DNA from: Geotalea toluenoxydans JCM 15764
GTDB taxonomy: Bacteria; Desulfobacterota; Desulfuromonadia; Geobacterales; Geobacteraceae
DNA length: 64,000 nt
NCBI RefSeq assembly: GCF_001311985.1
Contig: NZ_BBCJ01000001.1
Coordinates: forward strand, 62,001-126,000
Direction of reading: 5' to 3'
Below, piece by piece: positions 1 through 64,000 of the stretch. Below the pieces are notes generated by a model. That model ran no database searches. It worked only from the letters and a program-made list of their open reading frames with translations, and was not told where the DNA came from. Position 1 is the stretch's first letter. Each line of letters opens with the position of its first letter. The position numbers and the translations under genes were made by a program.

Positions 1-1
1 A

Positions 2-1195
2 GCCATTGATTTCCTCGAATACTATGCGCGGGAAATGATGCGTCTCGGCTCTCCCAGATCGATGGGAAAGGTTGCCGGAGAGACGAATCAATACTTTTAT
101 GAGCCGAAAGGGGTTGCTGCTGTCATCGCCCCCTGGAATTTCCCCCTGGCTATCAGCATGGGCATGGTCTCTGCCGCCATTGTCACCGGGAACTGCGTTG
201 TTTTCAAGCCTTCCGGCCTCACATCCATCATTGGCTGGCAATTGGTGGAGATATTCAGAGAGGTCGGGCTGCCTGACGGTGTCTTTAACTTTGTCCCCGG
301 TCGTAGCGGCATCATGGGCGATTACCTGGTTGACCATCCCCATGTCAGCCTCATTGCCTTCACCGGTTCCATGGAGGTGGGGTTGCGGATCATCGAGCGC
401 GCTACCAAGGTGCAGCCCGGCCAGGAAATGATAAAAAAGGTCATCTGCGAAATGGGGGGGAAAAACGCGATTATTATTGACGAGGATGCCGATCTGGACG
501 AGGCGGTTCCCCATGTATTCAATTCGGTCTTCGGTTTTCAGGGGCAGAAATGCTCGGCATGTTCCAGGGTCATTGTCCTTGATCGGATCTACGACAAATT
601 TGTCCAGCGGATTGTCGCACTGGCCGAAGCTGTTCCGGTTGGACCAGTCGAAGATCCTGCCAATCTCATAGGTGCGGTTGCCGAAGAAAATGCCCGAAGA
701 CGTATAATGAACTACATTGAAGTTGGCCGGCAGGAAGGGAGCCTTCTTTATCAAGGGCAGGTGCCGGAGGTCGGATTTTTCGTACCACTGACCATCATCG
801 GCGATATCCGCCCGGAACACCGGCTTGCCCAGGAGGAAATTTTCGGACCGGTGCTTGCCGTAATGCGGGCAAGGGATTTCAATGAAGCTCTGGCCTGGGC
901 CAATTCCACCCGCTATGCTTTGACCGGCGGCGTCTTCAGCCGCAGCCCCGAACATATTGCCATTGCCACCAAGCGATTCCGTGTCGGCAATCTCTACCTC
1001 AACCGCAACTGCACGGGTGCCCTGGTAGGTCGTCAACCCTTCGGCGGTTTCAGGATGTCCGGCGCCGGTACCAAGGCGGGCGGGCCTGATTATCTCCTTC
1101 ATTTCATGGATCCGCGGGTGGTGACCGAGAACACCATGCGCAGAGGCTTTGCTCCTGTGGGTGCAGGCGATGGATCTTCCTGCCGAAAACGTTAG
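2..1195 (+). CDS. putA: PutA-type 1-pyrroline-5-carboxylate dehydrogenase, C-terminal part (5' end outside window)
   Basis: The reading frame is open from base 2, so the gene starts outside the window and 397 codons remain. The product is the C-terminal part of an aldehyde dehydrogenase. It has the conserved glutamate context CEMGGKNAII followed about 35 residues later by the active-site cysteine context GQKCSACSR, and a C-terminal PFGGFRMSG motif. The leading AIDFLEYYAREM and the C-terminal GPDYLLHFMDPR are typical of glutamate-semialdehyde (P5C) dehydrogenases and of bifunctional PutA, which oxidise proline to glutamate. Whether a proline dehydrogenase domain precedes it cannot be seen here. 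The frame is intact. The next gene has its own promoter, so this is probably the end of a transcription unit. Confidence 0.85.
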   Translation, partial: AIDFLEYYAREMMRLGSPRSMGKVAGETNQYFYEPKGVAAVIAPWNFPLAISMGMVSAAIVTGNCVVFKPSGLTSIIGWQLVEIFREVGLPDGVFNFVPGRSGIMGDYLVDHPHVSLIAFTGSMEVGLRIIERATKVQPGQEMIKKVICEMGGKNAIIIDEDADLDEAVPHVFNSVFGFQGQKCSACSRVIVLDRIYDKFVQRIVALAEAVPVGPVEDPANLIGAVAEENARRRIMNYIEVGRQEGSLLYQGQVPEVGFFVPLTIIGDIRPEHRLAQEEIFGPVLAVMRARDFNEALAWANSTRYALTGGVFSRSPEHIAIATKRFRVGNLYLNRNCTGALVGRQPFGGFRMSGAGTKAGGPDYLLHFMDPRVVTENTMRRGFAPVGAGDGSSCRKR

Positions 1196-1291
1196 AACAT
1201 TTTTGGTTATTTATTGTTGCAAATAGTCCTCGAATGGTTTAATAGATGGACCCTCAGCAACGGGGGGACAGGGTGCGCCGGCAGTTTTACC

Positions 1292-1319
1292 TTGACAAAT
1301 GGTGATCCGTCTATATACT
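1292..1319 (+). promoter_or_regulatory. sigma70-type promoter for the yceD-rpmF-plsX-fab operon
   Basis: TTGACA at 1292-1297 and TATACT at 1314-1319 are separated by 16 bases. This lies in the gap between the PutA fragment and yceD, with a predicted start near 1326, just upstream of the TTG start chosen for yceD. Confidence 0.6.
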
Positions 1320-1354
1320 GGGTAGCTTTGAATGCTGTGCCCATTGGTGATACT

Positions 1355-1888
1355 TTGAAAGTTCGGATAGCCGATTTAAAAGATAAAGCGTTGCACATGG
1401 AGGCTGAGGAGCCGGTTAATGACTATCCGGACTTGCTTGCCATGACTGGGACCGGCGAGTGCGAATTCCTGTCTCCGCTACGGCTTGATTTTACTGTAGC
1501 CAGGGAGTTCGACCATATCAGGGCTTCCGGCAAGGTAGAAACGGCCGTAAGAGTTTCCTGTGCCCGTTGTCTCACTGAATTCGACATCGAGATAGCATCA
1601 TCCTTTACGATTTTTTATACGAAATCTGCCGAGCCGCTTGACGAAGAGGTCGAGCTGGCCGAGGAAGACCTGATTTCCAAATCCTACCAAGGGGAAGAAA
1701 TCGATTTCTCCACTGAGGTGGCGGAACAGGTAATCATGGAGATACCCTTCAAGCCCATATGCCGGGATGATTGTAAGGGATTATGCAGTAGTTGCGGAGC
1801 CAATCTCAACGACACCGCCTGCGGCTGCGTTACGAGCGAAGGCAGTTTCAAATTCAACGCGTTGAAGGGTATCAAGATAGACAAGTAA
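1355..1888 (+). CDS. yceD: YceD/DUF177 family protein (23S rRNA accumulation protein)
   Basis: A 177-residue DUF177/YceD protein, normally encoded immediately before rpmF and linked in E. coli and plants to 23S rRNA accumulation. Four cysteine groups are visible: CARC near the middle, then CRDDC, CSSC and CGC near the C terminus, an arrangement suggesting metal binding. The frame is open further upstream (to 1214), but that extension would run through the promoter at 1292-1319. I chose TTG at 1355 because translation from it begins MKVRIADLK, typical of the family, with GGTGA just upstream. GTG at 1337 is an alternative. rpmF follows after 14 bases and the pair is almost certainly cotranscribed. 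Confidence 0.8.
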   Translation: MKVRIADLKDKALHMEAEEPVNDYPDLLAMTGTGECEFLSPLRLDFTVAREFDHIRASGKVETAVRVSCARCLTEFDIEIASSFTIFYTKSAEPLDEEVELAEEDLISKSYQGEEIDFSTEVAEQVIMEIPFKPICRDDCKGLCSSCGANLNDTACGCVTSEGSFKFNALKGIKIDK

Positions 1889-1902
1889 AGGAGAATTATT
1901 TT

Positions 1903-2084
1903 ATGGCAGTACCTAAGAAGAAGACATCCAAGTCACGCAAGAACATGAGAAGGCCCATGATTTTCTTACAGCCCCGACAGTTTCCACTTGCCCACAGTGC
2001 AAATCCCCGAAACTTCCCCACAGAGTTTGTCCCTCCTGCGGCACTTACAAAGGCAGAGAAGTAATTAAGGCTGAAGAGCTTTAA
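1903..2084 (+). CDS. rpmF: 50S ribosomal protein L32 (one frameshift)
   Basis: The N terminus [17 protein letters not shown] is diagnostic of ribosomal protein L32. A strong AAAGGAG site lies about 10 bases before ATG. The reading frame as given drifts after residue 17. Adding one base near 1953 (the GGCCC run) restores a 60-residue L32 with its zinc-type cysteines (CPQC, then CPSC) and the C terminus EVIKAEEL, ending at TAA 2082-2084. L32 is rarely dispensable, so the break is most likely a sequencing error. The gene sits between yceD and plsX, the conserved order in many bacteria, coupling ribosome and membrane lipid synthesis. Confidence 0.88.
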
Positions 2085-2131
2085 ACTGCCATCCGAGGTT
2101 CTTTGTATTAAGAGCCGCTGCTAGAGGTCAT

Positions 2132-3172
2132 ATGAGAGTTGCTGTAGATGCGATGGGTGGCGACAACGCGCCTGGTGTCGAGGTGGAGGGCGCTGTCGCA
2201 GCTGCCAGGGAATTCGATATTGCCATAACCCTGGTAGGCGATACGGAAAAAGTAAACTGCGAACTTGCAAAGCATAACTGCAAAGATCTGGATATAACAG
2301 TCAAGCATGCCAGCGAGGTGGTCGGCATGCATGATTCCGCTTCCGATGCGGTAAGAAAGAAGAAGGATTCTTCTATCCGCGTTGCCTTTGAACTGGTGAA
2401 GAACAATGAAGCGGACGCTGTTGTCAGTGCCGGTAACTCAGGTGCCACCATGGCTGCCGGCATGTTCGTACTCAAGCGTATCAAAGGTATAGATCGCCCG
2501 GCCATCGCCCAGATATTTCCCACTCTCCGCGGAAAAACCCTAGTGCTCGATGTTGGCGGCAACGTTGATTGCAAACCTCTCAATCTCGTCCAGTTTGCCA
2601 TAATGGGTGAGGTCTATGCCCGGTCCGTTATGGATGTGGAAAACCCGAAGATCGGCGTTCTTTCCAACGGAGAGGAAGAAAGCAAGGGAAATGACCTGAC
2701 CCGCGAATCAAGCACACTCCTTAAGAGCACTTCCCTCGATTACATGGGATATGTGGAAGGGCGGGATATCTTCAACGGCATGGTGGATGTTGTCGTCTGT
2801 GACGGATTTGTCGGCAACGTGGTGCTCAAGCTTTCCGAAGGACTTGCCGAGGCTGTCAGCACAATGCTTAAAGAGGAGATCAAGCAGAGCCTGCTGTACA
2901 AGATCGGCTATATCCTGTCTCGCCGGGCTTTCATCAACTTCAAAAAGAAGGTCGATTATACGGAATATGGTGGCGCTCCTCTGTTGGGAATAGATGGTGT
3001 CGGCATGATCTGCCATGGCGGTTCCAATGCCAAAGCCATAAAAAATGCCATCCGTTTTGCCCACGAATATGCCCGAAAGGGCGTTAACCAACGCATGGTC
3101 GAAAAACTCCAGGAAAACTATCCTCTTTATATGCAGCAGCTGGAAACACTAAAAGCACAAGCGGCAGGGTAG
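2132..3172 (+). CDS. plsX: phosphate acyltransferase PlsX
   Basis: This 346-residue cytoplasmic enzyme converts acyl-ACP plus phosphate to acyl-phosphate, the acyl donor for PlsY in phosphatidic acid synthesis. Recognisable blocks are the N terminus [12 protein letters not shown], the glycine-rich [24 protein letters not shown], and [11 protein letters not shown]. Length is normal and the frame is intact. It lies 47 bases after rpmF and 14 bases before fabH, in the classic rpmF-plsX-fabH order, and feeds on the acyl-ACP made by the genes downstream. Confidence 0.95.
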
Positions 3173-3186
3173 GAAGGTTGTAAATC

Positions 3187-4166
3187 ATGATTCGTACCAG
3201 GATAACCGGGACCGGTTCTGCCCTTCCCGATAAGGTGCTGACAAATTCCGACCTGGAAAAAATGGTCGATACCAGTGACGAGTGGATAACAACGCGAACG
3301 GGGATCAAGGAACGCCGCATCGCTGCCGAAGGTGAGTATACCTCCACCTTTGCCACCCGTGCTGCAGAAAAGGCCCTGGAGATGGCAGGAGTCAAGGCTG
3401 AAGAGCTGGATCTGATCATCGTCGGGACCGTTACCCCCGATTTCCCATTTCCCTCGACTGCCTGCGTGATCCAGAGCAATCTCAAGGCAATCAATGCGGC
3501 AGCCTTCGATGTTTCCGCTGCCTGTTCCGGTTTTATATATGGGCTCTCCATTGCCGACCGGTTCATCAGGACCGGCACCGCCAAAAAAGCCCTGGTCATT
3601 GGCGGTGAAGTGCTCTCCCGCATTCTGGACTGGACCGATCGCAATACCTGCCTCCTTTTCGGCGACGGAGCGGGAGCTGCCGTGGTCGAGGCACAGGAAG
3701 GAGATTGTGGTGTACTTTCCACCCATATCCGCAGTGACGGGTCCTACTGGGAACTTCTTTATCAGCCGGTTGCGGCGGCAGAAATCCCGCCACACAGAAA
3801 ACCATCGATGAAAAACTGATGTTCATCAAAATGCACGGTAACGAGGTCTTTAAACTGGCGGTGAGGGCTATGGAGGATGTGGCACGTCAGGCACTTGCCG
3901 CAAATGACCTGACCACTGACGATATCGACCTTTTCATACCCCATCAGGCCAACCGGCGCATTATCGATGCCATCGGCAAAAGACTCGGCATTGCCGAGGA
4001 AAAGGTTTTCATCAACCTGGAGCGCTATGGCAATACCTCGGCAGCTTCCATTCCCATAGCCCTTGATGAAGCCAATCGCTCCGGGCGCCTCAAGGAGGGG
4101 GATGTTGTCCTGCTTGACGCTTTTGGTGGCGGACTTACCTGGGGATCGGCGCTGTTTCGCTGGTAA
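3187..4166 (+). CDS. fabH: 3-oxoacyl-ACP synthase III (KASIII; one frameshift)
   Basis: FabH condenses acetyl-CoA with malonyl-ACP to start fatty acid synthesis. The catalytic cysteine is C113 in VSAACSGF. The histidine and asparagine of the triad are in IPHQANRR and YGNTSAAS in the second part. The frame breaks near 3768, where CCGGTT should probably read CCGGGTT. Restoring one base joins 3187-3765 to 3819-4166 through the conserved QPGCGGRNP segment, giving about 326 residues, normal for FabH. An internal ATG at 3819 falls in the shifted frame but is not a real start. fabD follows after 20 bases. Confidence 0.92.
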
Positions 4167-4186
4167 TACAAGAAAGGAATGTTTCC

Positions 4187-5122
4187 ATGAGCAAGAAAGC
4201 GTTTATCTTTCCCGGCCAGGGATCTCAATTCGCAGGCATGGGCAAGGATCTTGCCGATAATTTCAAGAAGGCAGCCCTCGTTTTCGAGGAAGCTGACGAT
4301 GCCCTTAATTTCAAGCTTTCCCGACTCTGTTTTGAAGGTCCGGAAGAAGATCTCAAACTTACGGCCAATACTCAACCTGCCATTCTCACTGCAAGCATTG
4401 CCGCTCTGAGAGTCCTCGAAGAAGAAACCTCCCTCAAAGCAGATTTTATGGCAGGTCATTCCCTTGGAGAGTATTCGGCACTCGTTGCCGCCGGTGCCAT
4501 CAAGTTTGCCGATGCCGTTCGTACCGTTCGTGCCCGCGGCACTTTCATGCAGGAGGCGGTTCCTGTCGGCGTTGGTTCCATGGCTGCAATCCTGGGCGTA
4601 GAACCCGAAGTGTTGGCTGAAATATGTTCAGAAGCAGCACAGGGTGAGGTGGTTGCGCCAGCTAATTTCAACTCACCCGGCCAGATCGTCATAGCCGGTA
4701 ACAGCGGCGCCGTCAACAGAGCCATAGAGATTGCCAAAGGGAAAGGATTCAGAAAGGCGATGCTGCTTCCCGTAAGCGCACCCTTCCATTGTGCTCTCAT
4801 GATACCAGCCGGTGAACGCCTTGCCGGTGTATTGGAGCCTGTTGTTGTTTCACCGTTGACTGTTCCCGTCGTAACCAATGTTGAAGCATCGGCCAATAGT
4901 GACGCCGAAAGGGTGAAGGAGCTCCTGGTCAGGCAGGTGAGTGCCCCCGTCAAGTGGGACGCATCCGTAGGGGCTATGGTTGCCGCCGGCGTTGATAAAT
5001 TTGTCGAAATCGGACCGGGCAAGGTTTTGGCTGGCTTGGTAAAACGGATCGACAAGAGCGTTGCTACATCCAATGTGCAGGATCAGGAGAGCCTCAGGGC
5101 TTTGATCCAGGAGGGCTTATGA
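4187..5122 (+). CDS. fabD: malonyl-CoA:ACP transacylase
   Basis: FabD transfers malonyl groups from CoA to ACP. The 311-residue protein starts FIFPGQGSQ and carries the nucleophile S92 in GHSLGEYSAL and the partner H201 in VSAPFHCALM. Length and motifs are normal and the frame is intact. An AAGGAA Shine-Dalgarno sequence precedes the ATG. Its stop overlaps the fabG start by four bases (ATGA), indicating translational coupling inside the fab operon. Confidence 0.96.
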   Translation: MSKKAFIFPGQGSQFAGMGKDLADNFKKAALVFEEADDALNFKLSRLCFEGPEEDLKLTANTQPAILTASIAALRVLEEETSLKADFMAGHSLGEYSALVAAGAIKFADAVRTVRARGTFMQEAVPVGVGSMAAILGVEPEVLAEICSEAAQGEVVAPANFNSPGQIVIAGNSGAVNRAIEIAKGKGFRKAMLLPVSAPFHCALMIPAGERLAGVLEPVVVSPLTVPVVTNVEASANSDAERVKELLVRQVSAPVKWDASVGAMVAAGVDKFVEIGPGKVLAGLVKRIDKSVATSNVQDQESLRALIQEGL

Positions 5123-5859
5123 GTCTTAACGGCAGAGTGGCTATCGTTACCGGTGCTTCGCGGGGCATAGGCAAGGCAGTGGCATTGAAACTGGCTGCCG
5201 ATGGCGCCGATCTTGTGGTTACCGCCACCTCCCTTGAGACCGCCCAGGCCACAGCTGACGAAATCACCAGCGCAGGGGGCAAAGCTCTGGCTGTTAAGGT
5301 CGATGTTTCGGTAACTGCAGAGGTGGAAGGTCTTTTTGCCGCAGCTGTCAAAGAATTTGGCAGGATCGACATCCTTGTCAATAATGCCGGAATAACCCGG
5401 GATGGCCTTCTGCTCAGAATGAAAGATGATGACTGGAATGCCGTGCTGGACATCAACCTCAAGGGTGCCTTCAACTGTACCCGTGAGGCTGCCAAATACA
5501 TGACCAAGGCCAGGTATGGTCGGATCGTCAATATCAGCTCGGTGGTGGGCGAAATGGGCAATGCCGGGCAGGTCAACTACTGTGCCAGCAAGGCAGGCAT
5601 GTTCGGCTTGACAAAAGCCACTGCCCGCGAACTCGCAAAGCGTAACATTACCGTCAATGCAGTGGCTCCTGGGTTTGTCGAGACAGATATGACCGGAACC
5701 CTTTCGGAGAAAGTACGGGAAAGCCTGCTGCAGCAGGTTCCGCTGGAGCGTCTTGGTCAACCTGAAGATATTGCGGCAGCAGTTTCTTTCCTCGTTTCGA
5801 CCCAGGCAAGTTACATTACGGGGCATATTCTGTCTGTCAACGGCGGCATGTATATGTAG
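5119..5859 (+). CDS. fabG: 3-oxoacyl-ACP reductase
   Basis: This 246-residue classical short-chain dehydrogenase performs the NADPH-dependent first reduction of each fatty acid elongation cycle. The cofactor motif TGASRGIGKA is at residues 11-20 and NNAG near 88. The catalytic triad is S140, Y154 and K158 in YCASK. The C terminus GHILSVNGGMYM is typical of FabG. It is translationally coupled to fabD and followed by a 137-base gap before acpP. Confidence 0.96.
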   Translation: MSLNGRVAIVTGASRGIGKAVALKLAADGADLVVTATSLETAQATADEITSAGGKALAVKVDVSVTAEVEGLFAAAVKEFGRIDILVNNAGITRDGLLLRMKDDDWNAVLDINLKGAFNCTREAAKYMTKARYGRIVNISSVVGEMGNAGQVNYCASKAGMFGLTKATARELAKRNITVNAVAPGFVETDMTGTLSEKVRESLLQQVPLERLGQPEDIAAAVSFLVSTQASYITGHILSVNGGMYM

Positions 5860-5907
5860 CCCCGTTTAAGAACCGATTAAAACTGATTTTTGTTCGTAAA
5901 ATACCTT

Positions 5908-5935
5908 TTGCAAATTTAGCTTTTCATGTTATGTA
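5908..5935 (+). promoter_or_regulatory. possible promoter for acpP
   Basis: TTGCAA at 5908-5913 and TATGTA at 5930-5935 are 16 bases apart in the 137-base fabG-acpP gap. An internal promoter for the highly expressed acpP is common in other bacteria. The match here is only moderate. Confidence 0.35.
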
Positions 5936-5996
5936 GCTACAGAGTTGATAAATAAACCAGCCTGAAAAGGTACTAAAAAAAATGGAGGTGCAGGAA

Positions 5997-6230
5997 ATGT
6001 CGTCAATCGATAAACGTATCAAAGAAATAGTTGCTGAGCAGCTGGGTGTGGATGAGGCTCAGGTAACCAACGAAGCTTCTTTTATGGATGATCTGGGAGC
6101 CGACTCCCTTGATACTGTCGAGCTGGTTATGGCTCTTGAGGAAGAATTCGACATTGAGATCTCCGACGAAGACGCCGAGAAGATCCAGTCCGTTCAGGAC
6201 GCCATCGATTACATCACTGATCACACCTAA
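5997..6230 (+). CDS. acpP: acyl carrier protein
   Basis: This is a 77-residue acidic carrier protein whose phosphopantetheine attachment site is S37 in the [10 protein letters not shown] helix. I chose ATG 5997 because GGAGGTG at 5984-5990 sits six bases upstream and translation then begins [10 protein letters not shown]. An in-frame ATG at 5982 would overlap that ribosome site. A strong terminator follows directly, and a separate Shine-Dalgarno sequence precedes fabF. Confidence 0.96.
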
Positions 6231-6240
6231 GATGGATTGA

Positions 6241-6266
6241 GGGGAGGTTTACCTCCCCCTTTTTTG
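6241..6266 (+). terminator. rho-independent terminator after acpP
   Basis: The stem GGGGAGGT/ACCTCCCC (6241-6248 with 6251-6258, loop TT) is followed by a run of six to seven T. Its position between acpP and fabF suggests partial termination that sets a higher acpP level. Confidence 0.85.
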
Positions 6267-6319
6267 CAGTTCGGTTTAAAGCATGTTTAGAGGATCAGAA
6301 ACATAAGGAGCTTCAGTCT

Positions 6320-7549
6320 ATGAGAAGAGTTGTTGTAACGGGAGTTGGTGTCGTCTCTCCGCTAGGCACCGGCAACAAGGTAAACTGGGACGCCCTGACC
6401 GCCGGAAAATCGGGCATTGCACGTATTACGCGCTTTGACCCTTCCGATTTGCCTGTTCAGATAGCTGGTGAGGTTAAGGATTTCGTTGCCGAGGATTTCA
6501 TCGACAAAAAAGAAATCAAGAAGATGGACAACTTTATCCAGTATGCCTTGGGCGCCGCCCATTATGCCATGGAAGACTCAGCTGAAGATAACCGAAGAAA
6601 ATGCTGAACGGGTGGGAGTTCTTGTGGGAGCCGGCCTTGGCGGCTTGCCTACCATCGAGAGATACCACTCGGCTCTTCTGGAAGGCGGATACAAAAAGAT
6701 ATCTCCTTTCTTCATTCCCATGCTGATCATAAACCTTGCTCCCGGCCACATATCTATCAAGTACGGTGCCAAGGGCCCCAATATCTCATCGGTTTCTGCC
6801 TGTGCCACCGGCACCCATTCAATTGGCGATGCATATCACATGATAAAGCGTGGTGATGCCGACGCATGATCGCCGGCGGTACGGAATCTACCGTGACCCC
6901 CCTTGGTATTGGCGGCTTTGCTGTAATGAAGGCATTATCGACCTGCAATGATGATCCTTCTGCAGCGTCGAGACCTTTTGATAAGGAACGTGACGGTTTT
7001 GTTCTTGCTGAGGGCGCTGGTATTGTTGTCCTGGAGGAATATGAGTCGGCGAAGCGTCGTGGTGCCAAGATTTATGCAGAAGTTGCAGGATACGGCATGA
7101 GCGGAGATGCTTTTCATCTTACCCAGCCTGCCCCTGACGGAGAGGGTGCTGCCCGCTGCATAAAGATGGCTTTGGCGACCGCAGGTGTGAAGCCTGAGGA
7201 GGTCGATTACATCAATGCCCATGGTACTTCGACCCATTTTAACGACCTCTACGAAACAATGGCGATCAAACGCATTTTCGGTGACCATGCAAAAAAACTG
7301 ATGGTATCTTCCACAAAATCCATGACGGGCCACCTTCTTGGCGCAGCCGGCGGCATTGAAGCTGTTTTTACCGCAATGGCCATGGACAAGGGAGTTGTTC
7401 CTCCAACCATCAATTACAAAACGCCCGATCCCGAATGTGATCTCGATTACGTTCCCAACACTGCCCGTGATGCTTCCATTCGTTGTGCCCTGAGCAATTC
7501 CTTCGGCTTCGGCGGCACCAACGCCTCACTGCTTTTCAGAAAGATTTAG
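6320..7549 (+). CDS. fabF: 3-oxoacyl-ACP synthase II (KASII; two frameshifts)
   Basis: FabF elongates acyl-ACP with malonyl-ACP. The start [13 protein letters not shown] is typical. The catalytic cysteine lies in [13 protein letters not shown] and the two histidines in NAHGTST and [11 protein letters not shown]. The frame breaks near 6580 (two bases missing, restoring [16 protein letters not shown]) and near 6865 (one base missing, restoring [12 protein letters not shown]). The repaired protein has about 410 residues, the normal length. It has its own AAGGAG site after the acpP terminator and is followed 14 bases later by rpiB. Confidence 0.93.
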
Positions 7550-7563
7550 GGAAGGGTGGGACA

Positions 7564-8010
7564 ATGATAGCACTGGGTAGTGATCACGGCGGACTTGCAC
7601 TCAAGGTTGAAATCAAGAAACTTTTGCTGGAGCGGGGCATTCCTTTCGAAGACTGCGGGACCGATAACGGTGATTCCGTGGATTATCCCGACTTCGGCGA
7701 AAAAGTTGCGAGGAAGGTATCAACGGGTGAAGTGGAGAAGGGAATCCTTGTCTGTGGCACCGGTATCGGCATGTCCATTGTTGCCAACAAATTTCCCCAT
7801 GTCAGGGCTGCCATTGTTACAGACAGCTTTATGGCCCGCATGGCCAAGGAGCACAACAACGCCAACATCCTCGTTCTTGGAGGCAGAGTCCTTGATAACG
7901 ATGGAGCAAGAGAAATGGTATCTACCTGGCTCGATGCCGCCTTCGAGGGAGGCCGTCACCAGGGAAGGCTTGACAAGATTGCACTGATTGAAAAAGAACT
8001 CTACAAGTAG
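7564..8010 (+). CDS. rpiB: ribose-5-phosphate isomerase B
   Basis: This 148-residue RpiB/LacAB-family sugar-phosphate isomerase interconverts ribose-5-phosphate and ribulose-5-phosphate. The N terminus IALGSDHGG and the block VCGTGIGMSIVANK (active-site cysteine C64) are diagnostic, and GGRVLDNDGA follows. The frame is open upstream into fabF, but ATG 7564 is preceded by AAGGGTGGG and starts at the conserved residue. It lies between fabF and glyA and ends in its own terminator. Confidence 0.93.
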   Translation: MIALGSDHGGLALKVEIKKLLLERGIPFEDCGTDNGDSVDYPDFGEKVARKVSTGEVEKGILVCGTGIGMSIVANKFPHVRAAIVTDSFMARMAKEHNNANILVLGGRVLDNDGAREMVSTWLDAAFEGGRHQGRLDKIALIEKELYK

Positions 8011-8045
8011 CCTGCCAGAAAGCGGTGAATGAGCTGTAAAACATT

Positions 8046-8076
8046 ACGGGACTACCACAGTCCCGTTTCCTTTTTA
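8046..8076 (+). terminator. terminator between rpiB and glyA
   Basis: The stem ACGGGAC/GTCCCGT (8046-8052 with 8060-8066, seven-base loop) is followed by TTCCTTTTT. Confidence 0.75.
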
Positions 8077-8097
8077 TACCATAGCAAAGGAGAATCT

Positions 8098-9345
<1,248 letters not shown>

Positions 9346-9356
9346 TAAAAACAACA

Positions 9357-9393
9357 AAAAGGGGGAGTATCCTGCTCCCCCTTTCTTTCTTTG
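9357..9393 (+). terminator. terminator after glyA
   Basis: AAAGGGGGAG pairs with CTCCCCCTTT around a short TATCCTG loop, followed by a T-rich tract (TTTCTTTCTTTG). Confidence 0.85.
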
Positions 9394-9548
9394 TCTGTTG
9401 CTCTCCTTATTTTCTCTCTTTTCAGCCTCGTTTTTTCTCAAGTTGTTCGTGCTTGCCATGCACCCGGTTATTTTTCAGGTTAACTGATGCAAAAGCTGTG
9501 TATAAACAACTGTCTCAAAGAGTTGCTTCTCATGCCAAGGAGGGGAGT

Positions 9549-10718
9549 ATGAAAAATCGCAGGCTTCTCATTCTCGTTATTAGTCTTTGCCTGATTCTCG
9601 ACATCTCCTGCAGCATTGCTGCAGACAAAAAAAATGCTAAAAAGAGCGCGTTCATTACCCATGGTGAATTTGTCACCGATCTTGTTACAGCGATGGGATG
9701 GGACGCAGGTTTGCCCATTAAACCCAGGGAAAAGGATTACTTGGTCATCCTGTCTGGAAAAAGGTTCTTCAAGTTTGAAGCGGAAAAGTACTATGCAGCC
9801 CAAACCGACAATGTATCTGTCCGGAACTATGCCCTGTTAGGCCCTTTTTCCGGGAGTGGATGGGTGAGTGGTATTGCCTCGCCGACTACCGCTCATTTCA
9901 AGGTCTTGCTTCCCATTGGCGGCATTTATTCTCTAACCGTTGCAGCCAAAGGGGACGGCCAGAAATGGCAGGTAGGCGGCAAGGAGTTCACTGTCAGTAC
10001 CGGCTCAAAAATCGCCGAGGCAAAGGTTGCCGACATTTCGCTGAATGCAGGCTTCCAGGAGATTAATGTAGTTCTTCCACCCGACGGTGCTGTCGATTAT
10101 TTTATCCTCGATGCGCCGACACTGCGAGCCATTGCTCCCATTGACGGCTGGGAGACCAAATCCGTCTTCAATCATGGGGACCTGGCAGAGGTTACAGCTG
10201 CCTTGCTCGGCCTTGAAAGCAACCTGCCCGATGACGGCAAGCCCCTTGTTTTCCCTGTAGCTGATGTGGCAGAGCTGCCAGTATCGGCCAAGATCACCAC
10301 CGTCGATTATCTTGGCAAACCGCTGGCCCCAAAATGGGTGCGTGCCGATTATCGCGGAGCTCAGCTGGAAATGCCTTTCGCTGTGGATAAGGATGGCGCC
10401 TACAGAATAAGGATAAGAGCTCTTGGAGATACCATTTCTGCCGAGGTGGATTCCGACAAGGTAAAAGGAAACGGCAAGCCCTATCTGGAATGGGTAGACC
10501 TGGGACTTTTCCGTCTCGACCAAGGCAGTCACAAGTTGCTGATAAACCTGAAAACCAACCAGGGAGTGGACGTGGTTGAAATAGCCGGGAAAAAATCTTC
10601 ACCGGCTGAGTACATGGCAGTATCCGCCATAAAGGGCGAACCTGATGCTCCTGTAAAGAGGACTGACCTGGATAAAATCCTTGCTTCTCTGGTGGAACGT
10701 TTCAAGGAGAGAAAATAA
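9549..10718 (+). CDS. secreted protein with two tandem helix + beta-sandwich repeats, function unknown
   Basis: I do not recognise a named family. The 389-residue product has an N-terminal signal peptide (KNRR, then LLILVISLCLILDIS). The rest is an internal duplication. Each half begins with a short helical HGE/HGD segment (THGEFVTDLVTAMG; NHGDLAEVTAALLG) and continues into a beta-rich region. Each region contains a G-x-Y strand followed by alternating hydrophobic residues and ends in a GFQEINVVL or GSHKLLIN strand and a VDY/VDV edge strand. The layout recalls CBM6/CBM35-like carbohydrate-binding modules, which is inference only. ATG 9549 follows AAGGAGGGG. The gene lies between the glyA terminator and comEC, whose start is three bases after its stop. 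Confidence 0.7.
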   Translation: MKNRRLLILVISLCLILDISCSIAADKKNAKKSAFITHGEFVTDLVTAMGWDAGLPIKPREKDYLVILSGKRFFKFEAEKYYAAQTDNVSVRNYALLGPFSGSGWVSGIASPTTAHFKVLLPIGGIYSLTVAAKGDGQKWQVGGKEFTVSTGSKIAEAKVADISLNAGFQEINVVLPPDGAVDYFILDAPTLRAIAPIDGWETKSVFNHGDLAEVTAALLGLESNLPDDGKPLVFPVADVAELPVSAKITTVDYLGKPLAPKWVRADYRGAQLEMPFAVDKDGAYRIRIRALGDTISAEVDSDKVKGNGKPYLEWVDLGLFRLDQGSHKLLINLKTNQGVDVVEIAGKKSSPAEYMAVSAIKGEPDAPVKRTDLDKILASLVERFKERK

Positions 10719-10721
10719 AAG

Positions 10722-13130
10722 GTGCAGGGGGTGAAAGGAAGACCACTTTTCATTCCCCTTGCTTCCATTATTGCCGGCATTCTGTCGGCAGGTCTTTACT
10801 CTTTCTTTGTCCCGCAAGGAATCCTGCTGCCCCTTCTGCTTTTATCCCTTTTTGCCGTTTTCCTGCCGAAAAGGTACCCATATCTCCTGGCCATTTCTCT
10901 TCTGTTCTTTTGCTGGGGTAACCTTTCCCTAAAAGACCTGCTGCACTCTGACTTTCAAAAAAATCATATTGTCAGGTTTGTTTCCGATGAGCTGTGACTC
11001 TGGAAGGGGTCGTTGACAGCCGTCCTGAGGCCAGGGCAGCGGGATCACGGCTCCACCTTGAGGCTGAGCGCCTGTATCGGGCTGGTGGTTACGTTCCGGT
11101 GACCGGCCGGGTTTTGTTGTATGTGGGGGAGGGGCATCCTGAGGTACTCGCAGGAGACCGGGTAAGAGTTGTTTCGCGTCTCCATAGACCCCGGAACTAC
11201 GGCTTGCCGGGCGAATTTGATTTTGTTCGCAACCTTGCCCTGAAAGGTATCTTTGCCACCGCATTCGCAAGTCGTGCCGACGATGTGGTGCTGGTCATGG
11301 CCAATGTCAGCCATCCGCTGCAGCGTTTCATCGATCAAACGGCAGCGGGCATGGGCAATTTTATCGGTAAGGCCGTGCCCTCAGTAGAAGGTGGCATTCT
11401 CAGAGCTCTTCTCATTGGGGAGCGAGGCTATACTCCACCATATATTGAGACCGCCTATGCCAATACCGGGGTCAATCACATCCTGTCAATCTCAGGTTTT
11501 CACGTGGGAATCATCGCCCTGTGTGTATTTCACCTCCTGCTGGGTGTTTGTCGAAACTTCCAATGTTTAACCCTCAACTTTAATCTGCGCAAAAGCCTCC
11601 TTATCATTACCCTGCCTCTCATTATCTTTTATCTGTTGCTCTCGGGGACGGCCCCGGCAACTGCCCGCTCCGTTATTATGATAGCCGCATTGGTTTTTGC
11701 CCTCGCTGTCGAGCGTGAGGTGGAGCCGGTGAACAGTCTGCTGCTGGCCGCCATGGTTATTCTTGCCGTTACGCCAGGCGCCCTTTTCGATATTTCTTTT
11801 CAATTGTCATTTGTCGCCCTGTGGGGAATCATCATTCTAACCCCTATTTTCATGTTGCCTTTTGCCAGATTTGCCAGCGGCACGATAGCGTACAAACTGC
11901 TGCTCTTTCTGATGGCTTCACTTGCTGCCATCACTGGGACGCTTTTTCCCGTGGCATTTTATTTTCACCGGGTTTCATTCACCGGTCTTATCAGCAACCT
12001 GATTGTGGTGCCGCTCATGGGCTATGGTGCTGTAGTGCTGGGTTTTATGGCACTTCCGTTCATTTTCCTTTTCCCCTTTGTTGCGAGACTGCTGCTTGTT
12101 GCTGCCGCGTTTCCGGTTAAAATAGCCAACTCCTTCGTTCTGCTGGTTTCAAATATTCCAGCGTTGCCCCTTTTAAATCCAGATTACTTCGATCTTTTTT
12201 TATTCTATCTCCTGCTTCTGGTGCTGACCTTTGTCTCCTCAAGAAAATTCCAGATTGTCTTTTGCATTGTCACTACTGTTGCCATTGCCGGTAACGCCCT
12301 GTTTTTCAAGGGGCCGGATAAGGGGCTCCTGCAGATAACCTTTTTCAGTCTGGGCCAGGGAGAATCCACGTTGATATCGTTTCCCGGCGGTAAAACAATG
12401 CTGATAGACGGAGGCGGTTCTGCCGCGAGGGGGAATCAACGTGGGCGAAAGATTGCTGGCGCCTGCACTGTGGGCACTGGGTGTCACGACCGTAGATTAC
12501 ATGGTGTTGACCCACGCCCACCCGGACCATATTCAAGGCCTTCTTTACATTGCCGATAATTTTAAGGTGGGGGAGTTCTGGGAGAGCAGGCCGGCAATGG
12601 ACGATAGCGAGAACTACCGCAATCTCAGGGCAATTATCGATAAGCGAAAGATCCCGGTTCGCGAGATCCATGCATCGGACCATCAGATGGACATAGGAGG
12701 TGCGAGGCTTGAGTTTTTGTGGCCAGAAGCTGATAGCAGCAACCAGTACCCCGATTTGAACCAGAGATCGCTGGTCTTTCGTCTCGTGTATGAAAAGGGA
12801 GCGGTTCTGTTTACCGGTGATATCGGCATGGAAGTGGAGAAGCGACTATTTGCTCACAAGGGGCAGCAGAGCAACGTTCTTAAGGTCCCCCATCATGGGA
12901 GCAGATATTCATCTTCCCCTGAATTTCTTCACTGGGCTTCCCCGGAAATTGCCCTGATCTCCGCCGGCTATGGCAACAGCTTTCACCTTCCCGCCGAACA
13001 GACGCTGGCGAGGTTGAAGGAGAAGCATGTGGAAGTATATAGAACCGACCTTAACGGGACTATCCGCCTTATTTATGACGAAGGTAAGGGAAAGTTTATC
13101 GCCCGTAGGCAAAACTGGCATTTTAATTGA
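10722..13130 (+). CDS. comEC: ComEC/Rec2 family DNA-uptake channel protein (two frameshifts)
   Basis: ComEC forms the inner membrane channel for incoming single-stranded DNA in competence. The N terminus has several hydrophobic helices. The middle carries the ComEC core (SISGFHVGIIAL) and many membrane spans. The C terminus is a metallo-beta-lactamase-like domain with THAHPDHIQG, TGDIGMEVEKR and VPHHGSRYSSS. The start is GTG 10722, with AAGGAGAG about ten bases upstream. The frame breaks near 10993 (one base lost) and near 12431 in a G-run (one base gained or two lost). The repaired protein has about 802 residues, a normal size. Whether the organism is naturally competent cannot be told. Confidence 0.88.
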
Positions 13131-13209
13131 CAGAATTCCGATTTATCTGTTAGTTTGGGTCCACAATCGCCTGGATGCCCAATAAAAACCGACTCAGGAG
13201 ATATTCCTC

Positions 13210-14592
13210 ATGGAGAGGATTCTTGTAGTAGAAGACGACAGTTTCTTCAGGGAGGTATTTGCCGATCTGCTGCGGAGTGACGGCTTTGCTGTCGATGTGG
13301 CTGGTTCCGGAGAGAAAGCCCTGGAAATGTTGCATAGCAGCGAATATGCGTTGGTCGTCACCGATCTGGTCATGCCCGATATAACCGGACTTGATCTCCT
13401 GTCCAAGGTAAAGCAGTTTGATCCCTCCATAGATGTAATTCTGGTCACCGGCCACGCCAACACGGAGACCGCCGTGTTTGCCCTGAAAAACGGCGCCCGT
13501 GACTATCTTGTCAAGCCCATAAACAGCGAGGAATTCAAGCATGCGGTCGCACTCTGTTTCGAGCAGAGGAGGCTTCTTGATGAAAATCAGGAACTGAAAG
13601 GACTGCTGAACCTTTTTCAAATAAGTCAGACCATAGCCAATTCTCTTGATTTCGACCGCATTCACACAATACTTGTCGATTCACTGGCCAAAGAATTTGG
13701 TCTCAGTCGCTTAACCGGCTACTTCCAGAATGATGACGGTACGCTGGAGTTAAAAGAGATAAAAGGGTTCGACGAGGAAACCGCTTCTTCCCTTGGGGAG
13801 CTCATATTCGATATTTTCGATGTTCGCGAAGAGGATAATAGAAGTTTTGTCCTGCTTAATGATCTCGAGCAGCGGTCCCGGTTCTTTGCAGAACACTCCA
13901 TTACCGAAGCAATGCTGTTCTTCGTCAGGGCAAAAACAGCACTTCTTGGCATCATAATCGTTTTCAACGAATCGCAAAGCGTGTTTCCGGCCCAGTTGGA
14001 TTTCAAAAACATAAATTTCCTGCTTGATCAGGCATCCCTTGCCCTGGAAAATGCGTCCCGTTACAACAGTGCCAAGAATCTTCTCTACATCGACGAACTG
14101 ACTGGGCTCTTCAATTACCGTTACCTTGATGTAGCCCTCGAAAGGGAAGTCAGGCGCGCCGAGCGTTATTCTTCCAACATATCCATCATCTTTCTTGACA
14201 TAGATCTCTTCAAGCGAATAAACGATCAGTACGGACACCTTGTGGGAAGCAAGGCCCTGGCCGAAGTGGGGCTGTTGCTGAAAAAATCGGTGCGTGACGT
14301 GGATACGGTAATCCGTTACGGGGGGGATGAATATACGATAATACTCATCGAGACCGGAATAGACGGGGCTTCCGTAGTTGCTGAACGTATCCGCAGCACC
14401 ATTGAGGGTCATGTCTTCATTCAAAGTGAAGGTCTTGACATAAAACTTACCGCCAGTCTTGGCTGTGCCAGTTACCCGGAAGATGCATGTACCAAACTGG
14501 AGCTTCTCGAACTGGCTGACCAGGCAATGTATCGAAGCAAGGCCTGCGGGAAAAACATGGTCTTTCACATATCTGCATATAAAAAGCAATGA
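13210..14592 (+). CDS. response regulator diguanylate cyclase (REC-GAF-GGDEF)
   Basis: The 460-residue protein has a receiver domain (1-120) with D52 as phospho-acceptor in VTDLVMPD and K102 in the YLVKP motif. A GAF-like middle region follows (about 130-295), then a GGDEF domain (about 300-455). The active site reads GGDEY (371-375), an accepted variant. RDVD at 362-365, exactly five residues upstream, fits the inhibitory I-site that binds cyclic di-GMP. It is therefore probably an active, product-inhibited diguanylate cyclase switched by phosphorylation. No histidine kinase is adjacent. ATG 13210 follows a CAGGAG site, and hisS starts 18 bases downstream. Confidence 0.88.
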   Translation: MERILVVEDDSFFREVFADLLRSDGFAVDVAGSGEKALEMLHSSEYALVVTDLVMPDITGLDLLSKVKQFDPSIDVILVTGHANTETAVFALKNGARDYLVKPINSEEFKHAVALCFEQRRLLDENQELKGLLNLFQISQTIANSLDFDRIHTILVDSLAKEFGLSRLTGYFQNDDGTLELKEIKGFDEETASSLGELIFDIFDVREEDNRSFVLLNDLEQRSRFFAEHSITEAMLFFVRAKTALLGIIIVFNESQSVFPAQLDFKNINFLLDQASLALENASRYNSAKNLLYIDELTGLFNYRYLDVALEREVRRAERYSSNISIIFLDIDLFKRINDQYGHLVGSKALAEVGLLLKKSVRDVDTVIRYGGDEYTIILIETGIDGASVVAERIRSTIEGHVFIQSEGLDIKLTASLGCASYPEDACTKLELLELADQAMYRSKACGKNMVFHISAYKKQ

Positions 14593-14610
14593 ACGAGGAG
14601 ATAAACAGGC

Positions 14611-15857
14611 GTGAGCATTACCGGCATCAAGGGTTTTAACGATATACTTCCCGGAGAGGTTGAAAAGTGGCAGCATATTGAGGCAGCGGCAAGGAGGGTT
14701 TTCGGGCTGTATGGATTCTCTGAGATCAGGGTGCCGATTCTGGAAAAGACAGAACTTTTCTGCCGTTCCATTGGCGACTCTACCGATATTGTCGAAAAGG
14801 AGATGTACTCCTTTGTCGACAAGGGAGAGAACAAGGTTACCATGCGCCCCGAGGGCACGGCCAGCATCATGCGCGCTTCATCGAACACAAGCTTTATGCG
14901 GCTGATCCGGTTGCCAAACTCTATTACATGGGTCCCATGTTCCGTTATGAACGGCCCCAAAAGGGGCGTTACCGCCAGTTTCACCAGATCGGTGCCGAGG
15001 TAACAGGGATAGCCGATCCCAAGGTTGATGCCCAGGTACTGACCATGCTTTGTCACTTCTTTGCCGAGCTGGACCTGACCGAGCCCCATCTGCAGATCAA
15101 TTCCCTTGGCTGTCCCGAGTGCAGACCGAAATATCGTCAGGTCCTGAAGGATTTCCTCAAGAGCAGGATCGACAAGCTGTGTGATGATTGCCGGAGGAGA
15201 ATCGACACTAATCCCCTCCGTGCGCTCGATTGTAAAGCCGCCGGCTGCAAGGAAGCCACAGAAGGCGCGCCCTCTGTTCTTGATTATCTGTGTCATGACT
15301 GCAATGATCATTTTGCCAAAACCAGGTGCCACCTGGAATCGGTGGGCACGTCATACAGCATAAATACCCGCATGGTCCGTGGCCTTGATTACTATACCCG
15401 CACCACCTTCGAGCTTGTCACCGGCCTTTTAGGCTCACAGAGTGCTGTTGCAGCCGGGGGCCGTTATGATGGCCTCATATCAGATCTTGGTGGGCCATCG
15501 CTTCCGGGCATCGGTTTTGCCATGGGAGTCGAGAGGGTTGCTCTGCTTTTGGCAGAAAAAGATTTCCGCAAACGCCCGGATTTCTTCATAGCAGCCCTTG
15601 GAGAAACAGCACAGGCGGAAGCCTTCAGGCTTATGTCAGGACTGCAGCAGAAGGGCCGCTCAGTGGAAATGGATTTTGCCGGAAAAAGCCTGAAAAGCCA
15701 GATGCGGCGAGCCGACAAATTCAACGCCCACTTTACCCTGATTCTGGGTGAAGACGAGCTGGTTAAGGGGTCAGCTGCCCTGAAGAACATGGATTCCGGC
15801 ACTCAGACCGATGTCAGATTGGATGTGGACGTGCTCTGCAAGGCAGTGGCCTCCTGA
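14611..15857 (+). CDS. hisS: histidyl-tRNA synthetase (one frameshift)
   Basis: This class II synthetase charges tRNA-His. Visible blocks are [12 protein letters not shown] at the start, [11 protein letters not shown] (motif 2 region), the histidine-binding [18 protein letters not shown], and motif 3 [12 protein letters not shown]. An inserted cysteine-rich stretch (CPEC, CDDC, CHDC) may bind zinc. The frame breaks near 14877, where GCTTCATC should read GCTTTCATC, restoring IMRAFIEHKLY. The repaired length is about 415 residues. The start is GTG 14611 after CGAGGAG. HisRS is essential, so the break is almost certainly an error in the sequence. Confidence 0.93.
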
Positions 15858-15879
15858 TCCCTTCATTTTTCATTTAAGG

Positions 15880-15919
15880 CCGCCTGACTGGTATGCTTTA
15901 TCAGCAGGCGGTTTTGTTT
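15880..15919 (+). terminator. terminator after hisS
   Basis: CCGCCTG (15880-15886) pairs with CAGGCGG (15905-15911) and is followed by TTTTGTTT. Confidence 0.75.
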
Positions 15920-15929
15920 ATAAGGTCCA

Positions 15930-16703
15930 ATGGACAACGTATTCGCACATAAGCTGAGGGTCCGCTACTACGAGGTGGATTGCAACGGATCGGTCAAGCC
16001 GGCCGCCATTTTCAATTTTATGCAGGACGCGGCAGCTTCCCATGTGAGACAGCTGGACTTATCCGTTGCCGATCTCGGTAAAAAGAACCTGACCTGGGTA
16101 ATCTCCCGTTTTCACCTGCGCCTGTTGCACTACCCTCGGGGAAATGACAGGATCACCATTCACACCTGGCCCTCCACAAAGGATGGACTGTTTTCATGCA
16201 GGGAATACACAATCAGGGACGAAGACGGAAAAGTCATTGCCCTGGCCACCAGTTCCTGGGCCGCCGTCAATATTACCACCCGCCGGCCTGTGCGCCTTAA
16301 GGACCATCTCCGCGACTTTCCGCTTAAGTCAGAGCGGGCAATTGAAGATGATTTCCCCTCTTTACCCCGTCCGGGCAGGATCGATGGCGAGCAGAGTTTC
16401 CAGGTACGCCGCAGCGATCTGGACATCAATCGGCATGTTAATAATGCCGTTTATGTGGACTGGGCGTTGGAAACCGTGCCGCCAAGCATTGCCGAAAAAT
16501 ACAGGCTGGCAGAAATCGAAGTTAGCTTTCGCGGAGAAGCATTGTACGGGGACAATGTGGTGTGCAGCTGCGAAGTTTTTCCGGTTTCGGCCGAAGAAGT
16601 TGAGTGTCTGCATCAACTGGTAAATGAAATTGATGGCAAAGAACTGACACGCTTCCGTTCCTTCTGGCGGCTGTTGGTTGACAGACAAAAGGCAGCGGCC
16701 TGA
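15930..16703 (+). CDS. acyl-ACP thioesterase (FatA/FatB-like)
   Basis: A 257-residue double hot-dog protein resembling plant and bacterial acyl-ACP thioesterases, which release free fatty acids from ACP. The first hot-dog begins VRYYEVDCNGSVKPAAIFNFMQD. The second contains DLDINRHVNNAVYVDW, where N167 and H169 match the conserved catalytic Asn-x-His, and E177 a few residues later. The first half has WVISRFHLRL and a TWPS segment, both typical. ATG 15930 lies just after the hisS terminator, so the gene needs its own promoter or read-through. A TTG-started deacetylase follows 18 bases later. Confidence 0.82.
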   Translation: MDNVFAHKLRVRYYEVDCNGSVKPAAIFNFMQDAAASHVRQLDLSVADLGKKNLTWVISRFHLRLLHYPRGNDRITIHTWPSTKDGLFSCREYTIRDEDGKVIALATSSWAAVNITTRRPVRLKDHLRDFPLKSERAIEDDFPSLPRPGRIDGEQSFQVRRSDLDINRHVNNAVYVDWALETVPPSIAEKYRLAEIEVSFRGEALYGDNVVCSCEVFPVSAEEVECLHQLVNEIDGKELTRFRSFWRLLVDRQKAAA

Positions 16704-16721
16704 AAAGCGGAGGATATCTAC

Positions 16722-17662
16722 TTGGCAAAAAAGAAGGGGAAAGGGACAAATAGGCGCAAGAGTTCAGGGGGCAAATACCGGCAACTGGTTACGCTCCTGG
16801 CTGTAATAGTTTTGATAGCGCTGGCTTTTTTCCTATTGGAACAGTCCAGGCACACCTTGCCTGGAAAGCAGGAAAGGCAGGGGAGCCTTGAACGACAGAA
16901 AATGCCTGCTCGTCCTGTGGCGAAACCCGGGAAGCATGATGTCTATACTGCAGCCAAGGCGAGACCCGTTCCACAGGCAAGAACGAGGCCGCACCTGACC
17001 GGTCCCGGCACCGTTGCCATCATTATCGACGATATGGGACGCAGCACCAGAGAAGCCGATTCTTTACTGGCAATCAATCTGCCAATTACCTTCGCCGTTA
17101 TTCCCGGATATGCCAAGCAAGGGCTGTTGCCGAAATTGCCCATGGCAGGGGAGGGGAGGTCATGGTCCACATGCCCATGGAGCCACAGGGATACCCGGAG
17201 AAAAAGATGGAAAAAAACGGCCTGCTGCTTGGGGAGAGTAATGAACAGATAGCCTCCAAGGTGAAGGGGTATCTGCAGGAAATTCCTTATGCGGTCGGCG
17301 CCAATAACCATATGGGGTCCAGTTTTACCGAGAGCGAAGAAAAGATGCAGCCGGTGCTGCAGATCCTGCAGGAAAGGGGCTTGTTCTTTGTCGACAGCAT
17401 GACATCCCCCAAATCGGCAGGGTTCCGCCTCGCCAGAAAGATGGGACTTAAATCGGGGACCAGGCAGGTGTTTCTGGATAACGTGCAGAATGTGCAGGCG
17501 ATCAATGCCCAGTTGCAACAGGTGGCAGATGCCGCCAGGAGGAGGGGCAGTGCCATTGCCATCTGTCATCCTCACCGGACCACCATTCAGGCACTGTCAG
17601 ATGATGCCCCAGTTGAAAAAACAGGAATCACCTTCGTTTATGCATCACAAATTGTCAGCTGA
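16722..17662 (+). CDS. divergent polysaccharide deacetylase (one frameshift)
   Basis: This belongs to the divergent polysaccharide deacetylase family (PF04748, YibQ-like). One membrane anchor lies at residues 20-41, followed by a Pro/Arg-rich linker. The catalytic-type domain has IIIDDMGRS, ITFAVIPG, VMVHMPMEPQGYP, NNHMGSSFT and ICHPHRTT. Start is TTG 16722, chosen for GCGGAGG eight bases upstream. The frame breaks near 17122, where CAAGGGCT should read CAAGGGGCT, joining two segments through AEIAHGRGGE into about 313 residues. In many bacteria this family neighbours ctpA and envC; here those lie 30 kb away. It converges with the ParA-like gene, with 18 bases between stops. Confidence 0.82.
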
Positions 17663-17680
17663 CCTTGCCTTCCTTATTCT

Positions 17681-19029
17681 TCAGCAGATCTGTTCCGCAA
17701 TATGTCTTTTCAGTTTGGCGAATGCCCGGTAGTTTTCCTCCATGAGGATCGCCTCAGGATTGCCGGTGGTTATGGGATGAACAAAAAGAAATGCATCTCG
17801 CAAGGTTTCCCCATATCCTCTTAAAGTGTCCAGGGGAGGGGCCAATTCTCCAGGTTGATACGCCTTGCTGGACATGGGCAGGCCGCTGAGATCGAAACGA
17901 TGGCACTCAACTTCTGTTCCGCTACCTGCGGAGACCGGCTTGAAGGCAAAGGCCGATTCCTTTATGGTGTCCTGCAGCATCAGCCGTACCGGGTCATCGC
18001 CCGGCAGACCCTGTGGCAGATTATAAATGGACGACAGCAGGAAACGTGAGAAACATCTTTCTTCCATAAAACCTGCATCACTTCCGTCGGATGTCTCATA
18101 AAAATAGGTAACGCCGCTCTTTGCTTGGCTGGATGGGCTGCCGCACATTATGCAGTGGGATTTGACGCCGCTCAGCCGAGCAAAGAATTCCTCTTTCTTG
18201 CGGGTGTCTTCAGCGGTGAGCCATTGATGGAAGAGCTGTGACCGTGGTTCGGTGGTGGCATTCATTTCCTGGAGCACACTTCTGGCCAGTTGGGTAAACT
18301 GGTTGTAAACGTCGGTACTGCGGGCATGGGTCAGGATCGGATAAATCTTGCCCTCCGGATTGGTGTTGAGACCTTCGACCTTGGGGCTTTTGGATATATA
18401 GGTATCGTGGCAGCGGTAACCGCGGTTAATGGCGTAGGCTTGAGGAGTGTCTTCTGATCGCTGAACATCCCTTCGAATTTCACCCTTTCATCCACCAGGC
18501 AGGGGATCAGAGAAAGGGTCTTCTTGTCCATGCCACGTTTGTCGAAGAGGTCGAAGATGTTGCGGCAGTTTTCCATGCTGGCCATGTCCTTGATGGGAAT
18601 GATCACCTGGTCGGCTGCAAAGAGCGCATTCTGAGTAAGTATGTCCAGGTCAGGTCTGGTATCGATGATCAAGACGCCTGAGATTCCGGAAGATGCCAAA
18701 AGCCTTGCCAGAACCATGGGACCCTTCATCGAGGTTTTCAGACCGGAGAGTGCGCCGGAAGAGGGTATGTAATTGACCCCATACTGCCCCGTGTGAAGCA
18801 GGTCGAGACCAGGCGTTTCAAGGAGCAGGTCGGAGACATCCTTATCCTGTTTCTGTCCCTTGATGGCGAACATCTTGTCTATGGTGAAGTGATTGTCGAA
18901 GGAGAAAATGGAAACGGGCAGGTTTTCATCCAGTGCCTTAAGGAATATGGCCAGGTTTGTCGCCAGGGTGGTCTTGCCGACCCCCCCTTTTTCCGAAGAG
19001 ATGGTGATTACATATGGATAGTTTTTCAT
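17681..19029 (-). CDS. ParA/MinD-like ATPase with uncharacterised C-terminal domain (one frameshift)
   Basis: Translation from ATG 19029 gives MKNYPYVITISSEKGGVGKTT, a deviant Walker A ParA-type P-loop (KGGVGKTT), then a Walker B-like LIIDTRPD. The frame as given ends near 18331, but restoring one base near 18439 (AGGCTT to AGGCCTT on the plus strand) runs it on to 17681 for about 449 residues. The junction reads LLKAYAINRGYRCHDTYIS. The last 190 residues are not ParA-like. They contain a CIMC pair, further cysteines, and an acidic/aromatic region I do not recognise. No ParB gene or parS-like site is adjacent, so a partition role is unsupported; a cargo-positioning or regulatory role is possible. 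xseA is divergent. Confidence 0.75.
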
Positions 19030-19131
19030 GGCGGCATCATACAATGAAGCTATTCCCATGGTCAACCGGTAGTTTGACAGGCTATGGCGCCTATGGTAGA
19101 AACAGCTGTGAGTTGGGGGAACACAGGGGGC

Positions 19132-20469
19132 ATGGTGCTTTTTGCCGAAAAGAATATTCTTAGCGTAAGCCAGCTGACCGGACTCGTCCGCAGCGTGCTG
19201 GAGGATAATTTTGATCATGTCTGGGTGGAAGGGGAAGTATCAAACCTTGCCACGCCGGGTTCCGGCCATCTGTACTTCACACTGAAGGATGCATCTGCAC
19301 AGCTCCGCTGCGTCATGTTTCGCGCTTCTGCCCGCGCTCTGAAATTCAAGCCCAGCGATGGCATGGGGCTTATTGCCCGTGGCCGGCTCTCGGTCTTCGA
19401 CGCACGTGGGGAGTACCAGCTTATTGTGGAATACCTGGAACCGAAAGGTATTGGCGCCCTGCAGCTCGCATTCATCCAGCTAAAGGAGCGACTGGCCAAG
19501 GAAGGACTTTTTTCCGATTCACACAAGAAGGAGATACCCAGACTGCCCCAGCGCATAGGTATTGTGACCTCGGCCACCGGTGCGGCTATCCATGACATTC
19601 TGAACGTACTGAACCGGCGCTTTGCCAACGTGCAGGTACTGCTCAGGCCGGTGAAGGTTCAAGGTGAAGGAGCTGCCGAAGAAATAGCGGCTGCCGTGAA
19701 CGATTTAAACAGATATGGAAGCATAGATGTCATGATTGTCGGTCGTGGCGGAGGTTCGCTGGAAGACCTGTGGGCCTTCAACGAAGAGATCGTGGCGCGT
19801 GCATCTATCGATCCTCTATTCCTGTAATTTCTGCCGTAGGCATGAGATAGATTTTACCATATCAGATTTCGTTGCCGACCTGCGTGCCCCAACGCCATCC
19901 GCAGCGGCGGAGATGGTGATAAAAAGCAAAACGGAAATCTCCGCCGAACTGGAGGCGTTGTCCCACCGCCTGGGGATGGCCATGCGTCGACTGCTCAATG
20001 AACATTGGGGAGAGCTCAATGGCTTGGTCCGTGCTGTCAAAGATCCGTCGATGCTCCTTGGCCATCTGGCCCAGCGGCTTGATGACCTGGAAGGCAGATC
20101 ATGCGCTGTATTCGTCAGTTGCTGATCAGAAGCGCCGATAAAAATCATTTTCTTCATGACCGCCTTAGCTTGCAAAACCCCGTCCTGCAGTTGGAGCGGT
20201 GCCGGGAGCAGCTCCTTCTTGTGCAGTCCCGAATGGAAAAGACAATGATGCATACTGTCGAGCGGGCGGGGCAGTCCCTTGCCTTCAATGCCGGCAAGCT
20301 TCAGGCCCTTTCACCGTTGGCCACCATGGCCCGTGGGTATTCTATCGTGAAAAAGCTTCCGGGTGGTGCGGTGGTAGCCGATCGGGACCAACTGGCCGCC
20401 GGCGATTCCATAGATATATTGCTTAAAAAAGGACGCGCTACCTGTAGAGTGGAGTGCACCCATGACTGA
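19132..20469 (+). CDS. xseA: exodeoxyribonuclease VII large subunit (three frameshifts)
   Basis: XseA is the catalytic subunit of exonuclease VII, which degrades single-stranded DNA. The N-terminal OB-fold is recognisable from [23 protein letters not shown] and GHLYFTLKD. The catalytic region has [15 protein letters not shown] and [17 protein letters not shown]. The coiled C-terminal half is followed by [14 protein letters not shown]. Breaks near 19802, 19840 and 20100 each need one extra base, restoring VISAVGHEIDFT between the first two. The repaired length is about 446 residues. Start ATG 19132 or GTG 19135, after a G-rich CAGGGGG site. xseB follows. Confidence 0.9.
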
Positions 20470-20485
20470 CAGCGGTCATCAAACC

Positions 20486-20513
20486 TTGACTGCTTGGCAC
20501 TTATCTGTATAAT
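20486..20513 (+). promoter_or_regulatory. sigma70-type promoter for xseB-ispA-dxs
   Basis: TTGACT at 20486-20491 and a perfect TATAAT at 20508-20513 are 16 bases apart, in the 87-base gap between xseA and xseB. Confidence 0.7.
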
Positions 20514-20556
20514 AACGCTGTTTTTTCCCAAAACTCCTGTCGGAAAGAGCTAATCC

Positions 20557-20787
20557 ATGGCCGTTGAAAAATTCGAGACCGCACTGAAAAAATTGGAAGA
20601 GGTAGTGAAGAAACTGGAAGGTGGAGAGCTTTCCCTTGAAGACTCGCTTAAAGCCTTTGAGGAAGGGATCAAGCAGGCCGCTTTTTGCTCGAAGAAGCTC
20701 AATGAAGCAGAAAAACGGGTGGAGGTTTTGCTCAAGCAGAAGGATGGCCGATTTGTAACCGAACAGTTTCAGCCTGAAGATGAATGA
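20557..20787 (+). CDS. xseB: exodeoxyribonuclease VII small subunit
   Basis: This 76-residue helical protein binds XseA in exonuclease VII. It begins FETALKKLEEVVKKLEGGELSLE and contains the family block ALKAFEEG-like LKAFEEGIKQA and a lysine/glutamate-rich C terminus. Frame and length are normal. It has its own promoter and precedes ispA, a conserved xseA-xseB-ispA-dxs order. Confidence 0.94.
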   Translation: MAVEKFETALKKLEEVVKKLEGGELSLEDSLKAFEEGIKQAAFCSKKLNEAEKRVEVLLKQKDGRFVTEQFQPEDE

Positions 20788-20822
20788 ATGTCTAATATCC
20801 CAACGTATGAAATGAGATTTGA

Positions 20823-21716
20823 ATGGATTTGAAAAGTTACCTGAAAGAACGCTGCCAGCTGGTAGATGATGCACTCGACCGATTTCTGCCCCTTGCCGAT
20901 GACCTTCCTGCTTCGCTCCACAAATCAATGCGTTACTCCATCTTTGCGGGGGGGAAAAGGATCCGCCCCATACTGATGCTCGCCGCCTGTGAAGCCGTGG
21001 GAGGGAATATATCCCAGGCCATGCCTGCCGCCTGTGCCATGGAGATGATTCATACCTATTCACTGATACATGATGACCTGCCTGCCATGGACGACGATGA
21101 TTTTCGTCGCGGCAATCCCACCAACCACAAGGTTTTCGGCGAGGCCGTAGCAATTCTTGCCGGAGATGCCCTTCTTACCGAGGCATTCATACTGCTCAGC
21201 AATGTGGCAGCGGCCCAAACTATCCCGCCGGCTGCATTGGTCCAGGTAATTCAGGAAATTTCCTGCTGCGCCGGATCAAGAGGGATGGTTGGCGGACAGG
21301 TGGTTGACATGGAGAGCGAGGGCAATGCCGAGATAGATCTGGCGACAGTCCAGTACATTCACACCCATAAAACCGGCGCATTGATCAAAGCTTCTGTCAA
21401 ATCCGGGGCACTGCTTGGCGGTGCAGGCAGCAAGGACGCCGAAAGTCTCACCCGTTACGGTGAGGCTATAGGGCTGGCTTTCCAGATTGCCGATGATATC
21501 CTCGACATTGAGGGAACCACTGAGGAGATCGGTAAGGACGCCGGCAGTGACGAAGCCAGGGGAAAGGCGACCTATCCCGCTGTGATGGGCTTGGCAGAAG
21601 CCAAAATACGTGCTGCGGAACTGGTGGACATCGCCCTTGATGCCCTGTCTGCTTTTGATAGAAAAGCTGATCCCTTACGTGAAATTGCATCTTACATCGT
21701 GAAACGGAAGTCCTGA
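20823..21716 (+). CDS. ispA: polyprenyl (farnesyl/geranyl) diphosphate synthase
   Basis: This 297-residue isoprenyl diphosphate synthase condenses IPP with allylic diphosphates. The first aspartate-rich motif is [15 protein letters not shown] (D84, D85, D90) and the second is QIADDILD (D224, D225, D228). The basic GGKRIRP motif lies at residues 43-49. The two-residue insertion within the first DDxxxxD is typical of bacterial type FPP synthases, so farnesyl diphosphate is the likely product, though chain length cannot be read safely. Its stop overlaps the dxs ATG by one base. Confidence 0.93.
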
Positions 21717-23587
21717 TGGCTGGTTTACTAGAGACAATCAGCGGTCCTGAATCACTGAGGAAACTTTCGCTCAGAGAGCTGAATATCCTGGCCGGTGAAC
21801 TGCGTGAAGTCATCATCAGCACTTGTTCCGGCAATGGCGGACACTTGGCGCCCAGTCTTGGGGTTATCGAGCTTACCATTGCTCTGCACGCTGTCTATAA
21901 CAGTCCTAATGATAAAATAGTGTGGGATGTGGGACACCAGGCCTATGCACACAAGCTGCTGACCGGTCGCCGTGAACAGTTCGGCACCCTGCGCCGGTTG
22001 GGAGGCATAAGCGGGTTCCCCAAGCGCTGCGAGTCACCCCATGATGCTTTCGATGTGGGACATTCTTCCACTTCCATCTCCGCTGCCCTCGGCATGGCCT
22101 TGGCCCGTGACCTGAAACGGGAGAAAAACAAGGTGCTGGCCGTTATCGGTGACGGCTCCATGACCGGCGGACTTGCCTATGAGGGGCTCAATCACGCCGG
22201 ACACCTCAACCGGGATATGGTGGTGATTCTCAACGACAACGAGATGTCCATCTCCGAAAACGTCGGAGCCCTTTCAAGCTTCCTCAGCCGGACCATCACC
22301 AGCGAATTTGTCCACAAGATCAAGAAGGATGTGGAGGGATTCCTGGAAAATATGGACGGTCTTGGCCGTGGTGTTCTGCAGGTGGCGAAGAGGGCGGAGG
22401 AAAGCCTTAAAGGGCTTTTTACCCCTGGCATGCTCTTTGAGCCTCGGCTTCGAATATGTGGGGCCCATCGATGGCCACAACATCGAACTGCTCATGCAGA
22501 CCCTGGAGAACGTCAAGCGTTTCGACGATGCAGTGCTGATACATGTATTGACCAAGAAGGGGAAGGGTTACGGGCCTGCCGAAACCAATCCGTCCCTTTT
22601 TCACGGGGTCGGGCCTTTCGATGTAACCACCGGCAAGGTTGCCAAGGGGAAAGGGGGGGCAGCCTCCTATACCTTGCTCTTCGGTGAGGCTCTGAACAAG
22701 ATAGCCGATGACAATGAAAAAATCGTTGCCATTACCGCTGCCATGCCCGATGGTACCGGACTTTCGGCCTTTGCCGCCAAGCATCCAGACCGTTTCTTCG
22801 ATGTGGGGATTGCAGAACAGCATGGTGTCACCTTTGCCGCGGGTCTTGCCGGCCGTGGATTAAAGCCGGTGTTTGCCGTTTACTCCTCTTTCCTGCAAAG
22901 GGCCTATGACCAGATCTTTCACGACGTCTGCCTGCAGAACCTGCCGGTGGTTTTCGCCATCGACAGGGCAGGAGTGGTGGGCAGTGACGGCCCCACCCAT
23001 CATGGGGTCTTCGATCTGTCATACCTGCGTTCCTTTCCCCAGATGACCCTGATGGCGCCCAAGGATGAAAACGAATTGCAGCACATGCTTTTTACGGCCA
23101 TCAATCATGATGGTCCTTCGGCCGTTCGCTATCCGCGCGGCAACGGTCATGGAGTTGCCATTGATCAGGAGTTCAGGGAATTAGCCATAGGAACAGGTGA
23201 GCTTCTCCGTGATGGTGACGATGTCGCCATTCTGGCCCTTGGCACCATGGTTTACCCGTCCATGGAGGCAGCCGATCTCCTTGCTGCTGAAGGCCTCAAT
23301 GTGGCGGTAGCAACATGCGCTATGTAAAGCCCATTGACAGGGAGCTGGTCCTTGAAATGGCTGCCAAGACCGGCAGACTGGTAACGGTTGAGGAAAATGT
23401 CCTGCAAGGGGGCTTCGGGTCGGCTATTCTTGAGCTTCTTGAAGAGGAAGGCCTGAGCCACTTGCCAGTCACCCGGATCGGCTTCCCCGACTGTTTTATT
23501 GAACAGGGTGAACAACCTGAGTTACGGACCCGGTATGGACTGGATCCCACCGGGATTGCCAAAAGCATTAAAGGAAGTATGCTGTAG
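21716..23587 (+). CDS. dxs: 1-deoxy-D-xylulose-5-phosphate synthase (two frameshifts)
   Basis: DXS is the thiamine-diphosphate enzyme that starts the MEP isoprenoid pathway from pyruvate and glyceraldehyde-3-phosphate. Conserved blocks are [17 protein letters not shown]-like [45 protein letters not shown] (the ThDP motif), [24 protein letters not shown] and [19 protein letters not shown]. Two breaks occur: near 22441 two bases are missing (restoring FEALGFEYVG), and near 23312 one is missing (restoring [10 protein letters not shown]). The repaired length is about 624 residues. It is the last gene of the xseB-ispA-dxs unit and is followed by a terminator. Confidence 0.94.
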
Positions 23588-23594
23588 CAGTGAG

Positions 23595-23617
23595 AGCCGG
23601 GCCATGCCCGGCTTTTT
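23595..23617 (+). terminator. terminator after dxs
   Basis: AGCCGGGC (23595-23602) pairs with GCCCGGCT (23606-23613) around a CAT loop and is followed by a T tract. Confidence 0.88.
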
Positions 23618-23641
23618 AAATTTTGAATTAACGAGGCTGTC

Positions 23642-24904
23642 ATGCAAAAAATGACCTTTGCCTGTTTGTCCGTTGTATACCTCCTTGCTTTTCTTTTTTG
23701 GCCAATTCCTTCCTGGGCCGACGATCCTTTGATCCGCAATGATTATGCACTTGAGTTGTTGAATAAGGGGGAATACGAAAAAGCCCTTGAACAGCTGCAG
23801 AGGGCCTTTTCTTTCTACCCCTACGATGAGACATTGCGCAAGAACCTGGCTGTGGCCTACATGTATATGGGTAAAAAAGAGCTGGAAAACAATCGCTATC
23901 TGGAGGCTGCCGAAAATTTTGACCATGCGCGGGAACTTTCCCCAGGAAATTCCACCTACGGAATGATGCGCGGAATAGCATTTTACCTGGCAAAGAACTA
24001 TGATGCTTCAAAATTCGAACTGCGCAGAGCCATTGATGACGGCAACAGGACCACTGATATTTACTATTTCCTTGGGCGTGCCCACTATGATTCCGGTGAG
24101 CTGGAATCAGCCGTAGAAACCCTGGTCAAGGCCCAAGAGCTTGAACCAGGCAATAAAGTTGTGGCTGAGCTTCTGGAGAAGATCCGCAGGGAGGTCGCTG
24201 TCGAGTCAAAGATGGGCAAAGGGCACAGCTCTAAATTCGAGATATCCTATGATACGGAGGCTACCTCCAGTCTGGCCGATGCAGTTCTCGATGCACTGGA
24301 GACAGCCTATAATCAGGTAGGTTCGGACCTTGATTACTTTCCTTCAGCAAGGATACCGGTCATCCTCTATACAAAGAAGGACTATCGACTGGTAACCTCA
24401 AGTCCGGAATGGTCGGGAGGGCTTTACGACGGCAAAATCCGTCTCCCCATAGGCGGGGCGGCGGAACTTACTCCACAACTCAGAGCAATTTTATTCCATG
24501 AGTACACTCACGTTGTCGTCAATGAGCTTGCAAGGGGCAATGTTCCCACGTGGTTAAATGAAGGACTTGCAGAGTATGAAGGACGAAGGGAGTATAATCC
24601 CCCTATGGCTGAGCTGGGAGGGGCTGCAAAAATCGGCAGTTACCTGCCGTTCTCTTCCCTTGAAGGCTCTTTTGGAGGTCTGAGCAGCAAACAGGCTTCA
24701 CTGGCATATCAACAGAGCTATTCCCTGGTCAACTACATGATCGGCGCCTATGGCTGGTTCAATGTGAAAGAGATTCTGGTGAATCTCGGCAGGAGGATAC
24801 CAGTAGACGCCGCTTTAAGTAAAGCCCTGGGTGGTTTTGCCATGGATTATGCCGGCATGGTGCGGGAATGGCAAAACTACATGCGGAAAGAATTCGGCAG
24901 GTGA
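23642..24904 (+). CDS. exported TPR protein with gluzincin (peptidase MA-like) domain
   Basis: The 420-residue protein has a signal peptide ending near SWA-DD. Residues 30-185 hold TPR-like helices (YALELLNKGEYEKALEQL; YMYMGKKELENNRYLEAAENF; YFLGRAHYDSGELESAVETL). The C-terminal half has the zinc peptidase signature HEYTH (H286, E287, H290) with the third ligand probably E307 in NEGLAEYEG, the gluzincin pattern. It is probably a periplasmic or surface metallopeptidase, with the TPRs binding a partner. Substrate is unknown. It sits alone between the dxs terminator and the promoter of the Rrf2 gene, which begins 35 bases after its stop. Confidence 0.8.
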   Translation: MQKMTFACLSVVYLLAFLFWPIPSWADDPLIRNDYALELLNKGEYEKALEQLQRAFSFYPYDETLRKNLAVAYMYMGKKELENNRYLEAAENFDHARELSPGNSTYGMMRGIAFYLAKNYDASKFELRRAIDDGNRTTDIYYFLGRAHYDSGELESAVETLVKAQELEPGNKVVAELLEKIRREVAVESKMGKGHSSKFEISYDTEATSSLADAVLDALETAYNQVGSDLDYFPSARIPVILYTKKDYRLVTSSPEWSGGLYDGKIRLPIGGAAELTPQLRAILFHEYTHVVVNELARGNVPTWLNEGLAEYEGRREYNPPMAELGGAAKIGSYLPFSSLEGSFGGLSSKQASLAYQQSYSLVNYMIGAYGWFNVKEILVNLGRRIPVDAALSKALGGFAMDYAGMVREWQNYMRKEFGR

Positions 24905-24939
24905 ATGCGCCCAAGAGGTAGTTCCCTGGAATCTTTTCC

Positions 24940-24968
24940 TTGACAGAGGAGCATACTTCAATTATAAA
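24940..24968 (+). promoter_or_regulatory. sigma70-type promoter for the Rrf2 regulator
   Basis: TTGACA at 24940-24945 and TATAAA at 24963-24968 are 17 bases apart, ending 30 bases before the start codon. This strong match would be open to autorepression by the Rrf2 protein, as in iscR. Confidence 0.75.
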
Positions 24969-24998
24969 AAGACAAAACTGGTCCTAAAGGTTGTTTTG

Positions 24999-25445
24999 AT
25001 GATGGAGTTGACCCGCAAGGGAGAATATGCAATCAGGGGCATCATTTATCTGGCCCAGCAGCCCCCGGGCAAGGTATCTCTCATAAGCGAGATTGCTTTG
25101 GCCACTGATGTGCCCCAGACATTTCTTGCCAAAATTTTTCAGAGCTTTGCCAAGCTGGGTATGATAAATTCATCTCGTGGCACCGGGGGCGGGTTTGTTC
25201 TGGGACGTCCTGCTTCTTCCATAACCCTCCGCCAGGTGGTCGAAGCCGTTGAAGGCCCGATCATTCCCAACCGCTGTCTTATGGATAGCGGCGCATGTGA
25301 CAGGGGAGGATACTGCAATGTGCACAATGTGTGGAGAACCGTGCAAAACAACGTGATAGGGATTTTGGATAGCGTGACCATCGAGGAACTGGCAAAGCGA
25401 CAAGCTAAGAATTTTGGCAATAAAGAGAGTAAAAGGGCAGGATGA
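24999..25445 (+). CDS. Rrf2/IscR-family transcriptional regulator
   Basis: The 148-residue winged-helix regulator begins MMELTRKGEYAIRGIIYLA and has the recognition-helix block VPQTFLAKIFQSFAKLGMI. Three cysteines, C93, C100 and C106, have nearly the spacing of the [2Fe-2S] ligands of E. coli IscR, so an iron-sulphur sensor is likely; spacing differs slightly (seven and six residues, not six and six). No isc or suf genes are next to it, so its targets are elsewhere. ATG 24999 and 25002 are both possible starts. A terminator follows. Confidence 0.87.
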   Translation: MMELTRKGEYAIRGIIYLAQQPPGKVSLISEIALATDVPQTFLAKIFQSFAKLGMINSSRGTGGGFVLGRPASSITLRQVVEAVEGPIIPNRCLMDSGACDRGGYCNVHNVWRTVQNNVIGILDSVTIEELAKRQAKNFGNKESKRAG

Positions 25446-25452
25446 TTAAAAG

Positions 25453-25492
25453 AAGGCCCTTTTACCACGCGAAAGGGGCCTTTTCCTTTTTT
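25453..25492 (+). terminator. terminator after the Rrf2 gene
   Basis: AAGGCCC pairs with GGGGCCTT across a loop of about 14 bases and is followed by TTCCTTTTTT. One base is unmatched. Confidence 0.6.
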
Positions 25493-25523
25493 GCTGCTGG
25501 TTTCAGCAGTAAATACTTCTTTC

Positions 25524-25552
25524 TTGACACAGATGGCATCGTTTGTTATTTT
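25524..25552 (+). promoter_or_regulatory. sigma70-type promoter for tig-clpP-clpX
   Basis: TTGACA at 25524-25529 and TATTTT at 25547-25552 have a 17-base spacer. The implied transcript starts near 25559, leaving a leader of about 150 bases before tig. I see no recognisable riboswitch there. Confidence 0.6.
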
Positions 25553-25709
25553 TACAAATCCATTTTTAAGTGCGTAGGTAGCTTTAAAGCCCATCAAGAG
25601 GGGTTCGATAACCATCCTAAAATTCTGCTCCTGTTTTTCCCGCCCAATATCCATGTCTGAACCATGGCAGTAATCCTGCCTGTTAATTACCTGATAAGAG
25701 AGGAATAAA

Positions 25710-27016
25710 ATGCAGATCAGTGTCGAGTCGTTAACTTCCGTGAAAAAAAAGATCAATTTTGAGATCCCGGCAGCGCGGGTTGCTTCAGAAGTGGAAAAAG
25801 TCTATGACGAAATCAGAAAACATGCCGCCATTAAAGGCTTCCGGAAAGGCAAGGTGCCCAAAGATATAATCAAGAAGCATTACCATGAAAAGATGGCTGA
25901 CGACGTCCTGAAAAATATTGTTAACGACACTTACTTCAAAGCCTTGACTGACGAAAAGATTTATCCTGTATCATACCCGGTCATAGATAGCGATGAACTG
26001 AAGGTAGGGGAAAATTTTAAATATTCTGCAACCGTCGAAGTGTTTCCGGATGTTGAGGTTAAGGATTATGACGGGCTGGAAGTTAAAAAGGAAAAATTCG
26101 TTCTGAACGATGAGGTGGTTTCAGGCCGCCTGCGGGAGATGCAGGAGAATATGGCCCATCTTGAACCTGCTGAAGCCGGTGTTGCAGCAAAAAGCGGAGA
26201 TTATGTTACCTTCGATTTCAAAGGCTCCATTGATGGTGTACCCTTTGAGGGAGGAGCTGCTGACGATTTCCAGCTTGAACTTGGTTCAGGCCGTTTTATT
26301 CCCGGTTTTGAAGACCAGCTTGTGGGTATGAAATCCGGTGACGAAGGTGAAATCAAAGTGACTTTCCCTGAAAACTACGGCCAAAAAGACCTTGCCGGTA
26401 AAGATGCCACCTTTGCCGTTAAAATAAAGGAAATCAAGGTAAAGGAACTGCCCGAGCTGAATGATGATTTTGCCAAAGACTTCGGCGAATTCGAAACATT
26501 GGAAGATCTGAAGAAAAAGATCGCGGAAGTGCATAATCTGCAGGAAAATGAGCGAATAGAGGCTGACCTCAGGGATCGACTGATAAAAGCCTCATCGAAA
26601 AAAACAGTTTCGAGGTTCCTGACACTCTTGTTGACAAACAGCTGAATCTGATGCTTGAGAACAGCAAAAGAAGGCTGGCCATGCAGCGACTTACCATGGA
26701 GATGATGGGCCTTAACGACGAGGGCTATAAAGCACAGTTTCGCAGTGCTGCCGAGACACAGGTCAAAGGTTCCATACTGCTGGATGCACTTGCCCGCAAG
26801 GAATCCATAGAGATCACTGCTGCTGAGGTGGATGAAAAGCTAAAGCAGATCGCTCAACAGAATAATCAGGACTTTGAGCAGGTGAACAAATTTTACCAGC
26901 AGAATGCCCAAGCAAAGGAAAATCTGAGCGCCCAGTTGAAGGAGGACAAGGCAATAGAGCTTTTATTGTCAAAAGCCACCGTAACTGAGGTTGAGCGCAA
27001 AGAACTGGATAAATAA
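25710..27016 (+). CDS. tig: trigger factor chaperone (one frameshift)
   Basis: Trigger factor is the ribosome-bound chaperone and prolyl isomerase. Residues 1-115 form the ribosome-binding domain, including [12 protein letters not shown], the contact loop for ribosomal protein L23. The FKBP-type domain follows ([53 protein letters not shown]). The C-terminal helical arms complete it. One base is missing near 26591, where GCCTCATC should read GCCCTCATC, restoring [20 protein letters not shown]. The repaired length is about 435 residues, normal for the family. The tig-clpP-clpX-lon order is conserved in many bacteria. Confidence 0.94.
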
Positions 27017-27035
27017 TTTAGCCCTAGGAGTTGAC

Positions 27036-27635
27036 ATGCTTGTGCCAATAGTAGTTGAGCAAACCGGAAGAGGTGAACGGTCCTACGATATATATTCCAG
27101 ACTTCTCAAAGACCGGATCATCTTTCTGGGTGGAGCAATAGATGACACGGTTTCGAATCTTGTCATTGCTCAACTCCTCTTTCTTGAAGCGGAGGACCCT
27201 GACAAGGATATCCATCTTTACATAAATTCTCCGGGTGGCGTAGTTACTGCGGGGATGGCTATTTACGATACCATGCGCTATATCAAGGCACCGGTATCGA
27301 CCATCTGTGTCGGTCAGGCTGCTTCCATGGGTGCATTTCTGCTTTCTGGTGGTGAGAAGGGAAAAAGGTTCAGTCTCGCCAACTCCAGAATAATGATTCA
27401 CCAGCCGCTTGGAGGATTTCAGGGGCAGGCCACCGACATACATATTCATGCTCAGGAGATATTGCGCATGAAAAAGAAACTCAATGAGTTGCTGGCTGAA
27501 CATAGCGGACAGACGGTGGAAAAGATCGAGGCGGATACGGAACGTGATTATTTTATGTCTGGTGAAGATGCGAAAACCTATGGTATCATAGATTCCATAA
27601 TTACCAGAAACACCATTACGGGAGGTTCCCGGTGA
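27036..27635 (+). CDS. clpP: ATP-dependent Clp protease proteolytic subunit
   Basis: ClpP is the barrel-shaped serine protease partnered by ClpX. The 199-residue product has the triad S97 ([11 protein letters not shown]), H122 (IMIHQPLGG) and D171 (ERDYFMSG), and [15 protein letters not shown] 27036 has TAGGAG six bases upstream; the upstream in-frame extension overlaps the end of tig. Its stop overlaps the clpX start by four bases (GTGA), so translation of the two is coupled. Confidence 0.97.
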
Positions 27636-28885
27636 GTAGAAGAGACGACCGGTCCGATAATCTGATCTGTTCCTTTTGCGGCAAAAGCCAGGAAGAGGTA
27701 AAAAAACTGATCGCAGGTCCCACAGTTTACATCTGTGACGAATGCATCGAGTTGTGCAACGACATCATAGCCGAAGAGTCGAAACTTGAAGAGGCAACGG
27801 GACCGGATGTCAAAAAACTGCCAAAACCCCTTGAAATAAAAGATGTCCTCGATGAGTATGTGATAGGACAGAAACAGGCCAAAAAGGTTCTTGCCGTTGC
27901 AGTCTATAACCACTACAAACGCATTGAAGCCATGACCAAACCGGGCGAAGTGGAGATGCAGAAAAGCAACATCCTGCTTCTGGGTCCGACAGGTTCGGGT
28001 AAAACCCTGCTGGCTCAGACTTTGGCAAGGATCCTTAAGGTTCCATTCGCCATGGCAGATGCAACCAACCTGACAGAGGCTGGTTATGTAGGTGAGGATG
28101 TGGAAAATATCATTCTTAACCTTTTGCAGGCTGCCGATTATGATGTTGAGCGGGCACAGAAGGGCATAATCTATATAGATGAAATCGACAAAATAGCCCG
28201 CAAATCGGACTCTCCTTCCATAACCAGGGATGTTTCCGGCGAAGGCGTACAGCAGGCTCTTTTGAAAATCATCGAGGGCACTGTTGCCAGCGTGCCTCCC
28301 AAAGGCGGACGAAAGCACCCTCAGCAGGAATTCCTTAAGGTAGATACGACAAATATTCTCTTTATCTGCGGTGGCGCTTTTGCTGGTCTGGAAAATATCA
28401 TCCAGCAACGGATTGGGGTCAAGACTTTAGGTTTTGGCGCTGACGTTAAAAAAGAAAATCGAGAAAAAAGCCGGGGAGCTGCTTATCGGCGTAACGCCAG
28501 AGGACCTGCTGAAATTTGGATTTATTCCTGAATTCGTAGGGAGGCTGCCTGTTCTTGCTTCTCTCACCGAATTGGATGAAGAAGCAATGGTTCAGATACT
28601 CAAGGAACCCAAAAACGCCTTGGTCAAACAGTACCAGAAACTTTTCGACATGGAGCACGTCAAGCTCAAATTCACGGATGGTTCCTTGGTTGCCATTGCC
28701 AGAGAGGCTTTAAAAAGAAAAACCGGAGCGCGAGGCTTAGGTCCATACTGGAGAATGCCATGCTCGACATCATGTATGAGATACCATCTCAGACCATGGT
28801 TAAAGAGGTGGTAATCAGCGAAGATGTTATCTACAACAAGGAAAAACCAATTATAGTATATGAAAGCGTGGCGGAGTCAGCCTGA
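27632..28885 (+). CDS. clpX: ATP-dependent Clp protease ATPase subunit ClpX (two frameshifts)
   Basis: ClpX unfolds substrates and threads them into ClpP. The N-terminal zinc-binding domain shows [11 protein letters not shown] and CDECIELC. The AAA+ core has Walker [16 protein letters not shown], Walker [14 protein letters not shown] and the sensor region near [11 protein letters not shown]. The frame breaks at the A-run 28448-28453, which has probably gained one A (restoring [12 protein letters not shown]), and near 28739 where one base is missing (restoring [22 protein letters not shown]). The repaired length is about 417 residues. The start is GTG 27632, overlapping the clpP stop. Confidence 0.95.
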
Positions 28886-28903
28886 CGCATGGGAAACTGT
28901 TAA

Positions 28904-31292
28904 ATGTCTGAGAAAACCAAGACCAGCAGCATCAAGAGAGGGAAACCGACCAGGTTCCCTCTCTTTCCTTTAAGAGATATGGTGATTTTCCCCCACATGG
29001 TGGTGCCTCTGTTCGTGGGGAGGGAAAAATCGATCCATGCCCTGGAAGCGGCGATGAATGGCAATAAATACATCTTTCTTGCCACCCAGAAAAATGCCAA
29101 GGTTGAAGACCCTAAACCGGATGAAATATACAGCACCGGAACCATCTGTCACATCATTCAACTACTTAAACTTCCTGACGGCACGGTAAAAGTGCTTGTC
29201 GAAGGTGAAAAACGTGGAACGATCCTCTCCTACCTGAACTGTGACGGCTACTTTACCGTGGAAGTCGCAGATGTTTCAGAATCTTCCAACAAGACGGCTA
29301 AATTGGAGGCTTTTGTCAGAGGAATCCGCAGTTCTTTTGAAAGGTACGTCAAACTTACCAAAACCATACCTGCTGAAGTGACCAATGTGGTTTCCGGTAT
29401 TTCGGAACCTTCCAGGCTGGCAGACAGCATAGCTACCCATTTAAACCTGAAAATAACGGACAAGCAGGACCTGCTTTCCCTGGCTGATCCACTGAAAAGA
29501 TTGGAAAAGCTCCTGGTATTCATGGAATCAGAGATTGAAATACTGCAGATTGAAAATCGCATTCATTCCCGCGTCAAAAAACAAATGGAGAAAGCCCAGA
29601 AAGATTACTATCTCAATGAGCAGATGCGGGCAATCCAGAAGGAACTGGGAAATAAAGATGAGTTCAAGCAGGAATTGGCAGAATTGGAAAAGAAAATAGC
29701 CAGACTGAAAATGCCTGTTGAAGCCTCAGAAAAAGCTCTGTCTGAATTGAAGAAGTTAAAGTCGATGTCTCCTGCCTCCGCTGAGGCTGCGTTATAAGAA
29801 ATTACCTGGATTGGCTCCTTTCCGTGCCCTGGACTGAATCGTCTGCTGAAAACAAGGATATAGCCACTGCCGAATCTGTTCTCGATGCTGATCACTTTGG
29901 ACTTGAGAAGGTAAAAGAGAGGATACTGGAGTACCTGGCAGTTACTTCTCTTGTTGCCTTGAAAGGACCTATAATATGTCTTGTCGGGCCCCCAGGGGTC
30001 GGCAAGACATCCCTGGTTAAATCCATCGCCAGAGCCACGGGACGGAAGTTTATCAAAATGTCTCTTGGAGGAGTGCGTGACGAAGCAGAAATCAGAGGAC
30101 ACAGACGTACATATGTTGGAGCCATGCCGGGTAAGATCATACAGAGCATGAAAAGAGCTGGTACAATCAACCTGTCTTCCTTCTGGATGAAATCGATAAA
30201 ATGAGCACGGATTTCAGGGGGGATCCTGCTTCAGCTCTTCTTGAAGTGCTTGATCCTGAACAGAATTTCACCTTCACCGATCATTTCCTCGATGTTGACT
30301 ATGATCTGTCCAGGGTAATGTTCGTGACGACCGCCAATTCCCTTCATTCCATTCCACGACCGCTTTTGGACAGGCTTGAGGTTATAAGGCTGGATGGTTA
30401 TCTGGAAATGGAAAAACTTGCCATCGCAAAACAGTACCTGGTGAAAAAACAGCTGGCAGCCCATGGCCTGCAGGGAAAAAATGCGACATTTACCGATAAG
30501 GCCATATTGGAGATAATTCGCCACTATACCCGTGAGGCAGGAGTAAGAAACCTTGAGAGGGAAATAGCCAATATTTGCCGAAAAACCGCCCATGCTCTTG
30601 TAAAAGGTGAAAATTCAAGATCAAAGAAGATTGCCATTTCGGACAGAGAGATTAAAAACTTCCTCGGGGTTCCGCGTTTCAGATATGGGATGGGAGAGGA
30701 AACGGATTCCATAGGAGTTGTTACGGGACTTGCCTGGACAGAAGTGGGGGGGGACTTGCTGAAGATTGAAGTTGCCACTCTTCCCGGTAAAGGTAAAATG
30801 ATCATAACAGGTAAACTTGGTGAGGTGATGCAGGAATCCGCCCAGGCTGCCATGACCTATGTCCGTTCCCGAGCATTGATGCTGGGGCTGGAGCCCGACT
30901 TCTATCAGAATCTGGACATACATATTCATGTCCCTGAAGGAGCGATCTAAGGATGGTCCATCTGCGGGGATAACCATGCAACGGCGATAATCTCTGCTTT
31001 GACAAATAAGGCAGTTCTGAATTCCATTGCCATGACCGGTGAAATTACTCTTCTGGGCAGAGTTCTTGCCATAGGCGGTTTAAAGGAAAAGATTCTTGCT
31101 GCCAGGCGTGGTCTGATAAAAAAAGTGCTTATCCCGGTAGATAATGAAAAGGATCTGGTGGAAATGCCCAAAGAACTCATTGCAGGGTTGGAAATAAGAT
31201 CAGTAAAACATATGGATGATGTCATTTTGAACGCTTTTGTTTCCAGTCCATTAGTTGCAAAAGCGGAGAGTTTTCAGATACTGGCGGTATGA
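28904..31292 (+). CDS. lon: ATP-dependent protease La (Lon; four frameshifts)
   Basis: Lon is a single-chain AAA+ serine protease for misfolded and regulatory proteins. The N-terminal LON domain starts [23 protein letters not shown]. The AAA+ module has Walker [38 protein letters not shown] and Walker B FLLDEIDK. The protease domain carries the catalytic serine in DGPSAGIT and lysine in [11 protein letters not shown]. Breaks occur near 29791, 30171, 30947 (two bases, restoring EGAIPKDGPSAG) and 30978. The repaired length is about 797 residues, normal for Lon. It follows clpX by 18 bases. Four breaks in one gene make it the worst-affected gene here. Confidence 0.93.
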
Positions 31293-31348
31293 TGAAATCC
31301 CAGTCTGAAAAAGTTACATCCCATTGAGGCTTTTTTTGCAAAATAGTC

Positions 31349-31378
31349 TTGACACAATTGGCGTTGTTTTGATATAAG
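31349..31378 (+). promoter_or_regulatory. promoter for the tRNA cluster
   Basis: TTGACA at 31349-31354 and TATAAG at 31373-31378 are 18 bases apart, about 40 bases before the first tRNA-Asp. Confidence 0.6.
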
Positions 31379-31419
31379 ATGTGTCTGCTTAAGACGGGAT
31401 GTCAAGTCTAGCAGGTCAT

Positions 31420-31496
<77 letters not shown>

Positions 31497-31500
31497 TTAA

Positions 31501-31576
31501 GGGCGAATAGCTCAGCTGGGAGAGCGCCAGCCTTACAAGCTGGATGTCACAGGTTCGATCCCTGTTTCGCCCACCA
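31501..31576 (+). tRNA. tRNA-Val (anticodon TAC)
   Basis: The acceptor stem GGGCGAA/TTCGCCC, D arm AGCTCAGCTGGGAGAGC, anticodon arm CCAGC-CTTACAA-GCTGG giving TAC, T loop GGTTCGATCC and encoded CCA are present. It follows the first tRNA-Asp after four bases, in the same transcript. Confidence 0.95.
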
Positions 31577-31585
31577 AAACACTCG

Positions 31586-31613
31586 CGGGAGATAACATCT
31601 CCCGTTTTGTTTT
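31586..31613 (+). terminator. terminator-like hairpin after tRNA-Val
   Basis: CGGGAGAT (31586-31593) pairs with ATCTCCCG (31597-31604) around AAC, followed by TTTTGTTTT. It separates the first two tRNAs from the second tRNA-Asp, which has no obvious promoter of its own. Confidence 0.75.
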
Positions 31614-31633
31614 ACCACCACCACAATTTATTT

Positions 31634-31710
<77 letters not shown>

Positions 31711-31717
31711 TCTAGAG

Positions 31718-31743
31718 AAGCCATGCTTATAGCATGGCTTTTT
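31718..31743 (+). terminator. terminator after the tRNA cluster
   Basis: AAGCCATGCT (31718-31727) pairs perfectly with AGCATGGCTT (31731-31740) around TAT and runs into T residues. Confidence 0.88.
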
Positions 31744-31906
31744 CTGTCAGATTTACCTCTCCTCAACAGTCTGCCGGTCCTTTCGCTTGACTTAGAAGCT
31801 CCAAATCGTTTATCCTTCAGAAGTTACGACACCACAATTCAGTTTCCCAAAAGTCATGTCCTCTATAAATATGGCTCAAAATATATGAAGTTTAAGGGGG
31901 GTATCG

Positions 31907-32620
31907 GTGAAGACTGTTGTAGTTATACCCACCTACAACGAGTGTGAAAATCTTGAGAGACTGACGACGCAAGTCCTTGCTCAGGATGTATCCATCTCCA
32001 TTTTGATCGTTGACGACAATTCCCCTGACGGGACCGGTGACCTAGCAGATAAAATGGCTGCATTAAATCCAAGGATCAGCGTTCTTCATCGCAAAGGAAA
32101 GCTTGGCCTGGGATCAGCGTACAGAGAAGGATTCCGTCTCGCGATGCAGCAAGGTGCAGATTATATAATCGAAATGGATGCAGATTTTTCCCATGACCCG
32201 GAGATACTGCCGCACTTTCTTCAAAAAATGTCCGAATTTGATCTGGTCATAGGATCGCGGTATCTGAATGGGGTCAGTGTTGTTAATTGGCCCATAAGAC
32301 GACTTATTCTCAGCTACTCTGCCAGTGTCTACACACGCCTTATTACTGGCCTCAAGATTTCCGACTGCACCAGCGGGTTTAAATGTTTCAGTCGTAAGGT
32401 TTTAGAAAAGATAAACCTGGACGAAATAAAATCTGATGGATATTCCTTTCAGATTGAGATGAATTTCCGCTGCGTCGAGCAAGGCTTTAAGGTCGGGGAA
32501 GTGCCGATCATATTTATAGACAGGCATGCTGGGTCATCCAAGATGTCAAAAAAAATCGTCCGCGAGGCGGTGATAATGGTCTGGAAATTGAAACTCGGCT
32601 CACTTTTACACTATAAATAA
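31907..32620 (+). CDS. polyprenol-phosphate mannosyltransferase-like GT2 glycosyltransferase
   Basis: The 237-residue GT-A fold glycosyltransferase resembles dolichol/polyprenol-phosphate mannose synthase (DPM1). Visible motifs are VVIPTYNECENL, IVDDNSPDGTGD, the metal-binding EMDADFSHDPE, and SDCTSGFKCFSRKVL. It has no C-terminal membrane domain, unlike larger bacterial homologues. It would transfer a sugar from a nucleotide donor to a lipid carrier at the inner membrane face. GTG 31907 is chosen for AAGGGGGG just upstream. It is the first gene after the tRNA terminator and is followed by the small membrane protein and cytochrome genes. Confidence 0.85.
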   Translation: MKTVVVIPTYNECENLERLTTQVLAQDVSISILIVDDNSPDGTGDLADKMAALNPRISVLHRKGKLGLGSAYREGFRLAMQQGADYIIEMDADFSHDPEILPHFLQKMSEFDLVIGSRYLNGVSVVNWPIRRLILSYSASVYTRLITGLKISDCTSGFKCFSRKVLEKINLDEIKSDGYSFQIEMNFRCVEQGFKVGEVPIIFIDRHAGSSKMSKKIVREAVIMVWKLKLGSLLHYK

Positions 32621-32641
32621 GGATATGAATAAGGAACCACC

Positions 32642-32827
32642 ATGTCGTCCCAACAATGGGCCATTCTTACATTACTCGGTTTTTATGGCTGGATTTCATC
32701 TACTGTAGCTTTCATTCTGACCAGCTTTCCATCAAATGGAGGATTTCTGATAAAAAAAGGAATCAGAATCGGAAGCTGTGTTGTTTTCTTTTTTGCCATG
32801 TGGATAATCGGCATGCTTAACGCCTGA
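32642..32827 (+). CDS. small membrane protein, function unknown
   Basis: A 61-residue protein with two hydrophobic segments, about residues 7-27 and 44-60, joined by a short loop containing KKGIR. I recognise no family. An AAGGAA site precedes ATG 32642. It lies 21 bases after the glycosyltransferase and 14 bases before the NHL lipoprotein, so it is probably cotranscribed with them. Confidence 0.6.
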   Translation: MSSQQWAILTLLGFYGWISSTVAFILTSFPSNGGFLIKKGIRIGSCVVFFFAMWIIGMLNA

Positions 32828-32841
32828 AAGGGGAGTGGCTA

Positions 32842-33873
32842 TTGCTTTGTAAAGCTTTTCTTACCGTTTCCCTGCTCCTGCTTACTGCCTGTGCAGCTGT
32901 TGAGCCGCTTACTCTCCACGATCCCCAGATTAATCTTGCTTGGCCTTATCCCCCCAACGAACCTCGAATCAGGTTTCTCCGGACCATCAACGGCCCGGAC
33001 GATATTCTGCCCCCTCGTGGAAAGGTCAGAAAATATTTTGATTATTTGACGGGTGAGTCGGACCAGGGAATAAAGCTCGATCTGCCCTTCGCTATTGGAG
33101 GGGATGGCGAATCCGTATTTTACATAGCAGATTCCGGCATGGGGATTGTTCACAGATACGACTTGGAGTCACGGGAGGTGGGATACCTTTTCATGGCCGG
33201 GGAGGATCTGCTGTCCAGTCCTGTAGGGGTCGCGGTTGATTCCGCTAAAAACCTGTATGTCTCCGATTCGTTGAACGGCAAGGTGTATAAATATGATAAG
33301 AATGGAAAATTTCTTAGGGAATTAAAACCGGAAAAACCCTTCTCCAGGCCGGCCGGTATTGCAGTAAACAGCAAAGACGAAAAGTATGTGGTGGATGTTC
33401 TGGCACACAAACTGTATCTTTTTGACAAAGATGATCGCTTTAAGAGTCCTTTCCCACGACAACGTGAAGATCAGGAACTTAGTTACCCATCCAATGTTGC
33501 AGTGGATAGCAGTGATAACGTGTATATTACCGATTCAATGAACTTCACCATTAAAAAGTTTACGCCTGATGGCGAACTTAAGGGCAAAATCGGCGACATA
33601 GGCGATGCACCCGGTTCTTTCGCCAGGCCAAAAGGGATAGCTATTGACGGGGAAGGTCATCTCTATGTTATTGATGCCACCCTTGATGATTTCCAGATCT
33701 TTAACTCCGAGGGAAAACTCCTTCTGCATGTGGGGAAAAATGGCGCAAGACCTGGAGAATTTTATTTGCCCAGCGGTATATATATCGATAAAAAGGATCA
33801 TATCTTCATCGCAGACACTTACAACAGCAGAGTGCAGGTTTTTCAGTATTTGAGAGAGGGTACGAAACAGTGA
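32842..33873 (+). CDS. NHL-repeat lipoprotein
   Basis: The 343-residue product has a lipoprotein signal peptide with LLTAC (cysteine 17) and then about five or six NHL-type beta-propeller blades. Each blade carries a P-x-G-I/V-A-V-D element followed by N/H-L/V-Y-V-x-D (for example SPVGVAVDSAKNLYVSDS, YPSNVAVDSSDNVYITDS, RPKGIAIDGEGHLYVIDA). Such propellers commonly act as scaffolds near multihaem cytochromes in Geobacter. Start TTG 32842 has GGGGAG a few bases upstream. Its stop overlaps the next gene's GTG start by four bases, which ties it directly to the tetrahaem cytochrome. Confidence 0.85.
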   Translation: MLCKAFLTVSLLLLTACAAVEPLTLHDPQINLAWPYPPNEPRIRFLRTINGPDDILPPRGKVRKYFDYLTGESDQGIKLDLPFAIGGDGESVFYIADSGMGIVHRYDLESREVGYLFMAGEDLLSSPVGVAVDSAKNLYVSDSLNGKVYKYDKNGKFLRELKPEKPFSRPAGIAVNSKDEKYVVDVLAHKLYLFDKDDRFKSPFPRQREDQELSYPSNVAVDSSDNVYITDSMNFTIKKFTPDGELKGKIGDIGDAPGSFARPKGIAIDGEGHLYVIDATLDDFQIFNSEGKLLLHVGKNGARPGEFYLPSGIYIDKKDHIFIADTYNSRVQVFQYLREGTKQ

Positions 33874-34607
33874 AAAAGGTTCTTGTCGGATTGGCTGTTC
33901 TCATTAGCCTGATAATTCTCCAGAAAAACAGTTTTGCCATTTATGGTCCCAAGGTAACCGAGACAGGCAACAAGCACAACTTGTCCTATGACAATACCGG
34001 GGTTACATACAAGGCCTCCGATTCCAGTGATCCTCGCGCACGCCAGATATGTATATTCTGCCATACACCTCATAATGCGGTGATCAATCGTGGATTGTGG
34101 AACAGGATGGAGACCACCCAGGTCTTCGGACAATACACCGCTACAGGTCTTCGCATCAGAACCGATCTCAAAGCCATAAGCGATTATAACGAACCAAATG
34201 GTGCATCACGGCTCTGTCTCAGTTGTCATGACGGAGTTACTGCACTCGGAGCCGTTGCTCGTGGCACCAACATAGCCATAAACGGTGATCTTGCCAAGGT
34301 TATGGCCGGAATCAACGTTTTCGATCGCACTAAAGTTACCAATTCCCATCACCCTGTTTCCTTCAATTATGCCCGAGTGCAGCAAGCCCTGCCTGATTAC
34401 AAGGTCGTTTCTTCCGATGGGAAAGTAAAACTTGACGGACAAGGCAGGATGCAGTGCACCACCTGTCACGATCCTCATCAGACCAGGGATACGACCATGC
34501 CTTTCTGGGTATGGGACTACATACCGCCGGATCCCCCTTCGGATCCTGCGAACTCACACGATGCAGTATGTGTTACCTGTCATCAATTTCCTAACAATAC
34601 CTTTTAA
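33870..34607 (+). CDS. tetrahaem c-type cytochrome
   Basis: The 245-residue exported protein has a signal peptide (MKKVLVGLAVLISLI) and four CxxCH haem sites: CIFCH 61-65, CLSCH 116-120, CTTCH 196-200 and CVTCH 234-238. Other histidines (TPHN, SHHPV, DPHQ) could be distal ligands. It is probably periplasmic or surface-located and carries electrons. The GTG start overlaps the NHL lipoprotein stop, and the next cytochrome starts 11 bases on, so the three form one unit, likely for extracellular electron transfer. I cannot match it to a named Geobacter cytochrome. Confidence 0.87.
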   Translation: MKKVLVGLAVLISLIILQKNSFAIYGPKVTETGNKHNLSYDNTGVTYKASDSSDPRARQICIFCHTPHNAVINRGLWNRMETTQVFGQYTATGLRIRTDLKAISDYNEPNGASRLCLSCHDGVTALGAVARGTNIAINGDLAKVMAGINVFDRTKVTNSHHPVSFNYARVQQALPDYKVVSSDGKVKLDGQGRMQCTTCHDPHQTRDTTMPFWVWDYIPPDPPSDPANSHDAVCVTCHQFPNNTF

Positions 34608-34618
34608 GGAAATTCCTT

Positions 34619-35707
34619 ATGTATAAAATACTTTTCATATCTGTGTCGCTGCTAGCCATGTCCCTATCGATATCAGCGTTCGGGGCCGACAAAGTTACCC
34701 ACCTGGATGGGACAAAGGTACCTCGTGGTTGCGCCACCTGTCATAATCGTTTCAATTTCAAGACAGGGGGCGGCGTTGCAATATGCATTGTTTGCCATGG
34801 TGATCCTTCCCGGATTTCCCAGGAATACAAGTTTATGCCGAAAAAGTTTGCTCCCAAAATGTCCGACCAGAAAAACGTCGAGGCCGAGTTTAAAAAGCCC
34901 TATCGCCATCCTGCCTTCGAATTTTCAGCAGGAGTGCACCGGGCTCAGGAGAATTTTCCTGAAACGGATTCCAGGGCACAGCGTCATGCAACTTGCGGCG
35001 ATTGCCATAATGTTCACTATTCCACCCCTACCAACAAATTTGCCGGATTAAAGAATAAAAGGGGGTTGGTAACGTCCATATCCAATGAGTATGAGCTTTG
35101 CTACCGGTGTCATGGCGATAGTGCAAATCTTCCCTCACGATCTACAAATAAAAGAGTTCTGTTCGCTTCAACAAATCCATCCTTTCATCCCATTGAAGCC
35201 GAAGGTAGAAATTCGGCTGTAGTCAGTCTGTTGAAACCATACAAGGAAAAGAAGATTATTCCGGGAGATGTATCCCGAATTTCATGCAGCGACTGCCATG
35301 GAAGCGATAATTCCTCATCTCCTTCCGGACCACATGGCTCCAACTATGAGTTCATCCTGGTAGAGAATTACTCTATCAGGGACAACCAGTCCGAATCGCC
35401 GCAGAATTATGCTCTATGCTATCGGTGTCATAGTCGCACCAGCATCATGAGCGATGAAAGCTTCAAGTATCACTCGCTGCATATCAACGGAAGGGCCGCC
35501 GGTTCATCTTTTTCAGGTACTTCCTGCCACACCTGCCATGATTCCCATGGAAGTACCGAATACAAATATCTTATTAGATTCAACCAGGAGATTGTTTCCG
35601 CCAATGCAAACGGAACCTTGAAATTTGTGGAAAAAGGAGTGGCTTCATTCCGTGGTGAATGTTATCTTTCGTGTCACGGCGTGGATCACGATCCAAAAAA
35701 ATATTAA
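34619..35707 (+). CDS. multihaem c-type cytochrome (seven CxxCH plus one CxxxCH)
   Basis: The 362-residue exported protein has a signal peptide cleaved near AFG-AD. Seven canonical haem sites begin at residues 38, 56, 126, 161, 223, 267 and 303. An eighth, C348-YLS-C352-H353, has three residues between the cysteines, an uncommon haem motif. No indel is needed to explain it, since the frame is open on both sides. It is cotranscribed with the tetrahaem cytochrome and ends at a strong hairpin terminator. A role in electron transfer to extracellular acceptors is likely but unproven. Confidence 0.87.
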   Translation: MYKILFISVSLLAMSLSISAFGADKVTHLDGTKVPRGCATCHNRFNFKTGGGVAICIVCHGDPSRISQEYKFMPKKFAPKMSDQKNVEAEFKKPYRHPAFEFSAGVHRAQENFPETDSRAQRHATCGDCHNVHYSTPTNKFAGLKNKRGLVTSISNEYELCYRCHGDSANLPSRSTNKRVLFASTNPSFHPIEAEGRNSAVVSLLKPYKEKKIIPGDVSRISCSDCHGSDNSSSPSGPHGSNYEFILVENYSIRDNQSESPQNYALCYRCHSRTSIMSDESFKYHSLHINGRAAGSSFSGTSCHTCHDSHGSTEYKYLIRFNQEIVSANANGTLKFVEKGVASFRGECYLSCHGVDHDPKKY

Positions 35708-35741
35708 ATATCTACATTTATCTGTTAAAATGTGATAATTA

Positions 35742-35774
35742 AAAACCACAGTCTTTTGTGCTGTGGTTTTAATT
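35742..35774 (+). terminator. terminator after the cytochrome operon
   Basis: AAAACCACAG (35742-35751) pairs perfectly with CTGTGGTTTT (35761-35770) around a nine-base loop. The T tract doubles as part of the stem. It separates the cytochrome unit from the pilus/secretion cluster. Confidence 0.85.
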
Positions 35775-35812
35775 ATTCTAATTTCAAACTTTTTATGGTA
35801 GATTCTGCCTCT

Positions 35813-37020
35813 ATGCCTCTCTTTAAATGTAAAATCGGTGCCGCAGACGGCAAAATTCTTGAAAAGGAACTTGAAGCTGCAAATGTTTCCGTTCTTAAGC
35901 AAAGTCTTGAAGAGCAAGGCTTTTTTGTTTTTGAGCTTAGGAAAAAACCAATGCAGTTTCTTCAGGACGTTGGTATCAGTCGACGCAAGGTCGACAATAA
36001 AGCCCTCCTTACCTTTAACCAGGAATTACTGGTGCTGATCAAAGCCGGTCTACCGATCATTCAGGCGCTTGATACCATTTTGGAGCGGGTAGAGAAGGGG
36101 CGTTTGCCGGAAATACTGAATGAAGTCCGGGAGGATGTTAAGGGAGGCGCCGCTTTATCAACAGCATTTCAAAAGCACCCGAAGGTCTTCCCCCATCTGT
36201 ACATCGCTTCGGTCCAGGCTGGCGAGAGAACCGGCGATCTACCCCAGACCATTTCCCGTTATATTGCATTTCTTAAGAAATCAGAAGGCTTTAAGAAAAA
36301 GGTCATCTCCGCCCTTATTTATCCCGGAATCATCCTGACTGTTGCATTTCTCGCCGTAACCATGCTGCTGGTCTATGTAGTTCCCACATTCAGCCAGGTT
36401 TACGCCGACTCAAAATCGAGTCTTCCGTTACCAACGCAAATGTTGATCGGATTTACCAGCGTTCTCAAACGTTATTTCCTTGTCGCTGTCGGTCTCATTA
36501 TCATTTCAGCTTTCCTTTTAAGGAAATGGTCGGAAACGGAAGCCGGCAGATTCAGGTGGATAGCCTCAAGATCAGAATTCCGTTCATTGGTCCGCTTCTC
36601 ATTAAGTATGCCATGACCACCTTCATGCGGACTTTGGCTACTGTTATGGGGAGTGGTATTCCCATTGTGGAGTCACTCAGAATGTCAGTGGGTACCCTGA
36701 ATAACATGTTACTTGAGCGGAAGCTTTTGGCTGCCGTTGTGAGAGTGGAAGAAGGGGTCCAGCTATCTTCAGCCCTTGAAGGAACCAGGATGATGCCTCC
36801 CCTTGCTTTGCGCATGTTGGGTGTCGGTGAGACAACCGGTTCGCTGGAAGAAATGCTGGGGGACATATCTGAGTATTTTGAGGAAGAAATAGAACGAAAC
36901 CTGAACGTGCTGACAACTTCCATTGAGCCTGCCATCATGGTAGTTATGGGAATAATTATCGGCGGCATCATCATAACCATGTACCTGCCCATATTCAAAA
37001 TAGCAGGGACAGTAGGTTGA
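35813..37020 (+). CDS. type II secretion/type IV pilus inner membrane platform protein (GspF/PilC-like; one frameshift)
   Basis: This is the polytopic platform protein of a type IV filament machine. The N-terminal domain is followed by two T2SSF domains. Motifs include FNQELLVLIKAGLPIIQALD, the first membrane block SALIYPGIILTVAFLAVTMLLVYVV, then a second domain with SGIPIVESL and the final hydrophobic helix before the C terminus. One base is missing near 36556, joining ETEAGRFR to VDSLKIRIPF for about 402 residues. The start is uncertain: ATG 35813 gives MPLFKCKIGAADG, typical of the family; ATG 35795 is in frame too. Next comes the ATPase gene. Confidence 0.87.
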
Positions 37021-37028
37021 AGGTATAC

Positions 37029-38749
37029 ATGAACAAAACGTTCAAAAGGAAAAAACTCGGAGATATTCTGGTCGATAACCAGACTATTACTCCGGAACAA
37101 CTTACTTTTGTCATTGATAAACTGAAAAGCACCAGTGAGCGCTTTGGGGCCATCTGCCTCAATGAGGGGCTGATCACCGATGCCGATCTGGCTCGGGCTT
37201 TGGCTGAGCAGTTTGGCCTGGAATATCTTGACCTGCAGGATTTCAAGCCTGACGAGACGGTTCTGGAATTACTTCCTCCCGATGCAATGCAGCGTTTTCA
37301 TTTTGTACCGCTTGAACTGCTTGGGGATGCTCTGGTAGTGGCCATTTCAGATCCCACTGATGTTCTTAAGCTCGATGAGATGGAGTTACTGCTCGATAGG
37401 CCAGTAATTCTGAAAATTGCTCCTGAGTCACAGATTCTGATCTTGTTAAAAAAAGGAGAAGGAGCAAGAAGCGTCCTCAAGGAAGTCTCTGAAGACTTCA
37501 TGCTCCAGTTGGTAACCGAGACGGATAAAGGGGAAGAAGTCCTGTCGGTGGAAAAAATTTCAGCCGATACCAGCCCCATTATCAAGCTGGTCAACTCAAC
37601 GATCCTTGATGCCTTAAACCGCCGTACCAGCGATATTCATATAGAGACCACCCAGGAAGGGTCATCATCAAGTACCGCATCGACGGGGTGTTATACAAAG
37701 CGACAGAACCTATCGATTTGCACTTCCAGGGGCCGATCATTTCCCGTCTCAAGGTCATGAGCGAGCTGGACATCTCAGAACGCCGCATCCCCCAGGATGG
37801 GAGATTCAAGGTCCGGATCAATGGCAAATCCATAGATTTTCGTGTATCCATCATGCCCAGTGCTTTCGGCGAGGACGCCGTAATAAGGATTCTTGACAAG
37901 GAAAGCATTGCAACGGATCTCAAGGGACTTACCCTTGAGACACTGGGCATGGACAGCAGGGAAATAAAACGGTTTCGCAAGATGATCAAGGAACCGTACG
38001 GGATGGTGCTGGTAACGGGGCCTACCGGTTCGGGGAAAACTACGACCCTTTATGGCGCACTCACGGAGATCCATTCAGGCGAAGAAAAAATCATTACCAT
38101 AGAAGATCCGGTTGAATATGTTCTTCGTGGCATTGTTCAGATCCCGGTAAATGAAAAAAAAGGCCTTACTTTCGCACGGGGGCTTCGTTCCATTCTTCGC
38201 CACGACCCCGACAAGATAATGGTAGGCGAAATAAGGGATCCTGAAACTGCGCAAATCGCCGTCCAGTCGGCTCTTACCGGCCATCTTGTATTTACTACCG
38301 TTCATGCAAACAACGTCTTTGACGTGATCGGGCGTTTTACCCACATGGGGATCGATCCCTACAACTTTGTCGCCTGTCTCAACTGTGTCATGGCCCAACG
38401 CTTGGTACGAAAGATCTGTCCGAAGTGCAAGTATCCAGTAGTCATTCCCGATGAAAAGCTGATAGAGTCAGCCATAGACCCGGAAAGATGCCGAAACGTT
38501 ACATTTTACGAGGCCAAGGGCTGCGACGATTGCAATGGTACCGGTTATCGCGGAAGGTCGGCCATTGTAGAGCTTCTGGATCTCAACGATGAAATACGGG
38601 AGCTTATAATAGCCAAGGCTTCGGCAATTCAGCTGAAAAAAGCTGCCAAAGAGGCGGGAACCGTTTTTTTACGTGAGTCTGCCGTGGAAAAAGTACTTGC
38701 AGGTGATACCACATTACGGGAAATAAACCGCGTCACCTTTGTTGAATAA
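37029..38749 (+). CDS. type II secretion/type IV pilus assembly ATPase (GspE/PilB-like; one frameshift)
   Basis: The assembly ATPase drives filament extension. The N-terminal MshEN-type region (LGDILVDNQTITPEQL) is followed by the ATPase core with Walker [17 protein letters not shown], the Asp box, Walker B MVGEIRDPETA and the His box TGHLVFTTVHAN. Two CxxC pairs (CPKC and CDDC) form the zinc knuckle seen in GspE and PilB. One base is missing near 37660, where GGGTC should read GGGGTC, restoring EGVIIKYRIDGVL. The repaired length is about 573 residues. I prefer ATG 37029 over TTG 37017 because GAAGGT lies upstream. Confidence 0.91.
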
Positions 38750-38771
38750 ATAGAACATTCGGGTCCACATC

Positions 38772-39698
38772 ATGTTTTTGTCGAAAAAAGCCATAGGAGT
38801 TGAAGTATCGGGGGAGGCCATCAAAATGGCCGTTGTAGACGGAAGTCGTAATTCCTTAAGCCTTGCAGCTTACAATGCGACCCCTGTTCCACATGATCTT
38901 CTGAAGTTCGGCATGAAGGAGCAGAATGTTCTCAATCCTTCTGCTTTTGTTGGCATTATCCGAGATGCCTATCTCAGACTCCTGACAAAAGAAACAGTCA
39001 TTTCCCTGTCTTTGCCAGAAACCGCAGGACGAGTCATGCTTGTGGATATTGAGACCCGTTTTAAAAGCAAGGAAGAAGGAAAAGAAATCATCCGCTGGAA
39101 GCTGAAAAAGAATTTCTCCTTCAATATAAGCGAGACTCACCTGGATTATCAGGTGCTAGAAGAAAAAGATGACGGTGCAATGTCCCTTCTTGTGTCTATC
39201 ATAGCCAAACCGGTGATTACACAATTTGAAGAACTCTTTCTTCAGGCAGGGCTTGAACCCAAATTTATAGATTTTACCGGCTTCAATGTTTACAGGCTAT
39301 TTTCAAACCGTTTGTCGGTAACAGAAAATGTAACTTTCTTTACTTTCCATAACGGCATTTTCACCATGATGGTTTTTTATGGCGAGGTACTTGTCTTTTA
39401 TCGCTCCAAAGATCTCTCACAAGGTATTTTCGAGCCTAACCGACTATATCGGGAGATCAACAACTCACAGCTGGTGTTTAAGGACAAATTTCCCGGTTTC
39501 TCTGCCAATGAGGTCTTTTGCTTTGCTGCCGGCGAAGACGCCGAATCTTTTAGTGGTGTAGTTAGTGATGCAATAGGCGCGGAACCGATTTTGCTCGACG
39601 TGAGCCGCGTGATCTCCAGCCAAAGCGGAGTCGCCACAGATCGAAGATTGCTGCAATCTCTGGCTGGTGCTTTAGGTGCCGCAGTGAGGGATTTCTGA
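38772..39698 (+). CDS. PilM-like pilus assembly protein (actin-like)
   Basis: The 308-residue protein has PilM/GspL-cytoplasmic domain character: the start KKAIGVEVSGEAIKMAVVDG is the first phosphate-binding strand of the actin-like fold. SLPETAGRVMLVDI and the C-terminal LQSLAGALGAAV follow. In type IV pilus systems PilM binds the cytoplasmic tail of PilN and ties the platform to the inner membrane ring. It is somewhat shorter than classical PilM (about 350). Its TGA overlaps the next ATG by one base. Sequence identity to known PilM is low enough that GspL is the alternative. Confidence 0.72.
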   Translation: MFLSKKAIGVEVSGEAIKMAVVDGSRNSLSLAAYNATPVPHDLLKFGMKEQNVLNPSAFVGIIRDAYLRLLTKETVISLSLPETAGRVMLVDIETRFKSKEEGKEIIRWKLKKNFSFNISETHLDYQVLEEKDDGAMSLLVSIIAKPVITQFEELFLQAGLEPKFIDFTGFNVYRLFSNRLSVTENVTFFTFHNGIFTMMVFYGEVLVFYRSKDLSQGIFEPNRLYREINNSQLVFKDKFPGFSANEVFCFAAGEDAESFSGVVSDAIGAEPILLDVSRVISSQSGVATDRRLLQSLAGALGAAVRDF

Positions 39699-40237
39699 TG
39701 CAGTTTACTACCAATCTTGCAACCAGAAGCTATATCAATCTTCGTCAGCTGCATCTGATTATTGCCATTACGGCAATTCTTCTCATACTGTGGCTTGTTT
39801 TTAACATCAGGGAAATATTCTTCAATCTTGGCGAGACCAAACGCCTTGAGACGCAAATCATATCTCTGGACAGGAAAATTAAGGGTGATTCAAAAGGTGT
39901 ACCCGCAAAAGAATATGAAACGGTGCTGGCTAAAATCCGCTTTGCCAATTCGATTATTGAAAAGAAAAGCTTGAACTGGCTTAATTTTCTGGAACAGCTC
40001 GAATCGGTAGTCCCGGAAGGGGTTACTCTTAGTACTGTAGAACCTGATGTGGAGAAACGCACTCTCAAGCTGACCGGCTATGGTAAATCCTTTACCGATT
40101 TGCGGCGCTTTTTTGAAGTTCTTTCCTCTTCAGCATATTTCAAGAACGTTTTCCTGGAAAATCAATCGGCAATCAAGGTAGGACAGAATCAGAAAGGGGT
40201 AAGTTTCACCATTACCTGTACGGTAATATACAAATGA
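39698..40237 (+). CDS. PilN-like inner membrane protein
   Basis: The 179-residue protein has a short cytoplasmic N terminus containing NLATRSYIN, the segment PilN uses to bind PilM. A single membrane helix follows (LIIAITAILLILWLVF), then a periplasmic coiled coil and a small ferredoxin-like domain (NWLNFLEQLESVVPEGVTLSTVEP). It overlaps the neighbouring genes at both ends, indicating tight coupling in the PilMNOP-like module. Confidence 0.75.
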   Translation: MQFTTNLATRSYINLRQLHLIIAITAILLILWLVFNIREIFFNLGETKRLETQIISLDRKIKGDSKGVPAKEYETVLAKIRFANSIIEKKSLNWLNFLEQLESVVPEGVTLSTVEPDVEKRTLKLTGYGKSFTDLRRFFEVLSSSAYFKNVFLENQSAIKVGQNQKGVSFTITCTVIYK

Positions 40238-40785
40238 ATCTCCAACTTTTAAAAGAGACGCTAATAGCCAAGAAGCGCTTGGTTTTACCGATAATTTTTT
40301 TGTTGTTCATCAACATTGTTTCCTTCATTTATCTTACTTTCTATCAGGAACCACGGGTTGCATCACTGCAAAGCAGTTGGTTTGAAAAACGGCAGAAGAG
40401 CAGCCAGATGAGTGTCCTTGACACTGCCACAATCTATGCCCAAGGGAAGAGAGACCTACAGACGTGGCACTCAAGAATCCTTTCTAAGAACGATTTTGCA
40501 CGCATGCTGGGCGAGCTTTTTGAAACTGCGAGCAACAATAGTCTGGTCGTAAACAATGTTACCTACAAACCGAACAGCATGAAAGAGCAAGGACTTCTTG
40601 CCTATACCATCGATTTTTCCGTTTCCGGTAATTATGCCGGGATGAAAAGCTTCATTTCCGATTTGATGCGCTCCCGGCAGATAATTTTATTGGACAATCT
40701 GTCCCTTGCCAATGCCAGCCAGACAAAAGAGGACGTGCAACTCAAGTTGAAACTGATCACCTATTTCCGGATGGAGGGGCCATGA
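40234..40785 (+). CDS. PilO/GspM-like inner membrane protein
   Basis: The 183-residue protein has one N-terminal membrane helix (LVLPIIFLLFINIVSFIYL), a helical periplasmic section and a C-terminal beta-alpha domain (YTIDFSVSGNYAGMKSFISDLMRS). This is the PilO architecture and the usual partner of PilN. ATG 40234 overlaps the PilN stop by four bases and its own stop overlaps the next ATG the same way. Confidence 0.7.
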   Translation: MNLQLLKETLIAKKRLVLPIIFLLFINIVSFIYLTFYQEPRVASLQSSWFEKRQKSSQMSVLDTATIYAQGKRDLQTWHSRILSKNDFARMLGELFETASNNSLVVNNVTYKPNSMKEQGLLAYTIDFSVSGNYAGMKSFISDLMRSRQIILLDNLSLANASQTKEDVQLKLKLITYFRMEGP

Positions 40786-41414
40786 ACAGGAAAAAACTGA
40801 CCCTCGCCATTCTGGTGCTTTTGCTTATCCTGTCCATAATTTACAGTGTTTTCAGCCAACCCAGACAAAAAAAGGCCGGAACGCTCAAATATCCAGGCAA
40901 AGGCGCCACCGTCAGTCAAACGGGCTCCAAAGCATTCTCCAGCTCCACTTCCGCCAGGTTGGATGACAAAAAGCTTCATCTGCAATTACTGGACAAAGAG
41001 TATCCAAAGTTTGCCGGTTTTAGACGTAATATTTTTGCTCCCATTTTTCACGAGGATGTTAAACCGGAAAGCAGGCCCACCGGCAGAATCAATTTGCCAA
41101 TACCGCCGCCTCCACCTGTGAGGCCTGCCCCACCTGTGGCGCCTCCTGCGATGCAGATGCCCGAGCAGACTCCGGTGCAGCGTGACATGGCCAGGTTTAC
41201 CTTTCTTGGTTTTTTGAAAAAGGACAACAGTAAGACGATCTTTCTCTCCAGCGACAAGGAGATTTTTCTCGTGAAAAAAGGGGACACCATTGCCGGTAAA
41301 TATGAGGTTGCCAATCTTACCGAAGATGCGTTGACCATTCACCCGCTGTCAGGTGGGGGGGAGATAGTTATCCCTCTGATCGAGAACAAATCCCTGGCTG
41401 CACCGAAACGCTGA
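40782..41414 (+). CDS. PilP/GspC-like periplasmic connector
   Basis: The 210-residue protein has an N-terminal membrane helix (LTLAILVLLLILSIIYSVF), a proline-rich linker (PPPPPVRPAPPVAPP) and a small C-terminal beta domain (FTFLGFLKKDNSKTIFLSSDKEIFLVKKGDTI). This matches the HR-type domains of PilP and GspC that connect the inner membrane complex to the secretin. The order PilM-N-O-P followed by a secretin supports the call more than sequence identity does. Confidence 0.68.
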   Translation: MNRKKLTLAILVLLLILSIIYSVFSQPRQKKAGTLKYPGKGATVSQTGSKAFSSSTSARLDDKKLHLQLLDKEYPKFAGFRRNIFAPIFHEDVKPESRPTGRINLPIPPPPPVRPAPPVAPPAMQMPEQTPVQRDMARFTFLGFLKKDNSKTIFLSSDKEIFLVKKGDTIAGKYEVANLTEDALTIHPLSGGGEIVIPLIENKSLAAPKR

Positions 41415-41441
41415 AAAGACTGCCCATAAGGAGTTTCAATA

Positions 41442-43858
41442 ATGCATCCCATAAAACAGCTGCCCACCATAATTCTTGGACTGGCCATTTTAGCCGGTTG
41501 TGCCGGCGGTCGCTCCGCACTCAGCAATGCCGAAAAGCTGGAGCGGGAAGGGCGTCTGGATGAAGCCGTTTTGAAATATGCAGAGGTTTCCGGCGCCAAC
41601 CCCGATGTGGGGGAATATCGCGTAAGGTTTCTTCAGGCCAGTGCGGCTGCTGCAAAAAAGCACATGAAAAAGGGAGAAGAATTCCTGGCGGCAGATAAAT
41701 ATGATGAAGCGCTACGCGAATACCAGACAGCCTTTGCTCTCGATCCTTCACTACAGCAGGCAAAGCAGCAGAGCGATCTGGTAATCAGGTTGAGGAACTC
41801 TCTGGTTTATCTGAAAGAAGGGGAGGAGTTCGAAAAAAGCCGGAAACCCAAGGAGGCCATACGCTCCTATCAAAAGGCTCTTGAATTCAATCAAAAGAAT
41901 GAGGCAGCGAAAAATGCAGTTGAACGCCTGCTAAAGAGCAAGAAACCGAAGATGGACGGCTATGAGCTGAACCTAAAATCCAACAAGCCACTGACCCTTA
42001 AATTCAAGGACGCCAAGATAAAAGAGGTCTTCAATATAATTTCGCAACTTTCAGGCATCAATTTCGTTTTTGACGAAGGGGTAAAAGACCAGAACTTTTC
42101 CATTTATCTGGAAAACGCCACCTTTCAGCAGGCACTGGATATTATTTGCGGCGTAAACAAGCTTGGCAAAAAAGTGTTAAACGAGAACACGATTATCATT
42201 TATACCAAAAGCCCTGAAAAGACCAAACAATATGAAGAACTCATTGTCCAGACCTTTTATCTTAACAAGCTCGATGCCAAAAAAGCGGTAAACCTGATCC
42301 GCACCATGCTGCAGGTGAAGAAGATCTATGTAAATGAAGAGATGAATGCACTGGTGATCAGGGATACTCCCGAGGTAATCGAAGTGGCTCAGAAAATCCT
42401 GGATGCCAATGATGTACCCGATGCCGAGGTCGTACTCGAGGTTGAGGTCATCGAAATATCCAAGGGCAACGTGGAGAACTTCGGTCTGGCTTTGAGCCAA
42501 TATGCTGTTTCAACCGCTGCAGCTAAAGAAGGGGCATCGACTTTTCTTTCCGACGTGTTAGTACCGCCGACAACAACCTCGTCATCAACTACACCGTCTA
42601 CAACCAACACAGACAATCTTCTTAATCTTTTCCGTTGGCGTGGCTTCAACGGTTTCCTGACGGTGCCCAACGCCACCTTCAACTTCGGCAAGACCCTTTC
42701 CAATGGCGAGACCCTGGCAAATCCGAAGATAAGGGTGAAAAACCGGGAGAAGGCAAAGTTCAATGTGGGTACCAGGGTGCCGATAACCACCACATCGACC
42801 AATGGGACGAGCATCGGCGTTAACGTCAACGTCCAGTACGTGGATGTGGGGGTCAAGATGAATGCCGAGCCCACCATCCAGCTGAACAATGAAGTCTCCA
42901 TCAAACTGAGCCTGGAGGTAAGCTCCATCCTCAGCAAGGACAAGATCGGCGATGCAAGTTCGCTGACGACCGTTGTCACCATAGGTACCGCAACCTTGAC
43001 ACCGTGTTGAGCCTCAAGGATGGGGAGACCAGCATCATCGGCGGCCTTATTCAGGACTCCAAGACCAAGGGCAAACGTAAAGTGATGATTCTCGGCGATA
43101 TCCCGATTATCGGTCCGTTATTATCCAGTAACGATAATTCCAACAGCAAGTCAGAACTGGTGCTGGCGATTACTCCCCGGGTAGTTCGCTCCATCAGCGT
43201 GCCGGAAGGTGATGCTGCCGGATTCTGGTCGGGTAAGGAAGATGAACCATCCTTGTCCAAGCCCTATTCATCCTTTGTTCAGGAGCCGGAACTCGTTCCA
43301 GCCGTGCAAACCACGCCGCTTCCACCGGCCGAAGCACCAGTAAAACCCGAAACCGAGCCGAAGGCTGCCCCATCTGTTCAGCCTCCACCACCAGTTCCCG
43401 CACAACCAGAGCCCCCCACTGCTGCCGAACCGCAGTCGCCGGCTCCCAAGGTTACTGTCAATCTGGCTGCCCCTGCTTCGGTGGAGCTTAATAGTCAGTT
43501 CAGCGTCGAGATCAAGGTTGCCAATACGACCAATCTTGTCAGCGCGCCCTTCACTTTTGCATATGACCCGATCTTTCTTGAACTGATCAGGCTAACAGAG
43601 GGCCCCTTCATGAAGAAAGACGGTAAGCCTACCACGTTTCGTCCAACCATAGACAAAGTCACCGGGCAGGTTGCAATCAGTCTTTCTCGACCGGCAGAGG
43701 TAGGGGGGGTAACCGGCAGCGGGACACTGGCAATCGCCACCTTCAGGGCAAAAAATCAGGGACCGGCAAGTATGGGATTTCTTGATACCAATCTCACAGC
43801 CGTCGGCGGGAAGCCTGTAGATGCCCTCTCCTATAGTGCCGTCGTTGAAGTGAAATAG
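41442..43858 (+). CDS. secretin lipoprotein with N-terminal TPRs and C-terminal cohesin domain (GspD/PilQ-like; one frameshift)
   Basis: This outer membrane channel of the machine has about 805 residues after repair. A lipobox LAGC (cysteine near 20) is followed by two or three TPR-like repeats (25-165). An STN/N0 domain (LNLKSNKPLTLKFKDAKIKEVF), an N1 domain (TFYLNKLDAKKAVNLI) and the secretin core follow (SLTTVVTIGTRNLDTVLSLKDGET, GDIPIIGPL, SELVLAITPRVV). After a Pro/Glu-rich linker, residues 665-805 form a cohesin-like beta sandwich with SVEIKVANTTNLVSAPFTFAYDP and GSGTLAIATFRAK. One base is missing near 42989. The cohesin tail is unusual for a secretin and links it to the dockerin-bearing protein at 50049. 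Confidence 0.87.
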
Positions 43859-43866
43859 AATTTGAC

Positions 43867-44384
43867 GTGAAAACCAATTCTCTGATTAGAAATAACAGCG
43901 GCGTAAGCCTGGTTGAGCTTGTTGTGACCTTGGTCATTCTTTCCATTCTGGCCGCAATAATACTGCCGTCGGCGCAGATGACGGCACGACGTACCAAGGA
44001 ACTGGAGCTGAAGAGAAACCTGAGGGTGATCCGCACCGCCTTGGATGAATTCAAGAAGAAATATGACCAGGCTGTGGCCGACAAAAAAATTACCCCTTCG
44101 TTGAACGATATGCAGTCCGGGTACCCCAAGACCCTCAATATGCTAGTGGAGGGATATGATTTTGGCGGCTTGACGGAGAGCAATATCAAATTCCTGCGCA
44201 GGATTCCCCGCGACCCCTTCAACCCAGCAAAGCCGGGCGAAGAAGTCAAAGAAGAGGAACTCTGGGGGCTTCGCTCCTATAAGGACAAACCGGACAGCAC
44301 TACTTGGGGGAAGAGGACGTATATGACGTTTACTCCCTCAGCGAAGAGACTGCCATCGACGGTACAAAATACAAGGATTGGTGA
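43867..44384 (+). CDS. type IV pilin-like / GspG-type pseudopilin (one frameshift)
   Basis: The prepilin signature is NSGVSLVELVVTLVILSILA, with G/V at the cleavage site and glutamate at mature position 5. The globular part contains RRIPRDPFNP, a GspG-like calcium-loop region. One base is missing near 44309 in a G-run. Restoring it replaces a nonsense tail by EEDVYDVYSLSEET...TKYKDW, closely matching the end of the second pseudopilin, and moves the stop to 44382-44384. The repaired length is about 172 residues. The last base of the stop is the first base of the next gene. Confidence 0.82.
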
Positions 44385-44818
44385 TGAAAATATCCGTATC
44401 TGACAAGTCGCCGCAGATGATCAGGCCATGGGCCAACAAAAAAGCATTCACCCTCATAGAGTTGTTGATAGTCATGACCATTGTTGGTATCCTTGCCTCC
44501 ATAGCCGTTCCCAACTACAGATGGGGAATAATCAAGGCAAAGGAAGCGGTGTTGCGGGAGGACCTCTACAACCTGCGTACCACCATTGACAATTTCTATG
44601 CGGATCAAGGAAAATACCCCGATGCCCTCCAGGAGCTGGTGGATAAAAAATACCTGCGTGATTTGCCGAAAGACCCTTTCACCAACGATAAAGAAACTTG
44701 GAAAGTTGTGCCTCCTCCTGCCGGAGCTGAGGGAGAAGAAATCAAAGGCTCCGTGTACGATGTCCATAGCGGCTCCGATCTCATCGGCACCAATGGCATA
44801 TCCTACAACGAGTGGTGA
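44384..44818 (+). CDS. type IV pilin-like / GspG-type pseudopilin
   Basis: The 144-residue product has an N-terminal leader ending NKKA before FTLIELLIVMTIVGILASIAVPNY, the canonical pilin helix with glutamate 5. The residue before the cleavage site is alanine, not the usual glycine, which prepilin peptidases tolerate but process variably. The C-terminal half has LPKDPFTND and ends YDVHSGSDLIGTNGISYNEW, the GspG-type calcium-binding region. Together with the preceding gene it supplies the filament subunits of the cluster. I chose ATG 44384, overlapping the upstream stop. Confidence 0.85.
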   Translation: MKISVSDKSPQMIRPWANKKAFTLIELLIVMTIVGILASIAVPNYRWGIIKAKEAVLREDLYNLRTTIDNFYADQGKYPDALQELVDKKYLRDLPKDPFTNDKETWKVVPPPAGAEGEEIKGSVYDVHSGSDLIGTNGISYNEW

Positions 44819-44862
44819 AGTTCTTGCCGGTAGTTGCTTATGCTAACAATGAGGCGTGATAA

Positions 44863-45537
44863 ATGATCCAGTTGCATAACGTATCCCTTGCCTATCAAAA
44901 CGATATGGCTGCTCTCAACAATGTCAGTCTAAAGGTCCCCAAAGGGGATTTTATTTTTTTAACCGGCCAATCAGGGGCTGGTAAATCGACCCTTTTGAAA
45001 CTGCTCTATGGGGCGCTGGATCCTACCCAGGGGCAGGTGGTCATAGACGGCCAGAATATCTCTCGCCTCTCCCGCTCCCAGATTCCCCACCTGAGAAGAA
45101 AAATTGGCGTCGTTTTCCAGGATTTCAAGCTGCTGCCTCAAAGAACGGTTCTTGAGAATGTGGCCGTCACCCTGGAAGTCTTGGGTTGGGGGAAAAAAGA
45201 CATCGGCAAGAAGGTCTACCACATTCTGAAGCAGATGGGGTTGGAGCATAAAATCAACAGCAATACACTGAGGCTTTCAGGTGGGGAGCAGCAGAGGGTT
45301 GCCCTGGCCCGTGCACTGGTAAACGATCCTAAAATTCTCTTGGCCGATGAACCTACTGGAAATCTGGACGAAGAAAATAAGGAACAGATTCTTTCCATTT
45401 TCAAGGAAGCAAACATCAGGGGAACAACAGTTGTTGTCGCGACCCATGATCGGCGTGCCATTGAAAACTCCCATCGAAGATTGGTGGTGCTGGAAAAAGG
45501 GCGCATCGTGGAGGACTCAAATGTCATCGCGGAATAG
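44863..45537 (+). CDS. ftsE: cell division ATP-binding protein FtsE
   Basis: FtsE is the ABC ATPase that, with FtsX, controls septal peptidoglycan hydrolysis. The 224-residue protein has Walker A GQSGAGKST (35-43), a Q-loop in VFQDFKLL, the signature LSGGEQQ (138-144), Walker B ILLADEP and the H-loop in VVATHD. FQDF(K/R)LL is characteristic of FtsE. It overlaps ftsX by 17 bases and is separated from the pseudopilin gene by 44 bases. Confidence 0.93.
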   Translation: MIQLHNVSLAYQNDMAALNNVSLKVPKGDFIFLTGQSGAGKSTLLKLLYGALDPTQGQVVIDGQNISRLSRSQIPHLRRKIGVVFQDFKLLPQRTVLENVAVTLEVLGWGKKDIGKKVYHILKQMGLEHKINSNTLRLSGGEQQRVALARALVNDPKILLADEPTGNLDEENKEQILSIFKEANIRGTTVVVATHDRRAIENSHRRLVVLEKGRIVEDSNVIAE

Positions 45538-46468
45538 ACCGACAAAAAGGCCGAAGCTGGATGGGGATGGCTCTTTTGGCAGGCTTGGCTACTTCTTTTC
45601 CAGGGCTGTTGCCAATTTAAGACAGAATATTCTTGTCAGTGCTCTCACTGTTGGTACGATCTCACTCTCCCTGTTGATTATCGCCCTTTTTTTGCTCGTA
45701 TATGTGAATCTTGAGAAAGTGGCGGAAACCTGGAGCGAAAAGGTCCAGTTGACTGCCTTCTTTGAGAAAGAGCTTTCCAATGAGGAGTTCTCTGCCTTCA
45801 AAGGTCGCATTGCCTCCCTCGGCGGCACTGAAAAAATTGTCTATGTCTCAAAAAATGAAGCGATGAAAAGGTTCCGCGACAGGCTCAAAGGACAGGAAAC
45901 ATTTCTGGAAGGGGTTGTCCCGGATGTCTTGCCTGCAGCCATTGAAATAAGTCTCAACAAGGCCAGCAGAAACAGCGAAGCTGTCGATTCCTATGCTTCC
46001 CGCCTGAAAAACATCCCCGGTATCACTGAGGTCCAGTACGGTGAGGAATGGGTAAGGCGGTTCAACACCTTTCTAAATTTCATGCGCCTGATCGGCGCTC
46101 TGGTGGGGGGATTTCTCGTTCTTGCCGGGCTCTTCATAGTTTCAAATACCATTAAACTGACTATTTATGCACGAAAAGACGAGCTCGAGGTGCTGGGGCT
46201 GGTTGGAGCAACACGGTTTTTCATAAAAGCTCCTTTTCTAATAGAAGGGATAATTCAGGGAGCAGCAGGAGGACTGGTTGCACTTGTGACGCTTGCCGCC
46301 TGTTATTTCGGGTTTCTGCATAATGCTGGAAACTTCTTGTCATTTAATGTGACCACAGCAGGTCTGTCATTTTTGCCCTTATCCCATCTGATTGCCATCT
46401 TTGCAGGGGGAGTCCTTGTAGGGTTTATCGGGAGTCTCACTTCCCTTAAGCGTTTCATCACCATTTAA
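45521..46468 (+). CDS. ftsX: cell division protein FtsX
   Basis: FtsX is the membrane partner of FtsE. The 315-residue protein has a cytoplasmic N terminus, a first membrane helix (ILVSALTVGTISLSLLIIALFLLVYV) and a large periplasmic loop (AFFEKELSNEEFSAFKGRI to VQYGEEWVRRFNTF). Three more helices form the FtsX core. ATG 45521 lies inside ftsE with GTGGAGGA just upstream; a longer in-frame extension inside ftsE is not credible. The periplasmic loop is where FtsX recruits the EnvC-type activator encoded next. Confidence 0.92.
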   Translation: MSSRNRPTKRPKLDGDGSFGRLGYFFSRAVANLRQNILVSALTVGTISLSLLIIALFLLVYVNLEKVAETWSEKVQLTAFFEKELSNEEFSAFKGRIASLGGTEKIVYVSKNEAMKRFRDRLKGQETFLEGVVPDVLPAAIEISLNKASRNSEAVDSYASRLKNIPGITEVQYGEEWVRRFNTFLNFMRLIGALVGGFLVLAGLFIVSNTIKLTIYARKDELEVLGLVGATRFFIKAPFLIEGIIQGAAGGLVALVTLAACYFGFLHNAGNFLSFNVTTAGLSFLPLSHLIAIFAGGVLVGFIGSLTSLKRFITI

Positions 46469-46470
46469 AA

Positions 46471-47649
46471 ATGCACCTTCTAACGTTAACCATCTTGGTC
46501 CTTACTTGCCTGTTTCCTCCATTTCAGTGTCTGGCTGATGTGAAGGACGATCTGCAAGGTATTAACAGGGAAATCAACCAGAAAAAATCTCTCCTTAACA
46601 AGACGAAAAAGGTTGAGACAAAGGTTTCGGGTGAATTGCAACAGATCGAGAAAAACCTTCAGGAAAAAGAGACCAATCTTCTGTCTCTCGGACGTGATCT
46701 CCGTGGCGTGGAGAATAATCTGGGCCGTATCAAAGGGCAGATAGAATCGGTGGAAGCGGAAGCTCTTCGGAAAAAACAGCAGATCAACAGTCGGGTTTCC
46801 GCCCTATACAAAGCAGGCGATGCTGGAAATATTCGCATATTCTTTTCTTCCGGCTCCTTTTCACAGATGATGGAAAACCTGCGTTACATGAAGGCGGTTC
46901 TGGAGAACGACAGGAAACTTTTTACCGATTACCAGTCTAAAACTGAACAACTGAGACTGCTGAAAACGGAGCTTGAGCACGATCAGGCGAATAAAGAAAG
47001 AATCCGAAGCAAAATAGAGGCGAAGAGACTTGAGATTGCAGAGGAGAAAAAGATAAAGACCGGGCTGCTTCTTAAAGTCAGAGAAGACAAACAGGGTTAC
47101 ATAGTCTCTTTAAAAAAGCTGCAGGCCAATGCAAAAAGGCTGCAATCAATGGTTGAAAGGCTTGAAGCAAGGAGTAGAAAGGGTTATACTGTTCGAAAAA
47201 ACAAGGCGGTAACTGGTGCAGAACGTTACGTCTCCATTCCCGATAAGGGTTTGGGCGCACAAAAGGGTAAATTGTCATTACCGGTAAAAGGCAGTGTAAC
47301 AGCCCAGTTCGGCAGGCACAAACATCCCCAGTTCAACTCCTATACCGTTAACAACGGCATATCCATCAACGCTCCCGTCGGCACGCAGATACATGCCATT
47401 TATGATGGGCAGGTCATATTTGCCGATTACTTCAAGGGTTACGGAAATATGATCATTGTCGATCACGGTGGTGGGTTCTTCAGCCTCTACGCGCACGCAT
47501 CGTCCATAAACAAGAGAGTGGGCGCCACCGTGGCCAAAAACGACGTTGTGGCCAGTGTCGGGGATTCGGATTCAAGCAATGGGGCGATGCTGTATTTTGA
47601 AATACGATATCAGGGGAAGCCGGTTGATCCTTCCCCATGGTTCAGGTAA
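46471..47649 (+). CDS. EnvC-like murein hydrolase activator with degenerate LytM domain
   Basis: The 392-residue exported protein has a signal peptide (residues 1-22). A long coiled coil spans about 25-235 (KDDLQGINREINQKKSLL), and a C-terminal M23/LytM domain begins LPVKGSVTAQFG. The zinc ligands are not conserved: the usual HxGxD reads NNGIS and the usual HLHFE reads MLYFE. It is therefore unlikely to cut peptidoglycan itself, as in E. coli EnvC, which activates amidases at the command of FtsEX. The gene starts two bases after ftsX, supporting that role. Confidence 0.85.
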   Translation: MHLLTLTILVLTCLFPPFQCLADVKDDLQGINREINQKKSLLNKTKKVETKVSGELQQIEKNLQEKETNLLSLGRDLRGVENNLGRIKGQIESVEAEALRKKQQINSRVSALYKAGDAGNIRIFFSSGSFSQMMENLRYMKAVLENDRKLFTDYQSKTEQLRLLKTELEHDQANKERIRSKIEAKRLEIAEEKKIKTGLLLKVREDKQGYIVSLKKLQANAKRLQSMVERLEARSRKGYTVRKNKAVTGAERYVSIPDKGLGAQKGKLSLPVKGSVTAQFGRHKHPQFNSYTVNNGISINAPVGTQIHAIYDGQVIFADYFKGYGNMIIVDHGGGFFSLYAHASSINKRVGATVAKNDVVASVGDSDSSNGAMLYFEIRYQGKPVDPSPWFR

Positions 47650-47708
47650 AAGCAGGGCGAGTTACATAAAGCTAATCAGAAATATAAACAATAGTTGCGG
47701 GAGGAAAG

Positions 47709-49039
47709 ATGTCGAAAAGCGGTAAGAGCAGGAAAATGCTGGCCATTGCCACCGTTGTCACCGTTGTGGTGGTATTCTTTGGCGTAGGAATTCAGCGTCG
47801 CTGTGCAGCTCAAGGAGGAAACGACTATGAATCCATCGAGCTCTTCACCGATGTCCTTTCCATAGTCAAGAAAAGTTACGTGGAAGATGTGGACACGAAA
47901 AAGCTCATCTATGGAGCTATCAATGGCATGCTGTCATCCCTGGATCCCCATAGTTCCTTCATGCCTCCTGATACTTACAAAGAGATGAAGATCGATACCA
48001 AAGGCTCTTTTGGAGGACTGGGCATCGAGATAACCATCAAGGATGGCATTTTGACCGTAATTTCGCCTATTGAAGACACCCCGGCATTCAAAGCGGGAAT
48101 CAAGGCCGGCGACCAGATCCTGAAAATCGACGACAAGTTCACCAAGGATCTGACCATAACGGATGCGGTCAAACGTATGAGAGGACCCAAGGGAACAAAG
48201 GTCACCATTTCCATTTTCCGTGAGGGTCTCGACAAGCCGAAAGATTTCACACTTGAACGCGACATAATTCAGGTAAAGAGCGTCAAGTTCAAAACCCTGG
48301 ATGATGGCTATGGATATGTGAGAGTTTCCCAGTTCCAGGAAAAAACAGATGACGACCTGGAGAAAGCGCTGAAGACCTTGCGTGAGGAAAACGGCGGGAA
48401 CCTGCGTGGCCTGGTTCTTGACCTGCGCAACGACCCGGGCGGACTTCTGGACCAGGCGGTCAAAGTGTCCGAACATTTTATTGATGAAGGCAAGCTGATA
48501 GTTTACACGGAAGGGCGTGAAAAGGATTCGAAGATGAGGTTCACCTCCCGGAAGGGGGGTAAGGAGCAGAACTATCCAATCGTGGTGCTGATCAACAGCG
48601 GCAGTGCGAGCGCTTCAGAAATTGTTGCAGGGGCATTGCAGGACCATAAACGGGCAGTGGTAATGGGCACCCAGAGCTTCGGCAAAGGATCGGTACAGAC
48701 GATAATTCCCCTTTCAGACAACTCAGGCTCAGGCTCACCACGGCCAGATATTTCACTCCGAGCGGCCGCTCCATCCAAGCCAAAGGAATAACTCCCGACA
48801 TCGTTGCCGAGCGGATCGAACTTTCTGCAGTGGAAAAGAAAGAGGGAATGCACATCAGGGAAAAGGATCTTGATAATCATTTCGAGGTCGAAAGCAAGGA
48901 AGCGACTGAAGATAAAAAACCCATGAAGATATCTACCAATAAAATGGATGAACAGATGAAATCCGATTCCCAGTTGTTGAGAGCACTTGATTTACTCAAA
49001 GGATGGGACATACTAAAATTGATGAATAAATCTTCATGA
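47709..49039 (+). CDS. ctpA: C-terminal processing protease CtpA, S41 family (one frameshift)
   Basis: The repaired protein of about 443 residues has an N-terminal membrane anchor, a helical cap (VKKSYVEDVDTKKLIYGAINGMLSSLDPHSSFM), and a PDZ domain (GGLGIEITIKDGILTVISPIEDTPAFKAGIKAGD). The S41 protease core has the nucleophile serine in NSGSASASEIVAGAL and lysine in QSFGKGSVQT. One base is missing near 48727, where CAGGCTCAGG should read CAGGCCTCAGG, restoring GLRLTTARYFTPSGRSIQAKGITPD. The downstream part up to TGA 49039 is the normal C terminus. Linkage to an EnvC-like gene is common and fits cell-wall remodelling. Confidence 0.92.
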
Positions 49040-49048
49040 CAATATCGG

Positions 49049-49068
49049 CTGGAGGGTATCCCCTCCAG
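49049..49068 (+). other. perfect hairpin after ctpA, no T tract
   Basis: CTGGAGGG (49049-49056) pairs with CCCTCCAG (49061-49068) around TATC. It lacks a T run, so it may stabilise the ctpA mRNA or act as a weak pause signal. Confidence 0.55.
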
Positions 49069-49118
49069 CAGGAGGCATTACAACATTCCAGTTAAAAATA
49101 CGATTGAAAGGAGTAATT

Positions 49119-49995
49119 ATGCGAAAAAGCACTAGTTTTCTCCTTCTGGGTGTCTTTCTGGCTGTTGTTCTTTCGGCTTGCGGTGGGGGTGGGGGCGATG
49201 CTTCCGCTCCTACTCCCAGTCCTACTCCCAGTCCTACTCCTACTCCCAGTCCCAGTCCCAGCCCCAGCCCCAGTCCTAGTCCTAGTCCTAGTCCTAGTCC
49301 TAGTCCTAGTCCTAGTCCTAGCCCCGGTCCTGCTGTAACTGCTTCCAAAGGTGTTGGCCTGGCTGATAATGCCGACACTATTACCATAACAACCACCTTT
49401 ACGGGAACTGTTCCGGCGGATGGTACAGTTGTCAATTTCTCGGTCACTCCAGCGACTGCCATACTGGGAAACACTACTGCAACTACGACTAACGGTGTTG
49501 CAACGACAACAGTCAAATCTGCAACGGCCGGAGCAGTTGTGATTACCGCTGTCTCTGGCGCCGCAACGGCTAACACTACTGTTAAATTTATAGCCCAACC
49601 GACCACCATGGATGTTTTCATTGCTTTAAACCCAGCTGTAAGCGCTGGCAAGTCTGCAAATTTCCCTGGTCAACGGTTCAGGAGCAACTTTCACCTCTGG
49701 TTCCGAGACTGCCGTCAATGGGGCGACAGGGTCCCTTATTGTTGCCAACCAGGCTTCCGGCAGTGACACCACGGTGGTTGCCCTGATCAGCGCCGCCGGT
49801 TTCAATACCGGGACTACGCCCATCATCAAACTTTCCTATGGTATAACTTCGGGTCTGCCCGGCGTGCAGGTGAGCACTTCAGGGATTTCGGCGACCAGGC
49901 TGGCCAATCCAGCTGATCCGTTGAGTGGTGTGCCCTTGGCTCTTACTCCGCAGAATTTCATAGTTACCATCAAATATAACACAGACACGTTTTGA
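49119..49995 (+). CDS. surface lipoprotein with Ser-Pro stalk and Ig-like (Big_1-type) domain (one frameshift)
   Basis: The lipoprotein signal ends LSAC (cysteine 21) followed by five glycines. Residues 30-70 form an extended Ser-Pro/Thr-Pro stalk encoded by hexanucleotide repeats. A beta-sandwich domain follows with ADTITITTTFTGTVPADGT and a later TTNGVATTTVKSATAGAVVITA, resembling bacterial Ig-like group 1 modules of adhesins. The frame breaks near 49665 in a CCC run; dropping one C restores NFLVNGSGATFTSGSE and continues to TGA 49995, about 291 residues. The C-terminal 90 residues are unidentified. ATG 49119 follows AAAGGAG. It precedes the cohesin-dockerin gene by 53 bases. Confidence 0.75.
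49272..49319 (+). repeat. hexanucleotide repeat (AGTCCT) x 8 inside the lipoprotein gene
   Basis: Eight perfect AGTCCT units encode alternating Ser and Pro. They sit in a larger Pro/Ser/Thr-coding tract, about 49206-49331, of related units (AGTCCC, AGCCCC, CCTACTCCCAGT). Gain or loss of units would change stalk length without shifting the frame. Confidence 0.9.
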
Positions 49996-50002
49996 AAACT
50001 GA

Positions 50003-50028
50003 CTGAAGGGGCGTTTTCGCCCCTTCAG
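50003..50028 (+). other. perfect 11-bp hairpin between lipoprotein and cohesin-dockerin genes
   Basis: CTGAAGGGGCG (50003-50013) pairs with CGCCCCTTCAG (50018-50028) around TTTT. There is no T tract downstream; the next ribosome site (AAAGGAGA) follows within six bases. A processing or attenuation signal inside one transcript is possible. Confidence 0.6.
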
Positions 50029-50048
50029 CATTAAAGGAGAAGCTTTAC

Positions 50049-51390
50049 ATGAAATTATTTGATTCTGCAGTGATGTTTATGCTTAGTCTCTTTTTCGCTG
50101 CATCCGCTTTCGCCGCTGCAAATGTGTCAATGGTCCCGTCAGATGACGGCAAATCATGGACTCTGAAGGCAAGCGATTTCGAAAACATTAGCGGAATCGA
50201 TCTCACCATCACCTACGACCCTTCCATCCTCAGCAATCCCAATGTCACGCAGGCTCCTTTGTTGCCGGCTCAATGCTGGTGCCTAATGCTGATGTCGCGG
50301 GAATTGTTCGTATCGGGATTGTTACAGCCAAACCCCTGACCGGTTCCGGGCCGATAGCTACAGTGACTTTTCAACGTAAAGCCAGCGGTTCGGCCAAACT
50401 CAAGCTTGCAGCGAAAATTGTCAACAAAGATCTTGCTCCTACACCGGTAATTCCCGTGAGCCCCACGGATTCAGAGGCAGAAGCTACAGATACTTCTTCA
50501 GACGGCACTCAGGGATCTTCGGGCAGAAAGGCCAACCAGCAAGCACAGACGCCTCAAACATCTGGAAATCAGTCACAATCTAACGGCTCATCCACAGTTG
50601 TAGTTGGTGGTAATGTCACCCTGCCGTCCGACATGACAGCGTCAACCGAGGAGAAAAAAGCTCAGCAGACAACGCCCGAATACAGGGAAGAGCAGCAACG
50701 CGAAGCACCTTCGTTTCCAGACCAACGTCTGCACCTGAGGCTAAGCAGGAGGCGGAAGCAAAAGCCTCTGCGCTCAAGATCGAGCCACCTGAGAATATCC
50801 TTGGTCGGTTCAACGGATACAAGGGGGAGATGACAAGCAAAGCTTTGATCCAGTTGTTCGCCGTGGATGAAAAGGCCACGGTTAAACAGGACCCGCCCAT
50901 ACTTTTGGCTGATGGCAAGGCAAATCTCAAATTAACCGTACGAAACCCGCAAGGCAAACATGCTCCCAACTTTGCACTGAAGAAGGCCAAGCTGGTGAGT
51001 CTGAAGGTAGCTTCCAACAGCACCTGGGTTGTGGTGGCCAAGCCTGAAAAAGGGGCATATGACGCATCCGTAACCATGCTTGTTGATGATACCGCAGTTG
51101 AAATGCCCTTGACTGTTGCGCCAAAGGTAGACATTGACCTTGACAAATCCGGGAAGGTCGATGACAACGACTTCAAGATCTTCCTTAAGGACCGAGGCAG
51201 CAGCAAGGCGCCTAAACATGACCTGGATAAGGATGGTCGCCGTAACCATATTGACGATTACATATTTACCGCCAACTTCCTCGTACTCGATCAAATAGCA
51301 AATGAAAAACCAATGGCAGGCAAGGTTCCGGTGGGAACCAAACAGAAGTCTGATACTGTCCGGGGGGGCAGTAAACCCCAGGAAAAATAA
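50049..51390 (+). CDS. secreted protein with cohesin-like and dockerin-like domains (two frameshifts)
   Basis: After repair this is one protein of about 447 residues. A signal peptide ends AFAA. Residues 25-135 form a cohesin-like beta sandwich (SGIDLTITYDPSILSNP, IVRIGIVTAKPLTGSGPIATVTFQ). A Ser/Thr/Gln/Glu-rich linker follows, then a second beta-rich section. Near the C terminus two dockerin-type calcium loops occur: DLDKSGKVDDND (near 51136) and DLDKDGRRNHID (near 51220), with acidic residues at loop positions 1, 3, 5 or 9, and 12, 28 residues apart. Breaks near 50260 and 50712 each need one base. It could bind another cohesin, such as the secretin tail at 43858. Confidence 0.75.
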
Positions 51391-51422
51391 AAATTTACCT
51401 TTTATATGAAGAAGTGCCTTTT

Positions 51423-51458
51423 AAAGGTCGGCTTGTTTTCCAAAAGCCGGCCTTTTTT
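51423..51458 (+). terminator. terminator after the cohesin-dockerin gene
   Basis: AAAGGTCGGCTT pairs with AAGCCGGCCTTT (one G-T pair) around GTTTTCCA and is followed by TTTTTT, ending the unit before the acnB promoter. Confidence 0.85.
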
Positions 51459-51482
51459 GTCCATTGGACAACATTTCAATAA

Positions 51483-51519
51483 TTGACAAAACAGCTTAAA
51501 AATTGTATACAGTATGCCA
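51483..51519 (+). promoter_or_regulatory. acnB promoter with overlapping palindromic operator
   Basis: TTGACA at 51483-51488 and TATACA at 51506-51511 are 17 bases apart. The -10 lies inside TTGTATACAGTATGCCA (51503-51519), an imperfect version of TTGTATACnGTATACAA, the perfect palindrome found upstream of icd. A repressor bound here would block RNA polymerase. Confidence 0.65.
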
Positions 51520-51607
51520 TTTGATCGTCGGCATCTGCAGTGTTCTTAAGAGTTTCTACGTATTGTCTGTAAAAAAGACGACAATAAAATAACCGGAGGA
51601 TTGAAAA

Positions 51608-54150
51608 ATGATCGAAGCCTATCTGGCCCATGAAGCCGAACGTAAAGCGCAAGGCATTCCTGCGTTGCCGCTGAACCCTGAGCAGACAACAGGGTTGTGC
51701 AAGTTGCTGGAAAACCCGCCCGCAGGCAAGGAAGAATTTCTCCTCAACCTCCTGAAAGAGCGTGTTTCTCCTGGTGTTGATCCTGCAGCAGAAGTTAAAG
51801 CGGCCTTTCTGGCAGAGATTATCAAAGGTTCCAAGAAATCCCCGCTGGTGAGCCGCAAGGAAGCAGTACAGATCCTGGGTACCATGATGGGTGGGTACAA
51901 CGTCACTCCTCTCATCGAGGCCCTTGGCGATGCAGAGCTTGCTGACGTAGCCGCAACTGCTCTCTCGGGCATGACTCTTGTCTATGACGGCTTTGACAAG
52001 GTAGTTGCACTTTCCAAATCCAATGCTGCGGCCAAAAAAGTACTAGAGTCCTGGGCCAATGCGGAGTGGTTCACCAAGCGTCCGGGGGTTCCCGAGACCA
52101 TCAAGGTCAAGGTTTTCAAGGTGGAAGGGGAGATCAATACCGACGACTTTTCTCCTGCCGGTGATGCCTGGAGCCGTCCCGATATCCCGCTCCATGCTCT
52201 GGCAATGGGCAAGACCCGCTTTCCGAACCGCCTTAAGGACATCGCCGCATGGCGTGCTGCCGGCAATCAGGTAGCCTTCATCGGCGACGTTGTCGGTACC
52301 GGTTCTTCCCGTAAATCCGCCTGTAACTCCGTCCTTTGGCACATCGGTAACGATATTCCTGCTGTCCCCAATAAGAAGACCGGCGGTGTCATCATCGGCG
52401 GCGTCATCGCTCCGATTTTTTTCAATACCGCCCAGGATTCCGGGGCACTGCCTCTGAAAGCAGATGTAACCAAGATGAATGATGGTGACGTCATAACCAT
52501 AAACACCAAAAAAGGTGAGATTTCAAACGAGAAGGGTGAGGTTATCTCCACCTTCAAAATTGCACCCAATACCCTGGCTGATGAATTCCGTGCCGGTGGT
52601 CGCATTCCTCTGATCATCGGTCGTGCTGTTACCGATAAAGCCCGTGCCGCCCTCGGCCTTGGCGCTACCGATATCTTTACCCTTCCTGTCAATCCCGAGC
52701 CCAAGGCTGGCCAGGGCTACTCGCTGGCACAGAAGATGGTCGGCAAGGCCTGTGGCGTTACCGGAGTTCTTCCGGGAACAGCCTGCGAGCCAAAGATGAC
52801 AACGGTCGGCTCCCAGGACACAACCGGACCTATGACCGCCGACGAACTGAAGGAACTTGCCTGTCTCAAGTTCCTCTCACCCATGTTCATGCAGTCTTTC
52901 TGTCACACTGCCGCCTATCCCAAGCCTGCTGACGTTAAGATGCACAAGACCCTGCCCAATTTCATCACCGACCGCTGCGGCGTACCCCTCAAGCCGGGCG
53001 ACGGGGTCATCCATTCCTGGCTGAACCGCCTGCTTCTTCCTGATACTGTCGGTACCGGCGGCGATTCACATACCCGTTTCCCGATCGGCATCAGTTTCCC
53101 GGCCGGTTCCGGTCTGGTGGCATTTGCCGGCGCCATGGGCTTCATGCCGCTGGATATGCCCGAGTCTGTGCTGGTGCGATTCAAGGGTAAACTGAACCCA
53201 GGCATAACCCTGCGCGATGCGGTCAATGCCATTCCCTACTGGGCCATAAAGCAGGGCAAACTCACGGTGCCCAAGAAAAACAAGATCAACATTTTCAACG
53301 GCCGTATTCTTGAAATGGAAGGTTTGCCTGAATTGACCGTTGAACAAGCTTTCGAGCTTACTGATGCTGCTGCCGAAAGAAGCGCCGCGGCAGGCTGCAT
53401 CCAGCTGTCCAAAGAGTCAGTTGCCACCTACCTCCGCTCCAACGTGGCACTAATGAAAAAGATGATCAAGGATGGCTATCAGGATGCAAAGACGCTGCAG
53501 AACCGGATTGATGCTGTCAATGCCTGGTTGGCCAAGCCCGAGCTGCTTGAGGCAGATAAAAATGCCGTTGAGACTGGTGCCTATGCCGATGTAATCGAGA
53601 TTGATCTGGCCCAGATCACCGAGCCGATCCTGGCTTGCCCCAATGATCCCGATGATGTCAAGCTTCTCTCCGAAGTGGCTGGTACGCCGATTCAGGATGT
53701 GTTCCTCGGTTCCTGTATGACCAACATCGGTCATTTCCGTGCAGCTGCTGAGATATGGCGCGGACTGAAATTTAACCCCAATGTTCGTACCTGGATCTGT
53801 CCTCCTACCCGGATGGATCAAGCTCAGCTCAAAGATGAAGCTTACTTCTCGGTCTACAGCGCCTTTGGCGCCCGGATTGAGATAGCCGGCTGTTCCCTCT
53901 GCATGGGTAACCAGGCTCGCGTTCCCGATGGAGTCAATATGTTCTCCACCTCGACACGCAATTTCGATGACAGGATCGGGGATGGCGCCAAGGTATTCCT
54001 GGCTCCGCCGAACTTGGTGCGGTAGCTGCGACAATGGGTAAGCTGCCTACCGTTGCCGAGTTCATGGCTGCCTACAAGGAAAAGGTTGAGCCTAAGAAAG
54101 ATGTAATTTACAAGTACCTGCAGTTTGATGAGATGCCTGAATACAAATAG
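51608..54150 (+). CDS. acnB: aconitate hydratase B (one frameshift)
   Basis: AcnB interconverts citrate and isocitrate in the TCA cycle. The N-terminal HEAT-like domain ([21 protein letters not shown]) and swivel domain ([15 protein letters not shown]) precede the catalytic core with [17 protein letters not shown]. The [4Fe-4S] cysteines are in [13 protein letters not shown] and [13 protein letters not shown], with a third near FCHTAAYP. One base is missing near 54001, where CTGGCTCC should read CTGGGCTCC, restoring [19 protein letters not shown] and a stop at 54148-54150. The repaired length is about 847 residues. ATG 51608 follows CGGAGG. It is monocistronic between two terminators. Confidence 0.95.
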
Positions 54151-54172
54151 TCACTCTGCATAATAAGCCACA

Positions 54173-54212
54173 AAAAAGCCCTTCGCCTGAAATCTCGGTC
54201 GAAGGGTTTTTG
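54173..54212 (+). terminator. terminator after acnB
   Basis: AAAAAGCCCTTCG pairs with CGAAGGGTTTTT (core CCCTTCG 54179-54185 with 54200-54206) across a 14-base loop. Confidence 0.85.
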
Positions 54213-54257
54213 TGGGTGTTGGGAGTGATTCGGAAGAAATGTCAACTGAGTAAAGGG

Positions 54258-54266
54258 TGCTATAAT
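54258..54266 (+). promoter_or_regulatory. extended -10 promoter for the SRPBCC gene
   Basis: TGCTATAAT (54258-54266) is a perfect extended -10 element. No good -35 is seen 17 bases upstream, which this promoter class does not need. It ends 34 bases before the start codon. Confidence 0.55.
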
Positions 54267-54299
54267 AATGATAAACAAATAATGTACAGGAGGGGTGAG

Positions 54300-54791
54300 A
54301 TGCTTTCTGATACCTATCGTATTTCCATTAATGCTCAACCGGACACTGTCTGGAACTTGCTGCCAAGCTTGCTGGAGAGGCCGGATATGTATATTCACAA
54401 AATAGATTCGATGAAAACGATCGAAAAATCTCAGGATATCCTTGTCCGGGAGATGTCGTGGCGAGGAACGCTGTTCAGGGAAACGGCAATCTTTGACTCA
54501 AACAGCAGGAGTATCAGGCATGTGTTGCAGGAACATCCCCTTTACCAGGGAAAGTATGGCACCAGTGTCGTGCCGACTTCTGTTCAGAACCCCATGTCAC
54601 CTGTGGAACTTCAGATTTACCTGGAGTTGGAGCGAAGATCATTCAAGGTAGAAAGAATGGTGCAGACGGAAGCAGAGCTGGCTGCAGACATAGAGAAGGT
54701 GCTGAAGTCTGTAAAAGGAATGGCTGAGGAACGGGAACATGAACTGGAGGGTAGGGGGCAACACCTCAGCGAAGGTGTGACACATCGCTGA
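54300..54791 (+). CDS. SRPBCC (AtaL-like/DUF1857) family protein
   Basis: The 163-residue cytoplasmic protein begins YRISINAQPDTVWNLLPSLLERPDMYIHKIDSMKTIEK and continues LVREMSWRGTLFRETAIF. This matches the AtaL-like/DUF1857 branch of the START/SRPBCC fold, hydrophobic pockets that bind small ligands. The last 25 residues are a charged helix. Function is unknown. ATG 54300 is fixed by AGGAGGGG seven bases upstream; the frame is open farther upstream through the acnB terminator, which is rejected. The stop codon lies inside the terminator stem, and pilT converges with it. Confidence 0.7.
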   Translation: MLSDTYRISINAQPDTVWNLLPSLLERPDMYIHKIDSMKTIEKSQDILVREMSWRGTLFRETAIFDSNSRSIRHVLQEHPLYQGKYGTSVVPTSVQNPMSPVELQIYLELERRSFKVERMVQTEAELAADIEKVLKSVKGMAEEREHELEGRGQHLSEGVTHR

Positions 54792-54808
54792 GGTGTTGTT
54801 TTGTTTGT
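54759..54808 (+). terminator. terminator overlapping the end of the SRPBCC gene
   Basis: CAACACCTCAGCGA (54759-54772) pairs perfectly with TCGCTGAGGTGTTG (54785-54798) and is followed by TTTTGTTTGTT. The TGA stop (54789-54791) is inside the right arm. It acts only in the plus direction. Confidence 0.85.
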
Positions 54809-54809
54809 T

Positions 54810-55880
54810 CTAGCTGGTATACATGAACTTGCGTTCCAGATCCATGGAATGTGACAGTCGTTTTGCATCTTCCAGTGTTATAAGATCCTGTTCATACATC
54901 TGCAACAGATGCTGATCCAGTGTCTGCATATGGTACTGGGTCTGTCCATTCTCAATGTGCTTTTCAATCTCATCGAGCCGCCCTTCGCGAATACAGGCCT
55001 GGATGGTCGTAGTGGAACGCATTATCTCAACCACAGGGAAGATGTTATCTCCTGTTTTGTCTTTGACAAGCCGTAATGAAACGGTAGCGACGAGGATGTC
55101 CGCCAGTCGCTGGCGGATGATTTCCTGGGCATCGGGTGGGAAATGTCCGACAATCCGGTTTATGGTTGAAACTGCGCTCTGGGTGTGCAGGGTAGACAGG
55201 ACCAAATGCCCGGTTTCTGCCGTTTTTATGCAGGCATCGATAGTCTCCTTGTCACGCATCTCTCCAACCATTATCACATCCGGATCCATTCTAAGGGCTG
55301 ATTTGAGTGCAGAGTTAAAGCTATCCGTGTCAATCCCCACTTCTCTCTGAATGATGCAGCTTTTTTGCGAAGTAAAGAGAAATTCAATCGGATCTTCAAT
55401 GGTAATGATATTGTGGTTGAAATTTTCATTGAGGAATCTCAACATTGAGGCAAGGGTGGTTGACTTTCCGTTACCGGTTGGGCCGGTGACCAGGATCAAT
55501 CCATTGGGAGCAGTCGCTATTTCCGAAAGGACAGTCGGTAGGTGCAATTCCGAAAATGTGCCGATATTAGGTGGGATGACACGCATGACGACACCGAAAT
55601 TGCCCCTCTGGCGGAATATACTTACCCTGAAACGACCGCCGCTGGATAAGGAGTATGATGCATCGAATTCACGCAAATCGGCGTTGAATTCACGACCATT
55701 ATGTTCCATTACTGTTTTGGCGATAAAAAGGGTGTCATCTGCCGAAAGGTTGGGCATTTTAGCTCGGATCAGCTGTCCTCTTGCCCTGAAAAACGGAGGA
55801 TTGTCCACTTCGAAATGGAGGTCGGATACCTTCTTCTGAAAGGCGATTTCTAATATCTGGTGTAAAGTTCGCGCGTCCAT
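54810..55880 (-). CDS. pilT: PilT-like pilus retraction ATPase
   Basis: The 356-residue protein resembles PilT, the hexameric motor that depolymerises type IV pili. It has the N-terminal PAS-like domain, Walker [14 protein letters not shown] (131-143), the Asp box IITIEDPIEF, Walker B DPDVIMVGEMRDKET and the His box TGHLVLSTLHTQSAVSTINRI. The C terminus lacks the canonical AIRNLIRE motif of classical PilT, so it is probably a PilT2/PilU-like paralogue. Geobacter genomes usually carry several. It starts 37 bases after the stop of the upstream PATAN/GAF gene, in the same operon. Confidence 0.87.
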   Translation of the reverse strand: MDARTLHQILEIAFQKKVSDLHFEVDNPPFFRARGQLIRAKMPNLSADDTLFIAKTVMEHNGREFNADLREFDASYSLSSGGRFRVSIFRQRGNFGVVMRVIPPNIGTFSELHLPTVLSEIATAPNGLILVTGPTGNGKSTTLASMLRFLNENFNHNIITIEDPIEFLFTSQKSCIIQREVGIDTDSFNSALKSALRMDPDVIMVGEMRDKETIDACIKTAETGHLVLSTLHTQSAVSTINRIVGHFPPDAQEIIRQRLADILVATVSLRLVKDKTGDNIFPVVEIMRSTTTIQACIREGRLDEIEKHIENGQTQYHMQTLDQHLLQMYEQDLITLEDAKRLSHSMDLERKFMYTS

Positions 55881-55917
55881 AATAGCCCTTTTCGTTGAAA
55901 TGTATTTTTATCTATTG

Positions 55918-57671
55918 CTATTGAGCTTGTTTTTCAAGTTTTTTTCGCATCAGAATATTATCGAAAATAAGGCTTGCATGTTTTGACAGAGAGGCGATCA
56001 TATCTGTCGGAGCCGGTGTTGCGGCCTTGGCGCCAAAATCGGCGTAGGTTAGGGCGATGACACGGCCAAAACTCACTATGGGCACGACCAGTACCCTTGT
56101 CTCGGCTGGTGGGCCGATTTCTTTGTATAGAGATCTCAATGCCTCATCCTCACCATGTTCAAAGGATATCTTTAAGTCATCTATGGCTTTCTGGAAAACT
56201 GAGAGTGGCGCAAGTGAAACTTTAAAACGTAATGGAGCCGTTGCCCCGGTGCTTTTGTCGGATCTTATGCCAATACCGCGTTCAGCTATCAATTCTCCGT
56301 TGGTAACAATAAAAGTTATCGATCGTTCGAAAATTTCCGAGATAAATTTAAGCAGGGCAAATGAGAGGTCAGGTATCTCCTGGGCGATACCCAGTTCATG
56401 TATGCATCTGTTAAAAGCATCAAGTGGGATATCGGCGTCGTGTGAAAAAGAATTTTTCTGCATGTAAGAGCGGAAAGATTCTGTGAAACTAATGCTCCCT
56501 TCTGCGAAACCGACTTTGGATTTATTTATATCCGGTTTGGGGAATATGGTGCGAACACCATCTTTCAGAGCCGCCAAAGAGGAATCTATGTCACCTGATA
56601 CCAGCTTTATCACAGACAATGTCTTGTAAGCTGAAAGCTTTGTGTTTATGAGTCGTGAGTATTTCTCATCAGTTCCAAAACTATCTATTATCAGAACAGG
56701 TGAGGCCTTTTTGGCAAGGGTCTGATCGATGATAGGGTCAAGATCGGTTTCATTGTCGGTTGTAAAGACTGCCAATTCATCAGCCTTGCAGGCAGCTGAC
56801 AACAGGTTTGTGATCAGCCTGTCGCAGCTGTATATTATAACGACAGGTCCGGGAATTCGGGGCGAGCCTGCATCTTTTTTGGGTGCGTTTCCGCACAAAT
56901 CAACCATGTATGAAACAAGCTTTTGTTGTTGGTCTGCCGGTACGTCAAGAAGTTCTTCCTTCAGTCTCTGGCGCAAGTCTTCTGCCGGATCGAAAAATTT
57001 TACCCCGGTAAATACCTCAGGGATTTTTTTATCAAGCTATCCAGATCATCCAGGCCAAGATCGCTTGCCGAGATCAGAGGAGCGTCGCTTTCACATTCAA
57101 GAAAACCGGGTTGCTCTGCATCACTGGTAACAAATGTAGGTTCATTCAACGTCCCGTCACGTTTTTTCTCATCGTAGATGCGGAGTGCGTCCATGAGAAT
57201 GCTTTGGGTGTTAAGGTTCAGGGTTTCTTTCAGCGTATCGGGAAAATACCTATATTCGTCGGAGACTGTCAACTTGTCGATTTCCAGTTCAAAAGTACCG
57301 GTGGTCCAAGTCAAAACATCGACGATAGTCATCTCTATCAACATCTCCAGCCCTTTGAAAGCTGTGTCCCTGTTGATCAGACCATTTTCTATCAGTGTGG
57401 CAATTAAAGGCTTGCGGTTGTTACCAGCATTCTTCTGTTCCTGCAGAGCGTTTTCCAACTGCGCGGCACTGATGGCATTCAGGTCCACCAGTATCTGACC
57501 AACTTGTATGCTGTTGTTATGGTGATTTGCACTGACAATGTAGCCTTCATTGAAGACAATCTGACTCTGGCCCCGTTTGCTTTTCAGCAAGGTGCCGGAT
57601 TTCTTGGTAGAGTGAAGCAGTTGAATCAAATCGACAATGGGGAGATGTTCAAGATCGCCGACAAAGGACAT
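55918..57671 (-). CDS. PATAN (DUF4388)-pseudoreceiver-GAF-like signalling protein (one frameshift)
   Basis: Restoring one base in the T-run 57024-57030 (A-run on the coding strand) joins two frames through LIKKIPEVFTGVKFFDPAEDL into one protein of about 584 residues. Residues 1-210 are a PATAN/DUF4388 domain (LEHLPIVDLIQLLHSTKKSGTL) with a helical insert (QLENALQEQK). A central alpha/beta domain (GPVVIIYSCDRLITNLLSA to DGVRTIFPKP) looks like a receiver without a clear phospho-acceptor set. The C-terminal third is GAF-like. In cyanobacteria PATAN proteins bind pilus motors; lying directly upstream of pilT suggests a similar role. aspS is divergent. Confidence 0.75.
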
Positions 57672-57831
57672 GCACCACCTTCACTTTCTGTAGATTTTGA
57701 ATTTTCCTTCCATACTTCCCTTTGGGACTGGGATTATAACCAAAATTTTCCAGAAAATCCTCAAATATTATTATTTGAAAGACCAGACCAGTGTTTTTTT
57801 GAAACTTTTATTGTTTTCATGGCTTTAATCC

Positions 57832-57860
57832 TTGAAGCGTTAAAGCTTTTTGAGTATAAT
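57832..57860 (+). promoter_or_regulatory. sigma70-type promoter for aspS
   Basis: TTGAAG at 57832-57837 and a perfect TATAAT at 57855-57860 are 17 bases apart, ending 42 bases before the aspS start. Confidence 0.7.
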
Positions 57861-57902
57861 TTGCAGGTTTTTTAACTGAGACAGGACAGGGGGATTCTTT
57901 AA

Positions 57903-59684
57903 ATGATAGATTTTCTGGGCGATTGGAAGAGAACACACTACTGCGGTACTCTGACTGCAGATGATACAGGAAAAGAAGTTGTCCTGATGGGATGGGCTCA
58001 TCGGCGCAGGGATCATGGCGGACTGATTTTCGTTGACTTGCGCGATCGAGAGGGTTTGGCGCAGATTGTTTTCGATCCTGATAACAGTGCTGAAGCTCAT
58101 CACAAAGCCGAAACCATTCGCAATGAATATGTCGTTGCTGTGAAAGGCAAGGTTATCCCCAGGCCCGAGGGGACTGTAAACACTAACCTTCGGACCGGAG
58201 CTGTTGAAATACTTGTATCGGCATGCAAGATCCTCAGTCGCTCCAAGGCACTTCCATTCACCCTGGACGATTATGTCGATGTGGCTGAAAACCTGCGCCT
58301 TAAACATCGATATCTTGACCTGCGCCGTCCCGTATTGCAGGATAATCTTATTCTACGCTCCAAGGTGGCTCAGGTTACGCGCCAGTATCTGACAGGCAAT
58401 GGTTTCCTTGAACTTGAAACTCCCTTTCTCACCAAATCGACCCCTGAAGGCGCCCGGGATTTTCTCGTTCCATCACGCATCAACCGCGGCGAGTTCTATG
58501 CATTGCCGCAATCGCCTCAACTATTTAAGCAAATTTTGATGATCTCCGGCTTTGATCGTTATTTTCAAATTGTACGCTGTTTCAGGGACGAAGATCTTCG
58601 TGCCGACCGACAGCCGGAGTTTACCCAGATCGACTGCGAAATGTCGTTTATAGATCGTGAAGATATCATCACGGTTATGGAAGGACTTATTGCCCGCATT
58701 TTCGCCGATGTGAAGGATATGTCGATAAGCCTTCCCATCAAGCGCATGACCTATGCCGAGTCAATCAGCCGTTTCGGCGTTGACAATCCGGACCTTCGTT
58801 TCGGTCTCGAACTGGTTGAACTCTCCGACATTGTCAAGGGCTCAGGGTTCAAGGTCTTTGCCGATGTGGTCGCCGGCGGCGGAATTGTCAAGGGACTCAA
58901 TGCGAAGGGCTGCGGTGGCATGTCCCGCAAGGAGATCGATGATCTCACGGAATTCGTGAAAATTTACGGGGCTAAAGGCCTGGCCTATGTAAAAGTGACC
59001 GAAGATGGCTGGCAATCCCCTATAACAAAGTTCTTTACTGATGAAGAAATATCGGCAATGACAAAAACTTTTGCCGCTGAACAGGGAGACCTGCTCCTGT
59101 TCGTTGCCGACAAGCCCAAGGTAGTCAATGATTCATTGGGGAAATTGCGAAATCAGCTGGCTAAAATTCTTGGTCTGCTGGACAAGAATACCTTTAACTT
59201 TGTCTGGATTACCGATTTCCCCCTTCTTGAATGGGACGAGGAGGAGAAGCGGTGGGCTGCTGTGCATCACCCCTTTACCGCCCCCATGGATGAAGACCTG
59301 GAATATGTTGAAAACGACCCGGGACGTTGCCGTGCCAAGGCTTACGATCTAGTATTGAACGGTAACGAAATTGGTGGAGGAAGCATAAGAATTCATCAGG
59401 AAAAAGTTCAATCTCTCATGTTCAAGATGCTTGGCCTTAGCGAAGAGGATGCAAAAGCAAAATTTGGATTCCTTCTAGATGCCTTGGAGTATGGTACACC
59501 TCCCCATGGGGGAATTGCTTTTGGTCTTGACCGCTTGATCATGTTGCTCACGGGCAGCGATTCCATCAGGGATGTAATTGCTTTTCCAAAGACTCAAAAA
59601 GGAGCCTGTCTCATGTCGGAGGCGCCTTCTCCGGTGGATTTGAAACAATTGAGAGAACTGGGTTTGAAAACGACCGGCAAATGA
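57903..59684 (+). CDS. aspS: aspartyl-tRNA synthetase
   Basis: This 593-residue bacterial-type class II synthetase charges tRNA-Asp. The N-terminal OB fold has [23 protein letters not shown]. Motif 1 is near [13 protein letters not shown], motif 2 has [18 protein letters not shown], the GAD insertion domain follows ([17 protein letters not shown]), and motif 3 is [12 protein letters not shown]. The frame is intact over the full length. Whether it is the non-discriminating form (also making Asp-tRNA-Asn) cannot be decided here; no gatCAB genes are in the window. The LysM gene follows six bases after the stop. Confidence 0.96.
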
Positions 59685-59690
59685 AGGTAA

Positions 59691-60406
59691 ATGATGTATC
59701 GTTTTCATCTAATAAAGTATCTGCAGACTCTTATGCTCATCTGCCTGTTCGCCGGGTGTTCAGCCCCGGCTCCGGTATGGAGCAGGACGCCCTCAGCCTC
59801 TTGGAAAGGGTCAGGATTCATGACGGGCAGAAGATTCTTCCCGCTGAATACAAGAGTATCGAGGATCTGGTATTGAGAGGCGATGCCCTGGTGAGGAAAG
59901 AGGAGATCGAGGCGGCCGACAAGCTGTTTCTCCTTGCCTGGTCAAAGGCTAATCTCCTCGAAAAAAACCTCCTGCTGGAAAAACGAAGGCTTGCTGAGGA
60001 GAAACTGCGCAAGGAACAGGCAGAGCGTCTTGAAGCTGATCGCAAGCGAGCCATGGAAGAAGAGATTCGGAAGCAGGCGGAGCAAAAAACAGTCGAAGAA
60101 AAAGCCGCCCGAGCAGCAGAGACACGCAGGCTTGCGGAAAAAGCCGAAAGAGCCAAACAGGCCAGAGAAAGGCAATCCCCCGCATATCACACTGTCAAAA
60201 GAGGGGAGAGTCTACCGTTTATAGCTTCACAGCCCGAGGTTTACAATGATCGGAATCTTTGGCCTCTTCTCTACCGTGCAAACCGTGATCAGATCAGTAA
60301 TCCTAAGCATCTATGGCCTGGGCAGGTGTTGCGTATCCCTCGAAACCCAAGTCGAGAGGATATTGCAGAAGCAAAGAAATATGCTCAGGATCGGCCTCTT
60401 CATTAG
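59691..60406 (+). CDS. LysM-domain lipoprotein with coiled coil (one frameshift)
   Basis: From ATG 59691 the product begins MMYRFHLIKYLQTLMLICLFAGC, a clear lipoprotein signal. The frame then shifts near 59771 (one base missing), after which a protein continues MEQDALSLLERVRIHDGQ. A long Glu/Arg/Lys/Ala coiled coil follows (about residues 90-165), then a C-terminal LysM module (YHTVKRGESLPFIASQPEVYNDRNLWPLLYRAN...WPGQVLRIP) for peptidoglycan binding. The repaired length is about 238 residues. A reading from 59681 would hide the lipobox and overlap aspS. It is probably an outer membrane lipoprotein bridging to the cell wall. Confidence 0.8.
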
Positions 60407-60494
60407 TTTATTTCCCCTGTAGCCACCGATGATTCTTTAAAGATACTGGTGTCTTAAAAGTCGTAAATTACACCGTTTTCGTCTATATTTTTCC

Positions 60495-60529
60495 TTGACA
60501 CTGAAATCGCTTTTGTATACTGTATACAA
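60495..60529 (+). promoter_or_regulatory. icd-mdh promoter region with perfect palindromic operator
   Basis: TTGACA at 60495-60500 is followed 15 bases later by TATACT at 60516-60521. Overlapping this -10 is the perfect inverted repeat TTGTATAC-T-GTATACAA at 60513-60529. A 160-base leader then precedes icd; the rest of the 283-base gap shows no other recognisable element. The motif recurs, less perfectly, over the acnB promoter. Confidence 0.65.
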
Positions 60530-60689
60530 TTTCTCGCAACTATAATGATATTTGTCTAATTTAACCTGGTGGGTGATAGCTTCGCGCGATGTATGCTTCC
60601 GGCTCAAATTTTCAATTACGGCGTCAAAGCATGAACTGCATTATTTTCCATTATAGCTCCGGCGATGGCATAAAAACTAAGGAGAGAAT

Positions 60690-63915
<3,226 letters not shown>

Positions 63916-63939
63916 TTAGTTTTAAAGGATGTAAGCTGG

Positions 63940-63979
63940 AAAAGAAGGGCAACAACAGCTGCCCTTCTTTTCCTTTTTT
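63940..63979 (+). terminator. terminator after mdh
   Basis: AAAAGAAGGGCA (63940-63951) pairs perfectly with TGCCCTTCTTTT (63960-63971), followed by CCTTTTTT. Confidence 0.9.
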
Positions 63980-64000
63980 AGCGTCCCGAAAAGACCCTAA

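Follow-up and report, generated by a model that had tools for sequence, protein, structure and literature searches.

An NHL lipoprotein, tetrahaem and octahaem-like cytochrome unit of Geotalea toluenoxydans as a predicted split, porin-less form of a module of many phyla

Background

Three adjacent genes of Geotalea toluenoxydans JCM 15764, encoding an NHL propeller lipoprotein, a tetrahaem c-type cytochrome (C4) and an octahaem-like cytochrome (C8), are, as judged by sequence comparison, the split and porin-less form of an NHL-C4-C8 module of many phyla. Related gene sets probably move electrons to the cell surface in other bacteria. The explanation that we consider best, with confidence slightly better than even, is that C4 and C8 would together make up an adaptor with twelve haems, which the NHL lipoprotein would hold at the outer membrane or on the cell surface. 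The genes were analysed within a window of 64,000 nucleotides, by which we mean the whole stretch of DNA under study. Their G. sulfurreducens counterparts are presumably GSU1788-1785, going by gene order.

Organisation of the locus

All features described here lie on the + strand. The NHL lipoprotein gene (32842..33873) has a TTG start behind GGGGAG, and its product carries the lipobox LTAC and four NHL stretches recognised by Pfam. A GTGA start/stop overlap of 4 bases (33870..33873) joins it to the C4 gene (33870..34607), which starts with GTG and encodes four CXXCH motifs; C8 (34619..35707), with seven CXXCH motifs and one CX3CH, follows after a gap of 11 bases. A sequence-only reading of this DNA had described such a unit with exact coordinates, and its term 'octahaem-like' is a fair one for C8.

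Of the 53 loci with an upstream NHL gene, 37 show the same 4-base overlap; 57 loci were examined in all, with the window included and L001, a copy of it, left uncounted. The CX3CH motif (CYLSCH, C8 residues 348-353; 35660..35677) is invariant in 49/49 sequences of the C8 alignment A1, which comprises 48 loci and the window after omission of the near copy L015 and of rows differing in motif count or length, e.g. L016, L018, L036, L044, L045 and L052 (L030-like fragments excepted). Outside A1, it is missing from L036 and from the fragments at L016 and L044. Since the overlap recurs and the motif is invariant in A1, neither can be ascribed to chance. The motif was at one point considered a novelty; this was dropped, an atypical CX3CH being already described for ImcH in the available text of PMC6295460.

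Upstream of the unit lie a GT2 glycosyltransferase gene (31907..32620; Pfam PF00535, E 8e-33) and, 21 bases further on, a 61-aa ORF (32642..32827) that is membrane-like by eye, has no Pfam family and is separated from the NHL gene start by 14 bases. The transcription unit may begin upstream of the NHL gene, with the GT2 gene as its possible first gene. The latter occupies an equivalent position in many Geobacterales loci; among L119-L137 it is present in L121 and L131 and absent from the other 15 with enough sequence to show it, the cut loci L120 and L125 being outside this count. A scan for sigma-70 promoters returned 9 sites against 8.7 expected. Downstream, a terminator-like hairpin (35742..35770) lies between the unit and a set of secretion genes. 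Its fold has z = -5.9 and was equalled in stability by 0/200 shuffles, in line with the closing terminator proposed earlier; the terminator scan as a whole gave 9 hairpins against a shuffle mean of 5.3, little above the shuffles. As also noted in that reading, no porin gene was seen at the locus, and there is no barrel-size gene beside the unit.

Split and fused forms of the module

C4 and C8 are fused in 26 of the 57 loci, and these fusions belong to other phyla. By sequence, C8 is the partner of C4, and the protein in which the two are fused mostly carries 12 haem motifs. Around the 26 fused genes an NHL gene is adjacent in 23, a barrel-size ORF lies directly upstream in 19 and an OmcE-clade gene is found in 20.

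Within the class Desulfuromonadia the split form was found in 64/195 genomes. These 64 C8 hits were picked by hand, with E no higher than 2.1e-111 and open frames of at most 477 aa; G175, whose match at E 2e-99 is interrupted by six stops, was left out together with weaker matches. Genomes G035, G052, G116 and G127 hold both forms. The 30 split and 10 fused loci inspected are a hand-chosen subset of the class-wide C8 hits. Two large upstream ORFs in the split locus L147 were considered as barrels and rejected, both being sensor kinases.

In the NHL protein tree the window protein groups with NHL proteins adjoining C4/C8 genes, and the tree needs 2 label changes against a shuffled mean of 26.8. 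By sequence, an NHL lipoprotein gene is the usual upstream neighbour of the C4/C8 module.

Comparison with Uet and with porin-cytochrome conduits

The undecahaem electron transfer complex (Uet) is known from Tenderiales and Gallionella, according to the available portions of PMC10734462 and PMC12575090. Besides NHL proteins and a beta-barrel, it contains a tetrahaem protein and a larger cytochrome with 11-12 haem motifs. The C4-C8 fusion agrees in composition with this larger cytochrome, and the loci of the relatives with the complex, the comparison being with excerpts of the published description only (PMC10734462). As in Uet, NHL protein is encoded at the present locus, by one gene directly upstream of C4. 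The locus differs in several respects from Uet as given in these excerpts. The parts homologous to the single UetJ cytochrome with its 11-12 haem motifs would be divided between two genes, with 4 CXXCH and with 7 CXXCH plus CX3CH; the beta-barrel UetC and the separate tetrahaem gene are missing from the locus; and trihaem genes and a peptidyl-prolyl isomerase were not recognised there.

The predicted barrel of L032 gave a model (pLDDT 86.9) made up of nearly all strands. Its best PDB match, at E 7.9e-10 and TM 0.44, was to one chain from the Mtr complex, followed in rank by LptD and pilus ushers. A TM of 0.44 supports a large barrel in the model, rather than a close tie to MtrB.

These barrels bear on the possibility that C4 and C8 are the cytochromes of an ordinary porin-cytochrome conduit whose barrel is encoded elsewhere, e.g. 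at an OmcE-like locus. Besides the barrel-size ORFs of the 19 fused relatives, the G. toluenoxydans genome itself offers such a candidate in a different barrel, encoded at an OmcE-like locus away from the NHL-C4-C8 unit; in G028, a closed genome, this OmcE-locus barrel is intact and has 746 aa. However, the Uet-like barrel profile A2 found no match in the organism's own genome (G000) or in G028, the OmcE-locus barrel of L071 had its L053 counterpart as sole phmmer match and none of the Uet-like barrels, and the OmcE-locus barrel is accompanied by cytochromes of its own. We regard an ordinary conduit as rather unlikely.

The Omb-Oma-Omc and Ext conduits, with which a comparison had been suggested, likewise combine a lipoprotein with multihaem cytochromes in an electron-exporting lineage, but the window locus is without a porin gene. 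As judged at the level of whole clusters, the unit does not appear to be one of these; C8 itself matches the MtrC/MtrF-like Pfam domain PF22113 (E 6.5e-14).

C4 as a paralogue of OmcE

C4 matched 7tfs_A by phmmer at E 7.5e-15. The C4 profile matched residues 13-232 of the 232-residue 7TFS chain at E 3.8e-46, and is also homologous over its full length to 9yuq; 7TFS is the OmcE filament of Geobacter sulfurreducens (PMC12954529). C4 and OmcE share the four haem motifs and, at matching positions, four further histidines. The haem-motif histidines and four partner histidines are kept in 96/96 C4 domains, the presumed distal haem ligands of the window C4 being H36, H68, H161 and H203. OmcE-like genes, like the C4/C8 unit, have NHL genes nearby, and in Geoalkalibacter ferrihydriticus, according to the available text of PMC12016550, a single locus encodes two NHL proteins along with a homologue of OmcE.

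The C4 tree contained 48 rows of the OmcE clade, 31 split and 16 fused rows, and a branch sets each group apart from the rest (SH-aLRT 95, 93 and 81, respectively). L071 and L053, two close homologues, represent OmcE, which was not itself included; L018, a fusion with its C4 among the split forms in an earlier tree, was dropped for length, and L019 and L021, whose contigs stop soon after C4, were assigned to the split group by their placement in that earlier tree. The window C4 falls outside the OmcE clade, across the branch with support of 95. The two groups also differ at the C-terminus. The OmcE-clade proteins have 2 residues after the last CXXCH in 47/48 and 3 in 1/48, with a final Lys in 48/48, so that 47/48 end in CXXCH-x-Lys. 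Split C4 tails (n = 31) have 2-28 residues; exactly one has 2, and 30/31 are longer than the OmcE-clade end. The window C4, with a tail of 7 residues, is without this near-invariant C-terminus and is paired with C8. The family placement of C4 is well supported by these comparisons, which identify it as a paralogue of the OmcE filament subunit that belongs to a sister clade and retains each of the four haem motifs and of the four matching histidines. The proposal that C4 is OmcE was ruled out by tree position and tail.

C4 could nevertheless form an OmcE-like filament itself, with C8 as its cap or base, and the full-length homology to OmcE and 9yuq and the conserved haem histidines are what such a filament would call for. 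Its position outside the OmcE clade, its variable tails and its fusion to C8 in 26/57 loci, 20 of the 26 with a separate OmcE-clade gene nearby, speak against this, and we consider it unlikely. A role of C4 and C8 as periplasmic electron carriers, with no part at the surface, would suit their ordinary export signals, which by eye include no lipobox, as well as the missing barrel; given the paralogy of C4 to OmcE and the resemblance of the relatives' gene neighbours to outer-membrane or surface parts, it is improbable.

The fold of C8

The AlphaFold model of C8, built without haem, has a pLDDT of 82.1, and a fold search of the PDB gave no match at E 0.001; because the model has no PDB relative, the fold gives no function. 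Searches of Pfam, NCBIfam and the PDB, by sequence and by fold, for enzymes of nitrite or sulphur metabolism returned partial matches only. A respiratory reductase of nitrite, tetrathionate or sulphite is therefore highly improbable: the partial matches to nitrite reductases and related cytochromes cover up to about 145/328 C8 positions and none is full-length, the CXXCK motif is in neither the C4 nor the C8 translation, and the enzyme fold of octahaem nitrite and tetrathionate reductases is absent from C8 at the above threshold, hydroxylamine oxidoreductase appearing just at E 9.7. Close homologues from a nitrite or sulphur pathway, which the sequence-only reading had named as evidence against itself, did not turn up.

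Proposed role of C4 and C8

We infer both the adaptor role and the secretion route of C4 and C8. In the favoured adaptor explanation, the two cytochromes would be exported through the inner membrane and then dock into one twelve-haem unit, which the NHL lipoprotein would hold either at the outer membrane or on the surface of the cell. There they would pass electrons between envelope cytochromes and extracellular acceptors, one possible acceptor being the OmcE-type filament whose gene lies at another place in this genome. We counted against the adaptor explanation that the locus has neither a barrel nor an OmcE-clade gene. The earlier reading of the unit as an extracellular electron transfer module stands in so far as it looks like one without its own porin; it had missed the paralogy of C4 to OmcE, the fusion partnership of C8 and the type II secretion neighbour.

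More tentatively, C4-C8 might serve OmcE-type nanowires as a base or cap for docking, in which an OmcE-fold module mimicking the filament subunit would be combined with an octahaem module reaching into the envelope. In other phyla it would sit inside a large outer-membrane barrel; in Desulfuromonadia the protein would have been split and its barrel lost, and it would now be encoded next to a type II secretion system that brings it to the surface. An OmcE paralogue that is fused to an octahaem protein in many phyla, and often encoded together with a barrel, is a concrete candidate for the connection by which cytochrome filaments would be attached to, and fed from, the outer membrane. The C-terminal rule, i.e. 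CXXCH-x-Lys versus a longer tail, could also help genome surveys to tell probable filament formers from their partners. A literature search found no paper linking Uet, OmcE and the NHL-C4-C8 unit; the original Uet and OmcE papers were outside its scope, and absence from print is not claimed.

Neighbouring type II secretion genes

Downstream of the hairpin lie type II secretion or pilus-like genes (35813..44818, the start being set by eye) for F, E, PilM-, PilN- and PilO-like proteins, one ORF without a family, a secretin and pseudopilins (Pfam T2SSF, T2SSE, PilM_2, PilN, PilO, Secretin, N_methyl). Several of their frames are broken in this assembly; F, E and secretin are intact in L140. In 55 of the 64 Desulfuromonadia genomes the distance between split C8 and one type II secretion ATPase (E) gene is 5 kb or less. 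The nine other loci comprise two with the ATPase gene 35-40 kb away on the contig that carries C8, six with the ATPase gene on other contigs and one in a genome without a match. The ATPase gene is present in 63/64 genomes with the split form versus 153/195 overall, and in 90 genomes it occurs without a split C8 match. The genes clpX and lon are also found upstream of the unit. Adjacency to the secretion genes is weak evidence alone, because clpX and lon show that gene order is generally conserved here.

With less confidence than the adaptor role itself, we suggest that in Desulfuromonadia the neighbouring type II secretion system, and not a barrel, may serve the passage of C4 and C8 across the outer membrane. 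The intervening hairpin was counted against this link. A type II secretion system described previously has, in the available part of its description, the multicopper oxidase OmpB as its named cargo, whereas cytochrome export is a candidate function here. That system has cell-division and DNA-uptake neighbours, with which the present region agrees: an FtsX gene follows the secretion genes, and a ComEC-type competence gene lies within the 64-kb window.

Gene organisation in the window

The unit comprises an NHL gene (32842-33873, + strand) encoding a 343-aa propeller with a lipobox, the tetrahaem cytochrome gene C4 (33870-34607, + strand) and the cytochrome gene C8 (34619-35707, + strand). Re-examination of the ORFs bore out the coordinates and layout described in the sequence-only reading: the overlap between the NHL and C4 genes is the GTGA at 33870, the third, octahaem-like gene starts 11 bases past C4 and encodes seven CXXCH and one CX3CH, and the terminator placed after the unit corresponds to a terminator-like hairpin at 35742-35770 (fold z -5.9). 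The assembly is 84% complete, and frameshifts break clpX, lon, gspF, gspE and gspD (window 27632-31292 and 35732-43858); lon, gspF, gspE and gspD are unbroken in the closed congeneric genome G028 (locus L140). Since the NHL, C4 and C8 proteins have counterparts there at 96-99% identity, the three reading frames in the window are sound. A 61-aa ORF and a GT2 glycosyltransferase gene (31907-32620) lie close upstream of the NHL gene and are possibly cotranscribed with it. Genes for tRNA-Asp, tRNA-Val and tRNA-Asp are located between lon and the GT2 gene (31420-31710).

C4 as a paralogue of OmcE

A single-sequence search of the PDB with the window C4 matched 7tfs_A (E 7.5e-15), an entry given as the OmcE filament in a review (PMC12954529). 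A profile of 32 C4 sequences matched 7tfs over nearly the whole chain (E 3.8e-46) and also another multihaem chain, 9yuq, at 1.1e-32; an OmcE-clade member, L071, matched 7tfs at 8e-46. The four CXXCH histidines, together with four further histidines presumed to be the distal haem ligands, were kept in 96/96 aligned C4 domains. The tree of 95 domains separated an OmcE clade (48 domains, SH-aLRT 95) from split C4 (31, SH-aLRT 93) and fused C4 (16, SH-aLRT 81). At the level of sequence, the 7tfs matches, the histidines and the tree placement identify C4 as a paralogue of OmcE rather than OmcE.

The C-terminal tails follow a similar division. In the OmcE clade the chain stops two (47/48) or three (1/48) residues past the fourth CXXCH, with a final lysine in 48/48; tails of split C4 (n=31) measure 2-28 residues, with length 2 in one. 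A second set, overlapping the first in part and sorted by best BLAST match, gave OmcE-like tails (n=10) of 2 residues in eight and 4 in two, one of these with a terminal arginine, and C4 tails (n=29) of 7-27 residues. The short OmcE tail might reflect a filament-packing constraint that C4 has lost. The tail rule was noted for the OmcE-clade proteins of L020-L081 and L161:9912-10601.

C8, the C4-C8 fusion and likeness to Uet

All haem motifs, including CX3CH, were kept in the 49/49 aligned C8 sequences (48 loci plus the window); CX3CH is missing outside this alignment in L036 and in fragments at L016 and L044. An MtrC/MtrF-like domain was detected in C8 (Pfam, E 6.5e-14). C4 and C8 form one ORF in 26/57 loci, mostly with eleven CXXCH plus CX3CH. 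Around these fused loci, an adjacent NHL gene was found in 23/26, an OmcE-clade gene within the stretch in 20/26, a 500-950 aa ORF without CXXCH directly upstream of the NHL gene in 19/26, and downstream secretion genes in 1/26 (L018), contig ends accounting for some misses (L024, L041). Among the 31 loci with separate genes, window included, the corresponding counts were 30 for the NHL gene, three for the OmcE-clade gene, two for a barrel-size upstream ORF (L061, L078) and 20 for secretion genes. The fusion at L018 (7983-10052, a Geobacter MAG) has a C4 that groups with split forms; either C4 and C8 were joined here independently a second time, or the sequence is in error. A C8-like match at G175:C93:35906-36916 is interrupted by six in-frame stops, with all three stop codons represented, and is perhaps a decayed or misassembled copy.

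A Pfam scan of four of the upstream proteins (650-690 aa) returned no match. The AlphaFold model of the L032 protein, built with 20 sequences (pLDDT 86.9), consists of an N-terminal helix followed by nearly all beta strands, a predicted shape that would fit an outer-membrane barrel. The top PDB hit was chain B of the Mtr complex, which we take to be MtrB (E 7.9e-10, TM only 0.44), followed by LptD and pilus ushers. The Uet complex is described in PMC10734462 as UetJ with 11-12 haem motifs, the NHL proteins UetHI, the barrel UetC and the tetrahaem UetA; compared by description rather than by sequence identity, fused loci agree with it in having a big cytochrome, NHL, barrel and tetrahaem gene. 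An OmcE homologue with NHL proteins alongside is likewise reported from Geoalkalibacter ferrihydriticus (PMC12016550).

Distribution and neighbouring secretion genes

The C8 profile matched in 112/195 genomes of the class (E 1e-30) and in 22/198 genomes of the phylum. With a cut of our choosing, 64/195 class genomes carry the split form. The same secretion ATPase gene, GspE, lies within 5 kb of split C8 in 55/64 of these, 2.3-3.5 kb start to start, and is present in 63/64 versus 153/195 overall (Fisher p 1.7e-7, kinship ignored). In 30 of the 64 split loci that were read, gspF and gspE adjoin in 28 (exceptions L130, L138), and no barrel was recognised by BLAST in 30/30; in ten fused loci read, BLAST recognised the barrel in seven, a size-matched ORF occupies its place in two and a contig end cuts one. 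GspE adjacency is not essential, because G020 (L130) retains the three-gene unit with GspE 40 kb distant. Both forms occur together in G035, G052, G116 and G127, and probably, judged by open frames, in G015.

The window neighbours are type II secretion genes (Pfam T2SSF, T2SSE, PilM_2, PilN, PilO, Secretin), directly followed by an FtsX gene; a competence gene is also present. In PMC3543383, pul genes are placed near cell-division and DNA-uptake genes, and the system is said to secrete the oxidase OmpB. The matching FtsX and competence genes suggest that the window's system is probably Oxp/Pul.

Proposed role

A nitrite or sulphur enzyme was considered, and no sign of one was found. Nor did the locus show signs of a classical porin conduit, in agreement with the earlier remark that it holds no porin gene. 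The unit belongs to a known, little-studied type of surface electron-transfer module, of which it is a variant with split genes and no porin; this family placement is firm, and role and export route are proposals. Building on the observed homology, histidines, fusion and gene order, C4 and C8 would dock into one twelve-haem unit, anchored at the outer membrane by the NHL lipoprotein and relaying electrons between envelope cytochromes and external acceptors, perhaps OmcE filaments. Exit of C4 and C8 through the neighbouring secretion system would be the weakest step. Judged by gene order, the orthologues in G. sulfurreducens presumably include GSU1785 and GSU1787. Both are c-type cytochromes: GSU1785 is reported as decreased in an ihfB-2 mutant, and GSU1787 as falling along with pilA and omcE under a conjugative plasmid (PMC7962754, PMC10063792).

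Further OmcE-family loci and minor features

The genome of the window holds two further OmcE-family genes, and a barrel is encoded elsewhere in it. One lies on contig 30 in an OmcE-like locus, where ResB and CcsA accompany two cytochromes and an NHL gene; the barrel gene there is broken, and its G028 counterpart is a single 746-aa ORF followed by two GT2 genes (L161:13248-15172); the second gene adjoins an NHL gene on contig 12. The Uet-like barrel profile found nothing in this genome, and the L071 relative of the contig 30 barrel gave no match to Uet-like barrels. Surface glycosylation is reported on OmcE and OmcS filaments (PMC9473688), and a link is possible to the GT2 genes, which occur both beside the NHL-C4-C8 unit and after the barrel of the OmcE-like locus.

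A lipoprotein-like ORF at 49104-49766 carries an extended Ser-Pro repeat close to the N-terminus; its match to a bacterial Ig-like domain is weak and falls under the Pfam cut-off. A three-CXXCH cytochrome of about 140-150 aa, absent from the window, L002, L004, L012 and L139-L141, lies between C8 and gspF in L005-L011, L013-L015, L142-L145, L147 and L148. In G028, another OmcE-family gene next to an NHL gene (L162, G028:C1:1917000-1935000) has a large cytochrome ORF nearby (1153 aa, 7 CXXCH).
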